64,000 bases of DNA, taken from positions 3,114,136 through 3,178,135 of the forward strand of contig NZ_FNLF01000002.1 in the NCBI RefSeq assembly GCF_900103175.1, in the 5' to 3' direction. Every line of letters begins with the position of its first letter. Position 1 is the stretch's first letter. This DNA comes from Tsukamurella pulmonis (GTDB taxonomy: Bacteria; Actinomycetota; Actinomycetes; Mycobacteriales; Mycobacteriaceae). Below the pieces are notes generated by a model. It worked only from the letters and a program-made list of their open reading frames with translations. It did not search any database and was not told the origin of the DNA. Positions 1-64,000 of this stretch are shown here, one piece after another. The position numbers and the translations under genes are program-made.

Positions 1-92
1 ATCGGAGTGGAGAGCGAGATCGTCATGCCCAGAACGCTAGGAGCAGCAGGGGCCTGCGGGCTTCTCGATTCCTGACCGATCCGGCGCCCTGC

Positions 93-314
93 TCAGTTCC
101 GGTACCGGAAGACGATGCGTCCGCGCGAGAGGTCGTAGGGGCTGATCTCGACGAGCACCCGATCGAGCGGAACGATCTTGATGTAGTTCTTCCGGATCCT
201 CCCGCTGATGTGCGCGAGGACGATGTGGCCGTTGTCGAGCTCCACCCGGAACGTCGCGTCTCGCAGCCCCTCGACGACGGTGCCGGCGGCCTCGATGCCG
301 CGTGACCGGGTCAT
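93..314 (-). CDS. infA: Translation initiation factor IF-1 paralogue
   Basis: A 73-residue S1/OB-fold protein of normal IF-1 length. IF-1 binds the 30S A site during initiation. The core motifs [11 protein letters not shown] and [16 protein letters not shown] are clear family signatures. The sequence departs from the usual actinobacterial IF-1 at the N-terminus ([11 protein letters not shown], where MAKKDG is typical) and in [15 protein letters not shown]. It does not sit beside rpmJ/rpsM, where the housekeeping infA normally lies. It overlaps the upstream GNAT-like gene by 4 bases (ATGA), so the two are translationally coupled. I infer a second, divergent IF-1; the main copy would be elsewhere in the genome. 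Confidence 0.9.
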
Positions 315-769
315 CGTCGCACCAGCTCGACACAAGTCTCGACCGCGACCCCTCCGGCCCGCTCGATCACGGCGACTGCCGCAGCGTCCGCGGGATCGGC
401 GTGCACCGCGAGGAACGGCGCGACGCCGGGCGCGGATCGCACCCGCCATGCCCCGGGTGGGCTGACGGCGGGCGGCGGGTCGAGCGGGATGCGATACAGC
501 GTTTCGCGCCGGTGCGGGGCGAAGCCGTGCCGACGCCACGCGGCGAGCAGGTCGCGATCACAGTCCGCCACGAGCGTGAACGACGGGGACGGGAGTTCGG
601 CGAGGAGCGTTGCGGCGAGAAGATCGAAAGCCGTTGCGCTCCAAGCATCGATACTGACGTATCCGGCTCGTCGCGCCGGACCGCCTCGGCCGATGAGGCG
701 GCCGTCGCCGTCGACGGCGAGCCAGTCGCCGTCGTCCGCGCGCCGGAGGGTGAGAGGGGAATCGTTCAT
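311..769 (-). CDS. GNAT-like acetyltransferase, 152 aa
   Basis: The ATG at 769 is chosen because GGAAGG lies just upstream and the product then starts [10 protein letters not shown]. The C-terminal half has [23 protein letters not shown], split here as [10 protein letters not shown] and RETLYRIPL, which resembles the last strand-helix of GNAT N-acetyltransferases. The acetyl-CoA P-loop (Q/RxxGxG/A) is not obvious, so activity is uncertain. It is co-transcribed with and coupled to the IF-1 paralogue, which may mean a role around translation, but that is only context. Confidence 0.6.
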
Positions 770-990
770 GGTGGTGCCTTCCAGGAATGCCGAGCGCGGC
801 GCTCCTGGTGACGACACCTAGGCCGACCGTGAGAACGGAGGGAGCACCCGCGTGCGTGAGTCGTTCACTGGTCCCACCTCCTTCGGCCGGTCACGGTCGC
901 CCGCAGCGTATCCCCCGGCGCGATCCGGACGCATCTGCTTTTCCAGCGAAGAGCCAACGGGCGACGTACCGTTGCCTGTGGAGGTGCAAC

Positions 991-2409
991 ATGAGCGAAT
1001 CCGAGTACGACGTCATCGTGATCGGTGGCGGCCCCGTCGGCGAGAACGTCGCCGACCGTGCGGTCCGGGGCGGCCTCACCGCCGCGCTGATCGAGTGCGA
1101 CCTGTTCGGCGGTGAATGCTCGTACTGGGCGTGCATACCGTCCAAGGCGCTGCTCCGCCCCGGAGAGGCACGGCGCGCGGCACAGCACGTCCGCGGCGCA
1201 CTCGCGGGTGACGCCGCACCGAATCCGGCGGAGGTGTTCGCCCGCCGGAACGCCGTGGTGAACAACTGGAACGACAGCGGCCAGATCGACTGGGCCGGCA
1301 GGCAGGGGATCACCGCACTCCGCGGCATCGGGCGCCTCGCCGGAGAACGGCGCGTCACCGTCACGGATCCGGAGGGGGTCGAGACCACCCTCACGGCGCG
1401 CCACGCGGTCGTCGTCTCCACCGGCACCCGCGCCGCCGTCCCCGACATCCCCGGACTGCGCGCGGCGAAGCCCTGGACGAGCCGCGAGGCGACCAGCTCG
1501 CAGACCGCACCCGACCGGCTCGCCGTCATCGGCGGCGGCGTCGTCGCCGTGGAGATGGCGACGGCCTACGCCGGGCTCGGCTCCGCGGTCACGATGGTCT
1601 CGCTGACCCCGTTGTTGGCCAACGTCGAGGCGTTCGCAGGTGAGGCTGTGCTCGAGGGCCTGCAGGCCCTCGGCGTCGAGGTGATCACCGGCGATTCCCC
1701 GGCGACGGTCACCCGCGCCGACGACGGCGTGGTCACCCTCGAGACCAAGAACGGGCGCACGATCGTCGCCGACGAAGTGCTGGCCGCCACCGGTCGCGCG
1801 CCGAGCACCGCCGACATCGGGATGGAGACGGTCGGGCTCGAGCCCGGTGCGTGGTTCGCCGTCGACGACACCTTGCGCGTGGACGGCTTCGATTGGCTCT
1901 ACGCCGTGGGCGACGTCAATCACCGTGCGCTGCTCACCCATCAGGGCAAGTACCAGGCACGCGCCGCGGGCGAGGTGATCGTCGCGCGGGCGCTCGGCGA
2001 GGAGGTCGACGACGCGGCGTGGGGTCGCCACGTCGCGACCGCCGATCACGCGGCGGTGCCGCAGGTGATCTTCACCGATCCCGAAGTCGCGGCGATCGGC
2101 CTGTCGGAGGCACAGGCCCGCAAGGCGGGCACCGAGATCACCGTCGTCGACTTCGACCTCGGCTCGGTCGCCGGCGCGGTCCTCTACCAGGACGGGTACG
2201 CGGGCCGCGCGCGGATGATCGTCGACGAGGGCCGCGGTGTGATCATCGGCATGACCCTGGTCGGCCCGGCGGTCGCAGAGCTGCTGCACGCGGCGACGAC
2301 CGCGGTCGTGGGCGAGGTGCCGATCGCGCGGCTGTGGCACGCCGTGCCGTCCTTCCCTACGATCAGCGAGGTGTGGCTACGGCTCCTGGAGGCCTACCGG
2401 GACCGGTAG
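991..2409 (+). CDS. FAD/NAD(P)-linked disulfide oxidoreductase family
   Basis: A 472-residue flavoprotein of the lipoamide dehydrogenase / mercuric reductase superfamily. The start ATG at 991 has GGAGG about 6 bases upstream. Residues 8–13 give the FAD-binding GGGPVG; the redox pair CSYWAC follows near residue 45; a second Rossmann motif IGGGVVAVE lies near residue 180; the FAD-binding YAVGD comes near residue 305. The C-terminal dimer-interface motif reads SFPTISE where lipoamide dehydrogenases have AHPTLSE, so the catalytic His is missing. That argues against true lipoamide dehydrogenase activity and for a quinone- or dye-reductase type, as known for mycobacterial LpdA (Rv3303c). It stands alone. 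Confidence 0.85.
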   Translation: MSESEYDVIVIGGGPVGENVADRAVRGGLTAALIECDLFGGECSYWACIPSKALLRPGEARRAAQHVRGALAGDAAPNPAEVFARRNAVVNNWNDSGQIDWAGRQGITALRGIGRLAGERRVTVTDPEGVETTLTARHAVVVSTGTRAAVPDIPGLRAAKPWTSREATSSQTAPDRLAVIGGGVVAVEMATAYAGLGSAVTMVSLTPLLANVEAFAGEAVLEGLQALGVEVITGDSPATVTRADDGVVTLETKNGRTIVADEVLAATGRAPSTADIGMETVGLEPGAWFAVDDTLRVDGFDWLYAVGDVNHRALLTHQGKYQARAAGEVIVARALGEEVDDAAWGRHVATADHAAVPQVIFTDPEVAAIGLSEAQARKAGTEITVVDFDLGSVAGAVLYQDGYAGRARMIVDEGRGVIIGMTLVGPAVAELLHAATTAVVGEVPIARLWHAVPSFPTISEVWLRLLEAYRDR

Positions 2410-2426
2410 CCCGCGTCGCGCAAAAG

Positions 2427-2957
2427 TCACCCAGCCAGCAGGAGCGGCAGGTCGGGGTGAGCCGCAGGTGGGAGCCAATGCTGCGACGTCAGCGCAAGTG
2501 CGTGCAGAGTATTGCCGTGTTGCTGTGCCAGCGCGCTATTGTGCTGCATCACGTCGATCTCGTTCGCGAAGGTCAGCGCCACGAACGCGCGGGTCTCAGC
2601 ATCAGTGAGCGTCAGCTCTCGCCCTGTGAAACGGTCTTTCAGCACGAACGGCGCGCGGCCCGGGAATTGCGGGTACGAGGTGGAACGGTCGCACGCACCG
2701 TATTGGTAGACGACATTCTCAGCATCCTCGCCGATCACGGCGCGCAGCTCGTCGCGGGCAGTGAACGGGATCAACCCGTCGTCGAACCCCGCAGTGCCGT
2801 AAGCGGCATGAGTCAGTCCTGCGGCCTGCACGGTCTGGGGTAGCCGCCACGCGGCGAGCCTATCCGCTACCCGCAGAAGATGGTCGCGCAACGTGCCGCC
2901 GGGGTGTGCGACCCGTCCCGCACCGTGCGAATCCAGCCACTCAGTACCGGCTTCCAT
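2427..2957 (-). CDS. DUF6817-like protein, 176 aa
   Basis: The ATG at 2957 is the only good start. The segment GGTLRDHLLRVADRLAAW followed by GLTHAAYGT fits a family seen next to metabolic genes and tentatively matched to DUF6817, with HD-like His residues (DHLL, THAAYGT). It also carries FANEIDVMQHN. No catalytic role is established. It is convergent with the oxidoreductase gene, with only 17 bases between the stop codons. Confidence 0.65.
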   Translation of the reverse strand: MEAGTEWLDSHGAGRVAHPGGTLRDHLLRVADRLAAWRLPQTVQAAGLTHAAYGTAGFDDGLIPFTARDELRAVIGEDAENVVYQYGACDRSTSYPQFPGRAPFVLKDRFTGRELTLTDAETRAFVALTFANEIDVMQHNSALAQQHGNTLHALALTSQHWLPPAAHPDLPLLLAG

Positions 2958-3247
2958 ACCGCCGAGTCTACGGTCCGGCTAGCGATTCAGGATGTTGGGT
3001 TCTGGGGCAGCAGACATGCTCCCGAGCACCCGTAGTGGTCAGATCTCCGAAATCGTGAACCACGCGGACGCCCCGGGGACGGAGACCCAACACCGGCACC
3101 GGTCTCCGACGGCATGCGTGAAATGCATGGCCTTGGCGGGGAGTTCGCCACCTGTCCAGGAATAACAGGGCGATACGTCTGGCGCACGACTTGACGAGCA
3201 GACTGCAGCCCATGAGTGCGCGCGGAGGTGTCTGGGTTCACGACTTA

Positions 3248-4517
3248 TGTCACAGGTGATACGTCACCGATGAGTCGGGACATATGTCGCACCCCTGTCA
3301 GGTAGGCGATAGTGACCGTGCATGTCCCGTGCACGCGTCGCAGTGATGAAGGTCGTCTCACAGCAGCTCTCGGTCACCGACGCAGCCCGGCAGCACGGCT
3401 ACTCACGCAGACAGCTCCGACGACTGCTCGCCCGCTACCGCACCGCCGGCCTCGACGCCGCGGAACCCCGCTCCCGACGTCCCAAAAGCAACCCCTCCGC
3501 GACACCACACGCAGTGCGCGAGAAGATCATCACTCTCCGACGCGACCTGACCTCCCGAGGCCTCGACGCAGGCCCAGTCACCCTCGCCTGGCACCTCGAA
3601 CAAGCCGGCCTCGCCGCCCCATCGACCTCGACCGTCCGCCGGATCCTGCACACCGCCGGCCTCATCACACCCGAACCACGCAAACGCCCGAAAAGCTCAT
3701 ACCTACGGTTCGAAGCTGCCCAACCGAACGAAACCTGGCAATCGGACTTCACCCACTGGCGACTCGCCGACGGCACCGACGTCGAAATCCTCAACTGGCT
3801 CGACGACCACTCCCGCTACCTGCTCTCCTACACCGCCCACCAGCCGGTGACCGGCGCCGACGTCGTCACCGCCTTCCTCGCCGCAGTCGAGCAGCACGGA
3901 GCACCCGCCTCCACCCTCACCGACAACGGCCGCGTCTACACCGCCCGATTCGGCGGCGGCCGCAACGCCTTCGAGTACCTACTGCCACTACTGGGCGTGA
4001 GACAGAAGAACGGCTCCCCCGGACACCCTCAGCCCCAAGGCAAGGTCGAGCGGTTCCACCAAACCCAAAAGCGATACCTCGCGGCACAACCACCAGCCCA
4101 CACCATCGATGAGCTGCAGAAACAGCTCGATCAGCTCCGCGAACACTACAACGAGAACCGACCACACCGCGCCCGCGAACGCACTACCCCCGGCACCGCT
4201 GACCGGGCCACCGCCAAGCACTCCCCGCCACGCCACAACCCGCCGGCCACTACCGCGTGCGCTACGACCACGTCGATCCCCGAGGCAAACGAGCCTCCCC
4301 ACGCCGGCAGAATGCACCACCTCGGCATCGGCGCCGCACACGTGTCATCGCCATCATCGACGACGCCACCGTCACCGTCATCCACCTCGACACCGGCCAA
4401 GTCCTCGCGACCAACACCATCGCACCCGACAAGACCAACTGGCGAAACACGCAGAAACCCCCGGCCGATGGCCGGGGGCTTCCCAAAAGTGACATCTGTC
4501 GCGACTCATGTGTGACA
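3248..4517 (+). mobile_element. IS481-family insertion sequence, degenerate
   Basis: A transposase gene is bounded by imperfect inverted repeats. The left end begins TGTCACAGG at about 3248 and contains ATGAGTCGGGACATATGTC at 3270–3288. The right end, read on the other strand, gives TGTCACAC then ATGAGTCGCGACAGATGTC. I see no certain target duplication, so the outer limits are good to a few bases. It sits between the DUF6817-like gene and tRNA-Val. Confidence 0.7.
3322..4515 (+). pseudogene. IS481-family transposase, frameshifted at the 3' end
   Basis: The first 290 or so residues are a good IS481 transposase: an N-terminal HTH (SVTDAARQHGYSRRQLRRLL), then an rve/DDE core with QSDFTHW, LDDHSRY, TLTDNG and GSPGHPQPQGKVERFHQT. 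The C-terminus is broken. The expected HYRVRYDHVDPRGK lies in the third frame at about 4251, GRMHHLGIGAAH is back in the first frame at about 4305, and RVIAIIDDATVTVIHLDTG is again in the third frame from about 4338. At least three indels are needed to explain this. The catalytic residues lie before the damage, so a truncated product is possible, but the element is probably dead. Confidence 0.85.
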
Positions 4518-4536
4518 CATGACGCGACTCATCACA

Positions 4537-4613
4537 TGGTGCGCGCGGAGGGACTCGAACCCCCGACAGCCGGTGTGTAAGACCGGAACTCTAACCAACT
4601 GAGCTACACGCGC
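4537..4613 (-). tRNA. tRNA-Val (anticodon TAC)
   Basis: A full cloverleaf on the minus strand. The acceptor GCGCGTG pairs with CGCGCGC, with one G-T pair. The anticodon loop CTTACAC gives TAC, reading GUA. The T loop is TTCGAGT, the discriminator is A and CCA is encoded. The 3' end of ahpE overlaps the first 10 bases of this tRNA, so ahpE and the tRNA may share a transcript. Confidence 0.95.
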
Positions 4614-5104
4614 TTGCCGGATGAGGCTAGCGCAGCGAGGGCGTCTTCCCAAAGCGACTGATCGCGCGGGACCCCCGGCTCGTTCATCTCGGAGAACCGG
4701 ACGACGCCCTCGCGGTCGATCACGAAGGTGCCCCGGTTGGGGTATCCGTGCTTGGCGTTGAGCACACCGTAGTCGCGCGAGACCGCGCCGTGCGGCCAGA
4801 AGTCCGACAGGATCGGGAACAGGTAGCCCTGCGTGCCCGACCACACCTTGTGCGTGGGCGGCGGTCCGACGGACACCGCGAGGACGGCGGCATCGTCGTT
4901 CTCGAACGACGGGAGCGAATCGCGGATGCCACCGAGCTCGCTCTCGCAGGTGCCGGTGAAGGCGAGCGGGAAGAAGACGAGCAGCACGTTCTTGCGCCGG
5001 CGGTAGGAGTCGAGCGAGACGGTGCGGTTGTTCTGGTCGCGCAGCGTGAACGTCGGCGCGATCGCCCCGACGGACAGCGGGCCCTCGAGCTCGGCCGAAG
5101 TCAC
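4604..5104 (-). CDS. ahpE: One-cysteine peroxiredoxin AhpE
   Basis: A 166-residue thiol peroxidase that reduces hydroperoxides and peroxynitrite. The active-site motif PLAFTGTC contains the peroxidatic Cys. VSVGPPPTHKVW and LSDFWPHGAVSRDYGV match mycobacterial AhpE (Rv2238c) closely. I chose the GTG at 5104 because it overlaps the upstream stop (GTGA); an ATG at 5155 would run 55 bases into the previous gene. Gene order with DUF3052 and aceE is as in M. tuberculosis. The stop lies inside the tRNA-Val gene. Confidence 0.92.
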   Translation of the reverse strand: MTSAELEGPLSVGAIAPTFTLRDQNNRTVSLDSYRRRKNVLLVFFPLAFTGTCESELGGIRDSLPSFENDDAAVLAVSVGPPPTHKVWSGTQGYLFPILSDFWPHGAVSRDYGVLNAKHGYPNRGTFVIDREGVVRFSEMNEPGVPRDQSLWEDALAALASSGKRV

Positions 5105-5517
5105 CTCTTGGCCACGCGGCCGGACTTCGGCTGCACCAGGCGGGAACCGATCCACGAACCGAGGTTCGTCGAGGAGGTCTGGGTCAGGCCGGCGGTCGGT
5201 GCCGCCTCGGCGATCTCACTGGGCTGCACGTGACCCGGCTGACCGGTCTTGGGACTGAGCACCCACACGTAGCCGTCGTCGGAGAGCGGCGTGATCACGT
5301 CCATGAGGGTGTCGACCAGGTCCCCGTCGTCGTCGCGCCACCACAGCACCACCACGTCGACCACCTCGTCGGTGTCCTCGTCGAGCATCTCCCCGCCGAT
5401 GAGCTCCTCGATGGACAGGCGCAGATCGTCGTCGGTGTCGTCGTCCCAGCCGATCTCCTGCACGATGTTTCCGGGCTGCAGGCCCATCTTCTGGGCGAAT
5501 GACCCATTCGTGGACAC
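5101..5517 (-). CDS. DUF3052 family protein
   Basis: A 138-residue acidic protein starting at GTG 5517, with GGAGG 9 bases upstream. It carries QKMGLQPGNIVQEIGWDDDTDDD and ends with a stretch typical of DUF3052 (Rv2239c in M. tuberculosis), split here as VLWWRDDDGDL and YVWVLSPKTGQPGHV. Function is unknown. It is translationally coupled to ahpE downstream and divergent from aceE, across 251 bases that must hold both promoters. Confidence 0.85.
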   Translation of the reverse strand: MSTNGSFAQKMGLQPGNIVQEIGWDDDTDDDLRLSIEELIGGEMLDEDTDEVVDVVVLWWRDDDGDLVDTLMDVITPLSDDGYVWVLSPKTGQPGHVQPSEIAEAAPTAGLTQTSSTNLGSWIGSRLVQPKSGRVAKR

Positions 5518-5768
5518 CGGTGGGAGCCTCCTCGCGTTCGCGCGGACGACCCGATGCCACCCGCATACCACTTCTTCGGTGCCAACTTACGGCACCTGCG
5601 CCCCGACGCAAGCGGGGTATACGGAACTCGCACGGCAGACCTGCTTAATTCCACCACGCGGAATACGACTGTCGAGTAGCTTTCCAATGCGGCAGGATGG
5701 GATCTGCGACACACCGCGCACTCCCTGGCAACACCCAGCACCGCCTTCGCGACCCGTGAGGAGCACCA

Positions 5769-8579
5769 GTGACAGACTCGATCGCCACCACCCCGGCATC
5801 CGCCCCAGGACAGGATCCCGCACCGTCGAACGACGGCCGTCCCGACCGGGTCCGCGTGATCCGCGAGGGCGTGGCCTCCTACCTACCGGACATCGATCCG
5901 GAAGAGACCAGCGAGTGGATCGAGTCGCTCGACGATCTCATCGCGACCCACGGGCCGGCCCGTGCCCGCTACCTGATGCTGCGCCTGCTCGAGCGCGCCA
6001 GCGAGAAGCGCGTCTCCATCCCGTCGCTGACCTCCACCGACTACGTCAACACCATCCCCACCGACCTCGAGCCCTGGTTCCCGGGCGACGAGGAGATCGA
6101 GCGCCGCTACCGCGCCTACATCCGGTGGAACGCGGCCATCATGGTGCACCGCGCGCAGCGCCCCGGCGTCGGCGTCGGCGGCCACATCTCGACCTACGCG
6201 GGTGCCGCCTCGCTGTACGAGGTGGGCTTCAACCACTTCTTCCGCGGCAAGGACCACCCCGGCGGCGGCGACCAGATCTTCATCCAGGGCCACGCCTCCC
6301 CCGGCATCTACGCGCGCGCCTTCCTCGAGGGCCGCATCCCCGCGGAGCGCCTGGACGGCTTCCGGCAGGAGAAGTCGCACGAGGATCAGGGCAAGGGCCT
6401 GCCCTCCTACCCGCACCCCCGGCTGCTGTCGAACTTCTGGGAGTTCCCGACGGTGTCGATGGGCCTCGGCCCGATGAACGCGATCTTCCAGGCGCGGTTC
6501 AACCACTACCTGCACGACCGCGGTATCAAGGACACCTCCGATCAGCACGTCTGGGCGTTCCTCGGCGACGGCGAGATGGACGAGCCCGAATCGCGCGGCC
6601 AGATCCAGATCGCGGCCACCGAGGGCCTGGACAACCTGACCTTCGTGGTCAACTGCAACCTGCAGCGCCTCGACGGCCCCGTGCGCGGCAACGGCAAGAT
6701 CATCCAGGAACTCGAGTCCTTCTTCCGCGGCGCCGGCTGGAACGTGATCAAGGTGATCTGGGGCCGCGAGTGGGACGAGCTCCTGCACAAGGACCGCGAC
6801 GGCGCGCTGGTGAACATCATGAACACCACGCCCGACGGCGACTACCAGACCTTCAAGGCCAACGACGGCGCGTTCGTCCGCGAGCACTTCTTCGGCCGCG
6901 ACCCGCGGACCAAGGAACTGGTCAAGGACATGACCGACGAGCAGATCTGGGGCCTGCGCCGCGGCGGCCACGACTACCGCAAGCTGTACGCGGCCTACAA
7001 GTCGGCGATGGAGCACAAGGGCCAGCCGACGGTGATCCTCGCGCACACCGTCAAGGGCTTCGGCCTCGGCCACAACTTCGAGGGCCGCAACGCCACCCAC
7101 CAGATGAAGAAGCTCACCCTCGACGACCTCAAGGGCTTCCGCGATCACCTGCGGATCCCGATCTCGGACGCCGAGCTGGAGAAGGACCCCTACCTGCCGC
7201 CGTACTACAACCCGGGACCGGAGTCGAAGGAGATCCAGTACATGCTGGATCGCCGCAAGCAGCTCGGCGGCTTCCTGCCGTCGCGCCGCACCCGGTCGCA
7301 GGCGCTCACCACGCCCGACATCAGCGCCGTGGACGTCATGCGCAAGGGCTCGGGCAAGCAGCAGGTCGCCACCACGCAGGCCGTCGTCCGCGTGTTCAAG
7401 GAGCTGCTGCGCGACAAGGAGATCGGGTCGCGGATCGTGCCGATCATTCCCGACGAGGCCCGCACCTTCGGCATGGACAGCTGGTTCCCCACGCTGAAGA
7501 TCTACAACCGCCTGGGCCAGACCTACACCGCGGTCGACGCGCAGCTGATGCTCGCGTACAAGGAGAACGCGCAGGGCGTCATCCTGCACGAGGGCATCAA
7601 CGAGGCGGGCTCGACGGCGTCCTTCACTGCGGTCGGCACCTCGTACGCCACGCACGACGTGCCGATGATCCCGCTCTACATCTTCTACTCGATGTTCGGC
7701 TTCCAGCGCACCGGCGACGGCCTGTGGGCGGCGGCGGACCAGATGGCCCGCGGCTTCGTCCTCGGCGCCACCGCCGGCCGCACCACGCTCACGGGCGAGG
7801 GTCTGCAGCACGCCGACGGCCACAGCCACGTCCTCGCGTCGACCAACCCGGCCGTCGTCGCGTACGACCCGGCGTTCGCGTACGAGCTGGCGCACATCGT
7901 GATCGACGGCCTGCGGCGGATGTACGGGGAGGACCCCGAGAACATCTACTACTACATCACCGTCTACAACGAGCCGATCCACCAGCCGGCGGAGCCCGAG
8001 GGCTTGGACGTCGCGGGGCTGCTCAAGGGCATGTACCTGTTCAAGCCCGCGGAGAGCGCGCACGAGAAGAAGGCGAACATCCTCGCCTCCGGCGTCACCA
8101 TGCCGGACGCGCTCAAGGCCCAGGAGATGCTGACCGACGAGTGGGGCGTCTCCGCCTCGGTGTTCTCGGTGACGAGTTGGGTCGAGCTCTCGCGCGACGG
8201 CATCGAGTCGGAGAAGGCGGCCCTGCGCGATCCGGCGGCCGAGCCCCGCACCCCGCACGTGACGGCGGTGCTGGGCGGGACCGAGGGCCCGACGGTCGCG
8301 GCGTCCGACTTCATGCGCGGCACGCAGGACCTCATCCGGCCGTGGGTCCCCGGCACCTACATCACCCTGGGCACCGACGGCTTCGGCTTCTCCGACACGC
8401 GGCCCGCCGCGCGGCGCTACTTCAACGTCGACGCCGAGTCGATCGTCGTGGCCGTTCTGCTGGGCCTGGCCCGCGAGGGAGCGCTGGAATTCTCGGTCGC
8501 CGCGGAGGCCGCGAAGCGGTACCGGATCGACGACGTGCTCGCCGCCCCGAAGCAGACATCGGACCCCGGCGTAGCCTAG
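5769..8579 (+). CDS. aceE: Pyruvate dehydrogenase E1 component, homodimeric type
   Basis: The 936-residue thiamine-diphosphate E1 subunit decarboxylates pyruvate and feeds acetyl-CoA to the citrate cycle and fatty acid synthesis. The start is GTG at 5769, with GAGGAG upstream. The ThDP motif reads [10 protein letters not shown] near residue 265 and ends with [12 protein letters not shown]. Conserved [31 protein letters not shown] and [11 protein letters not shown] are full-length E1 signatures. The length is normal for the family. Only 6 bases separate it from mabR, so the two are likely co-transcribed in part. Confidence 0.97.
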
Positions 8580-8585
8580 GACTCC

Positions 8586-9875
8586 ATGACCGCCGATACG
8601 GGCTCGTTCCCCCTCCCCGGAAAGCCGGGGAAGGGGAGCTTCAACCGGAAGCGACCCGAGCCTCGCGACGTCCTGCCCGAGGCGATCCTGGCCCGGATCC
8701 GCCAGTACTCGGGCAGGGTCGCGACGGAGGCGGTGCGCTCCATGGAGGAGCAGCTGCCGTACTTCGCGGATCTCGAGGCCAGCCAGCGGGCGTCCATCCA
8801 GCTGGTGGTGCAGACGGCCGTCGTGAACTTCGCGGAGTGGATCGAGAACCCGAGCAACGTCGAGTACACGGTCGCCTCGTTCCAGACGGTGCCGCAGGAC
8901 CTGGCCCGCAAGGTCTCGCTCCTGCAGACCGTCGAGATGGTCCGCGTGGCGATGGAGTTCTTCGAGCGCTGGCTGCCGCTACTGGCCCGCAACGAGGACC
9001 AGCTGATCGCGCTGACCGAGGCGGTGCTGCGGTACGGCCGGGAGATCGGTTTCGGCGCGGCGTCCATCTACGCCTCGGCCGCGGAGGCGCGGGGCGCGTG
9101 GGACTCACGGATGGAGGCGCTGGTCGTCGACGCGGTGGTCCGCGGCGACACCGGCGCCAACCTGCTCTCCCGCGCGGCGGCGCTGAACTGGGACCCCGTG
9201 GCGTCGGCCACCGTCATCGTCGGCAATCCCCCGCCGGACCAGAACGTCTCGGTGGCGGGTTCGGTGCACGACACCGCCCGCTCGCACGGCCGCTCGGCCC
9301 TCGCCGTTGTGCAAGGCACCAAATTGGTCGTCATCGTCAGCGGCGCGGTCACCTCCGGTGACCCGTTCGCGGATTCGCTCATGCCGCACTTCTCCGACGG
9401 CCCCGTGGTGATCGGGCACACCACCCCCACCCTCGAGGATGCGCACGCGTCCGCCGTCGAGGCCATCGCCGGCGTCAACGCCGTCGCCGGCTGGCCGGGC
9501 GCCCCGCGCCCCGTGCACAGCTGGGAGCTGCTGCCCGAGCGTGCGCTGATCGGCGACACGCACGCAGGGCGCACCCTGTACGAGCTCCTGGTCAAGCCGC
9601 TGGAGGAGGCGGGCTCGGCGCTGTCCGACACGCTCGACGCCTATCTGGACTCGGGCGGAGCGGTCGAATCCTGCGCGCGCGAGTTGTTCGTCCACCCCAA
9701 CACGGTGCGGTACCGCCTCAAGAAGATCGCGGAGATCACCGGGCGCGATCCGCAGGACCCGCGCGACGCCTTCGTCCTGCGGGTAGCGGCCACGATCGGG
9801 CGTCTTGCGGCGGCCAATCCGGAGCGTTTCACCCCCGCCGCTATGACGCGGATCACAGACATCTCGCTGAACTAA
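8586..9875 (+). CDS. mabR: PucR/CdaR-type regulator of FAS-II genes (MabR)
   Basis: A 429-residue regulator like Rv2242, which is known in mycobacteria to bind the fas-II promoter. The N-terminal half is helical and ends in a GGDEF-like CdaR fold. The C-terminus (YLDSGGAVESCARELFVHPNTVRYRL, read as two parts) is the PucR HTH_30 DNA-binding domain near residues 355–400. It sits between aceE and fabD, as in M. tuberculosis, and its probable operator lies in the 137 bases before fabD. A stem-loop occupies codons 9–18 (8610–8636). Confidence 0.9.
   Translation: MTADTGSFPLPGKPGKGSFNRKRPEPRDVLPEAILARIRQYSGRVATEAVRSMEEQLPYFADLEASQRASIQLVVQTAVVNFAEWIENPSNVEYTVASFQTVPQDLARKVSLLQTVEMVRVAMEFFERWLPLLARNEDQLIALTEAVLRYGREIGFGAASIYASAAEARGAWDSRMEALVVDAVVRGDTGANLLSRAAALNWDPVASATVIVGNPPPDQNVSVAGSVHDTARSHGRSALAVVQGTKLVVIVSGAVTSGDPFADSLMPHFSDGPVVIGHTTPTLEDAHASAVEAIAGVNAVAGWPGAPRPVHSWELLPERALIGDTHAGRTLYELLVKPLEEAGSALSDTLDAYLDSGGAVESCARELFVHPNTVRYRLKKIAEITGRDPQDPRDAFVLRVAATIGRLAAANPERFTPAAMTRITDISLN
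8610..8636 (+). promoter_or_regulatory. Stem-loop at the start of mabR
   Basis: CCCCTCCCCGG, a four-base AAAG loop and CCGGGGAAGGGG form a strong hairpin with one bulged A. It lies 24 bases after the mabR start codon and 30 bases after the aceE stop. It could damp read-through from aceE or slow mabR translation. There is no T-run, so it is not a standard terminator. Confidence 0.35.
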
Positions 9876-9926
9876 TCCAGTCACATATAACACTCTGGTA
9901 ACAGGCAGGACTCGCTGAGCAGCACT

Positions 9927-9945
9927 TTTGTGGAAACCCCACAAA
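9927..9945. promoter_or_regulatory. Palindrome in the fabD promoter, probable MabR operator
   Basis: A perfect inverted repeat TTTGTGG-N5-CCACAAA lies 67 bases before the fabD start, in the only gap between mabR and the FAS-II genes. MabR of M. tuberculosis is known to bind the equivalent region, so this is the natural candidate site. A possible -10 (TATAAC) lies about 37 bases upstream, without a convincing -35. Confidence 0.55.
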
Positions 9946-10012
9946 TTCGATGAGTCAGGTTCTCAGGCTCCAACACCTTCTTTTCAGGTTCCCGGGGTGT
10001 TTCCTGGAACAC

Positions 10013-10915
10013 GTGATTGCACTGCTCGCACCCGGACAGGGTTCCCAGAAGCCCGGCATGCTGACCGCATGGCTCGATCAGCCTTCTGCCGTGGAGCGTC
10101 TCCGCGCTTGGTCCGAGATCGCCGATCTCGACCTGGTCCGCCTCGGCACCATCGCCGAGGCCGACGAGATCACGGACACCGCCGTGACGCAGCCCCTCGT
10201 GGTGGCCGCCGCGCTGCTCGCCTTCGAGCAGATGGGCGTCCAGCCGGCCGACACCGTCGTCGCCGGGCACTCGGTCGGTGAGCTCGCCGCCGCCGCGGTG
10301 GCCGGCGTCATCACCGCCGACGAGGCCGTGCGCCTGGCCGCGATCCGTGGCCGCGCCATGGCCGCGGCCTGCGCGCTGGTCCCCACGTCGATGACCGCCG
10401 TCCTCGGCGGCGTCGAGGAGGACGTGCTCGCCACGCTCGAGTCGTTCGACCTCGTCCCGGCCAACATGAACGCCTCCGGGCAGATCGTGGCCGCCGGCAC
10501 CGTCGAGAACCTCGCGAAGCTGGCCGACAACGCCCCCGAGAAGGCGCGCCTGCGCCCGCTCGCCGTGGCCGGGGCCTTCCACACCGAGTTCATGGCTCCC
10601 GCGCAGGAGGCCGTCGCGGCCGCCGCGCAGGACATCGTTCCGCGCGACCCGCAGCTCACGCTGCTGTCGAACCGCGACGGCAAGCCCGTCACCTCGGGCG
10701 CCGAGGCCCTCGCGGCCATCGTCGCGCAGGTGACCCGGCCCGTCCGCTGGGATCTGTGCACCACCACGATGCGCGAGGCCGAGGTCTCGATGGTCGTGGA
10801 GCTGCCGCCGGCCGGCGCGCTGGTGGGCATCGCCAAGCGCGAGCTCAAGGGCGTGCCGCAGGTCGCCGTCAAGACCCCGGCCGACCTGACCGAGTTGCTC
10901 GCCTCCGCGCAGTAA
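10013..10915 (+). CDS. fabD: Malonyl-CoA:ACP transacylase FabD
   Basis: A 300-residue enzyme that loads malonyl groups onto AcpM for FAS-II elongation. The GTG at 10013 gives the usual N-terminus VIALLAPGQGSQ; an ATG at 9950 would add 21 unrelated residues across the operator region. The active site GHSVGE is near residue 83 and the second catalytic His is in GAFHTEFM. It is the first gene of the fabD–acpM–kasA cluster; 118 bases separate it from acpM. Confidence 0.95.
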   Translation: MIALLAPGQGSQKPGMLTAWLDQPSAVERLRAWSEIADLDLVRLGTIAEADEITDTAVTQPLVVAAALLAFEQMGVQPADTVVAGHSVGELAAAAVAGVITADEAVRLAAIRGRAMAAACALVPTSMTAVLGGVEEDVLATLESFDLVPANMNASGQIVAAGTVENLAKLADNAPEKARLRPLAVAGAFHTEFMAPAQEAVAAAAQDIVPRDPQLTLLSNRDGKPVTSGAEALAAIVAQVTRPVRWDLCTTTMREAEVSMVVELPPAGALVGIAKRELKGVPQVAVKTPADLTELLASAQ

Positions 10916-11033
10916 CGCAGACCACCGAACGGACCGCCCGGTACCGTCAGACACCGCGACGCCCGTCGTCGCACCGAAAGACTCCCGTCTCCGCGAAATC
11001 GCGGGTCGGGTCACACAAGGAAAGGGACCCACT

Positions 11034-11339
11034 GTGGCCACCAGCCAGGACGAAATCGTCGCCGCCATCGCCGAGATCATCGAAGAGGTCACCGGCATCG
11101 AGCCCTCCGAGGTCACCCTGGACAAGGCGTTCATCGACGACCTGGACATCGACTCGCTCTCCATGGTCGAGATCGCCGTGCAGCTCGAGGACAAGTACGG
11201 CGTCAAGGTGCCGGACGAGGACCTCGCGGGCCTGAAGACCGTCGGCGACGCCGTCGCGTACATCCAGAAGCTCGAGGCCGAGAACGCCGACCTGGCTGCC
11301 GAGCTCAAGGGCAAGTACGAGGCCGAGAAGGGCAAGTAA
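11034..11339 (+). CDS. acpM: Meromycolate extension acyl carrier protein AcpM
   Basis: A 101-residue acyl carrier protein. The phosphopantetheine Ser is at residue 41 in [12 protein letters not shown]. The acidic/basic C-terminal tail (after residue 80, [20 protein letters not shown] in part) is the extension typical of AcpM rather than the 77-residue housekeeping ACP. The start is GTG at 11034, with AAGGAAAGGG upstream. It ends 4 bases before kasA. Confidence 0.95.
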
Positions 11340-11343
11340 GCCC

Positions 11344-12651
11344 TTGCCTTCGCTGAGGAATTTCTCGACGCTGGGGGGTGAGTTCCCCAGTGTGGTCGTC
11401 ACCGCCATCGAGCTGACGACGTCGATCGGTGTCGATACCGATTCCACCTGGCAGGGACTGCTCGCCGGTAAGAGCGGCATCCGTCCGCTCGAGGGTGATT
11501 TCATCGGCGTCCAGATCCCCGATCTTCCAGTGCGGTTCGGCGGCCAGCTGCTGTCGGACCCGTCGGACGATGTACCGGAGCGGCCCGACCGCCAGTACGC
11601 CGGGGACATCAGCAAGCAGCACGTGTCGAAGCGGCGCATGTCCTACGTCGAGCAGGTCTCCCACGTGATGACCAAGCGGCTGTGGGACGGCGCCGGACGC
11701 CCGGATGTCGACCCGGCCCGCCTCGCGGCGGTGGTCGGCACCGGGCTCGGCGGCGGCGAGACTATGGTGGAAGCCGTGGACGCCCTGCGCGATCACGGCG
11801 TCCGCAAGGTCTCGCCGTTCGCCGTGCAGATGTCGATGCCGAACGGCGCCTGCGCCGTCTCGGCGCTGGAGATCGGCGCCCGCGCGGGTGCCATCGCCCC
11901 GGTGTCGGCCTGCTCGACCGGCAACGAGGCCATCGCCCACGCCTGGCGGCAGATCGTGCTCGGCGACGCCGACATCGCCGTCTGCGGCGGCGTGGAGGGC
12001 CGGATCGATTCGCCGCCCATCGCCTCGTTCGCGATGATGCGCGCTCTCTCGACCCGTAACGACGATCCGCAGGCCGCCTCGCGTCCGTTCGACAAGGACC
12101 GCGACGGCTTCGTCTTCGGCGAGGCACAGGCCCTGATGATCATCGAGACCGAGGAGCACGCTCTGGCGCGCGGCGCGAAGCCGATCGCCCGTCTGCTCGG
12201 TGCCGGAATCACCTCGGACGGCTACCACATGGTCTCCCCCGACGTGGAAGGCGGCGGCGCCGCGCGCGCGATGAACCGGGCGATGCAGACGGCGGGCCTG
12301 ACCCGCGCCGACATCGCCTTCATCAACGCGCACGCCACGGCCACGCCGATCGGCGACCTCGCCGAGGCCAAGGCCATCAACGCGGTCGTGGGCACCGACG
12401 CGGCGATCTACGCGCCCAAGGGCGCACTGGGCCACTCGATCGGTGCCGTCGGCGCCCTCGAGGCCGCCCTGACGGTGCTCTCGATCCGGGACGGGATCAT
12501 CCCGCCCACCCTGAACCTGGAGAACCAGGATCCGGAGATCGAGCTCGACGTGGTGCACGGTGAGGCGCGCAAGGGCGCGATCGAGTACGCCCTGAACAAC
12601 TCGTTCGGCTTCGGCGGCCACAACGTGGCGCTCGCCTTCGGCAAGTACTAG
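11344..12651 (+). CDS. kasA: Beta-ketoacyl-ACP synthase KasA
   Basis: A 435-residue KAS I/II enzyme that extends acyl-AcpM chains for mycolic acid synthesis. The catalytic triad is visible: Cys in APVSACSTG, His in NAHATATP and His in GHSIGAVGA. The usual HGTATP reads HATATP here, a mild change. The start is probably TTG at 11344, right after acpM; in-frame alternatives are few. Only one kas gene is present and neither kasB nor accD6 follows, unlike in M. tuberculosis. A terminator closes the operon. Confidence 0.93.
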
Positions 12652-12666
12652 ACGTTTTTCGAGAGG

Positions 12667-12698
12667 CCGGTCGTCGGGGATCCCCCGGCGGCCGGTTT
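12667..12698 (+). terminator. Terminator after kasA
   Basis: CCGGTCGTCGGGG, a 3-base loop and CCCCGGCGGCCGG form a 13-pair stem with two G-U pairs, followed by TTT. It starts 15 bases after the kasA stop. Confidence 0.7.
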
Positions 12699-12831
12699 CG
12701 CGTCTCCCGGCGTCACCCATCGGCGGCCTCCCGCCGCAGAGATCGCCGGTCCCCGCAGAAGTGTCCGCTCGCCGTGCGGATTCGCGGGGCGAGCGGAGAT
12801 TTCTGCCGCGGGCGGCGGATCCTGCCGCGGA

Positions 12832-13251
12832 CTACATCGTCAGGTCGGCACCCAGCCAGTGCTCGGGCTCGAGGACCACAGTGAGGTGCTCCCCCAGCTG
12901 CCCGAAGGCGAACTCGAGGTACTTCTCGAGCTCAGCGCCGGAGAGGTAGCGGGCCGCCATCGCCCGGATCTCCGCGTCCGTCGACGGGCGCGACTCGGCG
13001 ACCGGGCCCTCCACGCTCACGTACATGGTGCGCGGTTCGACGGTGTCGACCATCAGCGAGAACCGACCGGCCGCGGCGAGGGCGGTCGCCTTGCGGGAGC
13101 CGGGGGCGATGGTGATCCACGGCTTGCCGCCGGGCTCGTAGTCGTACCAGACGGGGACCGTCAGCGGGCCGCGGCCGGCTTCGGCGACGGAGAATGCGGC
13201 GACGTGGGGTTGAGCGAGGAATTCCTGTTTCGCGGACGCGGAGAGTGCCAT
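12832..13251 (-). CDS. Pyridoxamine 5'-phosphate oxidase-fold protein
   Basis: A 139-residue split-barrel flavin-binding-fold protein. It contains VPVWYDYEPGGKPWITIAPGSRK in two readable pieces (VPVWYDYEPGG and ITIAPGSRKA), then MVDTVEPRTMYVSVEGPV, as in small F420- or FMN-binding proteins of actinobacteria. The substrate is unknown. It is monocistronic and convergent with kasA, with about 180 bases between them. Confidence 0.8.
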   Translation of the reverse strand: MALSASAKQEFLAQPHVAAFSVAEAGRGPLTVPVWYDYEPGGKPWITIAPGSRKATALAAAGRFSLMVDTVEPRTMYVSVEGPVAESRPSTDAEIRAMAARYLSGAELEKYLEFAFGQLGEHLTVVLEPEHWLGADLTM

Positions 13252-13369
13252 GTTCCGATGGTGGCAGATCGGTGCGACGACTTTCCGTTCTTCCGCGGTA
13301 TCCCGGTCCCGGCGGGGCGCCGTCGCCGAAGCGCCGCGCTCGCCCGCCCGGGCCGGGTTTCAGGCAGGT

Positions 13370-13894
13370 CTAGCTGACGGCCTGGGAGAGCCAGGTGACC
13401 TCGGCGCCCTGGCCGCCCATGCGGAAGGGCTCGAGCGCCTCGTCCCAGGCGGTACCGAGGAGCGAGTCGAGGGCGGTCTGCATGCCCTCGGGCCCCTGCT
13501 CGAGCATCATCGAGCGCAGCTGCGCCTCGCCCAGCAGGGTGTCGCCGGACGCGCTCATGGTGCCGCGCCACAGCCCCAGTCCCGGGGCGTAGCAGAACCG
13601 CTCACCGTCGACCCCTTCGGAGGGGTCCTCGGTGACCTCGAACCTGAGGGAGTTCCACTCCCTCAGGGTGTTCGCCATCCGCGCACCGCTGCCGACCGGG
13701 CCTACCCAGTCGACGACGGCACGCTGCATGCCGGGGACGGCCTCCTGCGCGGACCACTTGAGGGTGGCCCGGGCGTCGAGGGTCCTCGACAGTGCCCACT
13801 CCACGTGCGGGCACAGTGCAGCAGGTGCGGCGTGAATCCAGACGACTCCCGTCGTCACCTCTGCAAACTGACTCAGCTGCTGCATGGTTGCCAC
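13370..13894 (-). CDS. DUF3145 family protein
   Basis: A 174-residue protein nearly restricted to actinobacteria. Signature blocks are HAAPAALCPHVEWALSRTL, FEVTEDPSEGVDGERF and LGTAWDEALEPFR. No function is known and no catalytic motif is visible. It lies alone between the flavin-fold gene and a serine hydrolase. Confidence 0.88.
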   Translation of the reverse strand: MATMQQLSQFAEVTTGVVWIHAAPAALCPHVEWALSRTLDARATLKWSAQEAVPGMQRAVVDWVGPVGSGARMANTLREWNSLRFEVTEDPSEGVDGERFCYAPGLGLWRGTMSASGDTLLGEAQLRSMMLEQGPEGMQTALDSLLGTAWDEALEPFRMGGQGAEVTWLSQAVS

Positions 13895-14021
13895 CTTCTT
13901 CGTTTCGACGAGGACGTCTTCCCCAAGCCACCTGTCGAAACGCGAGTGCCACCAGCTGCGGCCTTATCACATCGATGTAGTTATGAAGCCATTGTGCACC
14001 ATGATGCGCGTGTTGCGCCAG

Positions 14022-14843
14022 TTACACGCCTTGAAGTTCCTGAGAAATCAGCCGGTCGTTGAACTCGGACCACAGCGGCTTCGCCCATGCGCCGAACGGT
14101 CGATCCGTCAGGATCACCGCGGCGAGTTGCAGATCGGGGTCGAACCACAGGTAGGTGCCGGCCTGCCCGAAGTGCCCGACGGTGCGCGGCGAGTTCCGCG
14201 TCCCGGTCCAGTGCGCACGCTTGTCGCCCTTCACCTCGAAGCCGAGTCCCCAGGTGTTGTTCGCGAACTTCCCGTAGCCGGGGACGAAGCCGGGCAGGCC
14301 CGGGAAGTGGACGGAGCGCGCCCCGTCGACGGTGGCCGGATCGAGCAGCGTGGGCGCGGCGACCTCCGCCGCGAACCGGGCGAGATCCGCCACCGTGGAC
14401 CGGGCGCCGTGGCCCGCCGGGCCGGCGAGCTCGGAGCTGCGCATCCCCAGCGGTTCGAAGACCGCCTCGCGGAGGTAGTCCGGGAAGGCGATGCCCGTCT
14501 CCTGCTCGATCAGCCGCGCCATCACCTCGTAGCCGTAGGAGCTGTAGATCCGTTGCGCGCCCGGCTCGGCCTGTACCGCCGCGGAATCGAATGCGAGCCC
14601 CGAGGCGTGGGATAGCAGATGCTCGACGGTGCTCCCCTGCGGACCGGCGGGCTGCCGGAGACCGACCGCCTCCTCCTCGATCGCGACGAGCACGCCGTAC
14701 GCCACGAGAAGCTTGGTGACGGAAGCCAATTCGTACGTCTGGTCGACATCGCCGTGCACGTCGACGGTGCGCATCGCGTCGGTCCGCAGCAATGCCCCCG
14801 CCGCATTGTCGACGGGCCATTCGGCCAGTTCCGCGAGGCTCAT
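14022..14843 (-). CDS. Beta-lactamase-fold serine hydrolase / esterase
   Basis: A 273-residue class C beta-lactamase-related hydrolase. The ATG at 14843 has GGAAGG upstream. The nucleophile motif SVTK near residue 42 (ELASVTKLL) and Tyr in IYSSYGYE are the SxxK and YxS/N elements; GHFGQAG near residue 228 takes the place of the KTG-like box. No signal peptide is seen, so it is probably cytoplasmic. The substrate is not predictable; mycobacterial relatives are LipD/Rv1367c-type proteins. Confidence 0.85.
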   Translation of the reverse strand: MSLAELAEWPVDNAAGALLRTDAMRTVDVHGDVDQTYELASVTKLLVAYGVLVAIEEEAVGLRQPAGPQGSTVEHLLSHASGLAFDSAAVQAEPGAQRIYSSYGYEVMARLIEQETGIAFPDYLREAVFEPLGMRSSELAGPAGHGARSTVADLARFAAEVAAPTLLDPATVDGARSVHFPGLPGFVPGYGKFANNTWGLGFEVKGDKRAHWTGTRNSPRTVGHFGQAGTYLWFDPDLQLAAVILTDRPFGAWAKPLWSEFNDRLISQELQGV

Positions 14844-15050
14844 GCACGTCCTTCCACTCGTTCCGCTCAGCCTATCGCGCACCCGTAGCGGAACCGAGGT
14901 TCCCTGAACTGTGGCACAGCGCGCACACGCAACGCCCGTTCCTCAAATTTGCTGTGGCACAAAGTGAGTTATTCACAGCTTGGACAGTCATATCCTCAGC
15001 GCGGATGTCCGATTTCGGTGTCTGCATTTCGTTCGAGAGGAACCCCCATC

Positions 15051-17045
15051 ATGAGTGCGAAGCATCGCAAGGCCTCGGCGCTGGCCGCCAAGCGCACCGC
15101 CGTCGCCGCGACCGCCATCGGCGCCACCGCGGGGATCAGCCTGATGGGTGCGCCGGCCCAGGCCGCGACCGCGACCCCGCCGGACTACAGCGCGGCGATC
15201 AGCGACTACTCGCACGCGCTCGACAACTTCCTCAGCGCCGCGAACAACGTCACCGGCAGCGTCGGTTCCGCCTGGAACCCGATCGCCTCCCAGGCCGGCG
15301 GGATCCTGCCGACGTTCGGCTCGTCGTTCACGAAGGTCGACGTCACCAAGATCTCGAGCCTGCCGGACGTGCTGCGCAACATCGCGGGGCTCAACCTTCC
15401 CACCGGAGTGCCCGGCGTCGTGCCGAACGTGGTACTCCCCGGCGGCGCTCAGCTCGATCTGTCGAAGATCCTCCCCACGACGATGCCGGGCGCGTCCCTG
15501 CTCAACGGTGCGGCGTCGGTCCTCGACGGTGCGCTGGGCCTGCCCGTCATCGGGCCGTACATCGAGGACCTGCCCGCACTCAGCGAGATCGTCGACGGGC
15601 TCACCGCGACCCAGAGCAAATTCACCAGTTCCTACGCGTGGAAGCTCCTACAGCTGAGCGGCACGACCAACGTCCTCAACACCTTCGTCCAGACACCCAG
15701 CGGCCTGGCTCTCAAGAAGTTCGTCATCCCCAACCCCATCCCCGGGCTGCCCGACATTCCACTGGGGCCGCTGAGCATCCTGCCCGAGGGGAGCCTGCCG
15801 TCGGGCACCGTCTGGCTCCCGCAGGCCGACGGGACCTACACGTTCCCGCTCGGCGCCAAGGCCGGATGGTGGGCCGCGGCTCCCACTGCGGCGCTGAAGA
15901 TCCCCGGTTGGCTCGGCGGATCGGAGACCGTGCTGTCGGTCCCGATCGGCGCTGCCGGGGTGGAGCTGCCGCTCGGTCTCGTCAAGGCCGGAACGCTCGG
16001 CGCGAACGTCCTGCTGCCGACGGGCAACGGGGTCTACTCCCCCATCGGCCTGACCATGACTAACGTGAACTCCGTTCTCCCCGTCGGCTTCACGAACATC
16101 AACGTGACCACCGGCAACTACATCGGCACGAACGGGATCAACCTCAACAACGGGCAGAACCTGCTGCTCCTGCAGAACCCGCTCGGCGTCCCGCTGCCGA
16201 TCCTCTACGGCCTCGGCGGATTCAACGTCGGCGTGGAGGGCGCCGGGATCACCTCGCCGTCGCTGTTCGGCATCAAGCTGTTCTCGGACAACCTGTTCCA
16301 GGTGGGCGAGCAGACGGGGCCGAACTCGAGCGCCGGCCTGATCCCGCCCGGAGTCCTGCCCACCGATCCGCTGAGTCAGATCGTCACCGGCGTCACCTCT
16401 CCGCTCGGCGCCGATTCGCTGACCCACCTCGTGGGCCTCGATACCGTCATCAAGCCCGTCATGACGGCGTTCGGGCCGGTCTACGAGGTGTTCTCGTCGG
16501 TCGTGCTCACGCCGATCTCGGACCTTGCGACGCAGCAGTACGGGCCGATGATCAACAAGACCGCCTCGGCGATCCTGGACCTGTCGAAGCAGGCCTCGGA
16601 GCAGTCCGCGAAACTGCCCGGCACTGCCACGAGTACGGACGCGGGCACGGCCGCCCGGACCGCGACCTCCGAGACCATCAGCACGGACTCGACCGACGAG
16701 GTGGCGAAGAGCGGCGGCGAGCACAGCATCGACAACGGCGGCGAGCCCTTCCCCGACCTCCTGGCACGCCTGCGGAGTGCGCCGGAGGACGAGGACGCCG
16801 GCACGACGCCGGGCACCCCGGCGCCGGCCCCCGAGCCCACGACCGAACCGTCCACCCCGGTGACCGAGCCCGAAACATCCACCCCGGTGGCGGATCCCGA
16901 CCCGGCATCGTCGACCGAGAGCCCTGCGGCCGAGGCACCGGAACAGACGGCGCCGTCGGAGTCCGCGACCACGGAGGCTGGTGACGGCGACAAGGCCGGC
17001 AGCGACACCAGCGAGACCGACGACGCGGGCGACGAGGCCGCCTGA
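15051..17045 (+). CDS. Large secreted protein with acidic Pro/Thr tail
   Basis: A 664-residue protein. The ATG at 15051 has GAGAGG upstream. Residues 1–40 form a signal peptide with a basic n-region and cleavage after APAQA. The body (about 40–510) is rich in Leu, Pro and Gly with repeated PLGL/PIG motifs and few charges. Residues after about 520 are a disordered tail rich in Pro, Thr, Glu and Asp. There is no lipobox, LPXTG or membrane anchor. I do not recognise a domain; it could be a cell-envelope or matrix protein of mycolata. Confidence 0.75.
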   Translation: MSAKHRKASALAAKRTAVAATAIGATAGISLMGAPAQAATATPPDYSAAISDYSHALDNFLSAANNVTGSVGSAWNPIASQAGGILPTFGSSFTKVDVTKISSLPDVLRNIAGLNLPTGVPGVVPNVVLPGGAQLDLSKILPTTMPGASLLNGAASVLDGALGLPVIGPYIEDLPALSEIVDGLTATQSKFTSSYAWKLLQLSGTTNVLNTFVQTPSGLALKKFVIPNPIPGLPDIPLGPLSILPEGSLPSGTVWLPQADGTYTFPLGAKAGWWAAAPTAALKIPGWLGGSETVLSVPIGAAGVELPLGLVKAGTLGANVLLPTGNGVYSPIGLTMTNVNSVLPVGFTNINVTTGNYIGTNGINLNNGQNLLLLQNPLGVPLPILYGLGGFNVGVEGAGITSPSLFGIKLFSDNLFQVGEQTGPNSSAGLIPPGVLPTDPLSQIVTGVTSPLGADSLTHLVGLDTVIKPVMTAFGPVYEVFSSVVLTPISDLATQQYGPMINKTASAILDLSKQASEQSAKLPGTATSTDAGTAARTATSETISTDSTDEVAKSGGEHSIDNGGEPFPDLLARLRSAPEDEDAGTTPGTPAPAPEPTTEPSTPVTEPETSTPVADPDPASSTESPAAEAPEQTAPSESATTEAGDGDKAGSDTSETDDAGDEAA

Positions 17046-17066
17046 CCGCGTCGCCGGTTCGCCGGC

Positions 17067-17612
17067 CTACCGAACGGGGATTCCCGTCGGGAAGCCGTCG
17101 ATGCTGTGGGTGTTGCGCTCACGGTGGTAGCGCTCGATGCCCTCGTCTCCCTTGTTCTCGGCCCACGAACGCATCAGCGTGCGCTGGCCGTCGTACTCGT
17201 AGAGCGGTACGCCGAACCCGCACGAGGTCTGCACGAGATCGACGGTCGTGTCGAAGACGTTGCGTGCGCCGGGCATCGGCGGGAACAGGGCGACGAGGTC
17301 GGCCCACTCCGGATCGCCCTCGTGGATCGCGCGGGCCGTCCCGAAGAGCCGCAGGATCAGCGGCTTGCCCTCGAAAGCGCAGAACATCAGCGTGATCCGC
17401 GGATTGCGCAGCAGGTGCGCGGCGGTCTCGTTGCCGCTGCCGGTTCCGTTGAGCCAGACCACGCGCCGCGGCCCGAGGACGCGCAGCGAGTCGAGCCCCT
17501 TCGGGGAGACGTTGACGCGGCCGTCGGGTGCGGCGGTGCCGACGAAGTACATCTGCTGGTCCGCGATGAACTCCTGCAGCCGGTCGGTGATCTGCTCGTA
17601 CTGGGTCGCCAT
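17067..17612 (-). CDS. Pyridoxamine 5'-phosphate oxidase family protein
   Basis: A 181-residue split-barrel protein. The start is ATG at 17612. MYFVGTAAPDGRVNVSPKG and VVWLNGTGSGNETAAHL mark the flavin- or F420-binding N-terminal half; LYEYDGQRTLMRSWAENKG follows. Family members bind FMN, F420 or heme; the ligand cannot be told here. It is convergent with the secreted-protein gene. Confidence 0.85.
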   Translation of the reverse strand: MATQYEQITDRLQEFIADQQMYFVGTAAPDGRVNVSPKGLDSLRVLGPRRVVWLNGTGSGNETAAHLLRNPRITLMFCAFEGKPLILRLFGTARAIHEGDPEWADLVALFPPMPGARNVFDTTVDLVQTSCGFGVPLYEYDGQRTLMRSWAENKGDEGIERYHRERNTHSIDGFPTGIPVR

Positions 17613-17652
17613 GCGCACAGTATGGCCGCCGCCGGCGCGGCCGACCACCGGG

Positions 17653-18426
17653 TTATCGCGCCCACCCGATCGGCTCGCGGGCCACGATCAGACGCGCTCC
17701 AGTGCCGAGCAGGGCGGTCGCGGTGAGCCCGAACATCGCGAGGAAGGCATCGCTGAAATGCGACGGCGACGCGAAACCCGCATCCGCGGCGGCGCGCGTG
17801 AGATCGGAGCCCGCCGCGATCGATTCGGCGGCGCGCAGCATCCGCGCCCAGCGGCGGTACCGCCGCAGGCTCGTGCCGGTCTCCCTGCCGAAGAGACGCA
17901 GGAGGTAGTGCGCCGAGAGGTGTTCGGCCTGTGCCAGCGCGGCCGCGCTGCCGGCCGGATCGGAGCGGATCCGCTCGACGGTGCGCCGGATCCTGGGTTC
18001 GGGCGGCGCCGCGGCTCCGAAGGCGGCGTCGAACAGCGCGACACCGGACGGCCTCGGCGCAGCACACAGGCGCAACAGCTCCGCCTCGGAGCGGTGCGCC
18101 GTCGCCAGGAGGCCCGCTCGGGTCATGCGGCTCGCCAGCTCGCGAGCCCGCGCCGCGGTCGCGTCGTTGTAGCAGAACAGGATCCGCGAGCCCGGCGCCG
18201 CGACGACGCGGTGGACGGTCCGCGGCGGCACCAGCACACTGCGTGCTACCACGCTCGCCGATCCCACCTCCACCTCGAGCGGACCGTCGATCCCGACGAC
18301 CAGGCAGTGCACGGACGCAGAATGGGCCGCGAGCCCCAGGGCCGGCCCCAAGTAGAGCGCCGTCGCGGGCGAGACCCAGAGCACGCCGGGAACTGCGCAC
18401 GTTTCCGGAAGCGAGGGCGCGGTCAT
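17653..18426 (-). CDS. AraC-family transcriptional regulator
   Basis: A 257-residue regulator starting at ATG 18426. The N-terminal cupin-like half (GPLEVEVGSASVVARSVLV, then PPRTVHRV) precedes a C-terminal double HTH from about residue 160: LAQAEHLSAHYLLRLFGRETG, read in two parts, and AADAGFASPSHFSDAF. It is divergent from the membrane protein at 18474, with 47 bases between them, so it may control that gene. Confidence 0.88.
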   Translation of the reverse strand: MTAPSLPETCAVPGVLWVSPATALYLGPALGLAAHSASVHCLVVGIDGPLEVEVGSASVVARSVLVPPRTVHRVVAAPGSRILFCYNDATAARARELASRMTRAGLLATAHRSEAELLRLCAAPRPSGVALFDAAFGAAAPPEPRIRRTVERIRSDPAGSAAALAQAEHLSAHYLLRLFGRETGTSLRRYRRWARMLRAAESIAAGSDLTRAAADAGFASPSHFSDAFLAMFGLTATALLGTGARLIVAREPIGWAR

Positions 18427-18473
18427 CTCTCCGATGCTAGGAGCATCATTCGCCGACGACCGGAGGAACGCCC

Positions 18474-18950
18474 GTGACCACACACCGCATCACCAGTGCA
18501 CTGCTCGCGACAGTGGGGATCGCGCACCTTCTCCCCGCCACCGCCGCCCGCTCCCGCCGCCGCGTGGAGCGCACATACGGCGTGAGAGTCGCGGATCCGG
18601 GAACGGAACTCCTGCTGCGGCATCGCGCGACGTTCTTCGGGCTGGTCGGGGCCGCGCTGCTCGCCGGTGCTGCCGACCCGCGGTGCCGATGGCCCGCGAT
18701 CGCCACGGGGGCGGCCTCGGTGGCCTCGTTCCTCGCGCTCGCGGGCCCGACGGACGCCCTCAGCCCGCAGCTGCGGCGCGTACGGGACGTGGACGTCGTC
18801 CTGCTGGGGATGCTGGGGGCCGCGGCCGCCTGCGAGGCCGTGGGCGGGCACCACGGTGCAGGAAACAGAAAAGCCGCCTCCGAAGAGGCGGCATTCTTGC
18901 TCCCCCAACTGGACTCGAACCAGCAACCCTTCGTTTCAGTGTCGAGTTGA
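18474..18950 (+). CDS. Small integral membrane protein
   Basis: A GTG start at 18474. The first 125 residues hold about four hydrophobic segments (ITSALLATVGIAHLL, ATFFGLVGAALLAGA, ATGAASVASFLALA, VLLGMLGAAAACE) and RHRATFFGLVG, seen in actinobacterial membrane proteins often mislabelled as adenylyltransferases. The last 30 or so codons run through a terminator and the displaced tRNA-Asn 3' end, so the natural stop was probably lost or moved when the element inserted. The membrane part is likely real and the tail is accidental. Confidence 0.65.
   Translation: MTTHRITSALLATVGIAHLLPATAARSRRRVERTYGVRVADPGTELLLRHRATFFGLVGAALLAGAADPRCRWPAIATGAASVASFLALAGPTDALSPQLRRVRDVDVVLLGMLGAAAACEAVGGHHGAGNRKAASEEAAFLLPQLDSNQQPFVSVSS
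18866..18892 (-). terminator. Original terminator of tRNA-Asn, now displaced
   Basis: Read on the minus strand: GCCGCCTC, loop TTCG, GAGGCGGC, then TTTTC. It follows the duplicated tRNA-Asn 3' end, so it would have ended the tRNA transcript before the element inserted. Confidence 0.75.
18898..18933. repeat. att copy distal to tRNA-Asn
   Basis: A 36-base direct repeat matching 20579–20614 (one C/T difference). It is the displaced 3' end of tRNA-Asn: acceptor strand, T arm and the start of the variable region. Confidence 0.85.
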
Positions 18951-18993
18951 GCCCCATGTTCGATGGGTTCTCCCGTTTCGGCTGCGGCCCTGG

Positions 18994-19412
18994 TCAGCCC
19001 ACATTCTGGCGGTTCCCCTTGCCCTTCTCGCGATCATCCCCGGGGAGTGCATTCCGCACGCCCGCGTCCCGAGCACTCATCCCGTGCTCGCAGGCGGTCA
19101 GCGCCTGTTCAAACATCGGGCGGATCTTGCGGTCGGTGATCCGCACATCGCGAAGCCCACGCTTCTCGCGTCCTCGATGCGGCTCCCAGGCCGAACGGAA
19201 CTCACCTCGGCTGGTCTGACACAGCAGCCCTCGCGGGGCTTGGCAGCGTGGGCAGGCATCCCGTCGATCATGAGTCCTTCGATGGAGCTGTACACGATAT
19301 CGTCGCGGCTGAGCACCAGGTCCAACGCGTGCGCGCGGTCGAGGAACTGCTCGACCTCCGCGTTCATCGAAGCGGGGATCACGGACAGCAGGTGAGCGGG
19401 CGAGGCCGGCAT
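18994..19412 (-). pseudogene. Zinc-motif phage/plasmid protein, probable frameshift
   Basis: From ATG 19412 one frame encodes MNAEVEQFLDRAHALDLVL and IVYSSIEGLMIDG. The continuation lies in another frame from about 19265 to the stop at 18994: CPRCQAPRGLLC, then SAWEPHRGREKRG, IRPMFEQALTACEHGMSARD and KGNRQNVG. The CxxC…C…H pattern is the small zinc-binding motif common in actinophage proteins. The two halves could be two overlapping genes, but the second has no usable start codon, so a single frameshifted gene is more likely. Confidence 0.5.
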
Positions 19413-19490
19413 GGGATCACGGTAGCGCGCAGGGCCGACGTTTTCGGTCTCGTCACCGAGAAGTCGATCGACTTCGACGCGGTTCTACAA

Positions 19491-20063
19491 CTACTTGCCG
19501 CCGATGTCGGTGAGCAGCTTCTGCATCTTCGGGGTGACCACACGCGGGTTCGCGAGGTACTGGTCCACGTCCGCCTTGTCCAGGGCAACCGCTCCAACAA
19601 CTTGCAGGCGCTTATCAGCCTCCCCGAGGAAGTACGCCGCCCATGTCCCCTCCGCGATCTTCGGGAATCCAGGCATCGGACACTGCGCGGTTCCGTACGT
19701 ATGCCCACGGAAGCCGCTCGGGAGCTGTCCACGGATCGCAGCCGAAGAACGGATGCCAAACTCCGTGGCCGGGTAGTCCTGCGCGGTCTGGATCGCCTTC
19801 ACACTTTCGGCCTGCCCGAGCACGATCACACTGGTTAGACTGTTCATCGACTTCGCGCTGGTTGCGGAGTAGTTTCGAAGCATCTCATCACTTGCGTTGC
19901 CACACGGAGATGCCGACGGCGACGAGGAAGATGGACCGACAGGCGGCTCAGCCGACGCCCCACACGCGCTCACCATGGTCGAGATGAGAACTAGTGCTGA
20001 CGGTAGGACCGATCTGCACGCAAACACGACTCGAAGTTTCGGATCTGACTCGAACTCTTCCAC
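19491..20063 (-). CDS. Putative lipoprotein carried by the tRNA-Asn element
   Basis: A 190-residue protein from GTG 20063, with AGGG 8 bases upstream. The hydrophobic segment SALVLISTMVSAC ends in a lipobox-like Cys, followed by a Ser/Pro linker, so it is likely exported and lipid-anchored. The mature part has AAYFLGEADKRLQVVGAV and a C-terminal LTDIGGK. I recognise no domain. Cell-surface lipoproteins carried by temperate elements sometimes block superinfection; that role is a guess here. Confidence 0.6.
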   Translation of the reverse strand: MEEFESDPKLRVVFACRSVLPSALVLISTMVSACGASAEPPVGPSSSSPSASPCGNASDEMLRNYSATSAKSMNSLTSVIVLGQAESVKAIQTAQDYPATEFGIRSSAAIRGQLPSGFRGHTYGTAQCPMPGFPKIAEGTWAAYFLGEADKRLQVVGAVALDKADVDQYLANPRVVTPKMQKLLTDIGGK

Positions 20064-20230
20064 AGTGCATCCCTGACTCGACAACGTGAATACCCGGACG
20101 CTAGCACCACTAACGGGCGGTGTCACGACATCAAGCGGGGACATGACAACCGTCCTTGTGAGCGGGGCTGTCCACGCGAGCATGATCAGAGGCATGACAA
20201 CCGTCCCGGCGGAGGCAGCGCGAACGCGGC

Positions 20231-20531
20231 CTCCCGTGGGACTTGGTGTTCCCGAGCGCGGTGGGGACACCACAAGGTGAGAGCAACGTGCACCGTAACT
20301 GGCGCGCAGCGCGCGGAGACGACCTCGAATGGGTCGTGCCGCACACAAGTGCGCAAGACGGTGGTTACCGCCGTGGAGCGGCACCTGGGCCTCGAAGCAG
20401 CGGCCCGCCAGGCGGGGCACGCGGGGACCGAGGTCACACGGCCTCACTATGTCGAGCGCAACAAGATCGTGCCCGACCACACCGAGGCTCTGTCGGAGTT
20501 TTCACGCCGTATTGGCGCCGTAGGCGACTGA
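20231..20531 (+). pseudogene. int: Tyrosine integrase C-terminal fragment, frameshifted
   Basis: Only the last 95 or so residues of a phage-type integrase remain. One frame gives LVFPSAVGTPQGESNVHRNW and then WVVPHT. After a one-base shift near 20355 it continues VRKTVVTAVERHLG, ARQAGHAGTEVTRPHYVERN and IVPDHTEALSEF, which contains the catalytic HxxR…H…Y region. The N-terminal domain is gone. It lies next to tRNA-Asn, the normal place for an integrase. Confidence 0.8.
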
Positions 20532-20539
20532 AACGACAA

Positions 20540-20565
20540 GAGGCGGGGTCCGAAGACCCCGCCTC
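20540..20565. terminator. Terminator between integrase remnant and tRNA-Asn
   Basis: GAGGCGGGGTC, loop CGAA, GACCCCGCCTC: an 11-pair perfect stem. It has the right place to end both the tRNA-Asn transcript and the convergent integrase fragment. Confidence 0.65.
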
Positions 20566-20578
20566 ATCTGCAATTACC

Positions 20579-20614
20579 TGCTCCCCCAACTGGACTCGAA
20601 CCAGTAACCCTTCG
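20579..20614. repeat. att copy inside tRNA-Asn
   Basis: The matching direct repeat of 18898–18933. It forms the 3' part of the functional tRNA-Asn. Confidence 0.85.
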
Positions 20615-20653
20615 ATTAACAGTCGAATGCTCTGCCAATTGAGCTATGGGGGA
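20581..20653 (-). tRNA. tRNA-Asn (anticodon GTT)
   Basis: A minus-strand cloverleaf: acceptor TCCCCCA pairs with TGGGGGA, anticodon loop CTGTTAA gives GTT, T loop TTCGAGT, discriminator G. CCA is not encoded. Its 3' 36 bases are duplicated at 18898, marking it as an integration site. Confidence 0.95.
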
Positions 20654-20838
20654 TTGAACTTGACCGAGAAGAGACTCTAGCGCATGGGCGACCGGAGAGG
20701 CCAATCGCCTGGTCAGGGCCTTACGGCGGCAGCACGCCGGACGTGCTCCGGGGGCGCGTCACCCAACGGCCTCGGGGAGGCCCGCGGAGCGCGGATGCGC
20801 ACCGGGGACCTCCCCGAGGAACGTGGTTCAGTGACCGA

Positions 20839-22377
20839 CTACGAACCGGTCGTGCAGGTACCCGCCTCGACCTGGGCCGGGGTGCAGGTGGTGGCCGGCT
20901 TGGTGGCCCCCTGCGTCTTCGTCCGGGTGGCCGCCTGCGGGGTCGCGGTGGCGGCAGGGGTCGTGGTGGTCGGCTGAGCCTGCGTCGGCTGCGTCTGCGT
21001 CGGCTCCTGCGTGGGCTCCTGCGTCTGCGTCTGCGTCGGCTCCTGCGTCTGCGTGCGCGTCGGCTGCGTCGTCTCCTGCGCCGGGGCGGTCGGACGCTGG
21101 GCGGGCTTGGTGGTGGTCGTGGTGGCCGCACCGGCACCGCCGGTCACCGTCGCACCTGCACCACCGCTGACCGTCGCGCCCGAGCCACCGGTCACGGTGG
21201 CATCGGCGCCGCCGGTGACCTTCGCGTCCGCACCACCGGTGACGGTGGCGTCCGCCTTGCCGTCGACGGTCACGCGGTTGCCGTTGTCGGCGCTGGGCTT
21301 GGCGACGGTCGCCTCGACCGAGGTACCGATCGCATCGTTCAGCGACGCGGTGGTGCCGGCCTGGATGGTCGCGCCCTTGAGCGCCGACGCGGTCGGAACG
21401 GTCACGTTCGCATCGAGGTTGACGTTGCCCGCCACCTTCGCGCCGGGCAGCGCGGTCACCGGGGTCACCTTCGCGGAGGTCGGCAGCGCGGCGAGGACCG
21501 TGCCCGGGAAGACGGGCGCCGTGGTGGTGGTGGTCGTCGTGGTCGTGCTGGAGGTGGTCGTGGTGTAGATCGGGGCCACGACGCGGGCCTGGTCACGAAC
21601 GTCGATCACGCGACCGGGGGTGACCGCCCAGACGGGGTAGTACGGCTGGTCGTACGCGGGGTTCACGCGGCGGTACGGGTTGTTGCCCAGGTTGAGACCG
21701 ATCGAGACCGAGATGATCGGCTGCGGCTTCGGCTGGGTCCAGCTCTTGGGGTACACCCAGAACACCGGAACGTCGACCTTGAACTCGGCCGAGAACCACG
21801 GCTTCGGGTAGTCGGGGCGCTGCCACGGCTTGGGCTGGCCCGGCGTCCACGGCTTCACGCCGAGCTGACGGCCGTAGAGGGTGTAGCAGGTCTGAGTCTG
21901 GGTCTCGGTGCTGACGCGGCCGCCCGGGTAGGTGGACGTCTGCTTGTAGGAGCCCGTCTCGCAGATCTGCTGGAAGACCTCGATCTGCTGCGGGGTGTAC
22001 GACCAGGGCTTGTAGTTGGCGGGGCGCACCATCGGCGCGGGCGGCGCCGGCTGCGGTGCGACGCGCACGCCCGGGATGGCCGGGGCCGGCGGGTAGTAGA
22101 CGGTGGTGTTGTTCGACGTCGACGTGATCGTGCCCTGCGGCAGACCCGAGTTGGCGACGGCCTGCGCGGCGACCGCGTTGCCGACCATCGTGACGCCCTG
22201 CGGCGGCACCGCGATGCCGTCGGTCTGGAAGGCGCCCGGGTTGGCGGTGAACTGGTCGCCCGTCACGGGCGAGAAGGCGACGGGGCTGTCGCCCTCGGTC
22301 GACTTGCCACAACCGGCGAGGAGGCCTGCGGCGGCCACGACCGCGAAGGACGCGGCTCCGATCTTCTTCGTGTTCAT
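20839..22377 (-). CDS. Large lipoprotein with Thr-rich and VTGG-repeat regions
   Basis: A 512-residue protein starting at ATG 22377. The signal ends in the lipobox LLAGC near residue 24. Residues 30–290 form a Pro/Tyr/Trp-rich region with NYKPWSYTPQQIEVFQQIC and four or so Cys. A run of Thr follows near residue 300. About residues 400–440 hold five or more copies of a VTGGA-type repeat (ATVTGGADAKVTGGADATV). The tail is TQTQEPTQ-rich. It is probably anchored on the outer face of the membrane and spans the wall. I do not recognise a domain. Confidence 0.78.
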   Translation of the reverse strand: MNTKKIGAASFAVVAAAGLLAGCGKSTEGDSPVAFSPVTGDQFTANPGAFQTDGIAVPPQGVTMVGNAVAAQAVANSGLPQGTITSTSNNTTVYYPPAPAIPGVRVAPQPAPPAPMVRPANYKPWSYTPQQIEVFQQICETGSYKQTSTYPGGRVSTETQTQTCYTLYGRQLGVKPWTPGQPKPWQRPDYPKPWFSAEFKVDVPVFWVYPKSWTQPKPQPIISVSIGLNLGNNPYRRVNPAYDQPYYPVWAVTPGRVIDVRDQARVVAPIYTTTTSSTTTTTTTTTAPVFPGTVLAALPTSAKVTPVTALPGAKVAGNVNLDANVTVPTASALKGATIQAGTTASLNDAIGTSVEATVAKPSADNGNRVTVDGKADATVTGGADAKVTGGADATVTGGSGATVSGGAGATVTGGAGAATTTTTKPAQRPTAPAQETTQPTRTQTQEPTQTQTQEPTQEPTQTQPTQAQPTTTTPAATATPQAATRTKTQGATKPATTCTPAQVEAGTCTTGS

Positions 22378-22523
22378 GTGATTCCCATCCTTGGAAACGG
22401 AGACGGGGCGCGCAGGCCGCCGCTGGACTCTAGGACTCAAGTCACACGCTCTATACGGAGCGGGACACGGTTCGTTACAGCCCGAGCCGACCGAGGGGTG
22501 GAATTCAGGGAGAACCCGGAGGT

Positions 22524-23348
22524 TCAATACAGCGGGCGCACAGAGAAGACCTGTAGCTTCTGCGGGGCGCCCTTCGCTTTGAATCGGCGCGGTCGCACCT
22601 GGTAGCGGGCCTTGTCGGCAATGCTGAACACGGTTTCCGAGGCCAGGACCTCTCCCCCGTTCGCCGCCTCCGCCACCCGCGCGGCGACATTGACGTCGAC
22701 GCCGATCAGGTCGCCCTTGACCCGGCGCGGCGTGCCGGTGTGCAGGCCCGCTCGCAACGTCGGCCGGTACCCCTCGGCCACGTCGATGGCACCCACCGCC
22801 TCGACGATCTCGAACGCCGCCTCGATGGCGGTGTCACCGTCGAAGGCGACGAGGGCACCGTCGCCCATCGTCTTGACCACCACGCCGCCGTGTCGCGCGA
22901 CGAGGTCGGCGGTGGTGCGGTTGACGGCGTGCAGCAGACGGACGATCTCGTCGTCGGTGCGCTCGAGCGCCCAGCTGGAGAAGGCGACGAGGTCGGTGAA
23001 CAGGATGGTGATGGGCTGGGGCGGCAGGTAGTCGCGGTCCCGGCGGCTGATCACCGCCTGCCAGGTCGCGGTCGCGAGGTTGCCGAGTTCGCGCGTCACC
23101 GTCGGTTCGTCGCCGACGATGCGGTCCAGCAGGCTCGCGAGCCGCTCGGTCGACTCGGCGTCGGGGTGGAACAGATCCTTCTTCGGCCCACCCGGCAGGT
23201 TCTCCCGCGCCGCACGCACGAGCCCGGCGGCGGCCGGGCTCCGATTCGCGCGATGGGCGACCCGCGCGCCCTTGGCCAGCAGTTTCCGACTCCTACCGGG
23301 TTCTGCGGCGGCATCGTCGTCGGGCACCGGGCGGGGGTCGTCGGCCAT
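22524..23348 (-). CDS. Class III adenylate/guanylate cyclase
   Basis: A 274-residue soluble cyclase with a catalytic domain at about residues 110–265. Metal-binding Asp residues are in LFTDLVAFSS and KTMGDGAL; GVDVNVAARVAEAANGGEVL contains the Asn/Arg transition-state region. The N-terminal 100 residues have no recognised sensor. It lies just upstream of the lipoprotein gene on the same strand, about 150 bases away. Confidence 0.88.
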   Translation of the reverse strand: MADDPRPVPDDDAAAEPGRSRKLLAKGARVAHRANRSPAAAGLVRAARENLPGGPKKDLFHPDAESTERLASLLDRIVGDEPTVTRELGNLATATWQAVISRRDRDYLPPQPITILFTDLVAFSSWALERTDDEIVRLLHAVNRTTADLVARHGGVVVKTMGDGALVAFDGDTAIEAAFEIVEAVGAIDVAEGYRPTLRAGLHTGTPRRVKGDLIGVDVNVAARVAEAANGGEVLASETVFSIADKARYQVRPRRFKAKGAPQKLQVFSVRPLY

Positions 23349-23401
23349 GGACCGAGACTAGACGGGCCTTCGCGGGGTGACCAGTACGGTGTGCACCCGG
23401 G

Positions 23402-23587
23402 TCAGGACGGCGCCCACCGCTCGGGGTGCGCGCCGTGTCGCGCCGCACAGACGTACACGTCCAGTTCCGCGGCGGACGTGAGCACCGCCTTGACCAGGCG
23501 CCACAGGCCGAGGCCCGCCCGGCGCCCCGCCGGCGGCCGGATCCCCAGATTGAACTCGCCGGTACGCACGTCGTAGTGATCGAGCAC
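23402..23587 (-). CDS. Small basic protein, 61 aa
   Basis: It starts at GTG 23587 with AAGGGGG upstream and reads LDHYDVRTGEFNLGIRPPAG, GLWRLVKAVLTSAAEL, ending in HPERWAPS. The good ribosome site supports it. No domain is recognised. Confidence 0.5.
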   Translation of the reverse strand: MLDHYDVRTGEFNLGIRPPAGRRAGLGLWRLVKAVLTSAAELDVYVCAARHGAHPERWAPS

Positions 23588-23688
23588 GCGATCCCCCTTA
23601 TGTCCGATCCGAAAGTGACCTGGCCCACAGGTTAGGCGCCGTTCTCGCGTCGCGGGAGGAATCGGGGCAGGACGCGCCGGCGAGTCCA

Positions 23689-25617
23689 TCAGCGTTGCTG
23701 CTGACACCCCGGATCGTCGGCCCGGTCGAGATAGATCTGGGGCGAGGAGATCGCGGGCGCCAAGAACCGGATGTGCCGGATCAGGGCGTCCGGCAACGAT
23801 TGGACCGGCTGCGCGTAGGTCGTCCCGTCGAGCGTGCTGCGCGCGTACAGCGTGAACACGTCCGCGTGATCGGCGTTGAATCCGCCGTACACCTGCAGAG
23901 CACGGGCCACCATGAGCTGGAACGGGGTGAGGCCGAACCGGGACAGATCGAGGCTCGGGTCCAACTGCATCCTCGTTCCCTGCGGGATGCCGGTCGCGAC
24001 CGTGCCGTCCGTCCTGGTGCCCGGGTACGCGTAGTTGGGAGCACCGAGAGGCAGGGCGTAGCGCAGGGCGTGGTCGATGACGCCGGCCGCGACGTCCTGA
24101 GGAGTGATCATGCCCGCGAGGTAGGAGAACTCGCCGCCCGCATGACCGGCCCCGGCGACGTGTCCCCCGGAGCCGGTGTACACGCGGTAGCTCGCCGATG
24201 CGTTCGCCGAGAGCGCCTGCGGATTGAAGCTCTGGAACTCGTAGAGGCAACCGGTGGCGTCGTCGATCACGGCCAGGTGCGCATCCGCGTCCTGTGTCGG
24301 GCGGTAGGAGGGCAGATACGGGATCGTCAGCCGGCGCTTGCTGTTGACCAGGAGGATCTCGGCGGTCGGCGTGCCGGGCGGGGCGTTGTAGACCGTCGTC
24401 GTCCATTCCCGGCTGTTGATCGAGAGCCGGTCGTTGCCGGCGTCCACCCTCGAGATCCATCCGGCGCTCCGGGGATCGACCGCGGCGTTCGGCGGCACCG
24501 GTTGGTTCCAGAACGAGTCGGCGGCGAAGTAGTTCCCGTTGTTCGACGGTGCGCTCGGCGTAGCGCGCGGGAAGGCGACGCCGAACTGCGCGATCCCCGT
24601 CGTGTGGGCGAAGCTCACCCGGACGCGATGCTGCCCGGCGGAGACCGACCGCAGGGAGTTGGTGGTCCCCCATCGCGGCGTCGGGTTCTCGAAGACCACC
24701 GCGTCGTCGAGCCAGATCCGAGCACTGACACCGCCGACGTTCGCGGAGACGACGTAAGTCGTGGTCTGAGGGAACTCGATGACGCCGTTGTAGTCGACCG
24801 AGAAGTTGTCGGCGTTGACGCCGGCGAGCGGCTGGCCGGTGAACAGCCCTCCGGGGGCGTTCTCGCACTGCACCGCGACCGGCGTCCCCGTGGCGGTCGT
24901 GTTGTTGAAGTACCGCGCCTGGAACTGATTGACCGGACAGCCCGTCGGCGGCAGGGTCGTCGTGGGTGTCGTCGGCGGCGTTGTCGACGGCGTGGTGGTC
25001 GGCGGCGTGGTGGTCGGCGTGGTGGTGGGCACGACCGTCGTCGTCGGCACCACGGTGGTCGTCGGCACGCCTGTCGTCGGGGTGACGGTCGTGGTCGGCA
25101 CGACGGTCGTCGTCGGGGTCGGCGTGGGGGTCGGCGTCGGCGTCACCGCGCCGTCCCGCACCGTCACATCGGCGACGTAGAGGTTCCGGTCGCAGAACCA
25201 CCACCGGTAGTCGTTGACGAACTCGATGGTCACCGGGCTGGCCCCGACCTGCGCGCCCAGCCCGACCGCGTACGTGTTCCACCCCGACGCCAGGGTGATC
25301 GTGGCGAGAGTCGCGCCCCCGCGCTTGACCGCCATCACCGGCGCCCCGCGACAGATCTCTCCGCGCGCACGGACTTCCAGTTTGCCGCCGCCGTTCGCCG
25401 TGGTGACGGGGATCGACACGGCCCCGTTGCTCCACAGCTTCACGACGTTGCCGGCTCGCCAGTCGGAGACCTGCCCGCCGGCGCTGGCGGGCGTGACCGT
25501 CATCCCCGTAGGGCCGATCGTGGTGTCGGCGCGCGCGATCGCGGTCAGACCGGTGGTAGCCAGGGCCGCGATGAGGGCGGCGATGGTCAGTCGGATGGAC
25601 CAGGTACGTCTGGTCAT
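23689..25617 (-). CDS. Secreted multidomain protein with PA14 and carbohydrate-binding-like domains
   Basis: A 642-residue protein starting at ATG 25617, with GAGGAG upstream. A signal peptide (1–31, ending AIARA) precedes a beta-rich domain (about 32–155) resembling xylan-binding CBM60-type modules (VSIPVTTANGGGKLEVRARG). A Pro/Thr linker spans about 158–228. A PA14-like domain (about 230–350) has FQARYFNN and YNGVIEFPQTTTYVVSAN. The last 280 residues (ADSFWNQPVPPNA, YPGTRTDGTVATGIPQGTR) form an unrecognised domain shared by actinobacterial secreted proteins. It probably acts on polysaccharide outside the cell; the reaction is unknown. Confidence 0.75.
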   Translation of the reverse strand: MTRRTWSIRLTIAALIAALATTGLTAIARADTTIGPTGMTVTPASAGGQVSDWRAGNVVKLWSNGAVSIPVTTANGGGKLEVRARGEICRGAPVMAVKRGGATLATITLASGWNTYAVGLGAQVGASPVTIEFVNDYRWWFCDRNLYVADVTVRDGAVTPTPTPTPTPTTTVVPTTTVTPTTGVPTTTVVPTTTVVPTTTPTTTPPTTTPSTTPPTTPTTTLPPTGCPVNQFQARYFNNTTATGTPVAVQCENAPGGLFTGQPLAGVNADNFSVDYNGVIEFPQTTTYVVSANVGGVSARIWLDDAVVFENPTPRWGTTNSLRSVSAGQHRVRVSFAHTTGIAQFGVAFPRATPSAPSNNGNYFAADSFWNQPVPPNAAVDPRSAGWISRVDAGNDRLSINSREWTTTVYNAPPGTPTAEILLVNSKRRLTIPYLPSYRPTQDADAHLAVIDDATGCLYEFQSFNPQALSANASASYRVYTGSGGHVAGAGHAGGEFSYLAGMITPQDVAAGVIDHALRYALPLGAPNYAYPGTRTDGTVATGIPQGTRMQLDPSLDLSRFGLTPFQLMVARALQVYGGFNADHADVFTLYARSTLDGTTYAQPVQSLPDALIRHIRFLAPAISSPQIYLDRADDPGCQQQR

Positions 25618-25745
25618 GGCGGACTCCTCGGGGTGCTCGCTGGCTTGAAGCATCGTCGGAGGCCCTGAACAGCGTCAGAACCATCCGCCCATCTAATGGC
25701 ATAGAACCACATGCGCAACAATCGCAACAAGCTTCACGCATATTG

Positions 25746-25759
25746 ATTGCAATTGCAAT
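25746..25759. promoter_or_regulatory. AT-rich palindrome upstream of the secreted PA14 protein
   Basis: ATTGCAATTGCAAT is a perfect 14-base palindrome in an AT-rich patch, 129 bases before the start codon at 25617 in otherwise GC-rich DNA. It is a possible operator. Confidence 0.35.
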
Positions 25760-25861
25760 TGCTCTGGGGTGACACCCACGTCCGCGCGGCCCAGTGTTAG
25801 GGTTTTCGCGCTGGTCAGGAGCGATATCGGCGTAAGCACTCGCACGACACCAGGCCTGCAC

Positions 25862-25938
25862 GGGGCAGTAGCTCAGTCGGTTAGAGCCGCGGACTCATAA
25901 TCCGCTGGTCGCGGGTTCGAGCCCCGCCTGCCCCACCA
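25862..25938 (+). tRNA. tRNA-Met (anticodon CAT), element integration site
   Basis: Acceptor GGGGCAG pairs with CTGCCCC. The anticodon loop CTCATAA gives CAT. T stem GCGGG/CCCGC, T loop TTCGAGC, discriminator A, CCA encoded. The loop fits elongator tRNA-Met; tRNA-Ile2 with modified CAT is the alternative. The 3' half from the anticodon loop on is repeated twice downstream, at 38662 and 41710. Confidence 0.92.
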
Positions 25939-25939
25939 C
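25894..25939. repeat. att copy 1 (3' half of tRNA-Met)
   Basis: A 46-base segment from the anticodon loop to just past CCA. It matches 38662–38707 except for two positions, which form one T-stem pair (C-G here, T-A in the others). Confidence 0.9.
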
Positions 25940-25991
25940 ATCGCCGCAGGTAGCGGCCTGTTTCACCCAGCGTCGATTACTGGTCGCGCCG

Positions 25992-26015
25992 CCCGTGCTA
26001 CCCCCGTGCTACCCA
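25992..26015. repeat. Arm-type repeats near the left end of element A
   Basis: CCCGTGCTACCC occurs twice in a row, overlapping slightly. The second copy, ACCCCCGTGCTACCCA, is identical to 38504–38519 at the other end. Both copies lie inside the element within 110–200 bases of att, as arm-type integrase sites do. Confidence 0.5.
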
Positions 26016-26067
26016 AGGCGCGCGGGTTTGGGTAGGTCTCGCCGGTAGCGCGTGAGACGATCGGTCC

Positions 26068-26928
26068 ATGAGCGAAGAAGCGGCTGGAACTTGGCTACCG
26101 TTCGGCCTGGATGCTGACGACGAAGCCGGGTACTCTGCACTCCGCGAAGACGTTCCCGAGTGGCTGAGCCCATCTCTGTGGTCGTGGATCAAGACCGAGA
26201 TGTCCACCTACGGCGGCCAATTCAATCGAGAATCCGCGCGGGCCTGCGAGCGGGCTCTCAGAACGACCATCAACTACGACGGATACGTGCTCGACAACGG
26301 CGTCTACGCACTCAGGACCGCCTTTGGCGAATCTTCACTCGACACCTGGAAACTCGTTGATTTCCTTCTGTCGATCAGTCAAGTCGATGGCGGCTACATC
26401 CCTGAGTTGGAGCTAGACCAGATGCTCACGCAAAGCGGTAGCGCTTGGAGAGTTGGACTGCGCAGGGGCTCCACCGGCCTTGTGCGTCGCGTTCCCGAAG
26501 GAGTAGCCGACGCCGCCGAACGAGCATTTCAATATGGGGACGCGGGTCGCCGCCTCGCCAAGGCGTGGGAAGCGATCTACGGCCTAAGCCCCAATCCATC
26601 CAACGGATACAGCCTCGCAGTCAAAGCCGTCGAGGACGCGGTCATGCCGGTGGTGTCTCCAAACGATCAAACCGGGCATCTCGGTAAAGCTATCGGATCA
26701 ATCGCGAATGGAACTTGGACCCTTCCCCATCTACGGGAAGACACCCGCGCACCGTCACACGACGTGCTCGTTTCAATGATGCGGTTGCTCTGGGTCGGCC
26801 AGCACGACCGACACGGCGGCCCGTCCTCGGTCGGCGTACCGGAAGTCACGCAGCAGGAAGCCGAGTCGGCGATCGCGCTTGCCGTCACGCTCGTCGACTG
26901 GTTTTCGACCGGGAAGGTACAGCCGTAG
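26068..26928 (+). CDS. Abortive-infection C-terminal-like protein (cargo gene 1)
   Basis: A 286-residue soluble protein. The C-terminal half from about residue 165 (KAWEAIYGLSPNPSNGYSLA, VKAVEDAVMPVVSPNDQTGH, LLWVGQHDRHGG, AIALAVTLVDWFSTG) looks like the helical Abi_C domain (PF14355 type) found in phage-defence and abortive-infection proteins; RHG would be the key motif. The N-terminal half is unrecognised. The stop codon directly abuts the next gene's ATG. Its position between att and integrase is typical for defence cargo. GC is lower than in flanking chromosomal genes by eye. Confidence 0.6.
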   Translation: MSEEAAGTWLPFGLDADDEAGYSALREDVPEWLSPSLWSWIKTEMSTYGGQFNRESARACERALRTTINYDGYVLDNGVYALRTAFGESSLDTWKLVDFLLSISQVDGGYIPELELDQMLTQSGSAWRVGLRRGSTGLVRRVPEGVADAAERAFQYGDAGRRLAKAWEAIYGLSPNPSNGYSLAVKAVEDAVMPVVSPNDQTGHLGKAIGSIANGTWTLPHLREDTRAPSHDVLVSMMRLLWVGQHDRHGGPSSVGVPEVTQQEAESAIALAVTLVDWFSTGKVQP

Positions 26929-27726
26929 ATGACCGAGCCCTTGAAAGTGGAAGTGCTCAATAGCGCGTCATGGTGGTTGCCGTGGCTGCCCGTACTGGGA
27001 TCCCTGCTAGTTGCGGTTGCTGCCGTTATCGGTGTCGTGATCAACAACAGGACCAATCGTGACGCAATCGACGCGGCTAATGAGCGGGCCAATGACGACC
27101 GGTCGGACGCGGAACGCCGAGCGAATGAGGACCGCACAGCCGCCGAGAAGCGCGCGACAGACGATCGGGTCGAGGCTGCCAGACAAGCGGATGAGCGTGG
27201 CAAAGAAGACCGCGTTCGCGACTTTCGGACGTGGAAGCGTGATCGAATCCTAGAAATTGCCACCGACGTCGCGGAGTCGGCGATCGGGGCCGAGGATGAG
27301 TATCGGCGGATCGCATCCTCTCACGAAATTGACGCAAACTCAGTTGCGTCGTTTTCTAGGGTCGCTGACCTGACTCAGCGATGCGAGCACGCGGCAGCCA
27401 AGCTCTCGATAATCGGCGAGCACGATCTGGCTGAACTCGCACGAGCGCTACGAGTCGCTGCGAATGACGAAGAGCTTGTGCTGGCTGTCCATCGTATGAA
27501 TTTCATCCACCGTGAGAGGCGACGTTACGAGGGAGAGTCTGACGGCGACAGAGCGAGGCTCGGTGACGAGCGCGACGCACTCGCACCCTCCCTCGAGCAC
27601 CTCCTGCGGCAGGTAAACGAAGCTCGCGCCTACTTTCAAGCAGCGGCCGAGTCCGCTCTCAGAAGCACCACTCACCCAGCCGTGGAGCTAGACCTGGCGC
27701 CGCTACCTATCGTCCCCCGCGCATAG
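26929..27726 (+). CDS. Membrane-anchored coiled-coil protein (cargo gene 2)
   Basis: A 265-residue protein. One transmembrane helix near residues 15–40 (WLPWLPVLGSLLVAVAAVIG) is followed by a long charged coiled coil (about 45–100, repeats of ANERAN/AEKRAT/ARQADER) and a helical C-terminus. The ATG follows the previous stop with no gap, so the two genes form one unit. It overlaps the convergent integrase gene by 20 bases. It may be the membrane effector of a two-gene defence pair; that is inference. Confidence 0.65.
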   Translation: MTEPLKVEVLNSASWWLPWLPVLGSLLVAVAAVIGVVINNRTNRDAIDAANERANDDRSDAERRANEDRTAAEKRATDDRVEAARQADERGKEDRVRDFRTWKRDRILEIATDVAESAIGAEDEYRRIASSHEIDANSVASFSRVADLTQRCEHAAAKLSIIGEHDLAELARALRVAANDEELVLAVHRMNFIHRERRRYEGESDGDRARLGDERDALAPSLEHLLRQVNEARAYFQAAAESALRSTTHPAVELDLAPLPIVPRA

Positions 27727-29218
27727 CGACAACCTTTTGGATCAACTGCAGATTCGGAGCCGGAGCCGCCAGAGGACGAGTAAGGGGCGCTTGCTTGCCG
27801 CCTTCGGCCTCGGAGATGTAGTCGGCGTAGACGGTAAGTGTAGTAACGAATGATGCGTGGCCTAGCATCTTGCTGACCTGCATGTAGTGCTCCCCCGCCG
27901 ACAAGCTCAGCACCGCGAACGAATGCCGCAGGTCATGCCAGCGGGCGGGCGGTAGGTCGAGGGCAGCCAGGGCAGGCGCGTAGTACCGATTGGAGACGTT
28001 GTCGGTGTTGATCGGCTCCGTCCACTTGTAGGTAGCGGCGATCTCGGCTGCGCGGATCTCGGCTCGCTGCGCGGCCACTTCGGGGGTGTCGTCGTCTATG
28101 GGCGTCGGGTCGCCGAGCTGCACGCCTGCCAGCTTGGCCTCCGCGCGCGTCATCCGGCCGGGGAACAGCGGCGCGGACGGGTCCAACCGTCGCGGGTGCC
28201 CCGCGAGGTAGGTGCGCAGGTCGTCGGCCAGCCAGCCGTCCAGCGGGACCACGCGGGTGGACCTAACCGACTTGGGCGTGCCGGTCACCCACTCCCCTCC
28301 TTGGCGGGTCTTCGTCCGGCTGACCGAGACCATCCCCATCGCGCCCTTCTGGCGCGGCAACGTGACGTCGCCAATCTCCAGCCCACGCAATTCGCCGGCC
28401 CGGAGTCCCGTGTAGGCGCTGAACGTCACCGCCAGCGCGTACACCGGCTGGAGCTGCACCGTGGTCATGTAGTCGGCCACCGCTGCGATCTGCGCGGAGG
28501 TGAGCGGCAGCGCCTTGAAGTCACGCGGCTTGGCGTCGTCGCCTGTGGCGATCTGCGCGGTGCCAGCGTGACGCGGCAACGGCACCGAGTGCACCGGGTT
28601 CGCCTTCAATGCTCCGTCAATCACCGCCAGATCGAGGATGCGACGGAGGATGTCGTACGCCTTCTTCACCGTGGACCGGCTCAGCGTCACCATCTGCGGG
28701 GTACCGTCGGCGTTCAGCTTCGGCGTCGGGTTCCCGGATCGCGTGTCGGGGTTGCGGGCCGGACGCGGCGACAGCATCGCGGCGCGAAAGTGCCGTACGT
28801 CGGCAGCCGTGATCGTCGCGGTGGCCTTCTGCCCGAACGGTTCCGCCAGGTACCGCCGATAGATCGCCTCGCCCTCCTTGATGCTGCCTGGCTTCACGGT
28901 GCCCTGCTGCGACTTGAAGAATTCTGCCGCGTAGTGGCCCATCGGCAGGGTTCCCGCTACCCGCTGATCTGCGAGCTGGGAGACGGTGCCACTGTGCTTG
29001 GCGCTATTGAGCTCGTCGCGGCGCGCCTCGGCCAGCTCTCGCGTCGGGAACGTCTCCTGCCGGTTGGTCGTCTTCTTGCGTCCGTTCGGCTTCGCCGGGT
29101 CTACCGGAATCGGGAGGCCGTTCTCGTCGCGGACCAAGTCCTTGAACGTGACGCGGTAGGTCGCGACCGGCTTCCCGCGACGACGCTCGTTCGTCTCGTA
29201 CTTGGTGATCCACGCCAT
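27707..29218 (-). CDS. int: Tyrosine-type site-specific integrase of element A
   Basis: A 503-residue recombinase starting at ATG 29218. The N-terminal AP2-like/SAM-like parts precede a catalytic domain. TGLRAGELRGLEIGD holds the first Arg, HDLRHSFAVLSL the HxxR, and LGHASFVTTLTVYADY the second His and the Tyr nucleophile. It would integrate the element at the 3' half of tRNA-Met. It starts 2 bases after the resolvase stop, so both are in one operon. An unusual acidic insertion (PTPIDDDTPEVAAQRAEI) lies before the catalytic His. Confidence 0.92.
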   Translation of the reverse strand: MAWITKYETNERRRGKPVATYRVTFKDLVRDENGLPIPVDPAKPNGRKKTTNRQETFPTRELAEARRDELNSAKHSGTVSQLADQRVAGTLPMGHYAAEFFKSQQGTVKPGSIKEGEAIYRRYLAEPFGQKATATITAADVRHFRAAMLSPRPARNPDTRSGNPTPKLNADGTPQMVTLSRSTVKKAYDILRRILDLAVIDGALKANPVHSVPLPRHAGTAQIATGDDAKPRDFKALPLTSAQIAAVADYMTTVQLQPVYALAVTFSAYTGLRAGELRGLEIGDVTLPRQKGAMGMVSVSRTKTRQGGEWVTGTPKSVRSTRVVPLDGWLADDLRTYLAGHPRRLDPSAPLFPGRMTRAEAKLAGVQLGDPTPIDDDTPEVAAQRAEIRAAEIAATYKWTEPINTDNVSNRYYAPALAALDLPPARWHDLRHSFAVLSLSAGEHYMQVSKMLGHASFVTTLTVYADYISEAEGGKQAPLTRPLAAPAPNLQLIQKVVAMRGGR

Positions 29219-29220
29219 GA

Positions 29221-29850
29221 TCAGGCTGCCTTTCCGTTGATGCGGGCCAGGGCGCGTCTGACCGAGCTGTAGCTCCATTCGGTGCCGCCCTTGGCGGTGG
29301 GGATTCCCTCGTTGGTGAGCGTGCTGGCGATCGCCTTAGCGCCGAGCCCCTGCGCTGCGAGCACCTGGATGCGCCGCTGAGCCGAAACGCTGATGAGGCC
29401 GGGGTCGCCCTTGCTGCGCTTCTGGTCCAGGGCCTCGCGGGTGCGGGTGCCGATCTTGCGTCGTTCCTCTGCCGCCACCGCCAGGCGGACGTCCGCAACA
29501 AGACGCTGACTCGGGTCGCCGCTGTCTGCGCCCTCGCAGTCCAACAATCGCCAGCCGTAGTCGTTGGCTCGCTTCATGATCTGCGCGGCGTCCAGCTGGT
29601 CGCGGGTGACGCGGTCCAGAGCGCGAACGAGGAGTCCTTGCGCCACTCCCGATTCCACGGCTGCCACGGCGACCTCGCGCCCGAACATCGCGTCGTTCTT
29701 TGCGCCGCTGACCACGTCCGTCGTGACGGTGAGTAGTTCGTGGCCGCGAGCCGCGCACCACTGTGCGAGCGAATCGCGTTGCGCTTCGAGGCCGAGGCCG
29801 CTCTCGCCTTGCCTGTCCGTGCTCACTCGCACGTACCCGATGACTCTCAT
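29221..29850 (-). CDS. Small serine recombinase (resolvase/invertase family)
   Basis: A 209-residue protein from ATG 29850, with GAGGAGG upstream. The N-terminal catalytic domain begins MRVIGYVRVSTDRQ, with the nucleophilic Ser in RVST and conserved Arg in VRALDRVTRDQ. A C-terminal HTH (ISVSAQRRIQVLAAQGLG, AKAIASTLTNEGIPTAKGG) follows. It precedes int in the same operon. It could resolve dimers of the excised circle, or control inversion; the first is more usual. Confidence 0.9.
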   Translation of the reverse strand: MRVIGYVRVSTDRQGESGLGLEAQRDSLAQWCAARGHELLTVTTDVVSGAKNDAMFGREVAVAAVESGVAQGLLVRALDRVTRDQLDAAQIMKRANDYGWRLLDCEGADSGDPSQRLVADVRLAVAAEERRKIGTRTREALDQKRSKGDPGLISVSAQRRIQVLAAQGLGAKAIASTLTNEGIPTAKGGTEWSYSSVRRALARINGKAA

Positions 29851-30076
29851 CCGTTGCCTCCTCGCCTGCGGCGTCCGAGGGGTGCGGGCTGGGCCGCGCC
29901 CCTTGCACCCCACCTTACCTCGTACATACGTTCGATGATGTGGTGAATACTGCTGCGCTGTCGAGTGATTCGAGTACCGCTCAGCATCGTTGCAAGCGCT
30001 GACGCCACACACCCCACACCCGTGGGCCCAACTGCCCCGCCATGCCGCCCACGGGGTAGCCAGGCCGCCGGGATTG
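29851..30076. other. Intergenic region upstream of the resolvase–integrase operon
   Basis: 226 bases without a gene. It must hold the promoter of the recombinase operon and possibly a res site for the serine recombinase. CGTACATACG at 29921–29930 is the only short near-palindrome seen. No gene is evident. Confidence 0.4.
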
Positions 30077-30805
30077 CTACTTGGTGCGGCCCCGCCGTGT
30101 GCCTGTGGGCGCGGGCGGCGGCGTGGTGGCGCGGAGCTGCGCGAGGGCGGTCTCCATGTCCATCAGTCCCGTGTCGCGTGCTGTCGGGTTCGCCGGCTCC
30201 TCGCGGGGTCGCAGACGTGGCGTGGGTGCCTCGTCGTCCAGGTCGGTGGTCTGCGCGTCGACGATCTCACCTTCCAGCCAGTCGGTATTCGGGTCCTCGG
30301 CGTCGGGCACGCCACGCTCTGCGCGGGACGCTGCGCGGCTGCCACCAGACAGGACAGCTCCCAGGACGTCCTCGAACGCCTTGCTGGGACCCACCTCGAC
30401 CTCGACCGCGGTCTTGGCGCTGAGGCCTGCTCGGTCGAGCGCGTCCTTGATCGCGGCCAGCTTCACGTTGTCTGGAGCGTTGTCACTGACGGCTAGCTTT
30501 AACAGCTCCTTAGCCACGCGATCTGCGGCCATCTCCAGGCGGACGCGGGCAGCACGGCGCACATGCCCAGACGCGCCGCCATGAGCACGGCACACCGTCG
30601 CCCCTTGGATAGCTAACCTCCTGCATCGCTCGCCCGACTTCTTATGCGCCACACAGCGAGCGGCGTCGTTCTTCGCGAGCATCGCGTCCCACTCGGCTGC
30701 TGCCTCGGGCGACGTCCTCGGGCCGAGCTCCTCCCAGACCTCGAACTCGGGATCGTCGGGATCGGGTACCCATCGGCCTTCCATGCCGTCGATGTGCTGG
30801 CTCAT
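30077..30805 (-). CDS. Zinc-motif phage protein, terminase-small-subunit-like
   Basis: A 242-residue protein from ATG 30805. A Cys/His cluster near residues 50–76 (CVAHKKSGERCRR, then ATVCRAHGGASG) is common in actinophage proteins encoded near terminase or replication genes. It is followed by helical RVAKELLKLAVSDNAPDNVK and LAAIKDALDRAGL, similar to small-terminase helices, and an acidic disordered tail. In phage satellites a private TerS redirects packaging, which would fit here. The assignment is tentative. Confidence 0.5.
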   Translation of the reverse strand: MSQHIDGMEGRWVPDPDDPEFEVWEELGPRTSPEAAAEWDAMLAKNDAARCVAHKKSGERCRRLAIQGATVCRAHGGASGHVRRAARVRLEMAADRVAKELLKLAVSDNAPDNVKLAAIKDALDRAGLSAKTAVEVEVGPSKAFEDVLGAVLSGGSRAASRAERGVPDAEDPNTDWLEGEIVDAQTTDLDDEAPTPRLRPREEPANPTARDTGLMDMETALAQLRATTPPPAPTGTRRGRTK

Positions 30806-30880
30806 CCTCTTGTCCTTTCAAGCTGGATTCTGTTGCTGTCGAATGCCTCCAGGCCGTCTCTGCGCGGGCTGCGGGCAAAA

Positions 30881-31099
30881 CGGCCCCAAAAGCGGCCCCT
30901 TTAGGCCGGGGCCGTGGGGCCTTTTTGGCCCCCACGGCCCGCCCCGGTGCCTCACTGGTGGGCTGGGGCCTTTCCGGGCCTTTCCGGGGCCGATCCGAAA
31001 ACAAGCCGCTACCTGCACAAACATGCCGTCAAGCCAGATGGATCGGCCCCGAACGGCCCCAACGGGGCCGAGAAACCAAAACGGCCCCAAAACGGCCCC
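30881..31099. repeat. CGGCCCC repeat cluster and long hairpin, origin- or packaging-like
   Basis: CGGCCCC occurs at 30881, 30893, 31044, 31054, 31082 and 31093, and its complement GGGGCCG at 30908, 30986 and 31064: nine copies in about 220 bases, several followed by AAAA or preceded by AAAA/GAA. Around 30904–30957 a long hairpin forms (GGGCCGTGGGGCC, loop TTTTT, GGCCCCCACGGCCC). No gene lies here. It sits between the terminase-like and primase genes, where a replication origin or a pac site is expected. Confidence 0.6.
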
Positions 31100-31131
31100 G
31101 CCCCGCAAGCCGCTGGCCCCTGCACGCCGCC

Positions 31132-33399
31132 TCACGGTTCGTCACCCACGCCGAAGGTGATAGGCATCGCCCAGAGCTTCTTTCGCTCCATCCGGAGCAT
31201 CCCGGCGTCGAGCATCCGATCGACCTCTGCGGCGCGGGCCTCACCGCGGCCCTTCACGTCCTTGCTCGCCTTCACGGCGGTCTTGGTGAGCTGCCCCGGC
31301 TGTGCCTTGACCAGGTTGTAGATCTGCATCGTCAACGACGCCTGCGCTGCCTCGGGGCTGGACGCAACGGACGTCATCCGCGACACCGACCAGTCCACCG
31401 CAAGATCGACAGCTTCGCCTTCCTCCGCGCGGTCCATCTGATCAAGCGGAGGAAGTCGCCAGTTCACGTTCCACTGCCTGCCGCCCCACTGTCGGGAGCC
31501 GAACTGCACCTCCAGCGGGTATTCGCCCGTCTCCAGATTCGGGCCGTTGCGAGCGTGCCGCTGCACCCACCAGCTGTCGGCCCACGCGGACATCCCCGCA
31601 TAGCCGATGCTGTCCAGGTCGAGCTCCTTCGCGCCCTTGTTGAAGTGATCCGCCACGAGCAGCGCGGCTTCATCGCCAACGGTCTGTTCCCGGAACTCGG
31701 CCAGCATCGGGCCGCGCTCGTAGACATTCGCGGCATCCACGCCCTTCGGGTGGTAGGCGTACAGCGGGTCCAGAATCACGAGCTCGGGCTGCACTTCGTC
31801 CAGGTAGTGCCGCACCGCGCCAAGGAAGTCCGGACTGTCCAGCGGGGCCGACACATGCACCGCGTACAGCGGCAGCTCCGGGAGCGGCACGCCGTACCTC
31901 TTCGCGATGGCCTGGGTGCGCCGATGAAACAGGTTCCGTCCGCCCTCGCCGTTCAGGTAGAGAACCGGCCCCGGGGTGACGACCTCAAACTGATCGAGCA
32001 ACGGCGCACCGCTCGCGACCGCCAGAGCGAACGCGATCGCGTTGTACGACTTGAGCGTCTTCTTCGCTCCAGCGATGGGGCCGAACGAATTCCGAGGCCA
32101 TGCGCCGCGGATCAGCCACTCGATCGGCGGGATGGGGCGCGCCATCTCGGCAGCCCCAACAAGAGGGAACCGCTCCAGCACAGCGGAGACGCCAACCGAG
32201 TCTTCGTCGGAGGCGACTTCGGCGACCATGCCCCTGGACCGGGTGCCGTCCTCGTTGGCGATCCAGCCCGAACCCGGCCCCCAGATTCCGCCCGGCTCGA
32301 ACGCGCCGCCCGTGTAGAAGTCCAGCGCGACGTAGTCAGGATCGCCGGCGACGACTCTCAGCGCGCCCGTGAGCGACCTTTGGAACTCGTCCGGGTCGTG
32401 CCCTGCGGAGTCGCTCACCGCCTCAAACAGCGCCTCCACGGTGATCAGCGCGGTGCGCACGCCGGGTTCGCCCTTCGCGCCGAGCCGGACCAGGCCGAGC
32501 GTCGCGGAGTTCATGGTCGAGTGGCGGTCTGCGCCGTCCTCGATCGCCGCCTCCACCTCGCGGACCTTCCCGGCGACCGCAGTGCTCATCGCGCCACTAC
32601 GGAACCCATCGAGAACTGCCTGCCCCTCGGACGGACTGCCCTTCTGGTGGACTGGCGACGCCACGGGTGCCTCCGGCAGGACGGAAGTGAGCTCGGCGAC
32701 GTCCAGCCATCCGGCGTCCGCGTTCACGTAGCCTCGCGCAGGCACCGGCTCATCAGGGACTTTCCAGTTGGTTGATCCGGGGCACCGCAGCACGCGGTCG
32801 ATGTTGAAGATCGAGTCCACGTGCCCTTTGGGGTTGATCTCGGCGGCAACCTGCCGCACCAGAGCCGCCCATCGCGCGCTGATCGTCTTCCAGGCCACCG
32901 CACCGTCGGTGATGAGCGGCGCATCACGCACTCTCCAGATTGGTTGGAGTCCGTGCCCGCTCTCGATCACCACGACAGGCGCGCATCCCAGCACAGCGGT
33001 CAGCTTCTCGACCACCTGCTCACACTCCGACAGCGACGCCAGTCCCTTGTCCTTCACGTCGGGGGTGACCACGTCCAGGTCCACGTACAGCGCGATGCCA
33101 CGCGCTACGTCTGCCTCGCCACCCTTGCGCGAGACGCCCGGCTCCAGGGTCAGCGGGTTCGGTGAGAACCACACGTTGACATCGTCGGGCGACGACCACC
33201 CTTGTCCCAGGTGCTCGACGCGGACCGTCCGTCCCCGAAAGGCCGTCTTGTCGTCTGGATCCTGGGTGCACACACTGACCACGGCGTCGTCCGCGTGACC
33301 GAGTGCTCGAAGTACGTCGTAGAGATCGACAGAGCTGTCGCCAAATCTGTACGACGGCAATGGAATACTGTCCAGATCGGAGTTGGTTGTATGCTTCAT
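31132..33399 (-). CDS. Primase-helicase fusion of element A
   Basis: A 755-residue replication protein. The N-terminal part resembles an archaeo-eukaryotic-type primase/polymerase, with YVDLDVV at 105–111, IESGHGLQPIW and VLRCPGSTNWK. The C-terminal part is a RecA-like ATPase of the RepA/AAA_25 kind, with a Walker A variant GAKKTLKS near residue 443, Walker B-like LVILDPLYAYH and LLVADHFNKG. This pairing is standard for phage satellites and integrative plasmids. A winged-helix-like tail ends the protein. It is the largest gene of element A. Confidence 0.8.
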   Translation of the reverse strand: MKHTTNSDLDSIPLPSYRFGDSSVDLYDVLRALGHADDAVVSVCTQDPDDKTAFRGRTVRVEHLGQGWSSPDDVNVWFSPNPLTLEPGVSRKGGEADVARGIALYVDLDVVTPDVKDKGLASLSECEQVVEKLTAVLGCAPVVVIESGHGLQPIWRVRDAPLITDGAVAWKTISARWAALVRQVAAEINPKGHVDSIFNIDRVLRCPGSTNWKVPDEPVPARGYVNADAGWLDVAELTSVLPEAPVASPVHQKGSPSEGQAVLDGFRSGAMSTAVAGKVREVEAAIEDGADRHSTMNSATLGLVRLGAKGEPGVRTALITVEALFEAVSDSAGHDPDEFQRSLTGALRVVAGDPDYVALDFYTGGAFEPGGIWGPGSGWIANEDGTRSRGMVAEVASDEDSVGVSAVLERFPLVGAAEMARPIPPIEWLIRGAWPRNSFGPIAGAKKTLKSYNAIAFALAVASGAPLLDQFEVVTPGPVLYLNGEGGRNLFHRRTQAIAKRYGVPLPELPLYAVHVSAPLDSPDFLGAVRHYLDEVQPELVILDPLYAYHPKGVDAANVYERGPMLAEFREQTVGDEAALLVADHFNKGAKELDLDSIGYAGMSAWADSWWVQRHARNGPNLETGEYPLEVQFGSRQWGGRQWNVNWRLPPLDQMDRAEEGEAVDLAVDWSVSRMTSVASSPEAAQASLTMQIYNLVKAQPGQLTKTAVKASKDVKGRGEARAAEVDRMLDAGMLRMERKKLWAMPITFGVGDEP

Positions 33400-33419
33400 G
33401 TACAGCCTTTTGGGTTGTG

Positions 33420-33444
33420 ATATCGGTTGCCCTACAACCGATAT
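33420..33444. promoter_or_regulatory. Perfect inverted repeat before the primase-helicase gene
   Basis: ATATCGGTTG-N5-CAACCGATAT, 21 bases upstream of the start at 33399. Related GGTTGTAT and GGTTGTGAT half-sites lie at about 33384 and 33413. It is a likely operator for an element regulator, or replication iterons. Confidence 0.55.
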
Positions 33445-33450
33445 GGATGG

Positions 33451-33753
33451 TCAGCTCAGCTGACCGAGGGACGAGCTTCGCTCTCCTGACGGAACAGAAC
33501 ACCCGGTCGGGACGGCCTCGAGGACAGCGTTCTCGGGGTCGTCCGTTCGTTTCGAGCAGACGCACGCGGCCTCCAGGCCGACGCCAGCCGTTGACGCGCC
33601 CACGGTGGCCCCGTTACCGCCAGCCGCACCGCTACGTCCGACCAGCGAGACGCTGGCCCGCCGCACGGTTACCACCACAGCGCCAGCGATCTGGCCCAAC
33701 GTCCATCCGGAGAGGCCAAGCACGGCCGCGCTCACCAGCGCTTCGGCGGTCAT
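33451..33753 (-). CDS. Small membrane protein, 100 aa
   Basis: It starts at ATG 33753, sharing one base with the stop of the upstream gene (TGATG). One hydrophobic segment near residues 4–28 (LVSAAVLGLSGWTLGQIAGA) is followed by a Gly/Ala/Val-rich middle and a tail with two CxC-like Cys. Unrecognised. Confidence 0.6.
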   Translation of the reverse strand: MTAEALVSAAVLGLSGWTLGQIAGAVVVTVRRASVSLVGRSGAAGGNGATVGASTAGVGLEAACVCSKRTDDPENAVLEAVPTGCSVPSGERSSSLGQLS

Positions 33754-34556
33754 CACCAGAACCTCTGATCGGGGTAGCCGACGGACGCAAGATATCCGTC
33801 GGATCGGCCGGCGATCCAGTCCACGCGAACCGGGATGCCCTCCTCTACGAGGCGCTCCACCTCCTTGGAGATGGACGACCGGCAGCCCTCGCAGCCTGGG
33901 AGCACATACATGGTCCCGCCGGAGTCGACGAGCAGGAAGTCGTCCAGCCCGCGCGAGTTGCACTGCGTGACATGACAGAAGGCGCATTCCCGGACGATGA
34001 GGTGCTTGGCGACGTACTGCGCGAGCCTGTAGCCGGTCCAACATCCGGGGACGACCAAGAACTCGTAGTTGCCCTCGTGACCTCCGGCGAGGACCACCGT
34101 CTTGATCGCCGAGCCGCCTTGCTCGGCGGCCTCTACCGCAAGCGGATAGGTCTCCAGGTCGTGGGCGAACTTCGCGCCCTCGTCGCGCGCCAGCGCATCC
34201 TTGTGCGTCTTGGTCCGTATCTGCTGCTCCGTGGGGCGATACTTCGCTCGTAGGCTCATCGGTCGCCTACCGGTGTTCGTGTGGAAGAAGTTCCACGGCA
34301 TGCCCATGCTCTGCATGGACGGCGCGAGACGTAGTTCGTCCCTTGCCATTCGCACCCGCGCCAGGTAGCTAGCCGCGCCGTCCGAGAACCTGGTGCGCTT
34401 GTTCTTGTGAGGCCCCTCGCCTGCGTCCATCACGGTCACGTACCGGTCGCACGCCGCGCGAGACATGGCACGCAGGGCGGGATCGTCATACTCGCGGTCA
34501 AACAGGGCCGGGACCGTGTGCCACCAATCAGACGGATCAGGAACGGGGGCGCTCAT
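33753..34556 (-). CDS. Cys-rich protein of unknown function, 267 aa
   Basis: It starts at ATG 34556, overlapping the AlpA-like gene by 4 bases. It contains VRECAFCHVTQCNSRGLDDF and VLPGCEGCRSS, a pattern of three Cys pairs that probably binds zinc. WWHTVPALFDREYDDPAL opens the protein. It lies in the regulator–replication operon of element A. No known family is recognised. Confidence 0.65.
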   Translation of the reverse strand: MSAPVPDPSDWWHTVPALFDREYDDPALRAMSRAACDRYVTVMDAGEGPHKNKRTRFSDGAASYLARVRMARDELRLAPSMQSMGMPWNFFHTNTGRRPMSLRAKYRPTEQQIRTKTHKDALARDEGAKFAHDLETYPLAVEAAEQGGSAIKTVVLAGGHEGNYEFLVVPGCWTGYRLAQYVAKHLIVRECAFCHVTQCNSRGLDDFLLVDSGGTMYVLPGCEGCRSSISKEVERLVEEGIPVRVDWIAGRSDGYLASVGYPDQRFW

Positions 34557-34861
34557 CGCTGGGCCTCCTGACCGCCAGATGCCAAGGACTCCAGGAAGTC
34601 CCAGATATCCCTGTCGGCGTACCAGAGGTGGCCGGAAATGACGAACCGACGCAGCTCGCCATCTTGGCTGCCATTCTTGATGCGAGTTGGAGAGATGCCG
34701 CGGACGCCGAGCTCGTCGAGGAAATCCAGGACGCCAGGGATGCCCTTCCGTGTCGGGATGTTGGACAGCTCGTCGCGATTGATCACGCGTCGCTGAGAAC
34801 GCGGTGGCGCGACGGACTGCGCGGGGTCGCGGGTTACCCGCGATTGGGTGAGCTGACTCAT
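34553..34861 (-). CDS. AlpA/excisionase-like HTH protein
   Basis: A 102-residue protein. The C-terminal half, ISPTRIKNGSQDGELRRFVI then HLWYADRDIWDFLESL, has the shape of an AlpA/MerR-like winged HTH used as excisionase or activator in satellites. It heads the operon running into the primase-helicase. CAGGAA-type half-sites stand directly upstream of its start. Confidence 0.6.
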   Translation of the reverse strand: MSQLTQSRVTRDPAQSVAPPRSQRRVINRDELSNIPTRKGIPGVLDFLDELGVRGISPTRIKNGSQDGELRRFVISGHLWYADRDIWDFLESLASGGQEAQR

Positions 34862-34863
34862 CG

Positions 34864-34918
34864 TCAGGAACCTTCCTTGAAGTAAGGATTCCTGAGATGC
34901 GCAGCACGTCAGGAATCC
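34864..34918. promoter_or_regulatory. TCAGGAA operator array before the AlpA-like gene
   Basis: TCAGGAACCTT at 34864–34874 and AAGGATTCCTGA at 34884–34895 form an inverted repeat with one extra base. A third half-site TCAGGAATCC follows at 34909–34918. The first overlaps the ribosome site of the AlpA-like gene, as expected for repressor control. Confidence 0.5.
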
Positions 34919-35336
34919 ATCAACAGATGGGGAACCTGGGCGCGGTCTACTGTTTCGGTCGGCCCTTGCTGGCGCTGCTACTGCTCATAGATCAGTGCTC
35001 GGTGATCGATACTCGTCACTGCATCCACCCGTCGGCAGTCCCACGGCTCGCTTTCGCGAGGATGCGCTTTGCGTTACGCCGGGTCTGACCCGTACGGGCC
35101 GGTTTGGCGTAGTTGCCACTATACACACGGCAGCCGCTACCGCCAGGGGTGCAGCGCGCTGTAATCCACTCCATTGCAAGGACTTACGGCGATGTGGCCC
35201 GCGAGAACACTCGCTAACTGAATTTCGCCCACGCTAATAGGCGGCTTCCTGCCGTCCAGCGGCCCCGTGGACGCTCTCGCGTCGTGCACGGGTAGGGCTG
35301 GTCGCGATCGAGAAGTCAACTGACAACCCTCGTCCG
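34919..35336. other. Intergenic region between AlpA-like and XRE genes
   Basis: About 420 bases with no gene I can support. An open frame at 35137–35319 (-) lacks a ribosome site and recognisable product. The region probably contains the promoter of the AlpA-like operon. Confidence 0.4.
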
Positions 35337-35603
35337 CTACTCCGAAATGAGCGGTAGTCCGTCCATCAGCGCGCCAGGTGTGGTGTCGAGGCCGTGTGCG
35401 AGCTTGAGGATGGAGTCAATCCGGCTGCTGCGCTGCCCGCGTTCGGCGCGGGCGTAGTAGCTCCAGTGCACGCCAGCCTTCGCGGCGGCAGCTTCTTGCG
35501 ACAGTCCCAGCTCCTCGCGGCGGGCGCGTAGCCGTCGACCGAACTCCACCACGGCGGGCGTGGGCGGCGTCGGTTCGGTAGCTGGACTCATGGCAGCATC
35601 CAC
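35337..35603 (-). CDS. XRE-family repressor
   Basis: Up to 88 residues from GTG 35603, or 84 from ATG 35591; neither has a strong ribosome site. The HTH is clear: FGRRLRARREELGLSQEAAA, then AGVHWSYYARAERGQR and LKLAHGLDTTPGALM. It is a Cro/CI-type DNA-binding protein, probably the master repressor of element A. It is divergent from the lipoprotein gene at 35728; GGACC-N10-GGTCC in the gap is a possible operator. Confidence 0.85.
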   Translation of the reverse strand: MDAAMSPATEPTPPTPAVVEFGRRLRARREELGLSQEAAAAKAGVHWSYYARAERGQRSSRIDSILKLAHGLDTTPGALMDGLPLISE

Positions 35604-35727
35604 TACATCGGGTTGCGGCCAGACGGACCAGAGCCAATCGGTCCACGGCCAAACGGTTTAGTATTCGACTCCAGCCGGAATGTCCGGCATGTCGGGCATG
35701 ACCTGCCCGATCCAGAAGGAGGCGCAG

Positions 35728-36093
35728 ATGCGCGGATGGAAGCTGGCCGGAGTCGGCGTGGCGGTGGGAGCGACGATCCTGGCGGGGTGTGGCGGCGGAG
35801 CTGACCGCGCGTCAGCGGAAGCGGTCGCCGCGAAATGCAAGAACAGTGACAGCTTCCCCACGCTGTCGGAGGACAAGAAGTCGATCGACTTCAATCTCTA
35901 CTCACGCAGCCAGGGCGCTGAGGATGCCTTCAATTGCATTCTCAAGGAGACTGGCGCTCCATCGAGTGTGAGCTCAAAGGTGAAGCAGACCCGACCGATC
36001 GATGGGACCCAGACCACAAAGTGGGACGGCTGGGAGCTGAGCTGGAGCTATTCGGGCAGCGGCCCGATGAAACTCATCTTCGAACAGGTCTGA
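35728..36093 (+). CDS. Small lipoprotein of element A
   Basis: A 121-residue protein from ATG 35728, with GAAGGAGG upstream. The signal MRGWKLAGVGVAVGATILAGC ends in the lipobox ILAGC, shown here as VGVAVGATILAGC. The mature domain is about 100 residues with two Cys (AAKCKNSD, AFNCIL). It is transcribed alone and opposite to most of the element, next to the repressor, so it may be expressed in the integrated state. This position suits a superinfection-exclusion lipoprotein; there is no direct evidence. Confidence 0.75.
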   Translation: MRGWKLAGVGVAVGATILAGCGGGADRASAEAVAAKCKNSDSFPTLSEDKKSIDFNLYSRSQGAEDAFNCILKETGAPSSVSSKVKQTRPIDGTQTTKWDGWELSWSYSGSGPMKLIFEQV

Positions 36094-36119
36094 GCTTCGC
36101 GCCTCCAGCCGAACAGACG

Positions 36120-36160
36120 AGAAGCCCGCCATCTCCGGTCCAAGGAGATGGCGGGCTTCC
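36120..36160 (+). terminator. Strong terminator after the lipoprotein gene
   Basis: GAAGCCCGCCATCTCC, a short loop and GGAGATGGCGGGCTTC form a 16-pair stem, followed by CGTT. It could work on both strands and also ends the capsid operon side. Confidence 0.75.
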
Positions 36161-36458
36161 GTTGCGGAGAGGGCCGAGCCTGGTCCTCATTCCGCACCGC
36201 GCCGGACAAGTCGACGGCGCGCGGCACTGGACAAGTCGACAGTGCCGTCGGTGAGCGGGGAACTCACCGAGTCTGTCGCCGGGGCACTGCTCCGGCTCGC
36301 TGTGTAGTTGTAGGGTGGCAGGCTGCCGCGTGGCGGCTCAACCCGCTATCGCTGGCCCCTGCCCCTCGCAGTGGCTGCCTGCGCGGGGTGGGTGGCCCCA
36401 CGGGCTACCGGCTGCCGCGTCAACGCTGTGCGTCCGATTTGGTTCGGATCGCCGGCGA
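36161..36458. other. Non-coding stretch between terminator and capsid operon end
   Basis: About 300 bases with repeats of CTGCC/GGCAG and GCTGCCGCGT (36323 and 36410 areas) but no supported gene. Confidence 0.35.
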
Positions 36459-36845
36459 TCATCGCCGCACCTTCGTGCCTGCTGCCGCGCTGCGACGTGC
36501 AGGGTTCGCCCGCGCGGTGACCGTGAGCTTGCGCTGCGCCTTGTCCAGCGAGGGCGTGACGTCCACCCGGCGATCAGGTCGCCCGTGAACGCCGACGATG
36601 CCCTTGACCAGGACTCCACGACCGGCGGGCGATCGGAACTCGGCCCCGATCTTCACGCCCTTGTAGTCGCCGCCCTGGCCTACGGTCAGGTGCTTCTCGA
36701 AGCTGCCCTTCACATAGGCGTTGCTCACCGCGCCGGTCGCCTTCTTGCCCGCGTTCGCCGTTGCCGCCTTCGTGGAACTGGCGACCTTCGACCCCGCTCC
36801 CGCGAACCGGCCGAACCGATCACGGCGCTGCACTCGGCGGCTCAT
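36459..36845 (-). CDS. Basic protein after the capsid gene, 128 aa
   Basis: It starts at ATG 36845, overlapping the previous gene by 4 bases. The N-terminus RRVQRRDRFGRFAGAGSKVA resembles the RDRFGRF motif found at the start of many phage minor head and tail proteins. The rest is Lys/Arg-rich with KLTVTARANPARR. It is probably a structural or DNA-binding accessory of the capsid module. Confidence 0.6.
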   Translation of the reverse strand: MSRRVQRRDRFGRFAGAGSKVASSTKAATANAGKKATGAVSNAYVKGSFEKHLTVGQGGDYKGVKIGAEFRSPAGRGVLVKGIVGVHGRPDRRVDVTPSLDKAQRKLTVTARANPARRSAAAGTKVRR

Positions 36846-37081
36846 CTCTGACCGCCCTGCAGTCGGTCGCGGCGCGGTCGCCGCTCGGCCAGCTCGTCAG
36901 TGAGGGCACGCAGACCTTCGAGTTCCTCGGCGCGGGGAGTCTTACCGCGATACATCCCTCCCTGCGAAGGTGGAGCATCCGCGAGTTTGGGAGGCGTCAG
37001 ACCCGGTCCCCAGCTGAACTCTCCAGGCTCCAGTTCGGGGAGGTCGTGCTGGTGATCGCCAGCGAGCGGCCCGCCTGACAT
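36842..37081 (-). CDS. Small protein in the capsid operon, 79 aa
   Basis: It starts at ATG 37081, sharing one base with the capsid stop (TAATG). Pro/Gly-rich: ELEPGEFSWGPGLTPPKLAD, with a charged C-terminus EELEGLRALTDELAERRPR. Unrecognised, but the coupling on both sides argues that it is real. Confidence 0.6.
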   Translation of the reverse strand: MSGGPLAGDHQHDLPELEPGEFSWGPGLTPPKLADAPPSQGGMYRGKTPRAEELEGLRALTDELAERRPRRDRLQGGQR

Positions 37082-38250
37082 TACGACCATTCCCACTCCG
37101 GAATATCGTAGTTTCCGCTTGCCTTGACTTGGATCACGCAAGCAGCCCCGCGATAGCGCGTGCCCACGCCGAATGAGCGCTGGAAATAGCTATCCTGAAG
37201 GGGGTACGGACCATTTCCGGGAATCATTCGCAGACCGCGGTACGCAGGATTCTGATGCTCGCGGAATGCAATCGGATTCACGGAACTGCCAGGTCCACCA
37301 CTCGCGATTACCGCCAAATACCCCTGCGGCACCCAGTAGGAGGGCAGGATCCATGTGGGTCCGTAGCTGCCGATGCACTCGACGCCGTGGAACTCACCTG
37401 GTGCGACTTCTCCTACCACGTTCTGGGCAGCCAGGTAGGCGGGACTATTGGAGGACGGAACGAAATCCCAGCGCGAGACGATGCCGTTGTACTCGCCGCC
37501 TGCGCGCCACTCCCGCATCTGATCGGCTTCATGCGGGTGTGCGAGCACGACCAGCCGAGCATTTGGTGTAGTGCCGAAGCCCTTGTCGCGTACCTTGTTG
37601 ACGGCGTCGACGATGTCCATCGGATCGACATCGGTATTCGAAGAGACAAGGTAATGCGAGTCGGTGCCGTTGAAGTTTTGGCCCGAGAATGAAGGAGGAA
37701 CAGTGCCGTCGCCGTTGTAGAGTCCAAAACAGTTACTGCCGTATTCGTTGACCTCTTGGGTCGGGTCGAAAAGGCGACGAAGAATAGTTCCGGAGACAAG
37801 TCGATTGTCAGCTTCGAACGCCCTATCGACCACGGATCGCACCTGCGATGCGGTTGCTGACCTCAAGAATTTCCACGAAAAGCGGCTAGCAAGATCGTGA
37901 TCAGCAAAAGTGTTCCCGAGAATGAGGGCATTGGGCTCCGCGCGGAGACCCTCTGGTTCTCCAAATTCGCTTGCCAGTTCGAATTTGTCGCCGCCGATTG
38001 TCTGTGGGATAGCCGAGGCGGGATCGGTTGTGGAATAGGAGATCAGCGACGCGAGCGACGACCGTTGCTTGTTCCACATCGACATGGCGGCAGAGGCTTC
38101 GTCCCAGATCTGCTCAAGGGAGATTCCGTCGGCGGTCTGATTGACGAGGACGTCGGCCTCGGTCGAGTATCCCTTTGCGGTGTCGCCGCCGAAAGCGAAC
38201 AGTTCGTCGCGAAGCTCGCGGAGGTCGGGCGGGGTGAGCGTGGCGTTCAT
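37081..38250 (-). CDS. Putative major capsid protein of element A
   Basis: A 389-residue protein from ATG 38250, with GGAGAAAT upstream. LRELRDELFAFGGDTAKGY, DPASAIPQTIGGDKFELASE, DKGFGTTPNARLVVLAHPHE and the C-terminal RYRGAACVIQVKASGNYDIP look like an HK97-type major capsid protein of actinophages without a long N-terminal delta domain. It heads a three-gene coupled operon. No protease, portal or scaffold is nearby. An encapsulin-like shell is a less likely alternative. Confidence 0.65.
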   Translation of the reverse strand: MNATLTPPDLRELRDELFAFGGDTAKGYSTEADVLVNQTADGISLEQIWDEASAAMSMWNKQRSSLASLISYSTTDPASAIPQTIGGDKFELASEFGEPEGLRAEPNALILGNTFADHDLASRFSWKFLRSATASQVRSVVDRAFEADNRLVSGTILRRLFDPTQEVNEYGSNCFGLYNGDGTVPPSFSGQNFNGTDSHYLVSSNTDVDPMDIVDAVNKVRDKGFGTTPNARLVVLAHPHEADQMREWRAGGEYNGIVSRWDFVPSSNSPAYLAAQNVVGEVAPGEFHGVECIGSYGPTWILPSYWVPQGYLAVIASGGPGSSVNPIAFREHQNPAYRGLRMIPGNGPYPLQDSYFQRSFGVGTRYRGAACVIQVKASGNYDIPEWEWS

Positions 38251-38661
38251 GGATTTCTCCGTTCGGTAGAAGTGGCTGGATTCGTCGGGGCTCTTTCTCG
38301 ACGACGCCGGTCTCTGACCAAGCGGATGAATTGCGCGTTGCGCGGTGAATCTGAAGTGCGACAGCTGCGACCTCGGGTCGTGGGCCGCTGCGGGTACTGC
38401 CCGGTTGCGGCGTGCTGGCTGCTGCCACCGTACGCCCACCGTCCGACCAGCGGCCAGCGCGCGCAGGGGAGCCGGCGAATCGCTGATCGGGCAGTGCCAT
38501 GCCACCCCCGTGCTACCCACCGGCGCTAGTTTGGCGGTGCGCCAGCGGTGGCCGCTAGTGCTCAAACGGTGGGCAGTTCTGGCCTCTCACCTGCAAGTCT
38601 GCGGAATCACCAATCGCATCATGGCTGGTGGCGTATCTCGGACAACGGCTTAACGTACGCC
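38251..38661. other. Right end of element A, non-coding
   Basis: About 410 bases between the capsid gene and att copy 2. No gene is supported. It contains the arm-type repeat ACCCCCGTGCTACCCA at 38504–38519 and must hold the promoter of the capsid operon. Confidence 0.45.
38504..38519. repeat. Arm-type repeat near the right end of element A
   Basis: ACCCCCGTGCTACCCA, identical to 26000–26015, in the same orientation, about 140 bases inside att copy 2. Confidence 0.5.
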
Positions 38662-39517
38662 CTCATAATCCGCTGGTCGTGGGTTCGAGCCCCACCTGCC
38701 CCACCACGTTGACCTGCACGAGCCGCCCGGCTCGGCAGCTTCGCGAGGTTCGGATTCGGCCTCGTGGTTGCAGATTGGTTGCCTTCGGCCTCCGAAGTAC
38801 TTTCGGGGGCCTTCTTCGTGCGCGGGACCAGGCCGGCGGCTGCCTCGGCCGCCTGTTGCCCCACGCCCTCGAGGAGGTGGCTGTAGGTGTCGCTCGTGAT
38901 CGAGATCGACGAGTGCCCGAGCCGCTTCGAGACGACCGCGATCGGCACGCCGGCCGCGAGCATGAGCGACGCCTGGCCGTGCCGGAGGTCGTGCAGCCGC
39001 ACCCGGCGCAGCCCGGCGGCGTCCGTGAGGCGGTAGAACGCCGCGGTCACGTCGCTCGGTGGGATCGGCGAGCCGTCCTCGCGCGCGAAGACCAGGCCGT
39101 GGTCGCTGTAGGCGTCGGCCCAGGCGTCCCGCTCGCCTTGCTGCGCGAGTTGCTGGCCGAGCAGCACGCCGACGGTGCCGTGGTCGAGGTCGACGCGCCG
39201 CGCCTCGCCGCTGGCGGTCTTGGGCGGGCCGAACCGGTACGCACGGTGCTCGCCGCCGCAGAACGGGCACACCACGCCAGACCCGTCGATCTCGACGACC
39301 TGCTGGCGCACGATGATGACGCCGCGCACGAGGTCGATGTCATCCCAGCGCAGGCCCACCAGCTCGCCGCGGCGGAGCCCGGTGTACGCGGCCACCTCGA
39401 ACAGCGGGCCGAGCCGGTCGCCCTGCACGTGGTCAAGGAACTGGCCGAGCTCGTCGGCCTCCCAGGGCCGCACGCGCGGCCGGGACGCCCGCGGCAGCTC
39501 GACGTTCTCGGCGGCGT
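38619..39517 (-). pseudogene. int: Integrase of element B, N-terminus lost
   Basis: The catalytic domain is intact: TGLRRGELVGLRWDDID (Arg), LHDLRHGQASLM (HxxR) and LGHSSISITSDTYSHL (His and Tyr). A PFCGGEHRAY insertion adds a zinc-knuckle-like pair. The N-terminal core-binding and arm-binding parts are missing; the homology stops near 39517, where the next gene begins on the other strand. The tail after KKAPESTSEAEG runs through att copy 2 and is not native. Probably inactive. Confidence 0.8.
38662..38707. repeat. att copy 2, shared by elements A and B
   Basis: Repeats the 3' half of tRNA-Met, from the anticodon loop through CCA. The T stem is GTGGG/CCCAC. It forms the right end of A and the left end of B. 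Confidence 0.9.
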
Positions 39518-39536
39518 TGAACGAAGGACCACCACC

Positions 39537-40265
39537 ATGCCCCGTCAGCTCCACACCCTCATGCGCCAGGTTCTCGCGGCCGCCCAGGCCCGCAACAACG
39601 CCGCCGCATCGTACGTCAACGACCCGATGCTGTCCGAGGCCGGCAACCGTCAGGCACGCGCCCGCCTGGCCGAACAGGCAAAGGCGGCATTCGATCTCAC
39701 CATGGACGAGGTTCTCGAATCCGCCTCCCGGAAGGTCACCACGGAGGTCTTCACGAAGGCCCTTGAGCACCGCCCGCCCTTCAATCGGAACGACCCGGCT
39801 GCGGCCATCATCACCGCCCAGGCGTGGCAGTTCAACGTGCTCCCCCGCCTCGAGCGCGGCGAGCAGCTCGTCGACGTGCTCAAGGCCGCCGACACCGACG
39901 CCGTTCTCGGCGCCGAGCGATTCGCGCCCGCGTACCTGTCCGGTCCACGAGGCTCCGGCTTGAACGCCATCTTCTACGACGCCACCGACGACGTCGCTCG
40001 GGCCGTCACCGGCCGGTTCATCGGCCTGGCCGACAGCCCTGAGGCAGCAGCGGCGATCGAGGAGGCGGAGCACTTCCACGACGACTTTGACGCGCTGCTA
40101 CGGACTGTCCAGCTTGTCCGCCGGGGCGACACTGCCTCAGCCATAGAGGCGGCAACCCTCGTCGGGAGCACGATCGCCGAAGCCGCGCCCGACGCCCGCC
40201 CCGAGGGCGACGACGCGGCCGGTGCCGGTGGCGCCAGCGAGAGCGTCGGCGAGAGCTCCGCGTAG
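39537..40265 (+). CDS. Helical phage-type protein, 242 aa
   Basis: It starts at ATG 39537, with GAAGGA upstream. Mostly helical: MRQVLAAAQARNNAAASYV, ARARLAEQAKAAFDLTMDEV, EEAEHFHDDFDALLRTVQLV. The last 30 residues are an acidic, Gly/Ala-rich tail. The family is not recognised. It starts exactly where the integrase homology ends, so a deletion or recombination junction is likely. Confidence 0.65.
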   Translation: MPRQLHTLMRQVLAAAQARNNAAASYVNDPMLSEAGNRQARARLAEQAKAAFDLTMDEVLESASRKVTTEVFTKALEHRPPFNRNDPAAAIITAQAWQFNVLPRLERGEQLVDVLKAADTDAVLGAERFAPAYLSGPRGSGLNAIFYDATDDVARAVTGRFIGLADSPEAAAAIEEAEHFHDDFDALLRTVQLVRRGDTASAIEAATLVGSTIAEAAPDARPEGDDAAGAGGASESVGESSA

Positions 40266-40335
40266 ATGGTGCGCGGACAGCGCCCCGCCGAGGTGAACCT
40301 CGACGGGGCGCTCCAGCGTGTGCGATCGTCGAATC

Positions 40336-40623
40336 ATGACCTCGACTAACGAGCCCAGCCACGACCCGCCGCTCGAGTACATGCTCACGCTCCGCGAAGC
40401 CGCACCCTACTTCGGACGGACCTACGAGTGGCTCCTGAATCAGTGCCACCGCGGCACGGTGCCGCACCGGAGGATCGGCCGGAATTACGCGATGACTCCG
40501 TCGGACGTGCGCGCAGCTCAAGAGGCCCTGGCAGTACCCGCAAAGGCGGAGCAGCGCGACCCGCACGGCCTCCGCCCGCGCTCGCGCGCCCACCTCAACA
40601 ACGGCGGCAGGCGCCGCAGGTAG
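40336..40623 (+). CDS. Excisionase-like HTH protein, 95 aa
   Basis: It starts at ATG 40336 in the 70-base gap after the previous gene. MLTLREAAPYFGRTYEWLLN, then TVPHRRIGRNYAMTPSDVRA, is an HTH_17 fold of excisionase/MerR type. The tail is Arg-rich. It is a probable excisionase of element B. Confidence 0.7.
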   Translation: MTSTNEPSHDPPLEYMLTLREAAPYFGRTYEWLLNQCHRGTVPHRRIGRNYAMTPSDVRAAQEALAVPAKAEQRDPHGLRPRSRAHLNNGGRRRR

Positions 40624-40628
40624 ATGAG

Positions 40629-40901
40629 CTAACCGTCCTCGGGCGCTTGGCGGCCGATCTCCTGCAGGAGCTTCGCGATGTAGCGGTTGTCGCTCTCGAC
40701 CAGCTCGGGCGTGCGGTCGACGCGGCGCGGGTACAGATCCTCATCGAGCAGGCGGCTCCGCGGCCATGGCGCACCGACCACAATCTCCGGAGGGAGGTCG
40801 TCACCTATCGCCGCGAAGCTCTGGCGCAGGCGCGCGACATCGGCCTCCGTGAGCAGCCGTGGCCGTTGGGCAGCGTTGTCGCGCGCTCCGTCGTCGTTCA
40901 C
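40629..40901 (-). CDS. Small protein paired with a membrane protein, 90 aa
   Basis: GTG at 40901 overlaps the upstream stop by 4 bases (GTGA). LLTEADVARLRQSFAAIGDD and VESDNRYIAKLLQEIGRQAP suggest a short helical protein. Unrecognised. It is coupled to the membrane protein before it. Confidence 0.55.
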   Translation of the reverse strand: MNDDGARDNAAQRPRLLTEADVARLRQSFAAIGDDLPPEIVVGAPWPRSRLLDEDLYPRRVDRTPELVESDNRYIAKLLQEIGRQAPEDG

Positions 40902-41494
40902 GCCCGTCCAACTCCTCGCGCGATGTGCTCGACGGCCTTCACGAGCCGTCGCCTCTCGCCGGCTTCGCCGCTCGTCGACGGATACGCACCCGATTGCTTC
41001 CGCAGCAGCGTCATCGACAACTCGAAGGTGTCGCCATACTCCCGCTCTCGATCGTCCTCGTACTTCAGGGTCACGAAGAAGTTGTCGGGAACGGGCTCGT
41101 CGTTGTCCTCGGCATCCTGATACAGGTTGTCGAGGTCGGCGCCTGGCGCGATGACAGGAATTGGCCTTGCGTACCGCTCGGCGATGAAGTGGACGATGTG
41201 CTCGCACTCGCTGAGCTCCTTGCCCGGGCAGTGCGGCGCGATCGGCGGCGCGAAGGTCACCTCGACGTTCCGGGCGACACTCAGGCCCTGGTTCGTGATG
41301 TGGAGCTCGGCGTTCCTTGTCAGGACGCCGGGCCGCAGCTCGGCGATCATGACCGGCCGGCTGCGATCCAGGCTGTCCTGCCGCATCGCGCTGAGCGTCT
41401 TGGCCGCGATCGTCGCGGTCACAATCGCCGCGACCGCGGCTGCGACCCCGCCCAACGCCGCGACGGCTGCCCAGAAATTGGCGTCGAACTTCAT
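40898..41494 (-). CDS. Membrane-anchored protein of element B, 198 aa
   Basis: A single N-terminal transmembrane helix (FWAAVAALGGVAAAVAAIVT) is followed by a soluble beta-rich domain: MIAELRPGVLTRNAELHITN, NVEVTFAPPI, YGDTFELSMTLL. This layout is frequent in small accessory proteins of integrative elements. The function is unknown. With its coupled partner it forms a two-gene cargo next to att copy 3. Confidence 0.65.
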   Translation of the reverse strand: MKFDANFWAAVAALGGVAAAVAAIVTATIAAKTLSAMRQDSLDRSRPVMIAELRPGVLTRNAELHITNQGLSVARNVEVTFAPPIAPHCPGKELSECEHIVHFIAERYARPIPVIAPGADLDNLYQDAEDNDEPVPDNFFVTLKYEDDREREYGDTFELSMTLLRKQSGAYPSTSGEAGERRRLVKAVEHIARGVGRA

Positions 41495-41709
41495 CAGCCA
41501 GCCTCCTTCTTAAACCGGGCATGCCGACACGATATTCGCAACCCGCCCGACCGGGCACCGATCCCGTCGAAGTGGTTGCAAAGTGGTTGCGCAATGATCG
41601 TCGACTCCCCTCCATGACCACCTACCGCGCACCACCGCGCCCCCTGTGACCTGCCCCGGTTCGCTATGGGCGAGGATCGTCATCGACATCCGGCGACGGT
41701 GAATCCTCA

Positions 41710-41752
41710 CTCATAATCCGCTGGTCGTGGGTTCGAGCCCCACCTGCCCCAC
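41710..41752. repeat. att copy 3, original chromosomal end of tRNA-Met
   Basis: A 43-base repeat identical to copy 2 over its length, lacking the CCA end. It is the distal copy and probably the ancestral tRNA 3' half. Confidence 0.88.
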
Positions 41753-41787
41753 TCACGCTCGCATTCCGCCTCGCCCGCCCCGGCTGA

Positions 41788-43395
41788 TCACCCCGCCGCG
41801 AGCCCGCTCCGCACTGACATTGCGCCCGCGCTGTCGAGTTCCAGCACCGTCTGGACACCGATCCGCTCGAGGAAGCGGTCGTCGTGACTGACCACGATCA
41901 GTGCTCCCCGGTACGCGTCGAGAGCCTGCGCCACCTGCTCGACACTGACGATGTCGAGGTTGTTGGTGGGCTCGTCGAGGACGAGCAGCTGCGCCGGCGG
42001 CTCCGCCAGCAGCAGTCGTGCCAGCGCCACCCGGAACCGTTCGCCCCCGGACAGCACGCCGACCGCGCGATCTGCGGCATCGCCGCGGAGGAGCATGCGC
42101 GCCAACCGGTTCCGCACCGCATCGGGCGCCGCATCGGGGGCCACGGCGCGGACGTTCTCGATCGCGCTCGCCTGCTCGTCGAGGCCGTCGAGCCGCTGCG
42201 GCAGATAGCCGAACCGATCGGTGAGGAGACGCCCGGACGGGCGCTCCGGGATCGGCTCGGCACCGTCGAGGAGCTGCCGCAGGAGAGTGGTCTTGCCCGA
42301 CCCGTTCGGGCCGATCAGCGCAACGCGCTCGGGGCCCTGGATCACGACGGTGCGGTCGCCGAGGTAGAACTCGGCGAGGCGGCGCCCGGCGGGCACGTCC
42401 GGATCGGGCAGGACGAGGTTGATGCGGTCCTCCGAACGCACGCGATCATCCGCCGCGTCGAGCGCGGCCTGCGCCCGGGCGACCTTGTCGTCCATGGTCG
42501 ACCGCATCGCACCCGCGGAGGCCTGCGCCTTGCTGGCGCGATTGCCCGCGAGGATCTTCGGGATGCCGCCGTCGCGTTGCGTCCGCTTCGCCGTCCGCTC
42601 GCGCCGGGCCAGCTTGGTCTCGGCCTCGATCCGCTGGCGCTTCTCCACTTTCAGCGCCTGCTGCGCCGAGCGGGTCGCCTGCTCGGCGGCTTCCTGCTCC
42701 CGGTCACGGTGCTCGCGCCACGCGCTGTACGGGCCGCCGAAGGTCTCGAGCATCCCGCCGTGCAGCTCCGCGGTGGCGTCCATGCGCTCGAGCAGCTCGA
42801 GGTCGTGGCTGACCACCACCAACGCGCCCGCCCAGTCATCGATGAACTCGGAGAGCACGCGGCGCGTGTCCCGATCGAGGTTGTTCGTCGGCTCGTCGAG
42901 CAGAGTGATCGGGGTGCGGCGCAGGCGCAGGCCGGTGATCGCGATCAGCATCGCCTCACCACCCGAGACCTGGTCGACGCGGCGATCCAGGTCGGCGACG
43001 CCGAAGCCGATCCGGTGCAGCGCCTCGTCGGCGCGGGATTCGATGTCCCAGTCGTCGCCGATCGCGTCGAAGTGCCGCGGGTCGGTGTCGCCGGATTCGA
43101 TGGCCCGCAATGCGGACAGCGCACCGTCGATCCCGAGCAGTTCGGCGACGGTGCTCCGGTGCCGCAGCGTCAGCGACTGCGGGAGGTAGCCGACGGTGCC
43201 CGACGTGTCGATCCGGCCCGAGGTCGGGTGAAGCAGACCTGCGATGAGTCGGAGCAGCGTCGACTTCCCGGCGCCGTTACGGCCGATCAGACCGGTGCGG
43301 CCGGTGCCGAACGTGCCGTTGACGCCGGACAGGGCGGTGGCCCCGTCGGGCCACTCGAAGGTGAGGTCGTGCAGGGTGATGGAGTACGTGGACAT
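41788..43395 (-). CDS. ABC-F family ATP-binding protein
   Basis: 535 residues with two ABC domains and no membrane part. First domain: Walker A GRNGAGKST near residue 40 and signature VSGGE. Second: Walker A GPNGSGKTT near residue 340 and LSGGERFRVALARLLL, with LLDEPTNNLD and LVLDEPTNNLD. The linker between them (about 230–310) is charged and helical, as in ABC-F ribosome-protection or translation factors. The leader holds a 9-codon open frame and three hairpins, suggesting attenuation by ribosome-targeting drugs. Confidence 0.9.
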   Translation of the reverse strand: MSTYSITLHDLTFEWPDGATALSGVNGTFGTGRTGLIGRNGAGKSTLLRLIAGLLHPTSGRIDTSGTVGYLPQSLTLRHRSTVAELLGIDGALSALRAIESGDTDPRHFDAIGDDWDIESRADEALHRIGFGVADLDRRVDQVSGGEAMLIAITGLRLRRTPITLLDEPTNNLDRDTRRVLSEFIDDWAGALVVVSHDLELLERMDATAELHGGMLETFGGPYSAWREHRDREQEAAEQATRSAQQALKVEKRQRIEAETKLARRERTAKRTQRDGGIPKILAGNRASKAQASAGAMRSTMDDKVARAQAALDAADDRVRSEDRINLVLPDPDVPAGRRLAEFYLGDRTVVIQGPERVALIGPNGSGKTTLLRQLLDGAEPIPERPSGRLLTDRFGYLPQRLDGLDEQASAIENVRAVAPDAAPDAVRNRLARMLLRGDAADRAVGVLSGGERFRVALARLLLAEPPAQLLVLDEPTNNLDIVSVEQVAQALDAYRGALIVVSHDDRFLERIGVQTVLELDSAGAMSVRSGLAAG

Positions 43396-43408
43396 AGGAG
43401 CGCTTTCC

Positions 43409-43511
43409 GTGCCCGAAGCCTGTGGCGGGATCGGGCACAGCGGGCGGCCGCGCGATGGCGGCCGCGGAGGTGGACGGGGTGCCGGAAGCACCGCCGATGC
43501 GTCATCGGCGG
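43409..43511 (-). promoter_or_regulatory. Leader hairpins before the ABC-F gene
   Basis: Three perfect stem-loops stand in the 5' leader: CCGCCGATG-N3-CATCGGCGG at 43491–43511, GCGGCCGC-N6-GCGGCCGC at 43444–43465, and GTGCCCGA-N14-TCGGGCAC at 43409–43438. The last ends 14 bases before the start codon. They fit an attenuator. Confidence 0.5.
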
Positions 43512-43518
43512 TACGGAG

Positions 43519-43548
43519 CTAGGCGGCATCCACCTCGATCAGTCCCAC
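43519..43548 (-). CDS. Putative 9-residue leader peptide for the ABC-F gene
   Basis: GTG at 43548 to TAG at 43519 encodes VGLIEVDAA. TGATAC, a possible -10, lies 9 bases before the GTG, so the message may be leaderless. The first hairpin begins 8 bases after the stop codon. No other evidence. Confidence 0.4.
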   Translation of the reverse strand: MGLIEVDAA

Positions 43549-43631
43549 GGAAGCACCGTATCAGCGCGACGAGCGGCCCCACCCGGCCCCACGTGTGCTC
43601 GCGCGCGCGAGCCGCAGGCATAATGTGGAGC

Positions 43632-45146
43632 GTGACGCAACAGCTGGATCCCGAGTCCCCGTCGAACTCCGCGACTGCCGGTGAGCATCGCGGCGCGTAC
43701 GACAGCCATCGCGACGCCTGGGTCGCCCGCGAGGAGCAGGCCGAGCGCCTGATCCCCATGATCGGCCGGCTGTACCGCCAGCACGGTGTGGTGTCCTCGA
43801 TCCACGGCCATCGCCTGATCAACCTCTCCACCTCCGCGGTGATCTCGGCGCACGAGCGCGCCGAGGAGCTCGGCCACCAGGCCCTCACCCTGGCGCAGAC
43901 GGAGAAGGTGCTGCGCGGCCTGCTGGAGATCGCGCCCGAGCCCGCCTCGATCGACATCGCGCGCCTCGCCGTCCTCGCCGCGGACCTCGAGTCCGACGAG
44001 GCCGTGCAGGAGCTGCTGCGCGCCGAGATCGCCAAGCGCAACGTCCCCGTCTCCGACGGTGACGGCGCCGACGTCGTACTCTACGGCTTCGGCCGCATCG
44101 GCCGCCTCCTGGCCCGCATCCTGATCAGCCACGCCGGCAACGGCCACGGCCTGCGTCTGCGCGCCATCGTCGTGCGCCGCAGCGTCAAGAACGACCTCGA
44201 GAAGCGCGCCAGCCTGCTGGCCCGCGACTCGGTGCACGGCCCCTTCGCCGGCTCGGTCTCGATCGACGCCGAGAACGACGTGATCATCGCCAACGGCACA
44301 CGCATCCAGGTCATCTACTCGGACGACCCGTCGACCATCGACTACACCGCGTACGGCATCAAGGACGCGCTCATCGTCGACAACACCGGCAAGTGGCGCG
44401 ACGAGGAGGGCCTCGGCCTGCACCTCAAGAGCAAGGGCGCCGCGCGCGTGCTGCTCACCGCGCCCGGCAAGGCGCCGCTGAAGAACATCGTGCACGGCAT
44501 CAACGACAGCACGATCGAGGACGCCGACACCATCCTCTCCGCCGCGTCGTGCACCACGAACGCGATCACCCCGGTGCTCGCTGCCCTGGACGAGGCCTAC
44601 GGCATCCAGCGCGGCCACGTCGAGACCGTCCACTCGTTCACCAACGATCAGAACCTGATCGACAACCTCCACAAGGGCGACCGCCGCGGCCGCTCGGCGG
44701 TGCTCAACATGGTGATCACCGAGACGGGCGCCGCGAAGGCCGTCTCCAAGGCGCTGCCGCAGCTCGAGGGCAAGCTCACGGGCTCGTCCATCCGCGTCCC
44801 CACCCCGGACGTCTCGCTGGCGATCCTCAACATCACCCTCGAGAAGCCCACCAGCAAGGACGAGGTCAACGACTACCTGCGCCGCGTCTCGCTGCACTCG
44901 AAGCTGCGCCAGCAGATCGACTACATCGAGTCGCCCGAGGTCGTGTCCACCGACTTCGTGGGCTCGCACCGCGCCGGCATCGTCGACGGTCTCGCGACCA
45001 TCGCCGACGGCAAGGACCTCGTGCTCTACGTCTGGTACGACAACGAGTACGGCTACTCCTACCAGGTGGTCCGCGTGCTCGAGCGCATGTCCGGCGTGCA
45101 CCCCGTGGTGATCCCGGCCCGCGCCGACGTCCGCGTCGAGGCCTAG
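43632..45146 (+). CDS. gap: Glyceraldehyde-3-phosphate dehydrogenase with N-terminal extension
   Basis: 504 residues from GTG 43632; ATG 43623 is in frame but falls inside the probable -10 (CATAAT at 43619–43624), so the message is likely leaderless. Residues 1–145 or so form a helical extension absent from the usual 335-residue GAPDH. Then GFGRIGRLLARIL binds NAD(P), the catalytic Cys is in SAASCTTNAITPV and YVWYDNEYGYSYQVV closes the fold. Long GAPDH forms of this kind occur in actinobacteria (GapB/Gap-2 type) and may be gluconeogenic. Confidence 0.88.
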   Translation: MTQQLDPESPSNSATAGEHRGAYDSHRDAWVAREEQAERLIPMIGRLYRQHGVVSSIHGHRLINLSTSAVISAHERAEELGHQALTLAQTEKVLRGLLEIAPEPASIDIARLAVLAADLESDEAVQELLRAEIAKRNVPVSDGDGADVVLYGFGRIGRLLARILISHAGNGHGLRLRAIVVRRSVKNDLEKRASLLARDSVHGPFAGSVSIDAENDVIIANGTRIQVIYSDDPSTIDYTAYGIKDALIVDNTGKWRDEEGLGLHLKSKGAARVLLTAPGKAPLKNIVHGINDSTIEDADTILSAASCTTNAITPVLAALDEAYGIQRGHVETVHSFTNDQNLIDNLHKGDRRGRSAVLNMVITETGAAKAVSKALPQLEGKLTGSSIRVPTPDVSLAILNITLEKPTSKDEVNDYLRRVSLHSKLRQQIDYIESPEVVSTDFVGSHRAGIVDGLATIADGKDLVLYVWYDNEYGYSYQVVRVLERMSGVHPVVIPARADVRVEA

Positions 45147-45159
45147 TACCCGAACCCGT

Positions 45160-45199
45160 CACCGCCCCGGTGGGAGCCGCTGCTCCCACCGGGGCGGTG
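45160..45199. terminator. Bidirectional terminator between gap and 45205
   Basis: CACCGCCCCGGTGGGAGC, a 4-base loop and its perfect complement: an 18-pair stem between two convergent genes. Confidence 0.75.
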
Positions 45200-45204
45200 T
45201 CGTC

Positions 45205-45750
45205 TCAGTCGTCGAAGACGAACCCGTCGGCCTCGGCTGCCGCCACCACCTCGCGCAGCCGCGCGGGGTCGTTGACCACGGCCGCCATCGCGGTACCGAG
45301 CACCGTCAACGCCTCGGGGTCGTCGCTGCGCGCGGCGAACATCCCGGCCTCGCTGTCGAACGCGATGTCCTCCGCCATGGCGCCGGCCAGCAGCCGCTCG
45401 CCGATGCCCTGCCAGAAGTAGCCGTTCGGTTCGTGCCCGAGTGCGCGCACGGCCTCGTCCGACGGCGTCCCGTCGGCGACCAGGATCAGCGAGTGCGCAC
45501 CGGGCGCGGTCTGCAGCATCCGCAGCGGCTCCATCCGCCGCTCCCGGCGGCCGTTCCGCGCGGCGAACCACCGGCGCCCGGCGCGCCAGAGCGCGAGCAC
45601 GGCGACGGAGCCGAACAGGATCGCCGGGTACTTCAGCCACGGGTTCAGCGGTTCGAGCAGCCAGAAGAGCAGCCCCAACGCCACGACCACCGCCACGAGC
45701 TCGGCGATGTCGGCGGCGGTGAACTGGCGGTCCTCGTCGTCGGTCAGCAC
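45205..45750 (-). CDS. Membrane protein with Imm51-like C-terminal domain
   Basis: 181 residues from GTG 45750. Two hydrophobic segments (about 15–55: LVAVVVALGLLFWLL, YPAILFGSVAVLALW) precede a soluble domain: YFWQGIGERLLAGAMAEDIA, FDSEAGMFAARSDDPEAL, VVAAAEADGFVFDD. The last segments resemble the Imm51 family of immunity proteins. No toxin gene is adjacent, so an immunity role is not shown. Confidence 0.6.
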   Translation of the reverse strand: MLTDDEDRQFTAADIAELVAVVVALGLLFWLLEPLNPWLKYPAILFGSVAVLALWRAGRRWFAARNGRRERRMEPLRMLQTAPGAHSLILVADGTPSDEAVRALGHEPNGYFWQGIGERLLAGAMAEDIAFDSEAGMFAARSDDPEALTVLGTAMAAVVNDPARLREVVAAAEADGFVFDD

Positions 45751-45760
45751 ACGCGGAAGA

Positions 45761-46504
45761 CTACTGTTCCCCGGGCCAGTAGTGGCTGTCGGGCAGCGCA
45801 CGCGAGCCGAAGATCGCCTGGCCCACACGCACGCAGGTCGAACCCTCCTCGACGGCGGTCTCGTAGTCCCCGGACATCCCCATCGACAGCTCGACCGCCT
45901 CGGGCCAGTCCTGCACGGCCCGGTCGCGGACGTCCCGCAGGCGCCGGAAACAGGCGCGCACCCGTTCCTCGTCGGAGGAGAACTCGGCGAGCGTCATGAA
46001 GCCGCGCACCCGCAACGACGCGAAGGCCGGCAACTCGGCGAGGAAGGCCGGCACCTCACCGGGCGGAAGCCCGTACTTCTGCTCCTCGTCGGAGGTGTTC
46101 ACCTGTACGTAGACATCGAGCCCGCGGCCCAGCGCCTGCAGCCGCCGGTCGAGCGCCTCCGCCACGCGCACGCTGTCGAGGGCCTGGAACTCTGCGGCGA
46201 CCGCGGCGACGTCCTTGGCCTTGTTGGTCTGCAGATGCCCGATCACGGCCCAGGAGACGTCCAGATCGGCCATCTCCGCGCTCTTGCGCTTGGCCTCCTG
46301 CACCTTGTTCTCCCCCAGCTCGCGGCAGCCGGCGGCGACGGCGAGACGCAGCCGCTCCTGGGGCACCGTCTTGCTGACGGGGAGCAGGCGCACGTCCGAC
46401 GGTGACCGCCCCGCTCGGGCGGCCGCGGCGTCGATGCGGCGCACCACCTCGGCGATGTTCGCCTCGAACTCTGCGGTCGTCTGCGCGGGCGGGTACGAGC
46501 TCAT
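45761..46504 (-). CDS. YggS/PROSC-family PLP-binding protein
   Basis: 247 residues, a single-domain alanine-racemase fold that handles pyridoxal phosphate homeostasis. The PLP Lys is in LLPVSKTVP near residue 45. LGENKVQEAKRK, WAVIGHLQTNKAK, VNTSDEEQKYG and LSMGMSGDYETAV are family blocks. It is followed 10 bases on by the membrane gene at 45750. Confidence 0.93.
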   Translation of the reverse strand: MSSYPPAQTTAEFEANIAEVVRRIDAAAARAGRSPSDVRLLPVSKTVPQERLRLAVAAGCRELGENKVQEAKRKSAEMADLDVSWAVIGHLQTNKAKDVAAVAAEFQALDSVRVAEALDRRLQALGRGLDVYVQVNTSDEEQKYGLPPGEVPAFLAELPAFASLRVRGFMTLAEFSSDEERVRACFRRLRDVRDRAVQDWPEAVELSMGMSGDYETAVEEGSTCVRVGQAIFGSRALPDSHYWPGEQ

Positions 46505-46567
46505 GCTCCGAGCCTATCGGCCGGGGACCGCCCGCCGGTGCGGGGTCGCGGCCGGTACAGTGGCGGC

Positions 46568-46810
46568 ATGATGCGACTGGTTATCGCCGCAGGTGCGGGC
46601 TACGTGCTGGGCACCAAGGCCGGACGCCGACGGTACGAGCAGATCAACCGCACCGCGAAGGCGATCGCCACCAGCCCCGCCACGAAGAAGGCGGTGGAGA
46701 TCGGGCGGCGCAAGCTCGCCGAGCAGCTCAATCCCGATCCGAAGATGCGCACCATGCGCGAGATCGACGCACAGACGGTGATCTACTCCCCCAAGACCGA
46801 TCTGGACTGA
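46568..46810 (+). CDS. Small YtxH-like membrane protein, 80 aa
   Basis: It starts at ATG 46568. The N-terminus MMRLVIAAGAGYVLGTKAGR is a short transmembrane segment followed by a basic helix, a layout common in small actinobacterial proteins. Function unknown. It is divergent from yggS and convergent with dnaG. Confidence 0.75.
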   Translation: MMRLVIAAGAGYVLGTKAGRRRYEQINRTAKAIATSPATKKAVEIGRRKLAEQLNPDPKMRTMREIDAQTVIYSPKTDLD

Positions 46811-46822
46811 TCGGGCCGCTGG

Positions 46823-48754
46823 TCAGTACCCGGAGTCACCGACGGCCAGCTTGAGCAGACTCTGCCGATAGCTCTCGAGCGCGACGAGATCACCGAACAG
46901 GCGGTTGTAGTCGTCGTCGGCGCCCGGCGACATCCGTCGCAGCTTCGACTTCAGGTCGGCCACCTGGGCACCGACCCACACCTCCTGCAGCCGCGCCATC
47001 ACCGATTCGACGTACCGCGGCGAAGGATCCCCTGCCACCTGCATCGGTTCCACCGCGAGCTCCGTCACCAACGGCTCGAGCACCGGCCCGTCGACGTGCC
47101 GCACCACCGTGTCGACCCACTCCGGTCCGCCGAGGCCGGCCGCGATACCGCCGGCGGCCTCGATGGCCAGCCGCACCGCGCGGTAGGCGGGGTCGGTGAA
47201 CATGTCGTCGGAGAGCGCGTCGAAGACCATGCCGGCCAACGAGGGCACCTGTAGCGCGGCCTTGAGCACCTCGCGCTGCACCCACAGCACCGGATCGGAC
47301 GGGTCGGGCCGTTGCGGCCCCGCCGGCTTCACCTGGGCCACCGGGGCGGCCGGGGCGGGCTCGCGGAACCGGTTGTTCGACGGTGCCGGCGCGCCCGGCG
47401 CGGGGCGTCCCTCGCCGCGGCGGATGCGGGCGGACTCCTCGCGGACCCGGCGCAGCACCTGCGTGACGTCGTCCCAGCCGACCCACCCGGCGAGCTGGCG
47501 GGCGTACTCGTCCCGCAGCGCCATGTCCTTGATCCGCGCAACCACGGGCACCGACCGGCGCAGGGCGTGCACACGCCCCTCGGCGGTGTCCAGATCGAAC
47601 TCGGTGATCAGTGTCTTCACCGCGAACTCGAACATGGGCACGCGCTGCGCGATCAGATCGCGTACGGCCTCGTCGCCGTGCTTCTGGCGCAGCTCGCAGG
47701 GGTCCATCCCGTCGGGCGCGACGGCCACGAAGGTCTGCCCGGCGATCTTCTGGTCGCCGTCGAAGGCCTTCATCGCGGCGGCGCGGCCGGCCTCGTCGCC
47801 GTCGAAGGTGTAGATGACCTCGCCGCGGAAGTAGCTGTCGTCCATCATGAGTCGCCGCACGAGCGAGACGTGGTCCTCGCCGAACGCGGTACCGCAGGAG
47901 GCCACGGCGGTCTCCACGCCCGCGGAGTGCATGGCCATCACGTCGGTGTAGCCCTCGACGACCACCACCTGGTGCCCCTTGGCGATGTGCTTCTTCGCGT
48001 GGTCGAGGCCGAACAGCACCTGGGACTTCTTGTAGAGCATGGTCTCGGGCGTGTTCATGTACTTGCCGAGGTTGTCGTCGTCGAAGAGCTTGCGCGCGCC
48101 GAAACCGATCACGTCGCCGCCGAGGTTCTTGATGGGCCACAGCAGCCGCCGATGGAAGCGGTCGATCGGGCCGCGCTGCCCCTGCTTGGACAGGCCCGCG
48201 GCCTCCAGCTCCTTGACCTCGAAGCCCTGCCGCAGCAGGGCCTTCGTCATCGTGTCCCAGCCCGATGGTGCGTAGCCGCAACCGTAGAACGCCGCGTCCT
48301 CCGCGGTGAACTCACGATCCGTGAGGTACTTCCGGGCCACCTCCGCCTCCGGGGTGCGCAGCTGCTCGGCGTAGAACTTCTGCGCGGCGGCGTTGGCGGC
48401 GACCAGTCGCATGCGCGTGCCGCGGTCCTGCTTCGGGCCGGGCCCGCCGCCCTCGTAGGTGATCTGGATGCCGACCTTGTCGGCGAGCTGCTCGACCGCC
48501 TCGACGAACGGCACGTGCTCGATCTTCTGCAGGAAGGAGATGACGTCGCCGCCCTCACCGCAGCCGAAGCAGTGGAAGAAGCCCTGCGTCGGGCGGACGT
48601 GGAAGCTGGGCGTCTTCTCATCGTGGAAGGGACACAGACCCTTCATCGACCCCACGCCGGCGGGACGCAGCGCCACGTATTCGCCGACGACGTCCTCGAT
48701 GCGCGCACGGTCGCGGATCGCCGCGATGTCACGCTCCGGGATTCTGCCGACCAC
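46823..48754 (-). CDS. dnaG: DNA primase DnaG
   Basis: A 643-residue replicative primase. N-terminal zinc finger near residues 41–65 (CPFHDEKTPSF, FHCFGCGEGGD); catalytic core with GFGARKLFDDD; Toprim domain (VVVVEGYTDVMAMH, YTFDGDEAGRAAAMKAFDGD); C-terminal DnaB-binding region after a Pro/Ala linker near residue 445. Normal length. Gene order dnaG–dgt matches Rv2343c–Rv2344c. Confidence 0.96.
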   Translation of the reverse strand: MVGRIPERDIAAIRDRARIEDVVGEYVALRPAGVGSMKGLCPFHDEKTPSFHVRPTQGFFHCFGCGEGGDVISFLQKIEHVPFVEAVEQLADKVGIQITYEGGGPGPKQDRGTRMRLVAANAAAQKFYAEQLRTPEAEVARKYLTDREFTAEDAAFYGCGYAPSGWDTMTKALLRQGFEVKELEAAGLSKQGQRGPIDRFHRRLLWPIKNLGGDVIGFGARKLFDDDNLGKYMNTPETMLYKKSQVLFGLDHAKKHIAKGHQVVVVEGYTDVMAMHSAGVETAVASCGTAFGEDHVSLVRRLMMDDSYFRGEVIYTFDGDEAGRAAAMKAFDGDQKIAGQTFVAVAPDGMDPCELRQKHGDEAVRDLIAQRVPMFEFAVKTLITEFDLDTAEGRVHALRRSVPVVARIKDMALRDEYARQLAGWVGWDDVTQVLRRVREESARIRRGEGRPAPGAPAPSNNRFREPAPAAPVAQVKPAGPQRPDPSDPVLWVQREVLKAALQVPSLAGMVFDALSDDMFTDPAYRAVRLAIEAAGGIAAGLGGPEWVDTVVRHVDGPVLEPLVTELAVEPMQVAGDPSPRYVESVMARLQEVWVGAQVADLKSKLRRMSPGADDDYNRLFGDLVALESYRQSLLKLAVGDSGY

Positions 48755-48894
48755 GTGACGAGTCTACGTGCGTCCGGGGCGGCGCTCCCCGCCGGACACG
48801 GCTCACCGCACGCTCGCCGTAGGGTGACCGCCTCGGCCCCGCATCTGCCGCCGCGATCGAAGCGGGCGTCCGCGGACGGAGCGGCAGGGCGCGA

Positions 48895-50220
48895 TCAGGT
48901 GCGCTCGTACACCACCTGGTCGAGCCGTTCCAGCCGCGTCTCGGTCATCGAGGCGATCTGGTCGACGACCACGCGCAGGCGGACGGCGTCGGAGTCCGCG
49001 GCCAGGTACGCCGGGGAGTAGAGCGGATCGATGTTCGACGGTGACGCGCCCATCAGGTAGTCCGCGACGCGCAGGATCCGGTCCCGCTGCCCCTGCTGGA
49101 TGGCCAGGTGCATCTGGTTGGAGTAGATGTACTGCAGCGCCATCGTTTTCAGCAGGATCACCTCGGCACGCACCGACGGCGGCACCTCGACGTTCGCCTC
49201 GTACCGGCACACGGGCTCGTTGCCGGTGGCAGCCCGGGTGGCGTCGATCGCCGCGGAGGCGAAGCGGCCCACCAGCTCGCTGGTCATCCGCTTGAGCGCC
49301 ACGGACGAGGCGAGGCCACCGTCGTACTTCGCCGCGGCCGCCACCACCTCGAACGAGGCGAGGCGGGCCCCGGCCTCCTCGAGTTCGGCCGCCTCGGCAC
49401 CGCGGAAGCTGCTGGCACCGAATCCGGAGAGGCTGCGCACCTCCTCCGGCGACGACAGCGCGCGCAGGTCCAGTCGCCCGGACAGGACGCCGTCCTCCAC
49501 GTCGTGCACGGAGTAGGCCACGTCGTCGGACCAGTCCATGACCTGCGACTCGAGGCACTGACGCGTGCCGTACGGCCCGTCCTCGCCCCCGCGCATCCAG
49601 TCCAGGACGTGGGCGTCGTCGTCGTAGACCCCGAACTTCCCGCCGGGTTCGCGCCGCAGCCACGGGTACTTCGTGGCGGCGTCGAGCGCCGCGCGGGTGA
49701 GGTTGAGGCCGACCGACTCCCCCGCGGCGTCCAGCACCTTGGGTTCGAGCCGGGTGAGGATGCGCAGGTTCTGCGCGTTGCCCTCGAAACCGCCGATGTT
49801 CCGCGCGACCTCGTCGAGCGCCCGCTCGCCGTTGTGGCCGTAGGGCGGGTGCCCGATGTCGTGCGCGAGCCCGGCGAGATCCACCAGGTCCGGGTCGCAG
49901 CCGATGCCCAGGGCGATGCCTCGCCCGATCTGGCTGACCTCGAGCGAGTGGGTCAGCCGAGTGCGCGGCGTGTCGCCCTCACGCGGGCCGACGACCTGCG
50001 TCTTGTCCGCCAGCCGACGCAGCGCGGCGCTGTGCAGCACGCGGGCGCGATCCCGGGCGAACGCGGAGCTGTGCCCCTCCCAGCGCAGAGCCTCCCACTG
50101 GGGGCCCGAGAACAGCGTGGGCTCCGAGTCCGCTTCGAGCCCCGCCGTTTTGGGCGGTTCGGCGACGAGGCGTTCGACGTCGGCCGGCTGATAGGCGGCC
50201 GGACCGGGCAGGCGCGGCAC
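48895..50220 (-). CDS. dgt: Deoxyguanosinetriphosphate triphosphohydrolase
   Basis: A 441-residue HD-domain enzyme that cleaves dNTPs to nucleosides and triphosphate. The metal site is in [18 protein letters not shown] and [18 protein letters not shown]. It starts at GTG 50220, immediately after the TAG of the cold-shock gene, so translation is likely coupled. It sits upstream of dnaG with about 140 bases between. Confidence 0.94.
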
Positions 50221-50682
50221 CTACTCGGTGACCCAGCCGCGAGCGAAGGCGAAATCCGCGATCCGCTGGCGGATCTCGATGATCTGACCGGCGGTCAGAT
50301 CGTCCGAGGAGTCGAGCAGGAGCTCGGTGAGCTCGTCGACGAAGGACTGCATGTCCAAGGAGCCCGAGGCCGAACGCGGTGCCGCATCGCGGCGGGGCCG
50401 CTGCTCGCGCTGATCCCGGCGATCTCCCCCGCGCTGGTCGCGGTTGTCCCGGCGCGGCGCCGAGGAGGCCGCGGGCGCGCCGCCCACGACGGCGACGTTG
50501 ACGGCCTTGAGCCCCTTGTCGCCCTTCTCGATGTCGAACGTCACGTCGGTGCCCGGCCGCAGCGCCGACTCGTCGAAATCGATGTCGTTCACATGGAGGA
50601 AGACGTCCTCGCCTCCCGCGTCCGGCGCGAGGAAGCCGAAGCCGCGCTGCGTGTCGAAGTGGACCACCTTGCCGTTCGTCAT
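50221..50682 (-). CDS. Cold-shock-domain protein with C-terminal extension
   Basis: 153 residues from ATG 50682. Residues 1–65 are a cold-shock domain: MTNGKVVHFDTQRGFGFLAP, DVFLHVNDID, DVTFDIEKGDKGLKAVNV, carrying the RNP motifs. A basic Arg/Asp linker (about 75–105) and a helical end (VDELTELLLDSSDDL) follow; classical CspA stops at 67 residues. It is coupled to dgt with no gap. Confidence 0.9.
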   Translation of the reverse strand: MTNGKVVHFDTQRGFGFLAPDAGGEDVFLHVNDIDFDESALRPGTDVTFDIEKGDKGLKAVNVAVVGGAPAASSAPRRDNRDQRGGDRRDQREQRPRRDAAPRSASGSLDMQSFVDELTELLLDSSDDLTAGQIIEIRQRIADFAFARGWVTE

Positions 50683-50764
50683 GTCCCGAGTATCCCACAG
50701 GGAGGCGCGGCGACCTGGGAGCGCGGCGCCGGACCGGCGGCGATCCACCGGTAAGTTGTGGCAC

Positions 50765-51175
50765 ATGAAGACAGCGGCAGTCGCCCTCGCGGGCTGCACC
50801 CTCGTGGCGCTCGCGGCGTGCACCTCCCCCAACACCGACTCCAGCACCGTGGTCGAGATCGACGGCAAGGCCGAGAGCGCGGCCGAGTACGTCAACGCCG
50901 GGTGCCAGCGCAACGGCGAGACGATCACCGTCGGCTCCGGCAGCGTGCAGACGGCACGCGGCGTCGGCGCCATCCTCACCGACGGGAATCCGCCCACGGT
51001 GAACACGCTGTTCATCGCCACCGGCGGCAACGCGATGACCGTCGTGAACACGCCGGTGGGCAAGGTCGGATCCGCCCGGGTGTCGAAGGCCGGTAACCGC
51101 TACTCCATCACCGGCGAGGCCCGCGCCGCGAACCTCGACACCAAGAAGTTCCGCATCGAGATCACCTGCAGCTAG
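50765..51175 (+). CDS. LpqH/19-kDa-type lipoprotein antigen
   Basis: A 136-residue lipoprotein from ATG 50765. The signal ends in the lipobox LVALAAC near residue 20. The mature domain has GVGAILTDGNPPTVNTLF and NRYSITGEARAANLD, ending FRIEITCS, a close fit to mycobacterial LpqH (two conserved Cys form a disulfide). It is probably surface-exposed. The long terminator at 51182 ends it. Confidence 0.85.
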   Translation: MKTAAVALAGCTLVALAACTSPNTDSSTVVEIDGKAESAAEYVNAGCQRNGETITVGSGSVQTARGVGAILTDGNPPTVNTLFIATGGNAMTVVNTPVGKVGSARVSKAGNRYSITGEARAANLDTKKFRIEITCS

Positions 51176-51181
51176 ACGACC

Positions 51182-51229
51182 GAACGACGGCCGCCCACCC
51201 CGCGAGCGCGGGGTGGGCGGCCGTCGTTC
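51182..51229. terminator. Long bidirectional terminator
   Basis: GAACGACGGCCGCCCACCCC and its near-perfect complement form a stem of more than 20 pairs between the convergent lpqH-like and glyS genes. Confidence 0.8.
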
Positions 51230-51235
51230 ACCGGG

Positions 51236-52651
<1,416 letters not shown>

Positions 52652-52762
52652 CTCCGACGGGTTGTGAGAAGGAAAAACGTACGCATCGACTCTACCGTTC
52701 GCCCGATGCGCGGCGGCGGGACGGGACGACTCACGGGCGGCCGCTTGACGTGGCCGATGCCG

Positions 52763-52786
52763 CATATGAAAATGATTGTTGATAAC
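52763..52786. promoter_or_regulatory. Zur/SmtB-type operator before smtB
   Basis: The AT-rich ATGAAAATGATTGTTGATAA stands out in GC-rich DNA and resembles actinobacterial Zur boxes (TGAAAATCATTTTCA type). It lies just upstream of AGGAGG and between glyS and the smtB–zur operon. Confidence 0.6.
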
Positions 52787-52798
52787 AGGAGGTCTCCC

Positions 52799-53167
52799 AT
52801 TCCCACCGACATCGTCCCGACCGCGGTCGTCGCCGACTGCCCCGTCGATCCCGAGGACCCGCCGCGCGCGCACCCCGCCCCCGAGGTGCTGACCGCGACG
52901 GGCGACCTGTTGCGGGCCCTCGCGGCCCCGGTCCGGATCTCCATCGTGCTCGAGCTCATGCACTCCGAGCTGTGCGTCCACCAGCTGGTGGACCTGCTCG
53001 GGGTGACCCAGCCGCTGGTCAGCCAGCATCTGCGGGTGCTCAAGTCCGCCGGCGTGGTGCGCGGCGAGCGCAACGGCAGGGAGATCGTCTACCGCCTCGT
53101 CGACGATCACCTCGCCCACATCGTGGTCGACGCGGTCGCCCACGCGACCGAACGGCCGGGGGCGTGA
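52799..53167 (+). CDS. smtB: ArsR/SmtB-family zinc-responsive repressor
   Basis: 122 residues if it starts at ATT 52799, which stands 6 bases after AGGAGG. In-frame ATGs lie upstream of this ribosome site, inside the operator. The winged HTH is clear: [55 protein letters not shown]; the C-terminal [10 protein letters not shown] holds metal-binding His residues. It matches Rv2358. Its stop overlaps zur (GTGA). Confidence 0.88.
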
Positions 53168-53580
53168 GCGTGAGCACCAGCGCGGCCAAGGGCACCGGCG
53201 TGCGCGCGACCAAGCAGCGCGGCGCCATCACCCAGGCCCTGCGCTCCGTGTCGGAGTTCAAGTCCGCCCAGGAACTGCACGAGCAGCTCCGCGCCGACGG
53301 CGAGTCGATCGGCCTGACCACGGTCTACCGGAACCTGCAGGCCATGGCCGACGCGGGCGCGGTGGACACCCTGCGCACCGACAGCGGCGAGGCCCTGTTC
53401 CGGCTGTGCTCCGACGAGCACCATCACCACCTGGTCTGCCGGGAGTGCGGGCGCACCGTCGAGGTGACCGACCGCGCCGTCGAGTCCTGGTCCGCCCGGA
53501 CCGCTGCGGCACACGGATTCACCGAGGTGACGCACACCCTGGAGATCTTCGGCCGCTGCGCCGACTGCCCCGGCTCGTGA
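53164..53580 (+). CDS. zur: Zinc uptake regulator Zur (FurB)
   Basis: 138 residues from GTG 53164 (GTG 53170 also possible). It is a Fur-family dimer with an N-terminal winged HTH ([20 protein letters not shown]) and the regulatory-zinc motif [18 protein letters not shown]. Structural zinc uses CREC and CADC. It is coupled to smtB, the same pair as Rv2358–Rv2359, where SmtB relieves zur expression when zinc is ample. Confidence 0.93.
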
Positions 53581-53586
53581 AACGGA

Positions 53587-54192
53587 TCAGGCCCGCACGG
53601 CCTGCGTGAGGAACGGCGAGAGCACCGAGGCGACCTCGCGGGCCGCCTCCTCCGGGCCCTCGATCGGCATGGTGAGGTGGCTGAACGCGAGCCGCACCAG
53701 GACGCCCGAGGCCACCTGCGCCTCGGCCCGCCGCACCTGCGCCCAGCTCATCGCCAGGATCTCCGCCAGGCCCTCCGAGGCCCGCTGCATGATCGGCGTG
53801 CCGTCGATCGTCACGATCCCCATCAGGTCGCGGTGCGGGTTCGGCCCCACGATGTTGATGACCACCGGGTCGCCCATGCCGATCTGGAAGACGCCGCGCA
53901 TCGCGTCCTCGACGGCGGCGTCGATCTGGCCGGGGTTGGCATCGATCCGCTCCTGCACGTAGGCCAACAGACCATCGACGAAGCGGGTCACGTAGGCGAC
54001 CGCCATGCCCTTGCGGGAACCGAACTCGTTGTAGAGAGTCTGCCGGCTCACGCCCGCCTCCCGCGCGACGGCGGCCATCGTGACGGCCGACCACTCACGC
54101 CCCCGCAGAAATCCGCTGACCGCGTCGAGCGCCTGATCCCGCACCGATTGCTTCGGCGCGGCATCGGCATCGCGTCCGACGAGGACGGTCAT
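53587..54192 (-). CDS. alkU: TetR-family regulator of the alkane operon (AlkU-like)
   Basis: 201 residues. N-terminal HTH: VTMAAVAREAGVSRQTLYNE FGS in two blocks, then a ligand domain (PNPHRDLMGIVTIDG). It is the last gene of the alkB operon and overlaps rubB by 4 bases, the place of AlkU in Rhodococcus and Gordonia clusters. It probably represses the alkB promoter in the absence of alkanes or their products. Confidence 0.85.
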   Translation of the reverse strand: MTVLVGRDADAAPKQSVRDQALDAVSGFLRGREWSAVTMAAVAREAGVSRQTLYNEFGSRKGMAVAYVTRFVDGLLAYVQERIDANPGQIDAAVEDAMRGVFQIGMGDPVVINIVGPNPHRDLMGIVTIDGTPIMQRASEGLAEILAMSWAQVRRAEAQVASGVLVRLAFSHLTMPIEGPEEAAREVASVLSPFLTQAVRA

Positions 54193-55373
54193 CGTGCGAC
54201 CGCCGCCGCGATCTGCTCGGACAGCTCCCCGCGCACCGCGCGCAACTCCTTGGGCCGGCCCATCGCCACCGCGCCCGCCAGGGCGCCGTCACGGTGGCAC
54301 CGCGCGAAGAAGGGATCGCCACTCGCTGCGTCCATGGGGCCGTCCACCTCCAACTCGTCCTCCGCCGCGGGCCATCCCGCGAACTGCAGCACCGCCCCGA
54401 ACTGGTTCGACCAGCCCCACGGGACCGTGGGAGCGGGCGAGCCGCCGAGGAGTACCTGCGCCACCGCGGTGCCCTGGTCCTGCGCCGCCGACCAGTTCTC
54501 GGCGCGGTAGGTGCCGCCGTCCAGCGGATGGGGCACCCGCGCGCAGTCGCCGACGGCGTAGACGCCCTCGGCGGACGTGCGGTACTGCTCGTCGACCAGG
54601 ATACCGTCGTCCACGCGCAGAGCGAGACGCTCCGCGAGGCCGGTGTCGGGCGACGAGCCGATCGCCACCACCAGCAGGTCGGCGACGAGGGCCCCGCCTC
54701 CCGGCACGGCCACGGAGACCTGGTCGGGCTCGACGGTGATCTCCCCCGGCCGGACTCCGAGCAGCAACTCGACGCCGGCGTCGCGCTGCAGGCCAGCGAG
54801 CCGGCGACCGATCGACGGGGGCACGACGCGCACCAGCGGCAGGGGCGCCGGCTCGACGACGGTGACCGCTGCGCCCAGTTTCGCCGCCGCGGAGGCCACC
54901 TCCGAGCCGATGAGTCCGGCGCCCAGCACGATCACCCGGCCGGAACGGCGCAGATCATCGCGCAGGGCGATCGCGTCGCCGAAGTCCCGCAGGTACCGCA
55001 CGCGCGGGGCGGGCGGCAGACCGGGCAGCTCGCGCGCCGCGGCGCCGGTGGCGAGCACCAGCGAGCCGTACGTGAGGACGGCACCGTCGGAGAGCTCCAG
55101 CGTGCGGGCGGCGGTGTCCCCACCCGTGACGGTGGCGCCCGTGCGGACCGCGACCCCGACGTCCTCCCAGTGCGTCGCGGGCTTGAGGAGCGCCTTCTCG
55201 ACGGGCATGCCGGTCAGGAGGACGTCCTTCGACAGCGTGGGCCGCCGGTAGGGCAGGTGCGGATCGCGACCGACGAGCGTCACGTCCCCGTCGAATCCGC
55301 CGGTCCGCAGCGCCAGGGCCGCGGTGGCGCCCGCGACGCCCGTGCCGACGATCACCACGCCGTCGGTGCTCAT
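54189..55373 (-). CDS. rubB: Rubredoxin reductase
   Basis: 394 residues from ATG 55373. FAD-binding [14 protein letters not shown] near residue 10, NAD-binding [17 protein letters not shown] near residue 150, and [12 protein letters not shown] near residue 275. It passes electrons from NAD(P)H to the rubredoxins. It overlaps rubA2 and alkU by 4 bases each. Confidence 0.92.
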
Positions 55374-55558
55374 CCCCGCGCCACCTCGACCATCTCGAAA
55401 TCGGCCTTGGCGGCGCCGCAGTCGGGGCACGACCAGTCGTCGGGGATGTCGTCCCAGCGGGTGCCGGGCTCGATGCCGTCCTCGGGCCAACCCTCGGCCT
55501 CGTCGTACTCGAAGCCGCACTGCAGGCAGCGGAAGAGCTTGAAGGGTGCGTCACTCAT
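55370..55558 (-). CDS. rubA2: Rubredoxin 2 (AlkG2 type)
   Basis: 62 residues. Iron ligands in [12 protein letters not shown] and [14 protein letters not shown]. After the second CxxCG there is no inserted Arg, which places it with AlkG2-type rubredoxins that can donate electrons to AlkB. It starts at ATG 55558, 38 bases after rubA1. Confidence 0.93.
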
Positions 55559-55596
55559 GGTGGGTTCCTTTCTCGGAGATACGATTCGGCGCGGCG

Positions 55597-55758
55597 TCAG
55601 ACCGGCTCGAAGTCGACCTTGTCGCGAACCCCGCAGTCGGGGCAGTTCCAGTCGTCCGGGATCGCGTCCCAGGCGGTGCCGGCGGGCCATCCCTCCCGGG
55701 GCGCTCCGGCGGCTTCGTCGTAGACGTAGTCACAGACGGGGCACTTGAAGGAGCTCAT
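55597..55758 (-). CDS. rubA1: Rubredoxin 1 (AlkG1 type)
   Basis: 53 residues. Iron ligands in [12 protein letters not shown] and [16 protein letters not shown]. The Arg after the second CxxCG marks the AlkG1 type, which by published work on the family does not replace AlkG2 in alkane oxidation; its role is unclear. ATG 55758 overlaps the alkB stop by 4 bases. Confidence 0.93.
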
Positions 55759-57017
55759 GCTGCGGCCTGCTCTCCGGTCGTCGTGGCGCCGTACTTGGCG
55801 AGCACCTTGTCGCGGACGCGGGGGTGGATGTTCACCTTGGTGATGTCGCCGTCGTAGTGGTCGAGGACGCGGTGATCCATGATCTTGCGCCACAGCGGCG
55901 GGAAGTAGGTCACGCCGATCAGCGTGGCGTAGCCCTGGGGCAGCGACGGGGCCTCCTCGAACGAGCGGAGCGTCTGGTAGCGACGGGTGGGGTTCGCGTG
56001 GTGATCGCTGTGCCGCTGCAGGTGGTAGAGGAAGACGTTGGTGACGATGCGGTCCGAGTTCCAGGAGTGCTTCGGCGCGCAGCGCTCGTAGCGGCCCGAG
56101 GCGGTCTTCTGGCGCAGCAGGCCGTAGTGCTCGAGGTAGTTCACCGACTCCAGGAGGCTGAATCCGTACACACCCTGCAGGATCAGGAACGGCAGGACGT
56201 ACCAGCCGAAGATCGCGGTCAGCGCGCCGTACAGCACGACGGTCATGATCCAGGCGTTGAGCACGTCGTTCTTCAGCGTCCACGGGCTCTTGCCGAGGCG
56301 CTCCAGGCGGGTCTTCTCGAGGTTCCACGAGGACTTGAGGCTGCCCCAGACGCTGCGCGGCAGGAACTCCCAGAAGGTCTCGCCGAAGCGGCCGCTCGCG
56401 GGATCCTCCGGCGTGGCGACACGCACGTGGTGGCCGCGGTTGTGCTCGATGAAGAAGTGGCCGTACATGGCGGGCGCGAGGGTGAGCTTGGCGATCCAGC
56501 GCTCGTTCTCGGGCTTCTTGTGGCCGAGCTCGTGGCCGGTGTTGATGCCGATGCCGGTGACGACGCCGAGGCTGAGCGTGACACCGATCTGGCTGATCAG
56601 GCTGAGACCGCCGCCACCGGCGTAGACGCCGCCGAGCCAGCTGAGGTCGTCCGCGGTGAGGAAGTAACACATCGCCACCAGCGAGGCGAGGTGGCACGGG
56701 AGGAAGATGTAGGTGAGCCACTTGTAGTAGCGCGAGTTCTCCAGCGCCTCCATGACCTCCTCCGGCGGGTTCTCGCCGTCGTCACCGGCCTTGATGTCGA
56801 CGATCGGGAGGATCACGTACAGCAGCAGCGGGCCGATCCACCACAGCACGGGCGCCAAGTACATCAGCGGAGTGTTGCCGAGGCCGAGCAGCTTCATCAG
56901 CCCCACGGCGAAGAACAGGGCGGTGGGGACGAACAGCCCCCACAGCCACATCCGCTTCTTGTGATCGGTCCAGACGGCTTCCTTGCCGTCCGCGTCGATG
57001 TAAGCCAGGCCCTTCAC
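55755..57017 (-). CDS. alkB: Alkane 1-monooxygenase AlkB
   Basis: A 420-residue integral-membrane di-iron enzyme that hydroxylates n-alkanes at the terminal carbon. All His boxes are present: GHELGHK, EHNRGHHVRV, NYLEHYG and LQRHSDHH. Several transmembrane helices occur (TALFFAVGLMKLLGL, LLLYVILPIVDI, LGVVTGIGINTGHE). It is the first gene of alkB–rubA1–rubA2–rubB–alkU, giving a self-contained electron chain and regulator. Confidence 0.96.
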   Translation of the reverse strand: MKGLAYIDADGKEAVWTDHKKRMWLWGLFVPTALFFAVGLMKLLGLGNTPLMYLAPVLWWIGPLLLYVILPIVDIKAGDDGENPPEEVMEALENSRYYKWLTYIFLPCHLASLVAMCYFLTADDLSWLGGVYAGGGGLSLISQIGVTLSLGVVTGIGINTGHELGHKKPENERWIAKLTLAPAMYGHFFIEHNRGHHVRVATPEDPASGRFGETFWEFLPRSVWGSLKSSWNLEKTRLERLGKSPWTLKNDVLNAWIMTVVLYGALTAIFGWYVLPFLILQGVYGFSLLESVNYLEHYGLLRQKTASGRYERCAPKHSWNSDRIVTNVFLYHLQRHSDHHANPTRRYQTLRSFEEAPSLPQGYATLIGVTYFPPLWRKIMDHRVLDHYDGDITKVNIHPRVRDKVLAKYGATTTGEQAAA

Positions 57018-57079
57018 GGTGCCCTCCTTGATCCGTTCGCCCCATCGGGGCTGTGACTGAGGTCATACGCTCTGCGATC

Positions 57080-57109
57080 AGTATTTGACACTCTGGCTCG
57101 CCTTGTCAA
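57080..57109 (-). promoter_or_regulatory. alkB promoter and overlapping inverted repeat
   Basis: On the minus strand TTGACA (57109–57104) and AATACT (57085–57080) are spaced by 18 bases. TTGACA and TGTCAA also form an inverted repeat overlapping the promoter, a probable AlkU site. Confidence 0.55.
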
Positions 57110-57226
57110 GCAGTCAGTGGACATTTTCACGCACGCTGTAAAGGTCCAGGTAGACATGCGACTCTCGTTCGTACAGTCGTGCGGAATTCGATTGCGCACA
57201 ACTGAGTTGCGTGTCATTCTTGTCGG

Positions 57227-57685
57227 GTGGATGCGGATCAGAACCTGGACGAGCAGCTGTGCTTCGCGCTGTACTCGGCCGCGCGGGTGGCGGCGAGCGC
57301 CTACCGCGATGAGCTGTCGGCGCTGGGCCTGACGTACACCCAGTACGTCACGCTGCTGGCGTTGTGGGAGCGCGACGGCGTCACCGTGTCGGCTCTGGGC
57401 GAACGCCTGCGACTCGACAGTGGCACCCTCTCGCCGTTGATCCGTCGACTCGAGGGAGCGGGCCTCCTCGAACGCCGCCGCGACCAGTCCGACGAACGAC
57501 TGGTCACGGTCCACGTCACCGACGAGGGGCGTGCGCTGCGCCCCGTCGTCGACGAAGCCCGCCGCCGGGTGTACGAGGGCTTCAACCTGCCCGTGGAGGA
57601 CGCGATCCTCCTGCGTGACCTGGCGAACCGGTTCTCCGCAGCGCATACCCGTACCACCCGCACCCCATCAGGAGGAACCTCATGA
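57227..57685 (+). CDS. ohrR: OhrR, MarR-family organic-peroxide sensor
   Basis: 152 residues from GTG 57227. The sensing Cys is in NLDEQLCFALYSAARV near residue 12. HTH: VTVSALGERLRLDSGTLSPL, then LEGAGLLERRRDQSDERLV. CATTCT lies 6 bases before the GTG with TTGCGC 17 bases further up, so the mRNA is probably leaderless. CAAC-TGA-GTTG between them is the likely OhrR site. The stop overlaps ohr (ATGA). Confidence 0.9.
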   Translation: MDADQNLDEQLCFALYSAARVAASAYRDELSALGLTYTQYVTLLALWERDGVTVSALGERLRLDSGTLSPLIRRLEGAGLLERRRDQSDERLVTVHVTDEGRALRPVVDEARRRVYEGFNLPVEDAILLRDLANRFSAAHTRTTRTPSGGTS

Positions 57686-58104
57686 GCCCCGCATACACCG
57701 CCGAGGCGATCGCCACCGGAGCAGGCCGCGAAGGCCGTACCCGCACCGACGACGGCCGCGTCGATCTGCAGCTGGCCATCCCCACCGAGCTCGGCGGCTC
57801 GGGCGACGGATCGAATCCCGAGCAGCTCTTCGCCGCCGGCTACGCCGCGTGCTTCCACTCCGCGCTGCAACTGGTCGCCCGGCAGCAGAAGGTCGCGCTC
57901 GGCGATTCGAGCGTCGGCGCCAAGGTCGGCATCAGCCCCAACGACGCGGGTGGGTTCGTCCTGAACGTCGACCTCGAGGTCGTCATCCCCGAGGTCGAGC
58001 ACGACGCCGCCCAGGCCCTCGCAGACGCGGCGCACCTCGTCTGCCCGTACTCGAACGCCGTGCGCGGCAACATCGATGTGACCGTCACGGTCACCGACGA
58101 CTGA
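57682..58104 (+). CDS. ohr: Organic hydroperoxide resistance protein Ohr
   Basis: A 140-residue OsmC/Ohr-family thiol peroxidase. The two catalytic Cys are in AACFHSAL and HLVCPYSNAV. NPEQLFAAGYAACF is the Ohr signature. It is coupled to ohrR, its repressor, as in many actinobacteria. Confidence 0.95.
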   Translation: MSPAYTAEAIATGAGREGRTRTDDGRVDLQLAIPTELGGSGDGSNPEQLFAAGYAACFHSALQLVARQQKVALGDSSVGAKVGISPNDAGGFVLNVDLEVVIPEVEHDAAQALADAAHLVCPYSNAVRGNIDVTVTVTDD

Positions 58105-58136
58105 CCCGATCACCCCATCAACAGAGGAGTCAATTC

Positions 58137-59132
58137 ATGCGCGCACTGATCCAGGACGAGTTCGGCGATCCCGCGAGCGTCCTGTCCGTCCGTGACGTAC
58201 CACTGCCCGAACCGCGGCCCGGCCAGGTGCGGATCCGCACCCTGCTCGCGCCGATCCACAACCACGACCTGTGGACCGTGAAGGGCGATTACGGCTACAA
58301 GCCCGCCCTGCCCGCGGCTTCCGGCTCCGAGGCCGTCGGTGTCATCGACGCGCTCGGCGAGGGCGTCGAGGGCTTCACCGTCGGCCAGCGCGTGGCCACC
58401 GGATCCGCATTCGGCACCTGGGCCGAGTACTTCGTCGCCGGCGCTGCCGGCCTCCTACCCGTTCCGGAGGAGATCTCCGACGAGGCAGCAGCGCAACTGT
58501 TCTCGATGCCGTTCAGCGCGATCAGCCTGCTCGACTACCTGAACGTCCAGCCCGGCCAGTGGATCGTGCAGAACACGGCCAACGGCATGGTCGGGCGGAT
58601 GCTGGCGCAGCTCGCGACCGCTCGGGGCATCAACGTGACGGGCCTGGTCCGACGGTCCGCGGCCATCGACGAGCTCGCCACCTTCGGCGTGACGAACGTG
58701 ATCGCGACGGACACCGAGGGCTGGCGCGATCGGGCCAAGGAACTCGCCGGAGAGGCCGGTTACGCGGCCGCGGTGGACTCGATCGGCGGCGCGGCGAGCA
58801 CCCAGCTCGCCCTCCTGCTCGGTCAGCGCGGCACCCTGGTCTCGTTCGGGGCGATGAGCGCCACCAACCCCGGCGAGGGCGCGATGCTGGAGATCCCCGT
58901 CAACGTCGCGATCTTCAAGGAGATCGTGGTCAAGGGCTTCTGGGGCCGCACCGTGAGCCAGGAGATGGATCCCGCCAAGCGGGCGGAGCTGATGGGCGAG
59001 GTGGTCCGGGGCGTCGCTTCCGGCACCCTGGCGCTCCCCGTCGACGGGGTGTACCCGTTCGACGAGATCTCCGCCGCCGCAACGGCGAGCGGCCGTCCGG
59101 GCCGCGTGGGCAAGGTGCTCCTGCGCCCCTGA
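58137..59132 (+). CDS. Zinc-independent alcohol dehydrogenase / enoyl reductase-like MDR protein
   Basis: 331 residues from ATG 58137, with AGAGGAG upstream. It belongs to the MDR superfamily: GROES-like N-terminus (LPEPRPGQVRIRTLLAPIHN), Rossmann part near residue 140 (WIVQNTANGMVGRMLAQLAT) and FWGRTVSQEMDP. The structural-zinc Cys residues are absent, as in trans-2-enoyl reductases and quinone reductases. It lies 32 bases after ohr and is probably in the same operon; it could detoxify peroxide products. Confidence 0.85.
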   Translation: MRALIQDEFGDPASVLSVRDVPLPEPRPGQVRIRTLLAPIHNHDLWTVKGDYGYKPALPAASGSEAVGVIDALGEGVEGFTVGQRVATGSAFGTWAEYFVAGAAGLLPVPEEISDEAAAQLFSMPFSAISLLDYLNVQPGQWIVQNTANGMVGRMLAQLATARGINVTGLVRRSAAIDELATFGVTNVIATDTEGWRDRAKELAGEAGYAAAVDSIGGAASTQLALLLGQRGTLVSFGAMSATNPGEGAMLEIPVNVAIFKEIVVKGFWGRTVSQEMDPAKRAELMGEVVRGVASGTLALPVDGVYPFDEISAAATASGRPGRVGKVLLRP

Positions 59133-59167
59133 GCGCTCAGCACCGGAGGAGTGCGGCGCGCGCGCCG

Positions 59168-59575
59168 TCAGCCGACCAGGCGACGGCGCGCGTCGACCCC
59201 TTGGGCGAGCACGAACAGCACGAACTCCCGCAGCGCATCGCCCGCGAGCGTGCCCGCCGGGAACGAGTAGTGCAGCACCAGATCGGCGGAGACCTCCCGC
59301 TCCATGAGGCGGAGCGAGCCGAACTGCACCCCCTCCGCCACCGAGCGCACGTCGGCACGCAGGTCCTCGGTGAGCGCGAGGTCCCACGCCACCACCTGGG
59401 TCAGGGAGTAGACGTCCACGTCGCGCGCGAGCTCGAAGACCTGGACCGACGCCGGCGTCTCCCCGAAATCGACCAGTACGGCCTGGTTCTCGTCGCGGCG
59501 CAGGGTCACGCCGTCGGCGAGCGCGGATTCGAGGCGCGAGCGCAGTGCGTCCAACCGCGGGTCCTGCGCCGTCAC
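59168..59575 (-). CDS. Conserved hypothetical protein, 135 aa
   Basis: GTG at 59575 overlaps the uppS stop by 4 bases. [40 protein letters not shown] and [14 protein letters not shown] suggest an actinobacterial family at this locus (the position of Rv2360c in M. tuberculosis). The fold resembles type III secretion-chaperone-like or YbjN domains. Function unknown. Confidence 0.75.
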
Positions 59576-60378
59576 TGCGCACCGCCGAAGCGCCGGTCGC
59601 GCTGGGCGTACTCGAGGCAGGCCGCCCACAGGTTCCGCCGGTCGAAATCGGGGAACAGGGTGTCCTGGAAGACGTACTCGGCGTAGGCGCTCTCCCAGAG
59701 CAGGAAGTTCGACGAGCGCTTCTCCCCCGACGGCCGCAGGAACAGATCCACGTCCGGCATGTCGGTCTGATACAGGTAGTGCTGGAAGGACTGCTCGGTG
59801 ATGTGGTCCGGGCTGATGTCCCCCGCCGCGGCGCGGCGCGCGATCTCCCGTGCGGCGTCGACGATCTCAGCGCGACCGCCGTAGTTGACGCACATCGTGA
59901 GCGTCATGACCGTGTTGTCCTTGGTCAGTTCCTCCGCGATCTCGAGCTCCTTGATCACGCTGCGCCACAGGCGGGGCCGCCGGCCGGCCCACTTCACGCG
60001 CACCCCCATCTCGTGCATCTCGTCGCGGCGGCGGCGGATCACGTCGCGGTTGAAGCCCATGAGGAAGCGCACCTCCTCCGGGCTGCGCGACCAGTTCTCG
60101 GTGGAGAAGGCGTACGCGGAGAGCTGCTTGACGCCGATCTCGATACACCCGCAAACGGTGTCCATCAGCACGGCCTCGCCGCGCTTGTGGCCCTCGGTGC
60201 GGGGCATGCCGCGCTCCTTGGCCCAGCGACCGTTGCCGTCCATCACGAGGGCGACGTGGTTCGGCACCAGCTCCGCGGGGATCTCCGGAGGCGTCGCGCC
60301 CGACGGGTGCGGGTCCGGCGGCCGGACCGTCGTCGGAGCCGGTGGCGTCTTCGACCTACCCCGCCGCAGTCCCGGCAC
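59572..60378 (-). CDS. uppS: Long-chain cis-prenyl diphosphate synthase
   Basis: 268 residues from GTG 60378, with GGGAGG upstream. It makes decaprenyl/undecaprenyl diphosphate, the lipid carrier for wall polymers. Motifs: [17 protein letters not shown] (catalytic Asp, P-loop), [23 protein letters not shown] and [18 protein letters not shown]. It matches Rv2361c. It overlaps recO by 23 bases. Confidence 0.95.
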
Positions 60379-61153
60379 CGTCGACCTCCCTCTCACCGGC
60401 CGCGAGAGCCGGGCTGTGCGGCGCGTGCCGCTCGATCATCGGCAGCGATCGCAGCTGCCGTCCCACGTGCCACTGTAGGTGCGCCGCGGCGAGCCCGTTC
60501 GCCTGCCTGCGCATCCGCTCGCCCGTGGTCTCGGCGAAGTCGAAGTCGGCCCGGGCCAGCGCCGCCATCAGGTCCAGCACGCCCTGCCCCGGCACCGCGG
60601 AACCCGGCGGCCGGCAGTGCACACAGACCGCGCCGCCCGCCGCCACGTGGAAGGCGCGGTGCGGCCCCTCGTCGCCGCAGCGCGCGCAGATCGTGAGGGC
60701 GGGCGCCCAGCCCGCCGACTCCATGGCGCGCAGCAGGAACGAGATCAGCACCAGGTCCCGGTCGCGGACGCCGGCCGCGATGGCCCGCAGCGCGCCGACG
60801 GTGAGCCGGTGCAGTTCCAGCGCCGGGGCGCGTTCCTCGCCCGCCAACCGCTCCGCGGTCTCGATCACCGCGCACGCCGTGGTGTAGCGGCCGTAGTCGC
60901 CCGCCAGATCACCCGAGTAGGCGGCGATCGAGTGCACCTGCGTCACCATGTCCAGGTTGCGGCCGGGGTGCAGTTGCAGGTCGACGTGCGCGAACAGCTC
61001 CAGCCGGGCGCCGAACCGCGACCGCGGCCGCCGCACCCCCTTCGCGACGGCGCGGACCAGGCCGTTGTCCCGGGTCAGCAGCGTGAGGATGTAGTCGGCC
61101 TCCCCCAGCTTGTGCTGCCGCAGCACCACAGCGCTGTCCCGGTACGACCTCAT
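60356..61153 (-). CDS. recO: DNA repair protein RecO
   Basis: 265 residues. N-terminal OB fold ([38 protein letters not shown]) and a zinc cluster CARCGDEG … CVHCRPPG near residues 155–180. It loads RecA with RecR. The start is ATG 61153; ATG 61165 is possible. Its 3' end overlaps uppS. Confidence 0.93.
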
Positions 61154-61389
61154 GAGGAACATCATCCCACCTCGCGCCGACAGATGCGCCCGTGCCGCGC
61201 CGTCTGGCAGACTGACGTCCGGACGTCACGAGGAGATCAGCAATGACGGATTCGCCCGGAAAGGTCACCACGCCGGAGCAGGCGTGAGCACCCCGCACGA
61301 GCCGCCCCGCAGCGCGGTCCTCCCCCTGCGGGTCAGCATCGACAGTTGGATGCTCGGCGACCCGTCGCCGCGGTTCTCGCTGGAGAACG

Positions 61390-62346
61390 CTAGAAGCCCA
61401 AACGCCCCAGCTGCTTCGGATCGCGCTGCCAGTCCTTGGCGACCTTGACGTGCAGGGAGAGGAAGACCTTGCGGCCCAGGAGCTTCTCGATCTCGCCGCG
61501 CGCGGCGGTGCCCACCGACTTCAGGCGCGAACCGCCCTTGCCGATGATGATCGCCTTCTGCGAGGGCCGCTCCACGTAGAGCAGGGCGTGCACCTCGAGC
61601 ATCGCGGGCTTACCGGACTTCTCCTGCGCCTCGGTCTTGTCCCGCTCGAGAACCTCCTCGATGACCACCGCGAGCGAGTGCGGAAGCTCATCGCGCACGC
61701 CCTCGAGAGCGGCCTCCCGGATCAGTTCGGCCATCATGGTGTCGTCGTCGGTATCGGTGATCTCGCCGTCGGGGTAGAACGCCGGGCCGGGCGCCATCTT
61801 CGACGCCAGCAGCTTCACCAGGTCCTCGACCTGCTCGCCGGAGGCAGCGGACACGGGGATCACGTCGCTCTCGCCGCCGAGGAAGGCGGCGACGGCCAGC
61901 AACTGCTCGGCGACCTTCTCCCGACCGACCTTGTCGATCTTCGTGACCACGCCGATGAGCGTGGTCTTCGGCGCCATGTGCCGCACCTGGTCGAGGATGT
62001 ACTTGTCGCCGGGGCCGATCTTCTCGTCCGCCGGGATCGTCAGGCATATCGCGTCGACCTCGGAGTAGGTGTCGCGCACCAGGTCGTTGAGCCGCTGCCC
62101 GAGCAGCGTCCGCGGACGGTGCAGACCGGGGGTGTCCACCAGCACCAGCTGGCAGTCGGGCCGGTTGACGATGCCGCGGATCGTCGAGCGGGTGGTCTGC
62201 GGGCGCGAGCTGGTGATCGCCACCTTCGCGCCGACCAACGCATTGGTCAGGGTGGACTTGCCCGTGTTGGGCCGCCCCACGAAGCACACGAATCCGGACC
62301 GGAAGTCCTCGCCCCCGTCGTCGTGCGCCTGGATCTCCTCGGTCAC
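61390..62346 (-). CDS. era: GTPase Era
   Basis: 318 residues from GTG 62346 (GTGA overlap with the gene before). G1 FVGRPNTGKST, G3 VDTPGLHRP, G4 VTKIDK, and a C-terminal KH domain with IIGKGGSRLKSVG. It binds 16S rRNA in 30S maturation. Gene order matches Rv2364c. Confidence 0.96.
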   Translation of the reverse strand: MTEEIQAHDDGGEDFRSGFVCFVGRPNTGKSTLTNALVGAKVAITSSRPQTTRSTIRGIVNRPDCQLVLVDTPGLHRPRTLLGQRLNDLVRDTYSEVDAICLTIPADEKIGPGDKYILDQVRHMAPKTTLIGVVTKIDKVGREKVAEQLLAVAAFLGGESDVIPVSAASGEQVEDLVKLLASKMAPGPAFYPDGEITDTDDDTMMAELIREAALEGVRDELPHSLAVVIEEVLERDKTEAQEKSGKPAMLEVHALLYVERPSQKAIIIGKGGSRLKSVGTAARGEIEKLLGRKVFLSLHVKVAKDWQRDPKQLGRLGF

Positions 62347-62666
62347 GTCAGGGCCTCTCCTCGTGCGTCGAACAACAGGACCGGTGCCGTCGGCGACACC
62401 TCGTGCAGGGCGGCGACACCGGCGTCCTCGACGCCCGCACCGCCCACCAGGACCGCCACCTCGAACCCCTCGGCACCGGAGCTCAGTGCGGTGGCGACGG
62501 CCACCTGCAGCCCCGTCAGCGCCAGCGACGCCAGAGCGACCGGCGCGCCGGCGTAGGTGCGGCCGTCGAGATCCCGTACCGCGGCGCCGTGCCCGGCGCC
62601 CGCTCGCGCCATCGCACCGCGCGCGAGGGTCACGAGCTTGAGGTCCTCCTCGGACGTCTCGGTCAC
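62343..62666 (-). CDS. Cytidine-deaminase-fold protein lacking zinc ligands
   Basis: 107 residues from GTG 62666, overlapping both neighbours by 4 bases (GTGA). It has the position and fold features of Rv2365c: [40 protein letters not shown]. The HAE and PCxxC zinc motifs of active cytidine deaminases are absent; there is no Cys at all. It is probably not a deaminase. Confidence 0.75.
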
Positions 62667-63988
62667 ACGGTCTCCTTCTCGTCGTTCGCTCTGCCGGCAT
62701 CGTCGTCCGACGGTGCGCCCGCCTCGTCCTCCGCGGACCGCACCAGGACCGTCGAGATCCGGACCCGGCCGCGACGGTCCGTGGCGCCCTCGGCCTCGAG
62801 CAGCAGGCCGTGTGCCAGCACCTCGGAGCCGGGCAGCGGCACGCGCCCCAGGGCCAGGCCGAGAAGGCCACCGACGGTGTCGACCTCGTCCTCCTCGATG
62901 TCCTTGTCGAACAGCTCACCAAGGGTCTCGAGGTCGAGCCGGGCCGAGACCCGGAAGTGCCCGTCGCCGAGTTCCTCGACCGGGGCGACCTCGCCGGAGT
63001 CGTACTCGTCAGTGATCTCGCCGACGATCTCCTCCAGCACGTCCTCGATGGTGACCAGTCCGGCGATGGAACCGTACTCGTTGACGAGCACCGCCATGTG
63101 GTTGTTGGTGTGCTGCATCTCGCGCAGCAGCGCGTCGACCGGCTTCGAGTCGGGCACGAAGACCGCCGGGCGGGCCATCCGGCCCACCGCGATGGCGTGG
63201 CGATCGGCACCGTCGGGCAGGGCGACGAGGTCCTTGAGGTAGACGACGCCGCGCACGTCGTCGACGTTCTCCCCGATGACCGGGATGCGGGAGTGGCCGG
63301 AGCGGACCGCGAGGCGGGTGGCCTGCGAGACCGACTTGTCGGCCTCGATCCACACGATCTCGGGCCGGGGCACCATGACCTCGCGGGCCGCGGTGTCCCC
63401 GAGCTCGAAGACGGACTGGATCATCTTGCCCTCGTCCTCGTCGACCACGCCGCGCTGCTGCGCGAGGTCGACGAGCTCGCGCAGCTCGACCTCCGTCGCG
63501 AACGGGCCGTTGCGGTAACCGCGGCCCGGCGTGATGGCGTTACCGAGAAGGATGAGCAGGCGGGTGATCGGCCCCATGAGGATGGCGATCACCTGCAGCA
63601 CGACCGCGGTCACACAGCCCAGCGTGTAGGCGTGCTGGCGGCCGAGGGTGCGCGGGCCGACGCCGATGAGCACGTAGCTGACCACCGTCATCACGGCGGC
63701 GGTCACGACCGCGGTCCACACGGTGGGCAGGTAGCGGTCGAGCACCACGAACACCAGGACGGTGGCGAGGATCTCGCAGGCGGTGCGCAACAGCACCACG
63801 AGATTGACGTACAGCGGCCGGTTGACCAGCACGCGCTGCAATCGCTTCGCGCCGGGGCGCCCGTCCTCGACGAGGTCCTCGACGCGCGCCGGGGACACGG
63901 TCAACAGGGCCGAGTCGATCGCCGCGAACAGCCCGCCCAGCAACACCAGGGCGACGACGCCGACGATCAGCAGGATCGACGAGGTCAC
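62663..63988 (-). CDS. CNNM/CorC-type membrane protein with CBS domains
   Basis: 441 residues from GTG 63988. An N-terminal DUF21/CNNM part with about four transmembrane helices ([48 protein letters not shown]) is followed by a CBS pair ([38 protein letters not shown]) and a C-terminal CorC/HlyC domain. It is thought to act in Mg/Co export. It corresponds to Rv2366c. The upstream gene's TGA at 63994–63992 belongs to the next gene outside the window, expected to be ybeY. Confidence 0.92.
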
Positions 63989-64000
63989 GGCTCAGTCCCG

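Follow-up and report, generated by a model that had tools for sequence, protein, structure and literature searches.

Classical PICI/SaPI elements carry an integrase, AlpA-like and repressor regulators, a primase and a small terminase subunit (TerS). In SaPIbov5, one of the Staphylococcus cos-type islands, the Ccm protein (with an HK97-type delta domain) is described as a lone homologue of the major capsid protein (MCP), which by itself switches helper heads to T=4 and occupies the pentamers (PMC8569155). The cfPICI are reported to carry MCP, protease, portal, connectors and both terminase subunits, and the MulchRoom and MiniFlayer satellites of Streptomyces, which have virulent helpers and their own capsid, are described with TerL, portal and scaffold genes and with no recognisable primase (PMC10690885). 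The candidate PICIs of Mycobacterium, including phiRv1/phiRv2, were defined by integration machinery and an MCP gene; some lie at tRNA genes, some have helicase, terminase or scaffold genes, and their capsids are said to be highly diverse (PMC10654092). That survey covers Mycobacteriaceae and a few Hoyosella, and the words Patience, Adjutor, Send513, Papyrus, "cluster R", portal and Tsukamurella are absent from its main text. Patience and Adjutor are described as full T=7 phages of 64.5–70.5 kb with scaffold, minor capsid protein and gp4, and a three-histidine metal site is reported as conserved among Patience-related MCPs (PMC10635136). A capsid homologue standing alone in a satellite (SaPIbov5 Ccm) and satellites recognised by integrase plus capsid (the Mycobacterium candidate PICIs) are already in the literature.

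The element described here lies in a 64,000-nucleotide stretch of the Tsukamurella pulmonis chromosome (the window, to which all positions refer). Like SaPIbov5 it would be a satellite with a lone MCP homologue, but its MCP is Patience-related and accompanied by TerS and a gp1-like gene. As in the cfPICI, a capsid gene is present and a helper would be needed for the other parts; portal, protease and TerL, however, were found in 0/80 related loci, which places the element outside the cfPICI. With MulchRoom and MiniFlayer it shares an actinobacterial host, its own capsid and, presumably, virulent helpers, whereas it differs from them in having a primase and in that TerL, portal and scaffold genes were not found in its family. 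The integrase, XRE regulator, primase and TerS of the classical PICI/SaPI set are present, and an AlpA label is given to one gene without a Pfam match. An integration gene and an MCP gene in a phage-like region with no intact prophage are also what defines the candidate PICIs in PMC10654092, and some of the Mycobacterium loci found here may well be among those candidates. The MCP fold, TerS (Patience gp3) and gp1 homologues are common to the element and the Patience/Adjutor phages. The satellite type proposed in the initial annotation is supported, but the contrast it drew with known capsid-carrying satellites was too strong, because SaPIbov5 Ccm and the Mycobacterium candidates were already in print.

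Organization of the element

The 12.8-kb island is inserted at tRNA-Met (25862..25938, plus strand, ARAGORN) and flanked by a 46-bp direct repeat, with attL at 25894..25939 and attR at 38662..38707 (both plus strand, copies 96% identical); the 3' part of the tRNA gene forms the first copy. Together with the integrase, these repeats mark an integrative mobile element; with no full virion gene set found, it would be a phage satellite in the general sense. The tyrosine integrase (27707..29218, minus strand, PF00589 4.8e-10, family in 56/80 loci) and the serine resolvase (29221..29850, minus strand, PF00239 2.3e-27, family in 64/80 loci), both with start codons chosen by eye, are followed, beyond TerS, by a 755-aa primase-helicase (31132..33399, minus strand, phrog_2478 4.5e-32, AAA_25 3.6e-24), a 267-aa protein (33753..34556, minus strand, family in 18/80 loci), a 102-aa putative AlpA/excisionase-like regulator (34553..34861, minus strand) and an XRE-family regulator (35337..35603, minus strand, HTH_3 8.4e-13). 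These assignments, together with the capsid, agree with the initial annotation, apart from the AlpA-like label, which was given by eye: Pfam has no match to this protein at E<=1. Its family is nevertheless seen in 48/80 related loci.

Three plus-strand genes are regarded as cargo: a 286-aa protein (26068..26928, relatives in 2/80 loci, without a notable match in Pfam, PADLOC or NCBIfam), a 265-aa protein with, by eye, a hydrophobic start and a charged coil-like stretch (26929..27726, relatives in 4/80 loci, only a weak PADLOC match to PDC-S05, E 0.0026), and a small putative lipoprotein, also called by eye (35680..36093, relatives in 2/80 loci). Neither PADLOC nor NCBIfam yielded a name for these cargo genes. 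As had been claimed, no large terminase, portal, tail or lysis genes were found among the 13 element genes scanned (Pfam, PHROG, PADLOC, NCBIfam) or by profiles, and the PHROG scan of the element and the profiles showed no virion genes beyond MCP and TerS.

The capsid gene and its leader

The MCP (37081..38250, minus strand, 389 aa) matches phrog_3990 at 1.8e-102 and is related in both fold (compared by a VIA-align look) and sequence to the Patience/Adjutor MCP; the product expected to be a capsid protein folds as that of a named phage group, which supports the satellite reading. An encapsulin identity appears unlikely: encapsulins rank far below phage capsids in the fold comparison. With TTG as start codon the capsid frame would reach 494 aa; in two Tsukamurella relatives the alignment begins at the Met that opens the 389-aa form. 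The three-histidine metal site of the A domain is absent from the window MCP, which has D-H-D-K instead. All three histidines are present in 42/69 satellite MCPs and in 76/84 phage MCPs (8 phage MCPs also lack the site), and loss of the site as a general satellite trait was accordingly rejected. For the window MCP, kinship to the Patience/Adjutor MCP is claimed, from fold and sequence, and not that it belongs to this structural group.

The dN/dS values of the MCP range within 0.04–0.125 among the 12 pairs listed. The satellite and phage MCPs split in the tree with a support of only 34. Since 12/81 satellite-side MCPs are fragmentary (contig ends, stops or frame breaks, called by script), some copies are, to judge by their reading frames, dead.

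A conserved leader (38251..38498, minus strand), which may hold a promoter, arm sites or a packaging signal, lies upstream of the MCP. The segment 38199–38498 is 92–95% identical to two Tsukamurella relatives, compared with 59–68% for the MCP; nearly the entire MCP coding sequence is exchanged while the flanks are conserved.

Small genes beside the capsid gene

The gene of the gp1-like small protein s99 (36842..37141, minus strand), with a SEFSWGPGLxPP-type motif, overlaps the MCP gene, and in-frame ATGs at the MCP stop suggest that its true start is probably at 37081–37090. The family is present in 47/80 loci, and s99 lies on the MCP strand in 48/48 loci including the window. Its profile matches that of phage gp1 (hhalign 96.6%, E 6.5e-10). 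The link came via profiles; the best phage match by tblastn alone (E 0.4) was not credible. The motif is shared with gp1 of Patience-related phages; a strict pattern for it was found in 0/84 phage loci, a set without Gumball. For gp4 there was no satellite match, but the same search found gp4 in only 2/84 phage loci, which gives this negative little weight.

The 128-aa basic protein s128 (36459..36845, minus strand), with a 4-base overlap with the preceding gene, occurs in 18/80 satellite-side loci, some of them cut by contig ends, versus 0/78 phage contigs, and shows dN/dS of 0.04–0.23 (9 pairs). Its N-terminus resembles basic KRDxxGRFA phage proteins (10 matches in 8/84 phage loci, shuffled mean 1.0); 7/10 of these matches lie between portal and protease, and the motif is too short to claim homology.

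The small terminase subunit

The window TerS (30077..30805, minus strand) matches only weakly by itself (phrog_2538 0.006, phrog_10899 0.0069), but 37/46 aligned homologues, a mixed set of satellite and phage proteins, match phrog_10899, "terminase small subunit", which bears out the terminase-small-like assignment made earlier. The TerS profile also matches Patience gp3, annotated as TerS, at 1.6e-23. In phage contigs with room for it, the homologue was found upstream of TerL in 17/27 (all 17/17 found are upstream) and was not found in 10/27. TerS is present in 62/80 loci, some of which are cut by contig ends. The virion-side genes carried by the element, MCP and TerS, both have homologues in a single phage group, that of the Patience-related siphophages. 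No helper TerL was found in the host genome by a search run without a positive control.

Relatives of the element

A genome scan with the single protein produced 19 pattern matches, none of them a relative; relatives were then found by an alignment-based scan. The MCP is held by 48/401 family genomes. The MCP-neighbour gene of phages gave only weak partial matches, in 7/401 genomes. The scan patterns, being derived from chromosomal MCPs, could be biased towards satellites, but with the same alignment 78/80 of the IMG/VR contigs kept were full phages; only 2/80 are of satellite type, and neither (62.1 and 49.2 kb) is a short virion-like genome. Relatives occupy a variety of tRNA genes (those for Leu, Arg, Gly, Lys and others), among which tRNA-Met is just one. 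The 24 bounded elements measure 8.5–13.7 kb, 22 of them 11.0–13.7 kb.

Profiles for TerL, portal, protease, scaffold, the genes before and after the MCP, major tail and chaperone gave 0/80 satellite-side loci, and those for TerL, portal and protease found nothing in the window element; in held-out phage contigs such profiles recovered the gene before the MCP in 38/39, scaffold in 46/49 and protease in 33/44. Connectors were looked for by tblastn with the phage gene set only. In nine bounded elements (PHROG and Pfam scans, 118 ORFs) the MCP was found in 9/9, and no portal, large terminase or tail was among the 25 families listed (of 84 and 34). The island appears to be a member of a large family of actinobacterial phage parasites, whose members appear to keep one phage shell protein, usually with a DNA-packaging selector; the rest of the particle would seem to be supplied by the infecting phage.

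Proposed life cycle and alternative explanations

The element is probably an integrative phage satellite, and helper-driven packaging is part of what we regard as the best explanation. Upon infection by a Patience-related phage, the element would excise and replicate, and its MCP would join head assembly driven by the helper scaffold, portal and protease. Small heads would result, their shell either entirely of satellite MCP or, like that of heads containing SaPIbov5 Ccm, of mixed make-up; by this analogy, a shell shared with the capsid protein of the helper would be as plausible as an element-only shell. The satellite TerS would steer the helper large terminase to satellite DNA, helper tails would complete the particle, and the serine resolvase would resolve multimers.

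A more far-reaching version is possible but tentative: an old, actinobacteria-wide satellite family with a dedicated MCP lineage apart from the phage MCPs, in which MCP, TerS and gp1-like peptide replace the helper shell outright. Changes at the E-loop base (with metal-site loss in the window clade) would lead to a small T=3 or T=4 head without the split hexamers of the T=7 helpers, and MCP alleles would be swapped between elements to match the helper. The p-values for E-loop enrichment are illustrative only, with ranges picked after the columns were seen and phylogeny ignored.

Alternatively, the MCP could be an interference weapon that poisons helper head assembly and protects the host, the element not being packaged in heads of its own. 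Retention of the MCP without scaffold or portal, an allele exchange compatible with an arms race, and cargo in relatives that may serve defence (EcoRI methylase and GmrSD_N, for instance, were each matched once) are in line with this, but TerS, whose phage homologue is a packaging gene, accompanies the MCP in most loci and the bounded elements keep to a narrow size range; pure interference requires neither, and we consider it unlikely. An improbable option is that full-size T=7 heads take up a headful concatemer of about 64 kb (five copies), which the serine resolvase then resolves to monomers, with the MCP altering only head stability or specificity. The frequent resolvase, the closeness of 5 x 12.8 kb to the 64.5 kb of Adjutor, and other satellites said to package several copies in heads that are not resized (PMC11389934) speak for it, but the strong selection on the element's own MCP is left unexplained. 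A helper-independent, encapsulin-like nanocompartment or transfer agent is very unlikely.

A decayed prophage, to which the few remaining virion genes and the broken copies (the fragmentary MCPs, and the truncated copy L055 in the same genome) might point, is hardly credible and as a general account is contradicted by purifying selection and by the recurrence across many genera of one gene subset (78 loci, none of which retains a further head gene), with no full prophage carrying this MCP among the loci kept from the genome collection, and tail, portal and large-terminase modules in 0/80 loci within ~10 kb around the capsid, apart from one tape-measure-like match.

Significance

Many small actinobacterial islands are tied by these results to one identifiable phage group with a solved capsid structure, which makes the helper, the particle and the shell geometry directly testable. 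According to a published theorem, all-split hexamers are possible only if T is not a multiple of three (PMC10635136). A shared capsid fold in a T=7 phage and in a satellite of 12 kb would provide a natural experiment on the setting of head size by the same protein.

Boundaries and gene order

Direct repeats of 46 bp with 96% identity, at 25894-25939 and 38662-38707, bound the element, and the left one is the 3' end of tRNA-Met. From the capsid end, and mostly on the minus strand, the genes are those for the major capsid protein (MCP), s99 (a small gp1-like gene coupled to MCP), s128 (a 128-aa basic protein), XRE, an AlpA-like protein, an unknown protein, a primase-helicase, the small terminase (TerS), a resolvase and an integrase; two cargo genes beside attL and one lipoprotein-like gene are also present. 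The 23-bp repeat CCGTGCTACCCCCGTGCTACCCA (91%) is found inside both ends (25993-26015 and 38497-38519); comparable sequence occurs close to the termini of other satellites, and these repeats are probably integrase arm sites. Repeats of the unit CAAAACGGCCCC, together with an inverted repeat (30976-30996/31040-31060), lie in the primase-TerS interval (30876-31099) and form a candidate replication origin or packaging site.

A third near-copy of the att repeat lies at about 41709-41752, where a tandem second element of about 3 kb (38662-41752), occupying the same tRNA-Met site and carrying a tyrosine integrase (38709-40079, minus strand), ends. The host genome has a second MCP homologue, 44% identical (L055:5920-7618; G000:C2 about 1740097); the match ends at query residue 341 and is followed by integrase-like sequence near tRNA-Gly, and the locus reads as a satellite remnant. 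In Tsukamurella conjunctivitidis, two satellites (L059, L063) with unlike gene orders lie about 85 kb apart on one contig.

Relatives and missing virion genes

The MCP is present in 48 of 401 genomes of the family (12 of 31 genera). A GTDB-wide alignment scan gave 81 relatives, of which the 80 kept represent 78 distinct loci in Tsukamurella, Gordonia, Williamsia, Mycobacterium, Mycolicibacterium, Rhodococcus, Nocardia, Hoyosella, Micromonospora, Microbacterium, Demequina, Nocardioides and others. The same alignment gave 177 relatives in IMG/VR, with 80 kept; a tblastn survey found at least one phage structural gene beyond MCP in 78 of these contigs, and the remaining two (L136, L137), in which satellite genes were seen, were moved post hoc to the satellite side, making 80 loci there. 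The contrast between the chromosomal and the IMG/VR collections is sharp.

Profile counts for these 80 loci, some of which are cut by contig ends, were 64 for resolvase, 62 for TerS, 56 each for integrase and primase, 48 for AlpA-like, 47 for s99, and 18 each for s128 and XRE. At least one of TerS, resolvase and integrase occurs in 75 loci, the five others (L065, L081, L095, L098, L117) matching none of the three profiles. The gene set persists despite variable order, e.g. with MCP divergent from primase in several satellites. The 24 distinct tRNA-repeat elements that could be sized, drawn from 100 loci that are not all distinct, measure 8.5-13.7 kb (11.0-13.7 kb in 22; 12.8 kb for the window element), by a method blind to elements much over 20 kb and with five supported by repeats of just 21-30 bp. 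Candidates lacking a tRNA, the ambiguous L070 and second copies of one element (L038, L064) were excluded from sizing.

The initial annotation had allowed that close relatives might carry full tail and terminase modules, making the element only a deleted prophage; no such modules were found within about 10 kb of MCP in the 80 loci. By tblastn, none of the other phage gene classes tested occurs in the 78 chromosomal loci, save a tape-measure-like match in L109, nor in 20 extra loci. Structural-gene profiles, built from one half of the phage rows, matched 0/80 satellite-side loci for every class except tape measure (1/80), within about 10 kb either side of MCP. On held-out phage contigs the same profiles recovered the gene before MCP in 38/39, scaffold in 46/49, protease in 33/44, the gene after MCP in 40/72, major tail in 27/51, portal in 26/52 and the large terminase (TerL) in 20/58, these contigs being fragments that often do not reach to distant genes. 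In nine doubly bounded elements, an ORF-by-ORF scan took in 118 of the 145 ORFs picked, two elements and a pair of short ORFs being excluded; MCP and resolvase each turned up in 9/9, alongside integrases and primases. Portal, large terminase and tail were missing from the 25 families shown, out of 84 in PHROGs and 34 in Pfam.

Links to Patience-related phages and the proposed helper

The satellite TerS profile matches 17 of 78 phage contigs, in all 17 upstream of TerL, and 3 of 6 reference phages; considering contigs with 800 bp or more ahead of TerL, the count is 17 of 27. Patience gp3, itself annotated as a small terminase subunit, is matched at 1.6e-23, and Gumball gp2 at 3.1e-27 by a profile that included its close kin. 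Among 46 aligned TerS homologues, 37 match phrog_10899 and 15 phrog_2538, both 'terminase small subunit'.

The s99 gene abuts or overlaps the end of MCP and shares its strand in 48/48 cases including the window. Its motif SEFSWGxGLxPP was found in no phage contig in the first searches. A profile-profile comparison with the N-terminus of Patience-related gp1 gave a probability of 96.6% (E 6.5e-10 for that single comparison), and in the reverse search 26 of the 27 rows shown are satellite s99 frames (E 5e-5 to 0.02), the other being a training row. At an E limit of 1, gp1 turned up in 64 phage records (63 Mycobacterium, one Nocardia) and was not found in Gordonia or Microbacterium phages; the MCP search likewise includes 63 Mycobacterium records and one from Nocardia, the two sets being compared by count only. 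From the MCP, TerS and s99 matches it follows that three of the satellite genes have kin in a single phage group. In Patience (gp1, L222:1-351) and its mycobacteriophage relatives, gp1 is the uncharacterised first gene, has a SEFSWGPG-type motif and in several lies near TerS.

We infer that the helpers of these satellites are virulent phages, because the annotated features of Send513 include no integrase, a search of the host genome with Patience TerL (run with no control) was empty, and chromosomal matches to an MCP-neighbour gene profile are weak (7/401 family genomes, E 1e-4 to 8.5e-4, all partial and within long frames). None of these seven lies at an MCP site, in a search with no positive control.

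MCP evolution and allele exchange

The MCP dN/dS is 0.04-0.125 among the closest 12 pairs listed. In a quick tree of 69 satellite MCPs (window included; 12 fragmentary ones excluded) and 84 phage MCPs, a single branch with support of 34 parts the two sides; this topology would not require repeated capture, nor does it prove one origin.

Compared with two other Tsukamurella elements, the window element is 92-95% identical in the leader (38199-38498), 79-90% in s99/s128 and 59-68% in MCP. Measured in 50-base steps, identity falls at the MCP stop (37050-37100) and recovers at about 38150-38200, inside the opening 20-30 codons. The G+C content is 58.5% in MCP versus 65% in the element. Almost all of the MCP coding sequence has thus been exchanged, sparing the first codons, the leader and the coupled genes.

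The column that best discriminates satellites from phages is window residue 74 (T in 59/69 satellites, V in 80/84 phages), aligned with Patience Val73, where, according to PMC10635136, the E-loop takes a straightened course across the split hexamer. A three-histidine metal site is kept in 42 of 69 satellite MCPs and lost in the window MCP and 26 others.

Possible shell geometry and overall reading

The closest working precedent is SaPIbov5 Ccm, a lone MCP homologue that, with no other satellite protein required, converts prolate phi12 heads to T=4 shells by taking pentamer positions (PMC8569155). The genome-size statistics of PMC7762592 (T=3, 8.1-17.1 kb; T=4, 13.2-24.5 kb) would place a 12-kb genome in T=3 or near T=4; the same source gives P4 (11.6 kb) a T=4 head. 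All-split hexamers would rule out T=3, according to PMC10635136.

The element is real, no relic, and probably a phage satellite; its anatomy, kin and recurrence, together with selection and the exchange of alleles, are shown, and the helper, the particle and the shell geometry are inferred. Among published elements, Mycobacterium 'candidate PICIs' combine an integrase with MCP (PMC10654092). In the titles, abstract openings and passages covered, with subscription papers mostly outside them, no satellite family with a Patience-related capsid and no Tsukamurella satellites were recognised. The element reads as a new form within a known kind of element.
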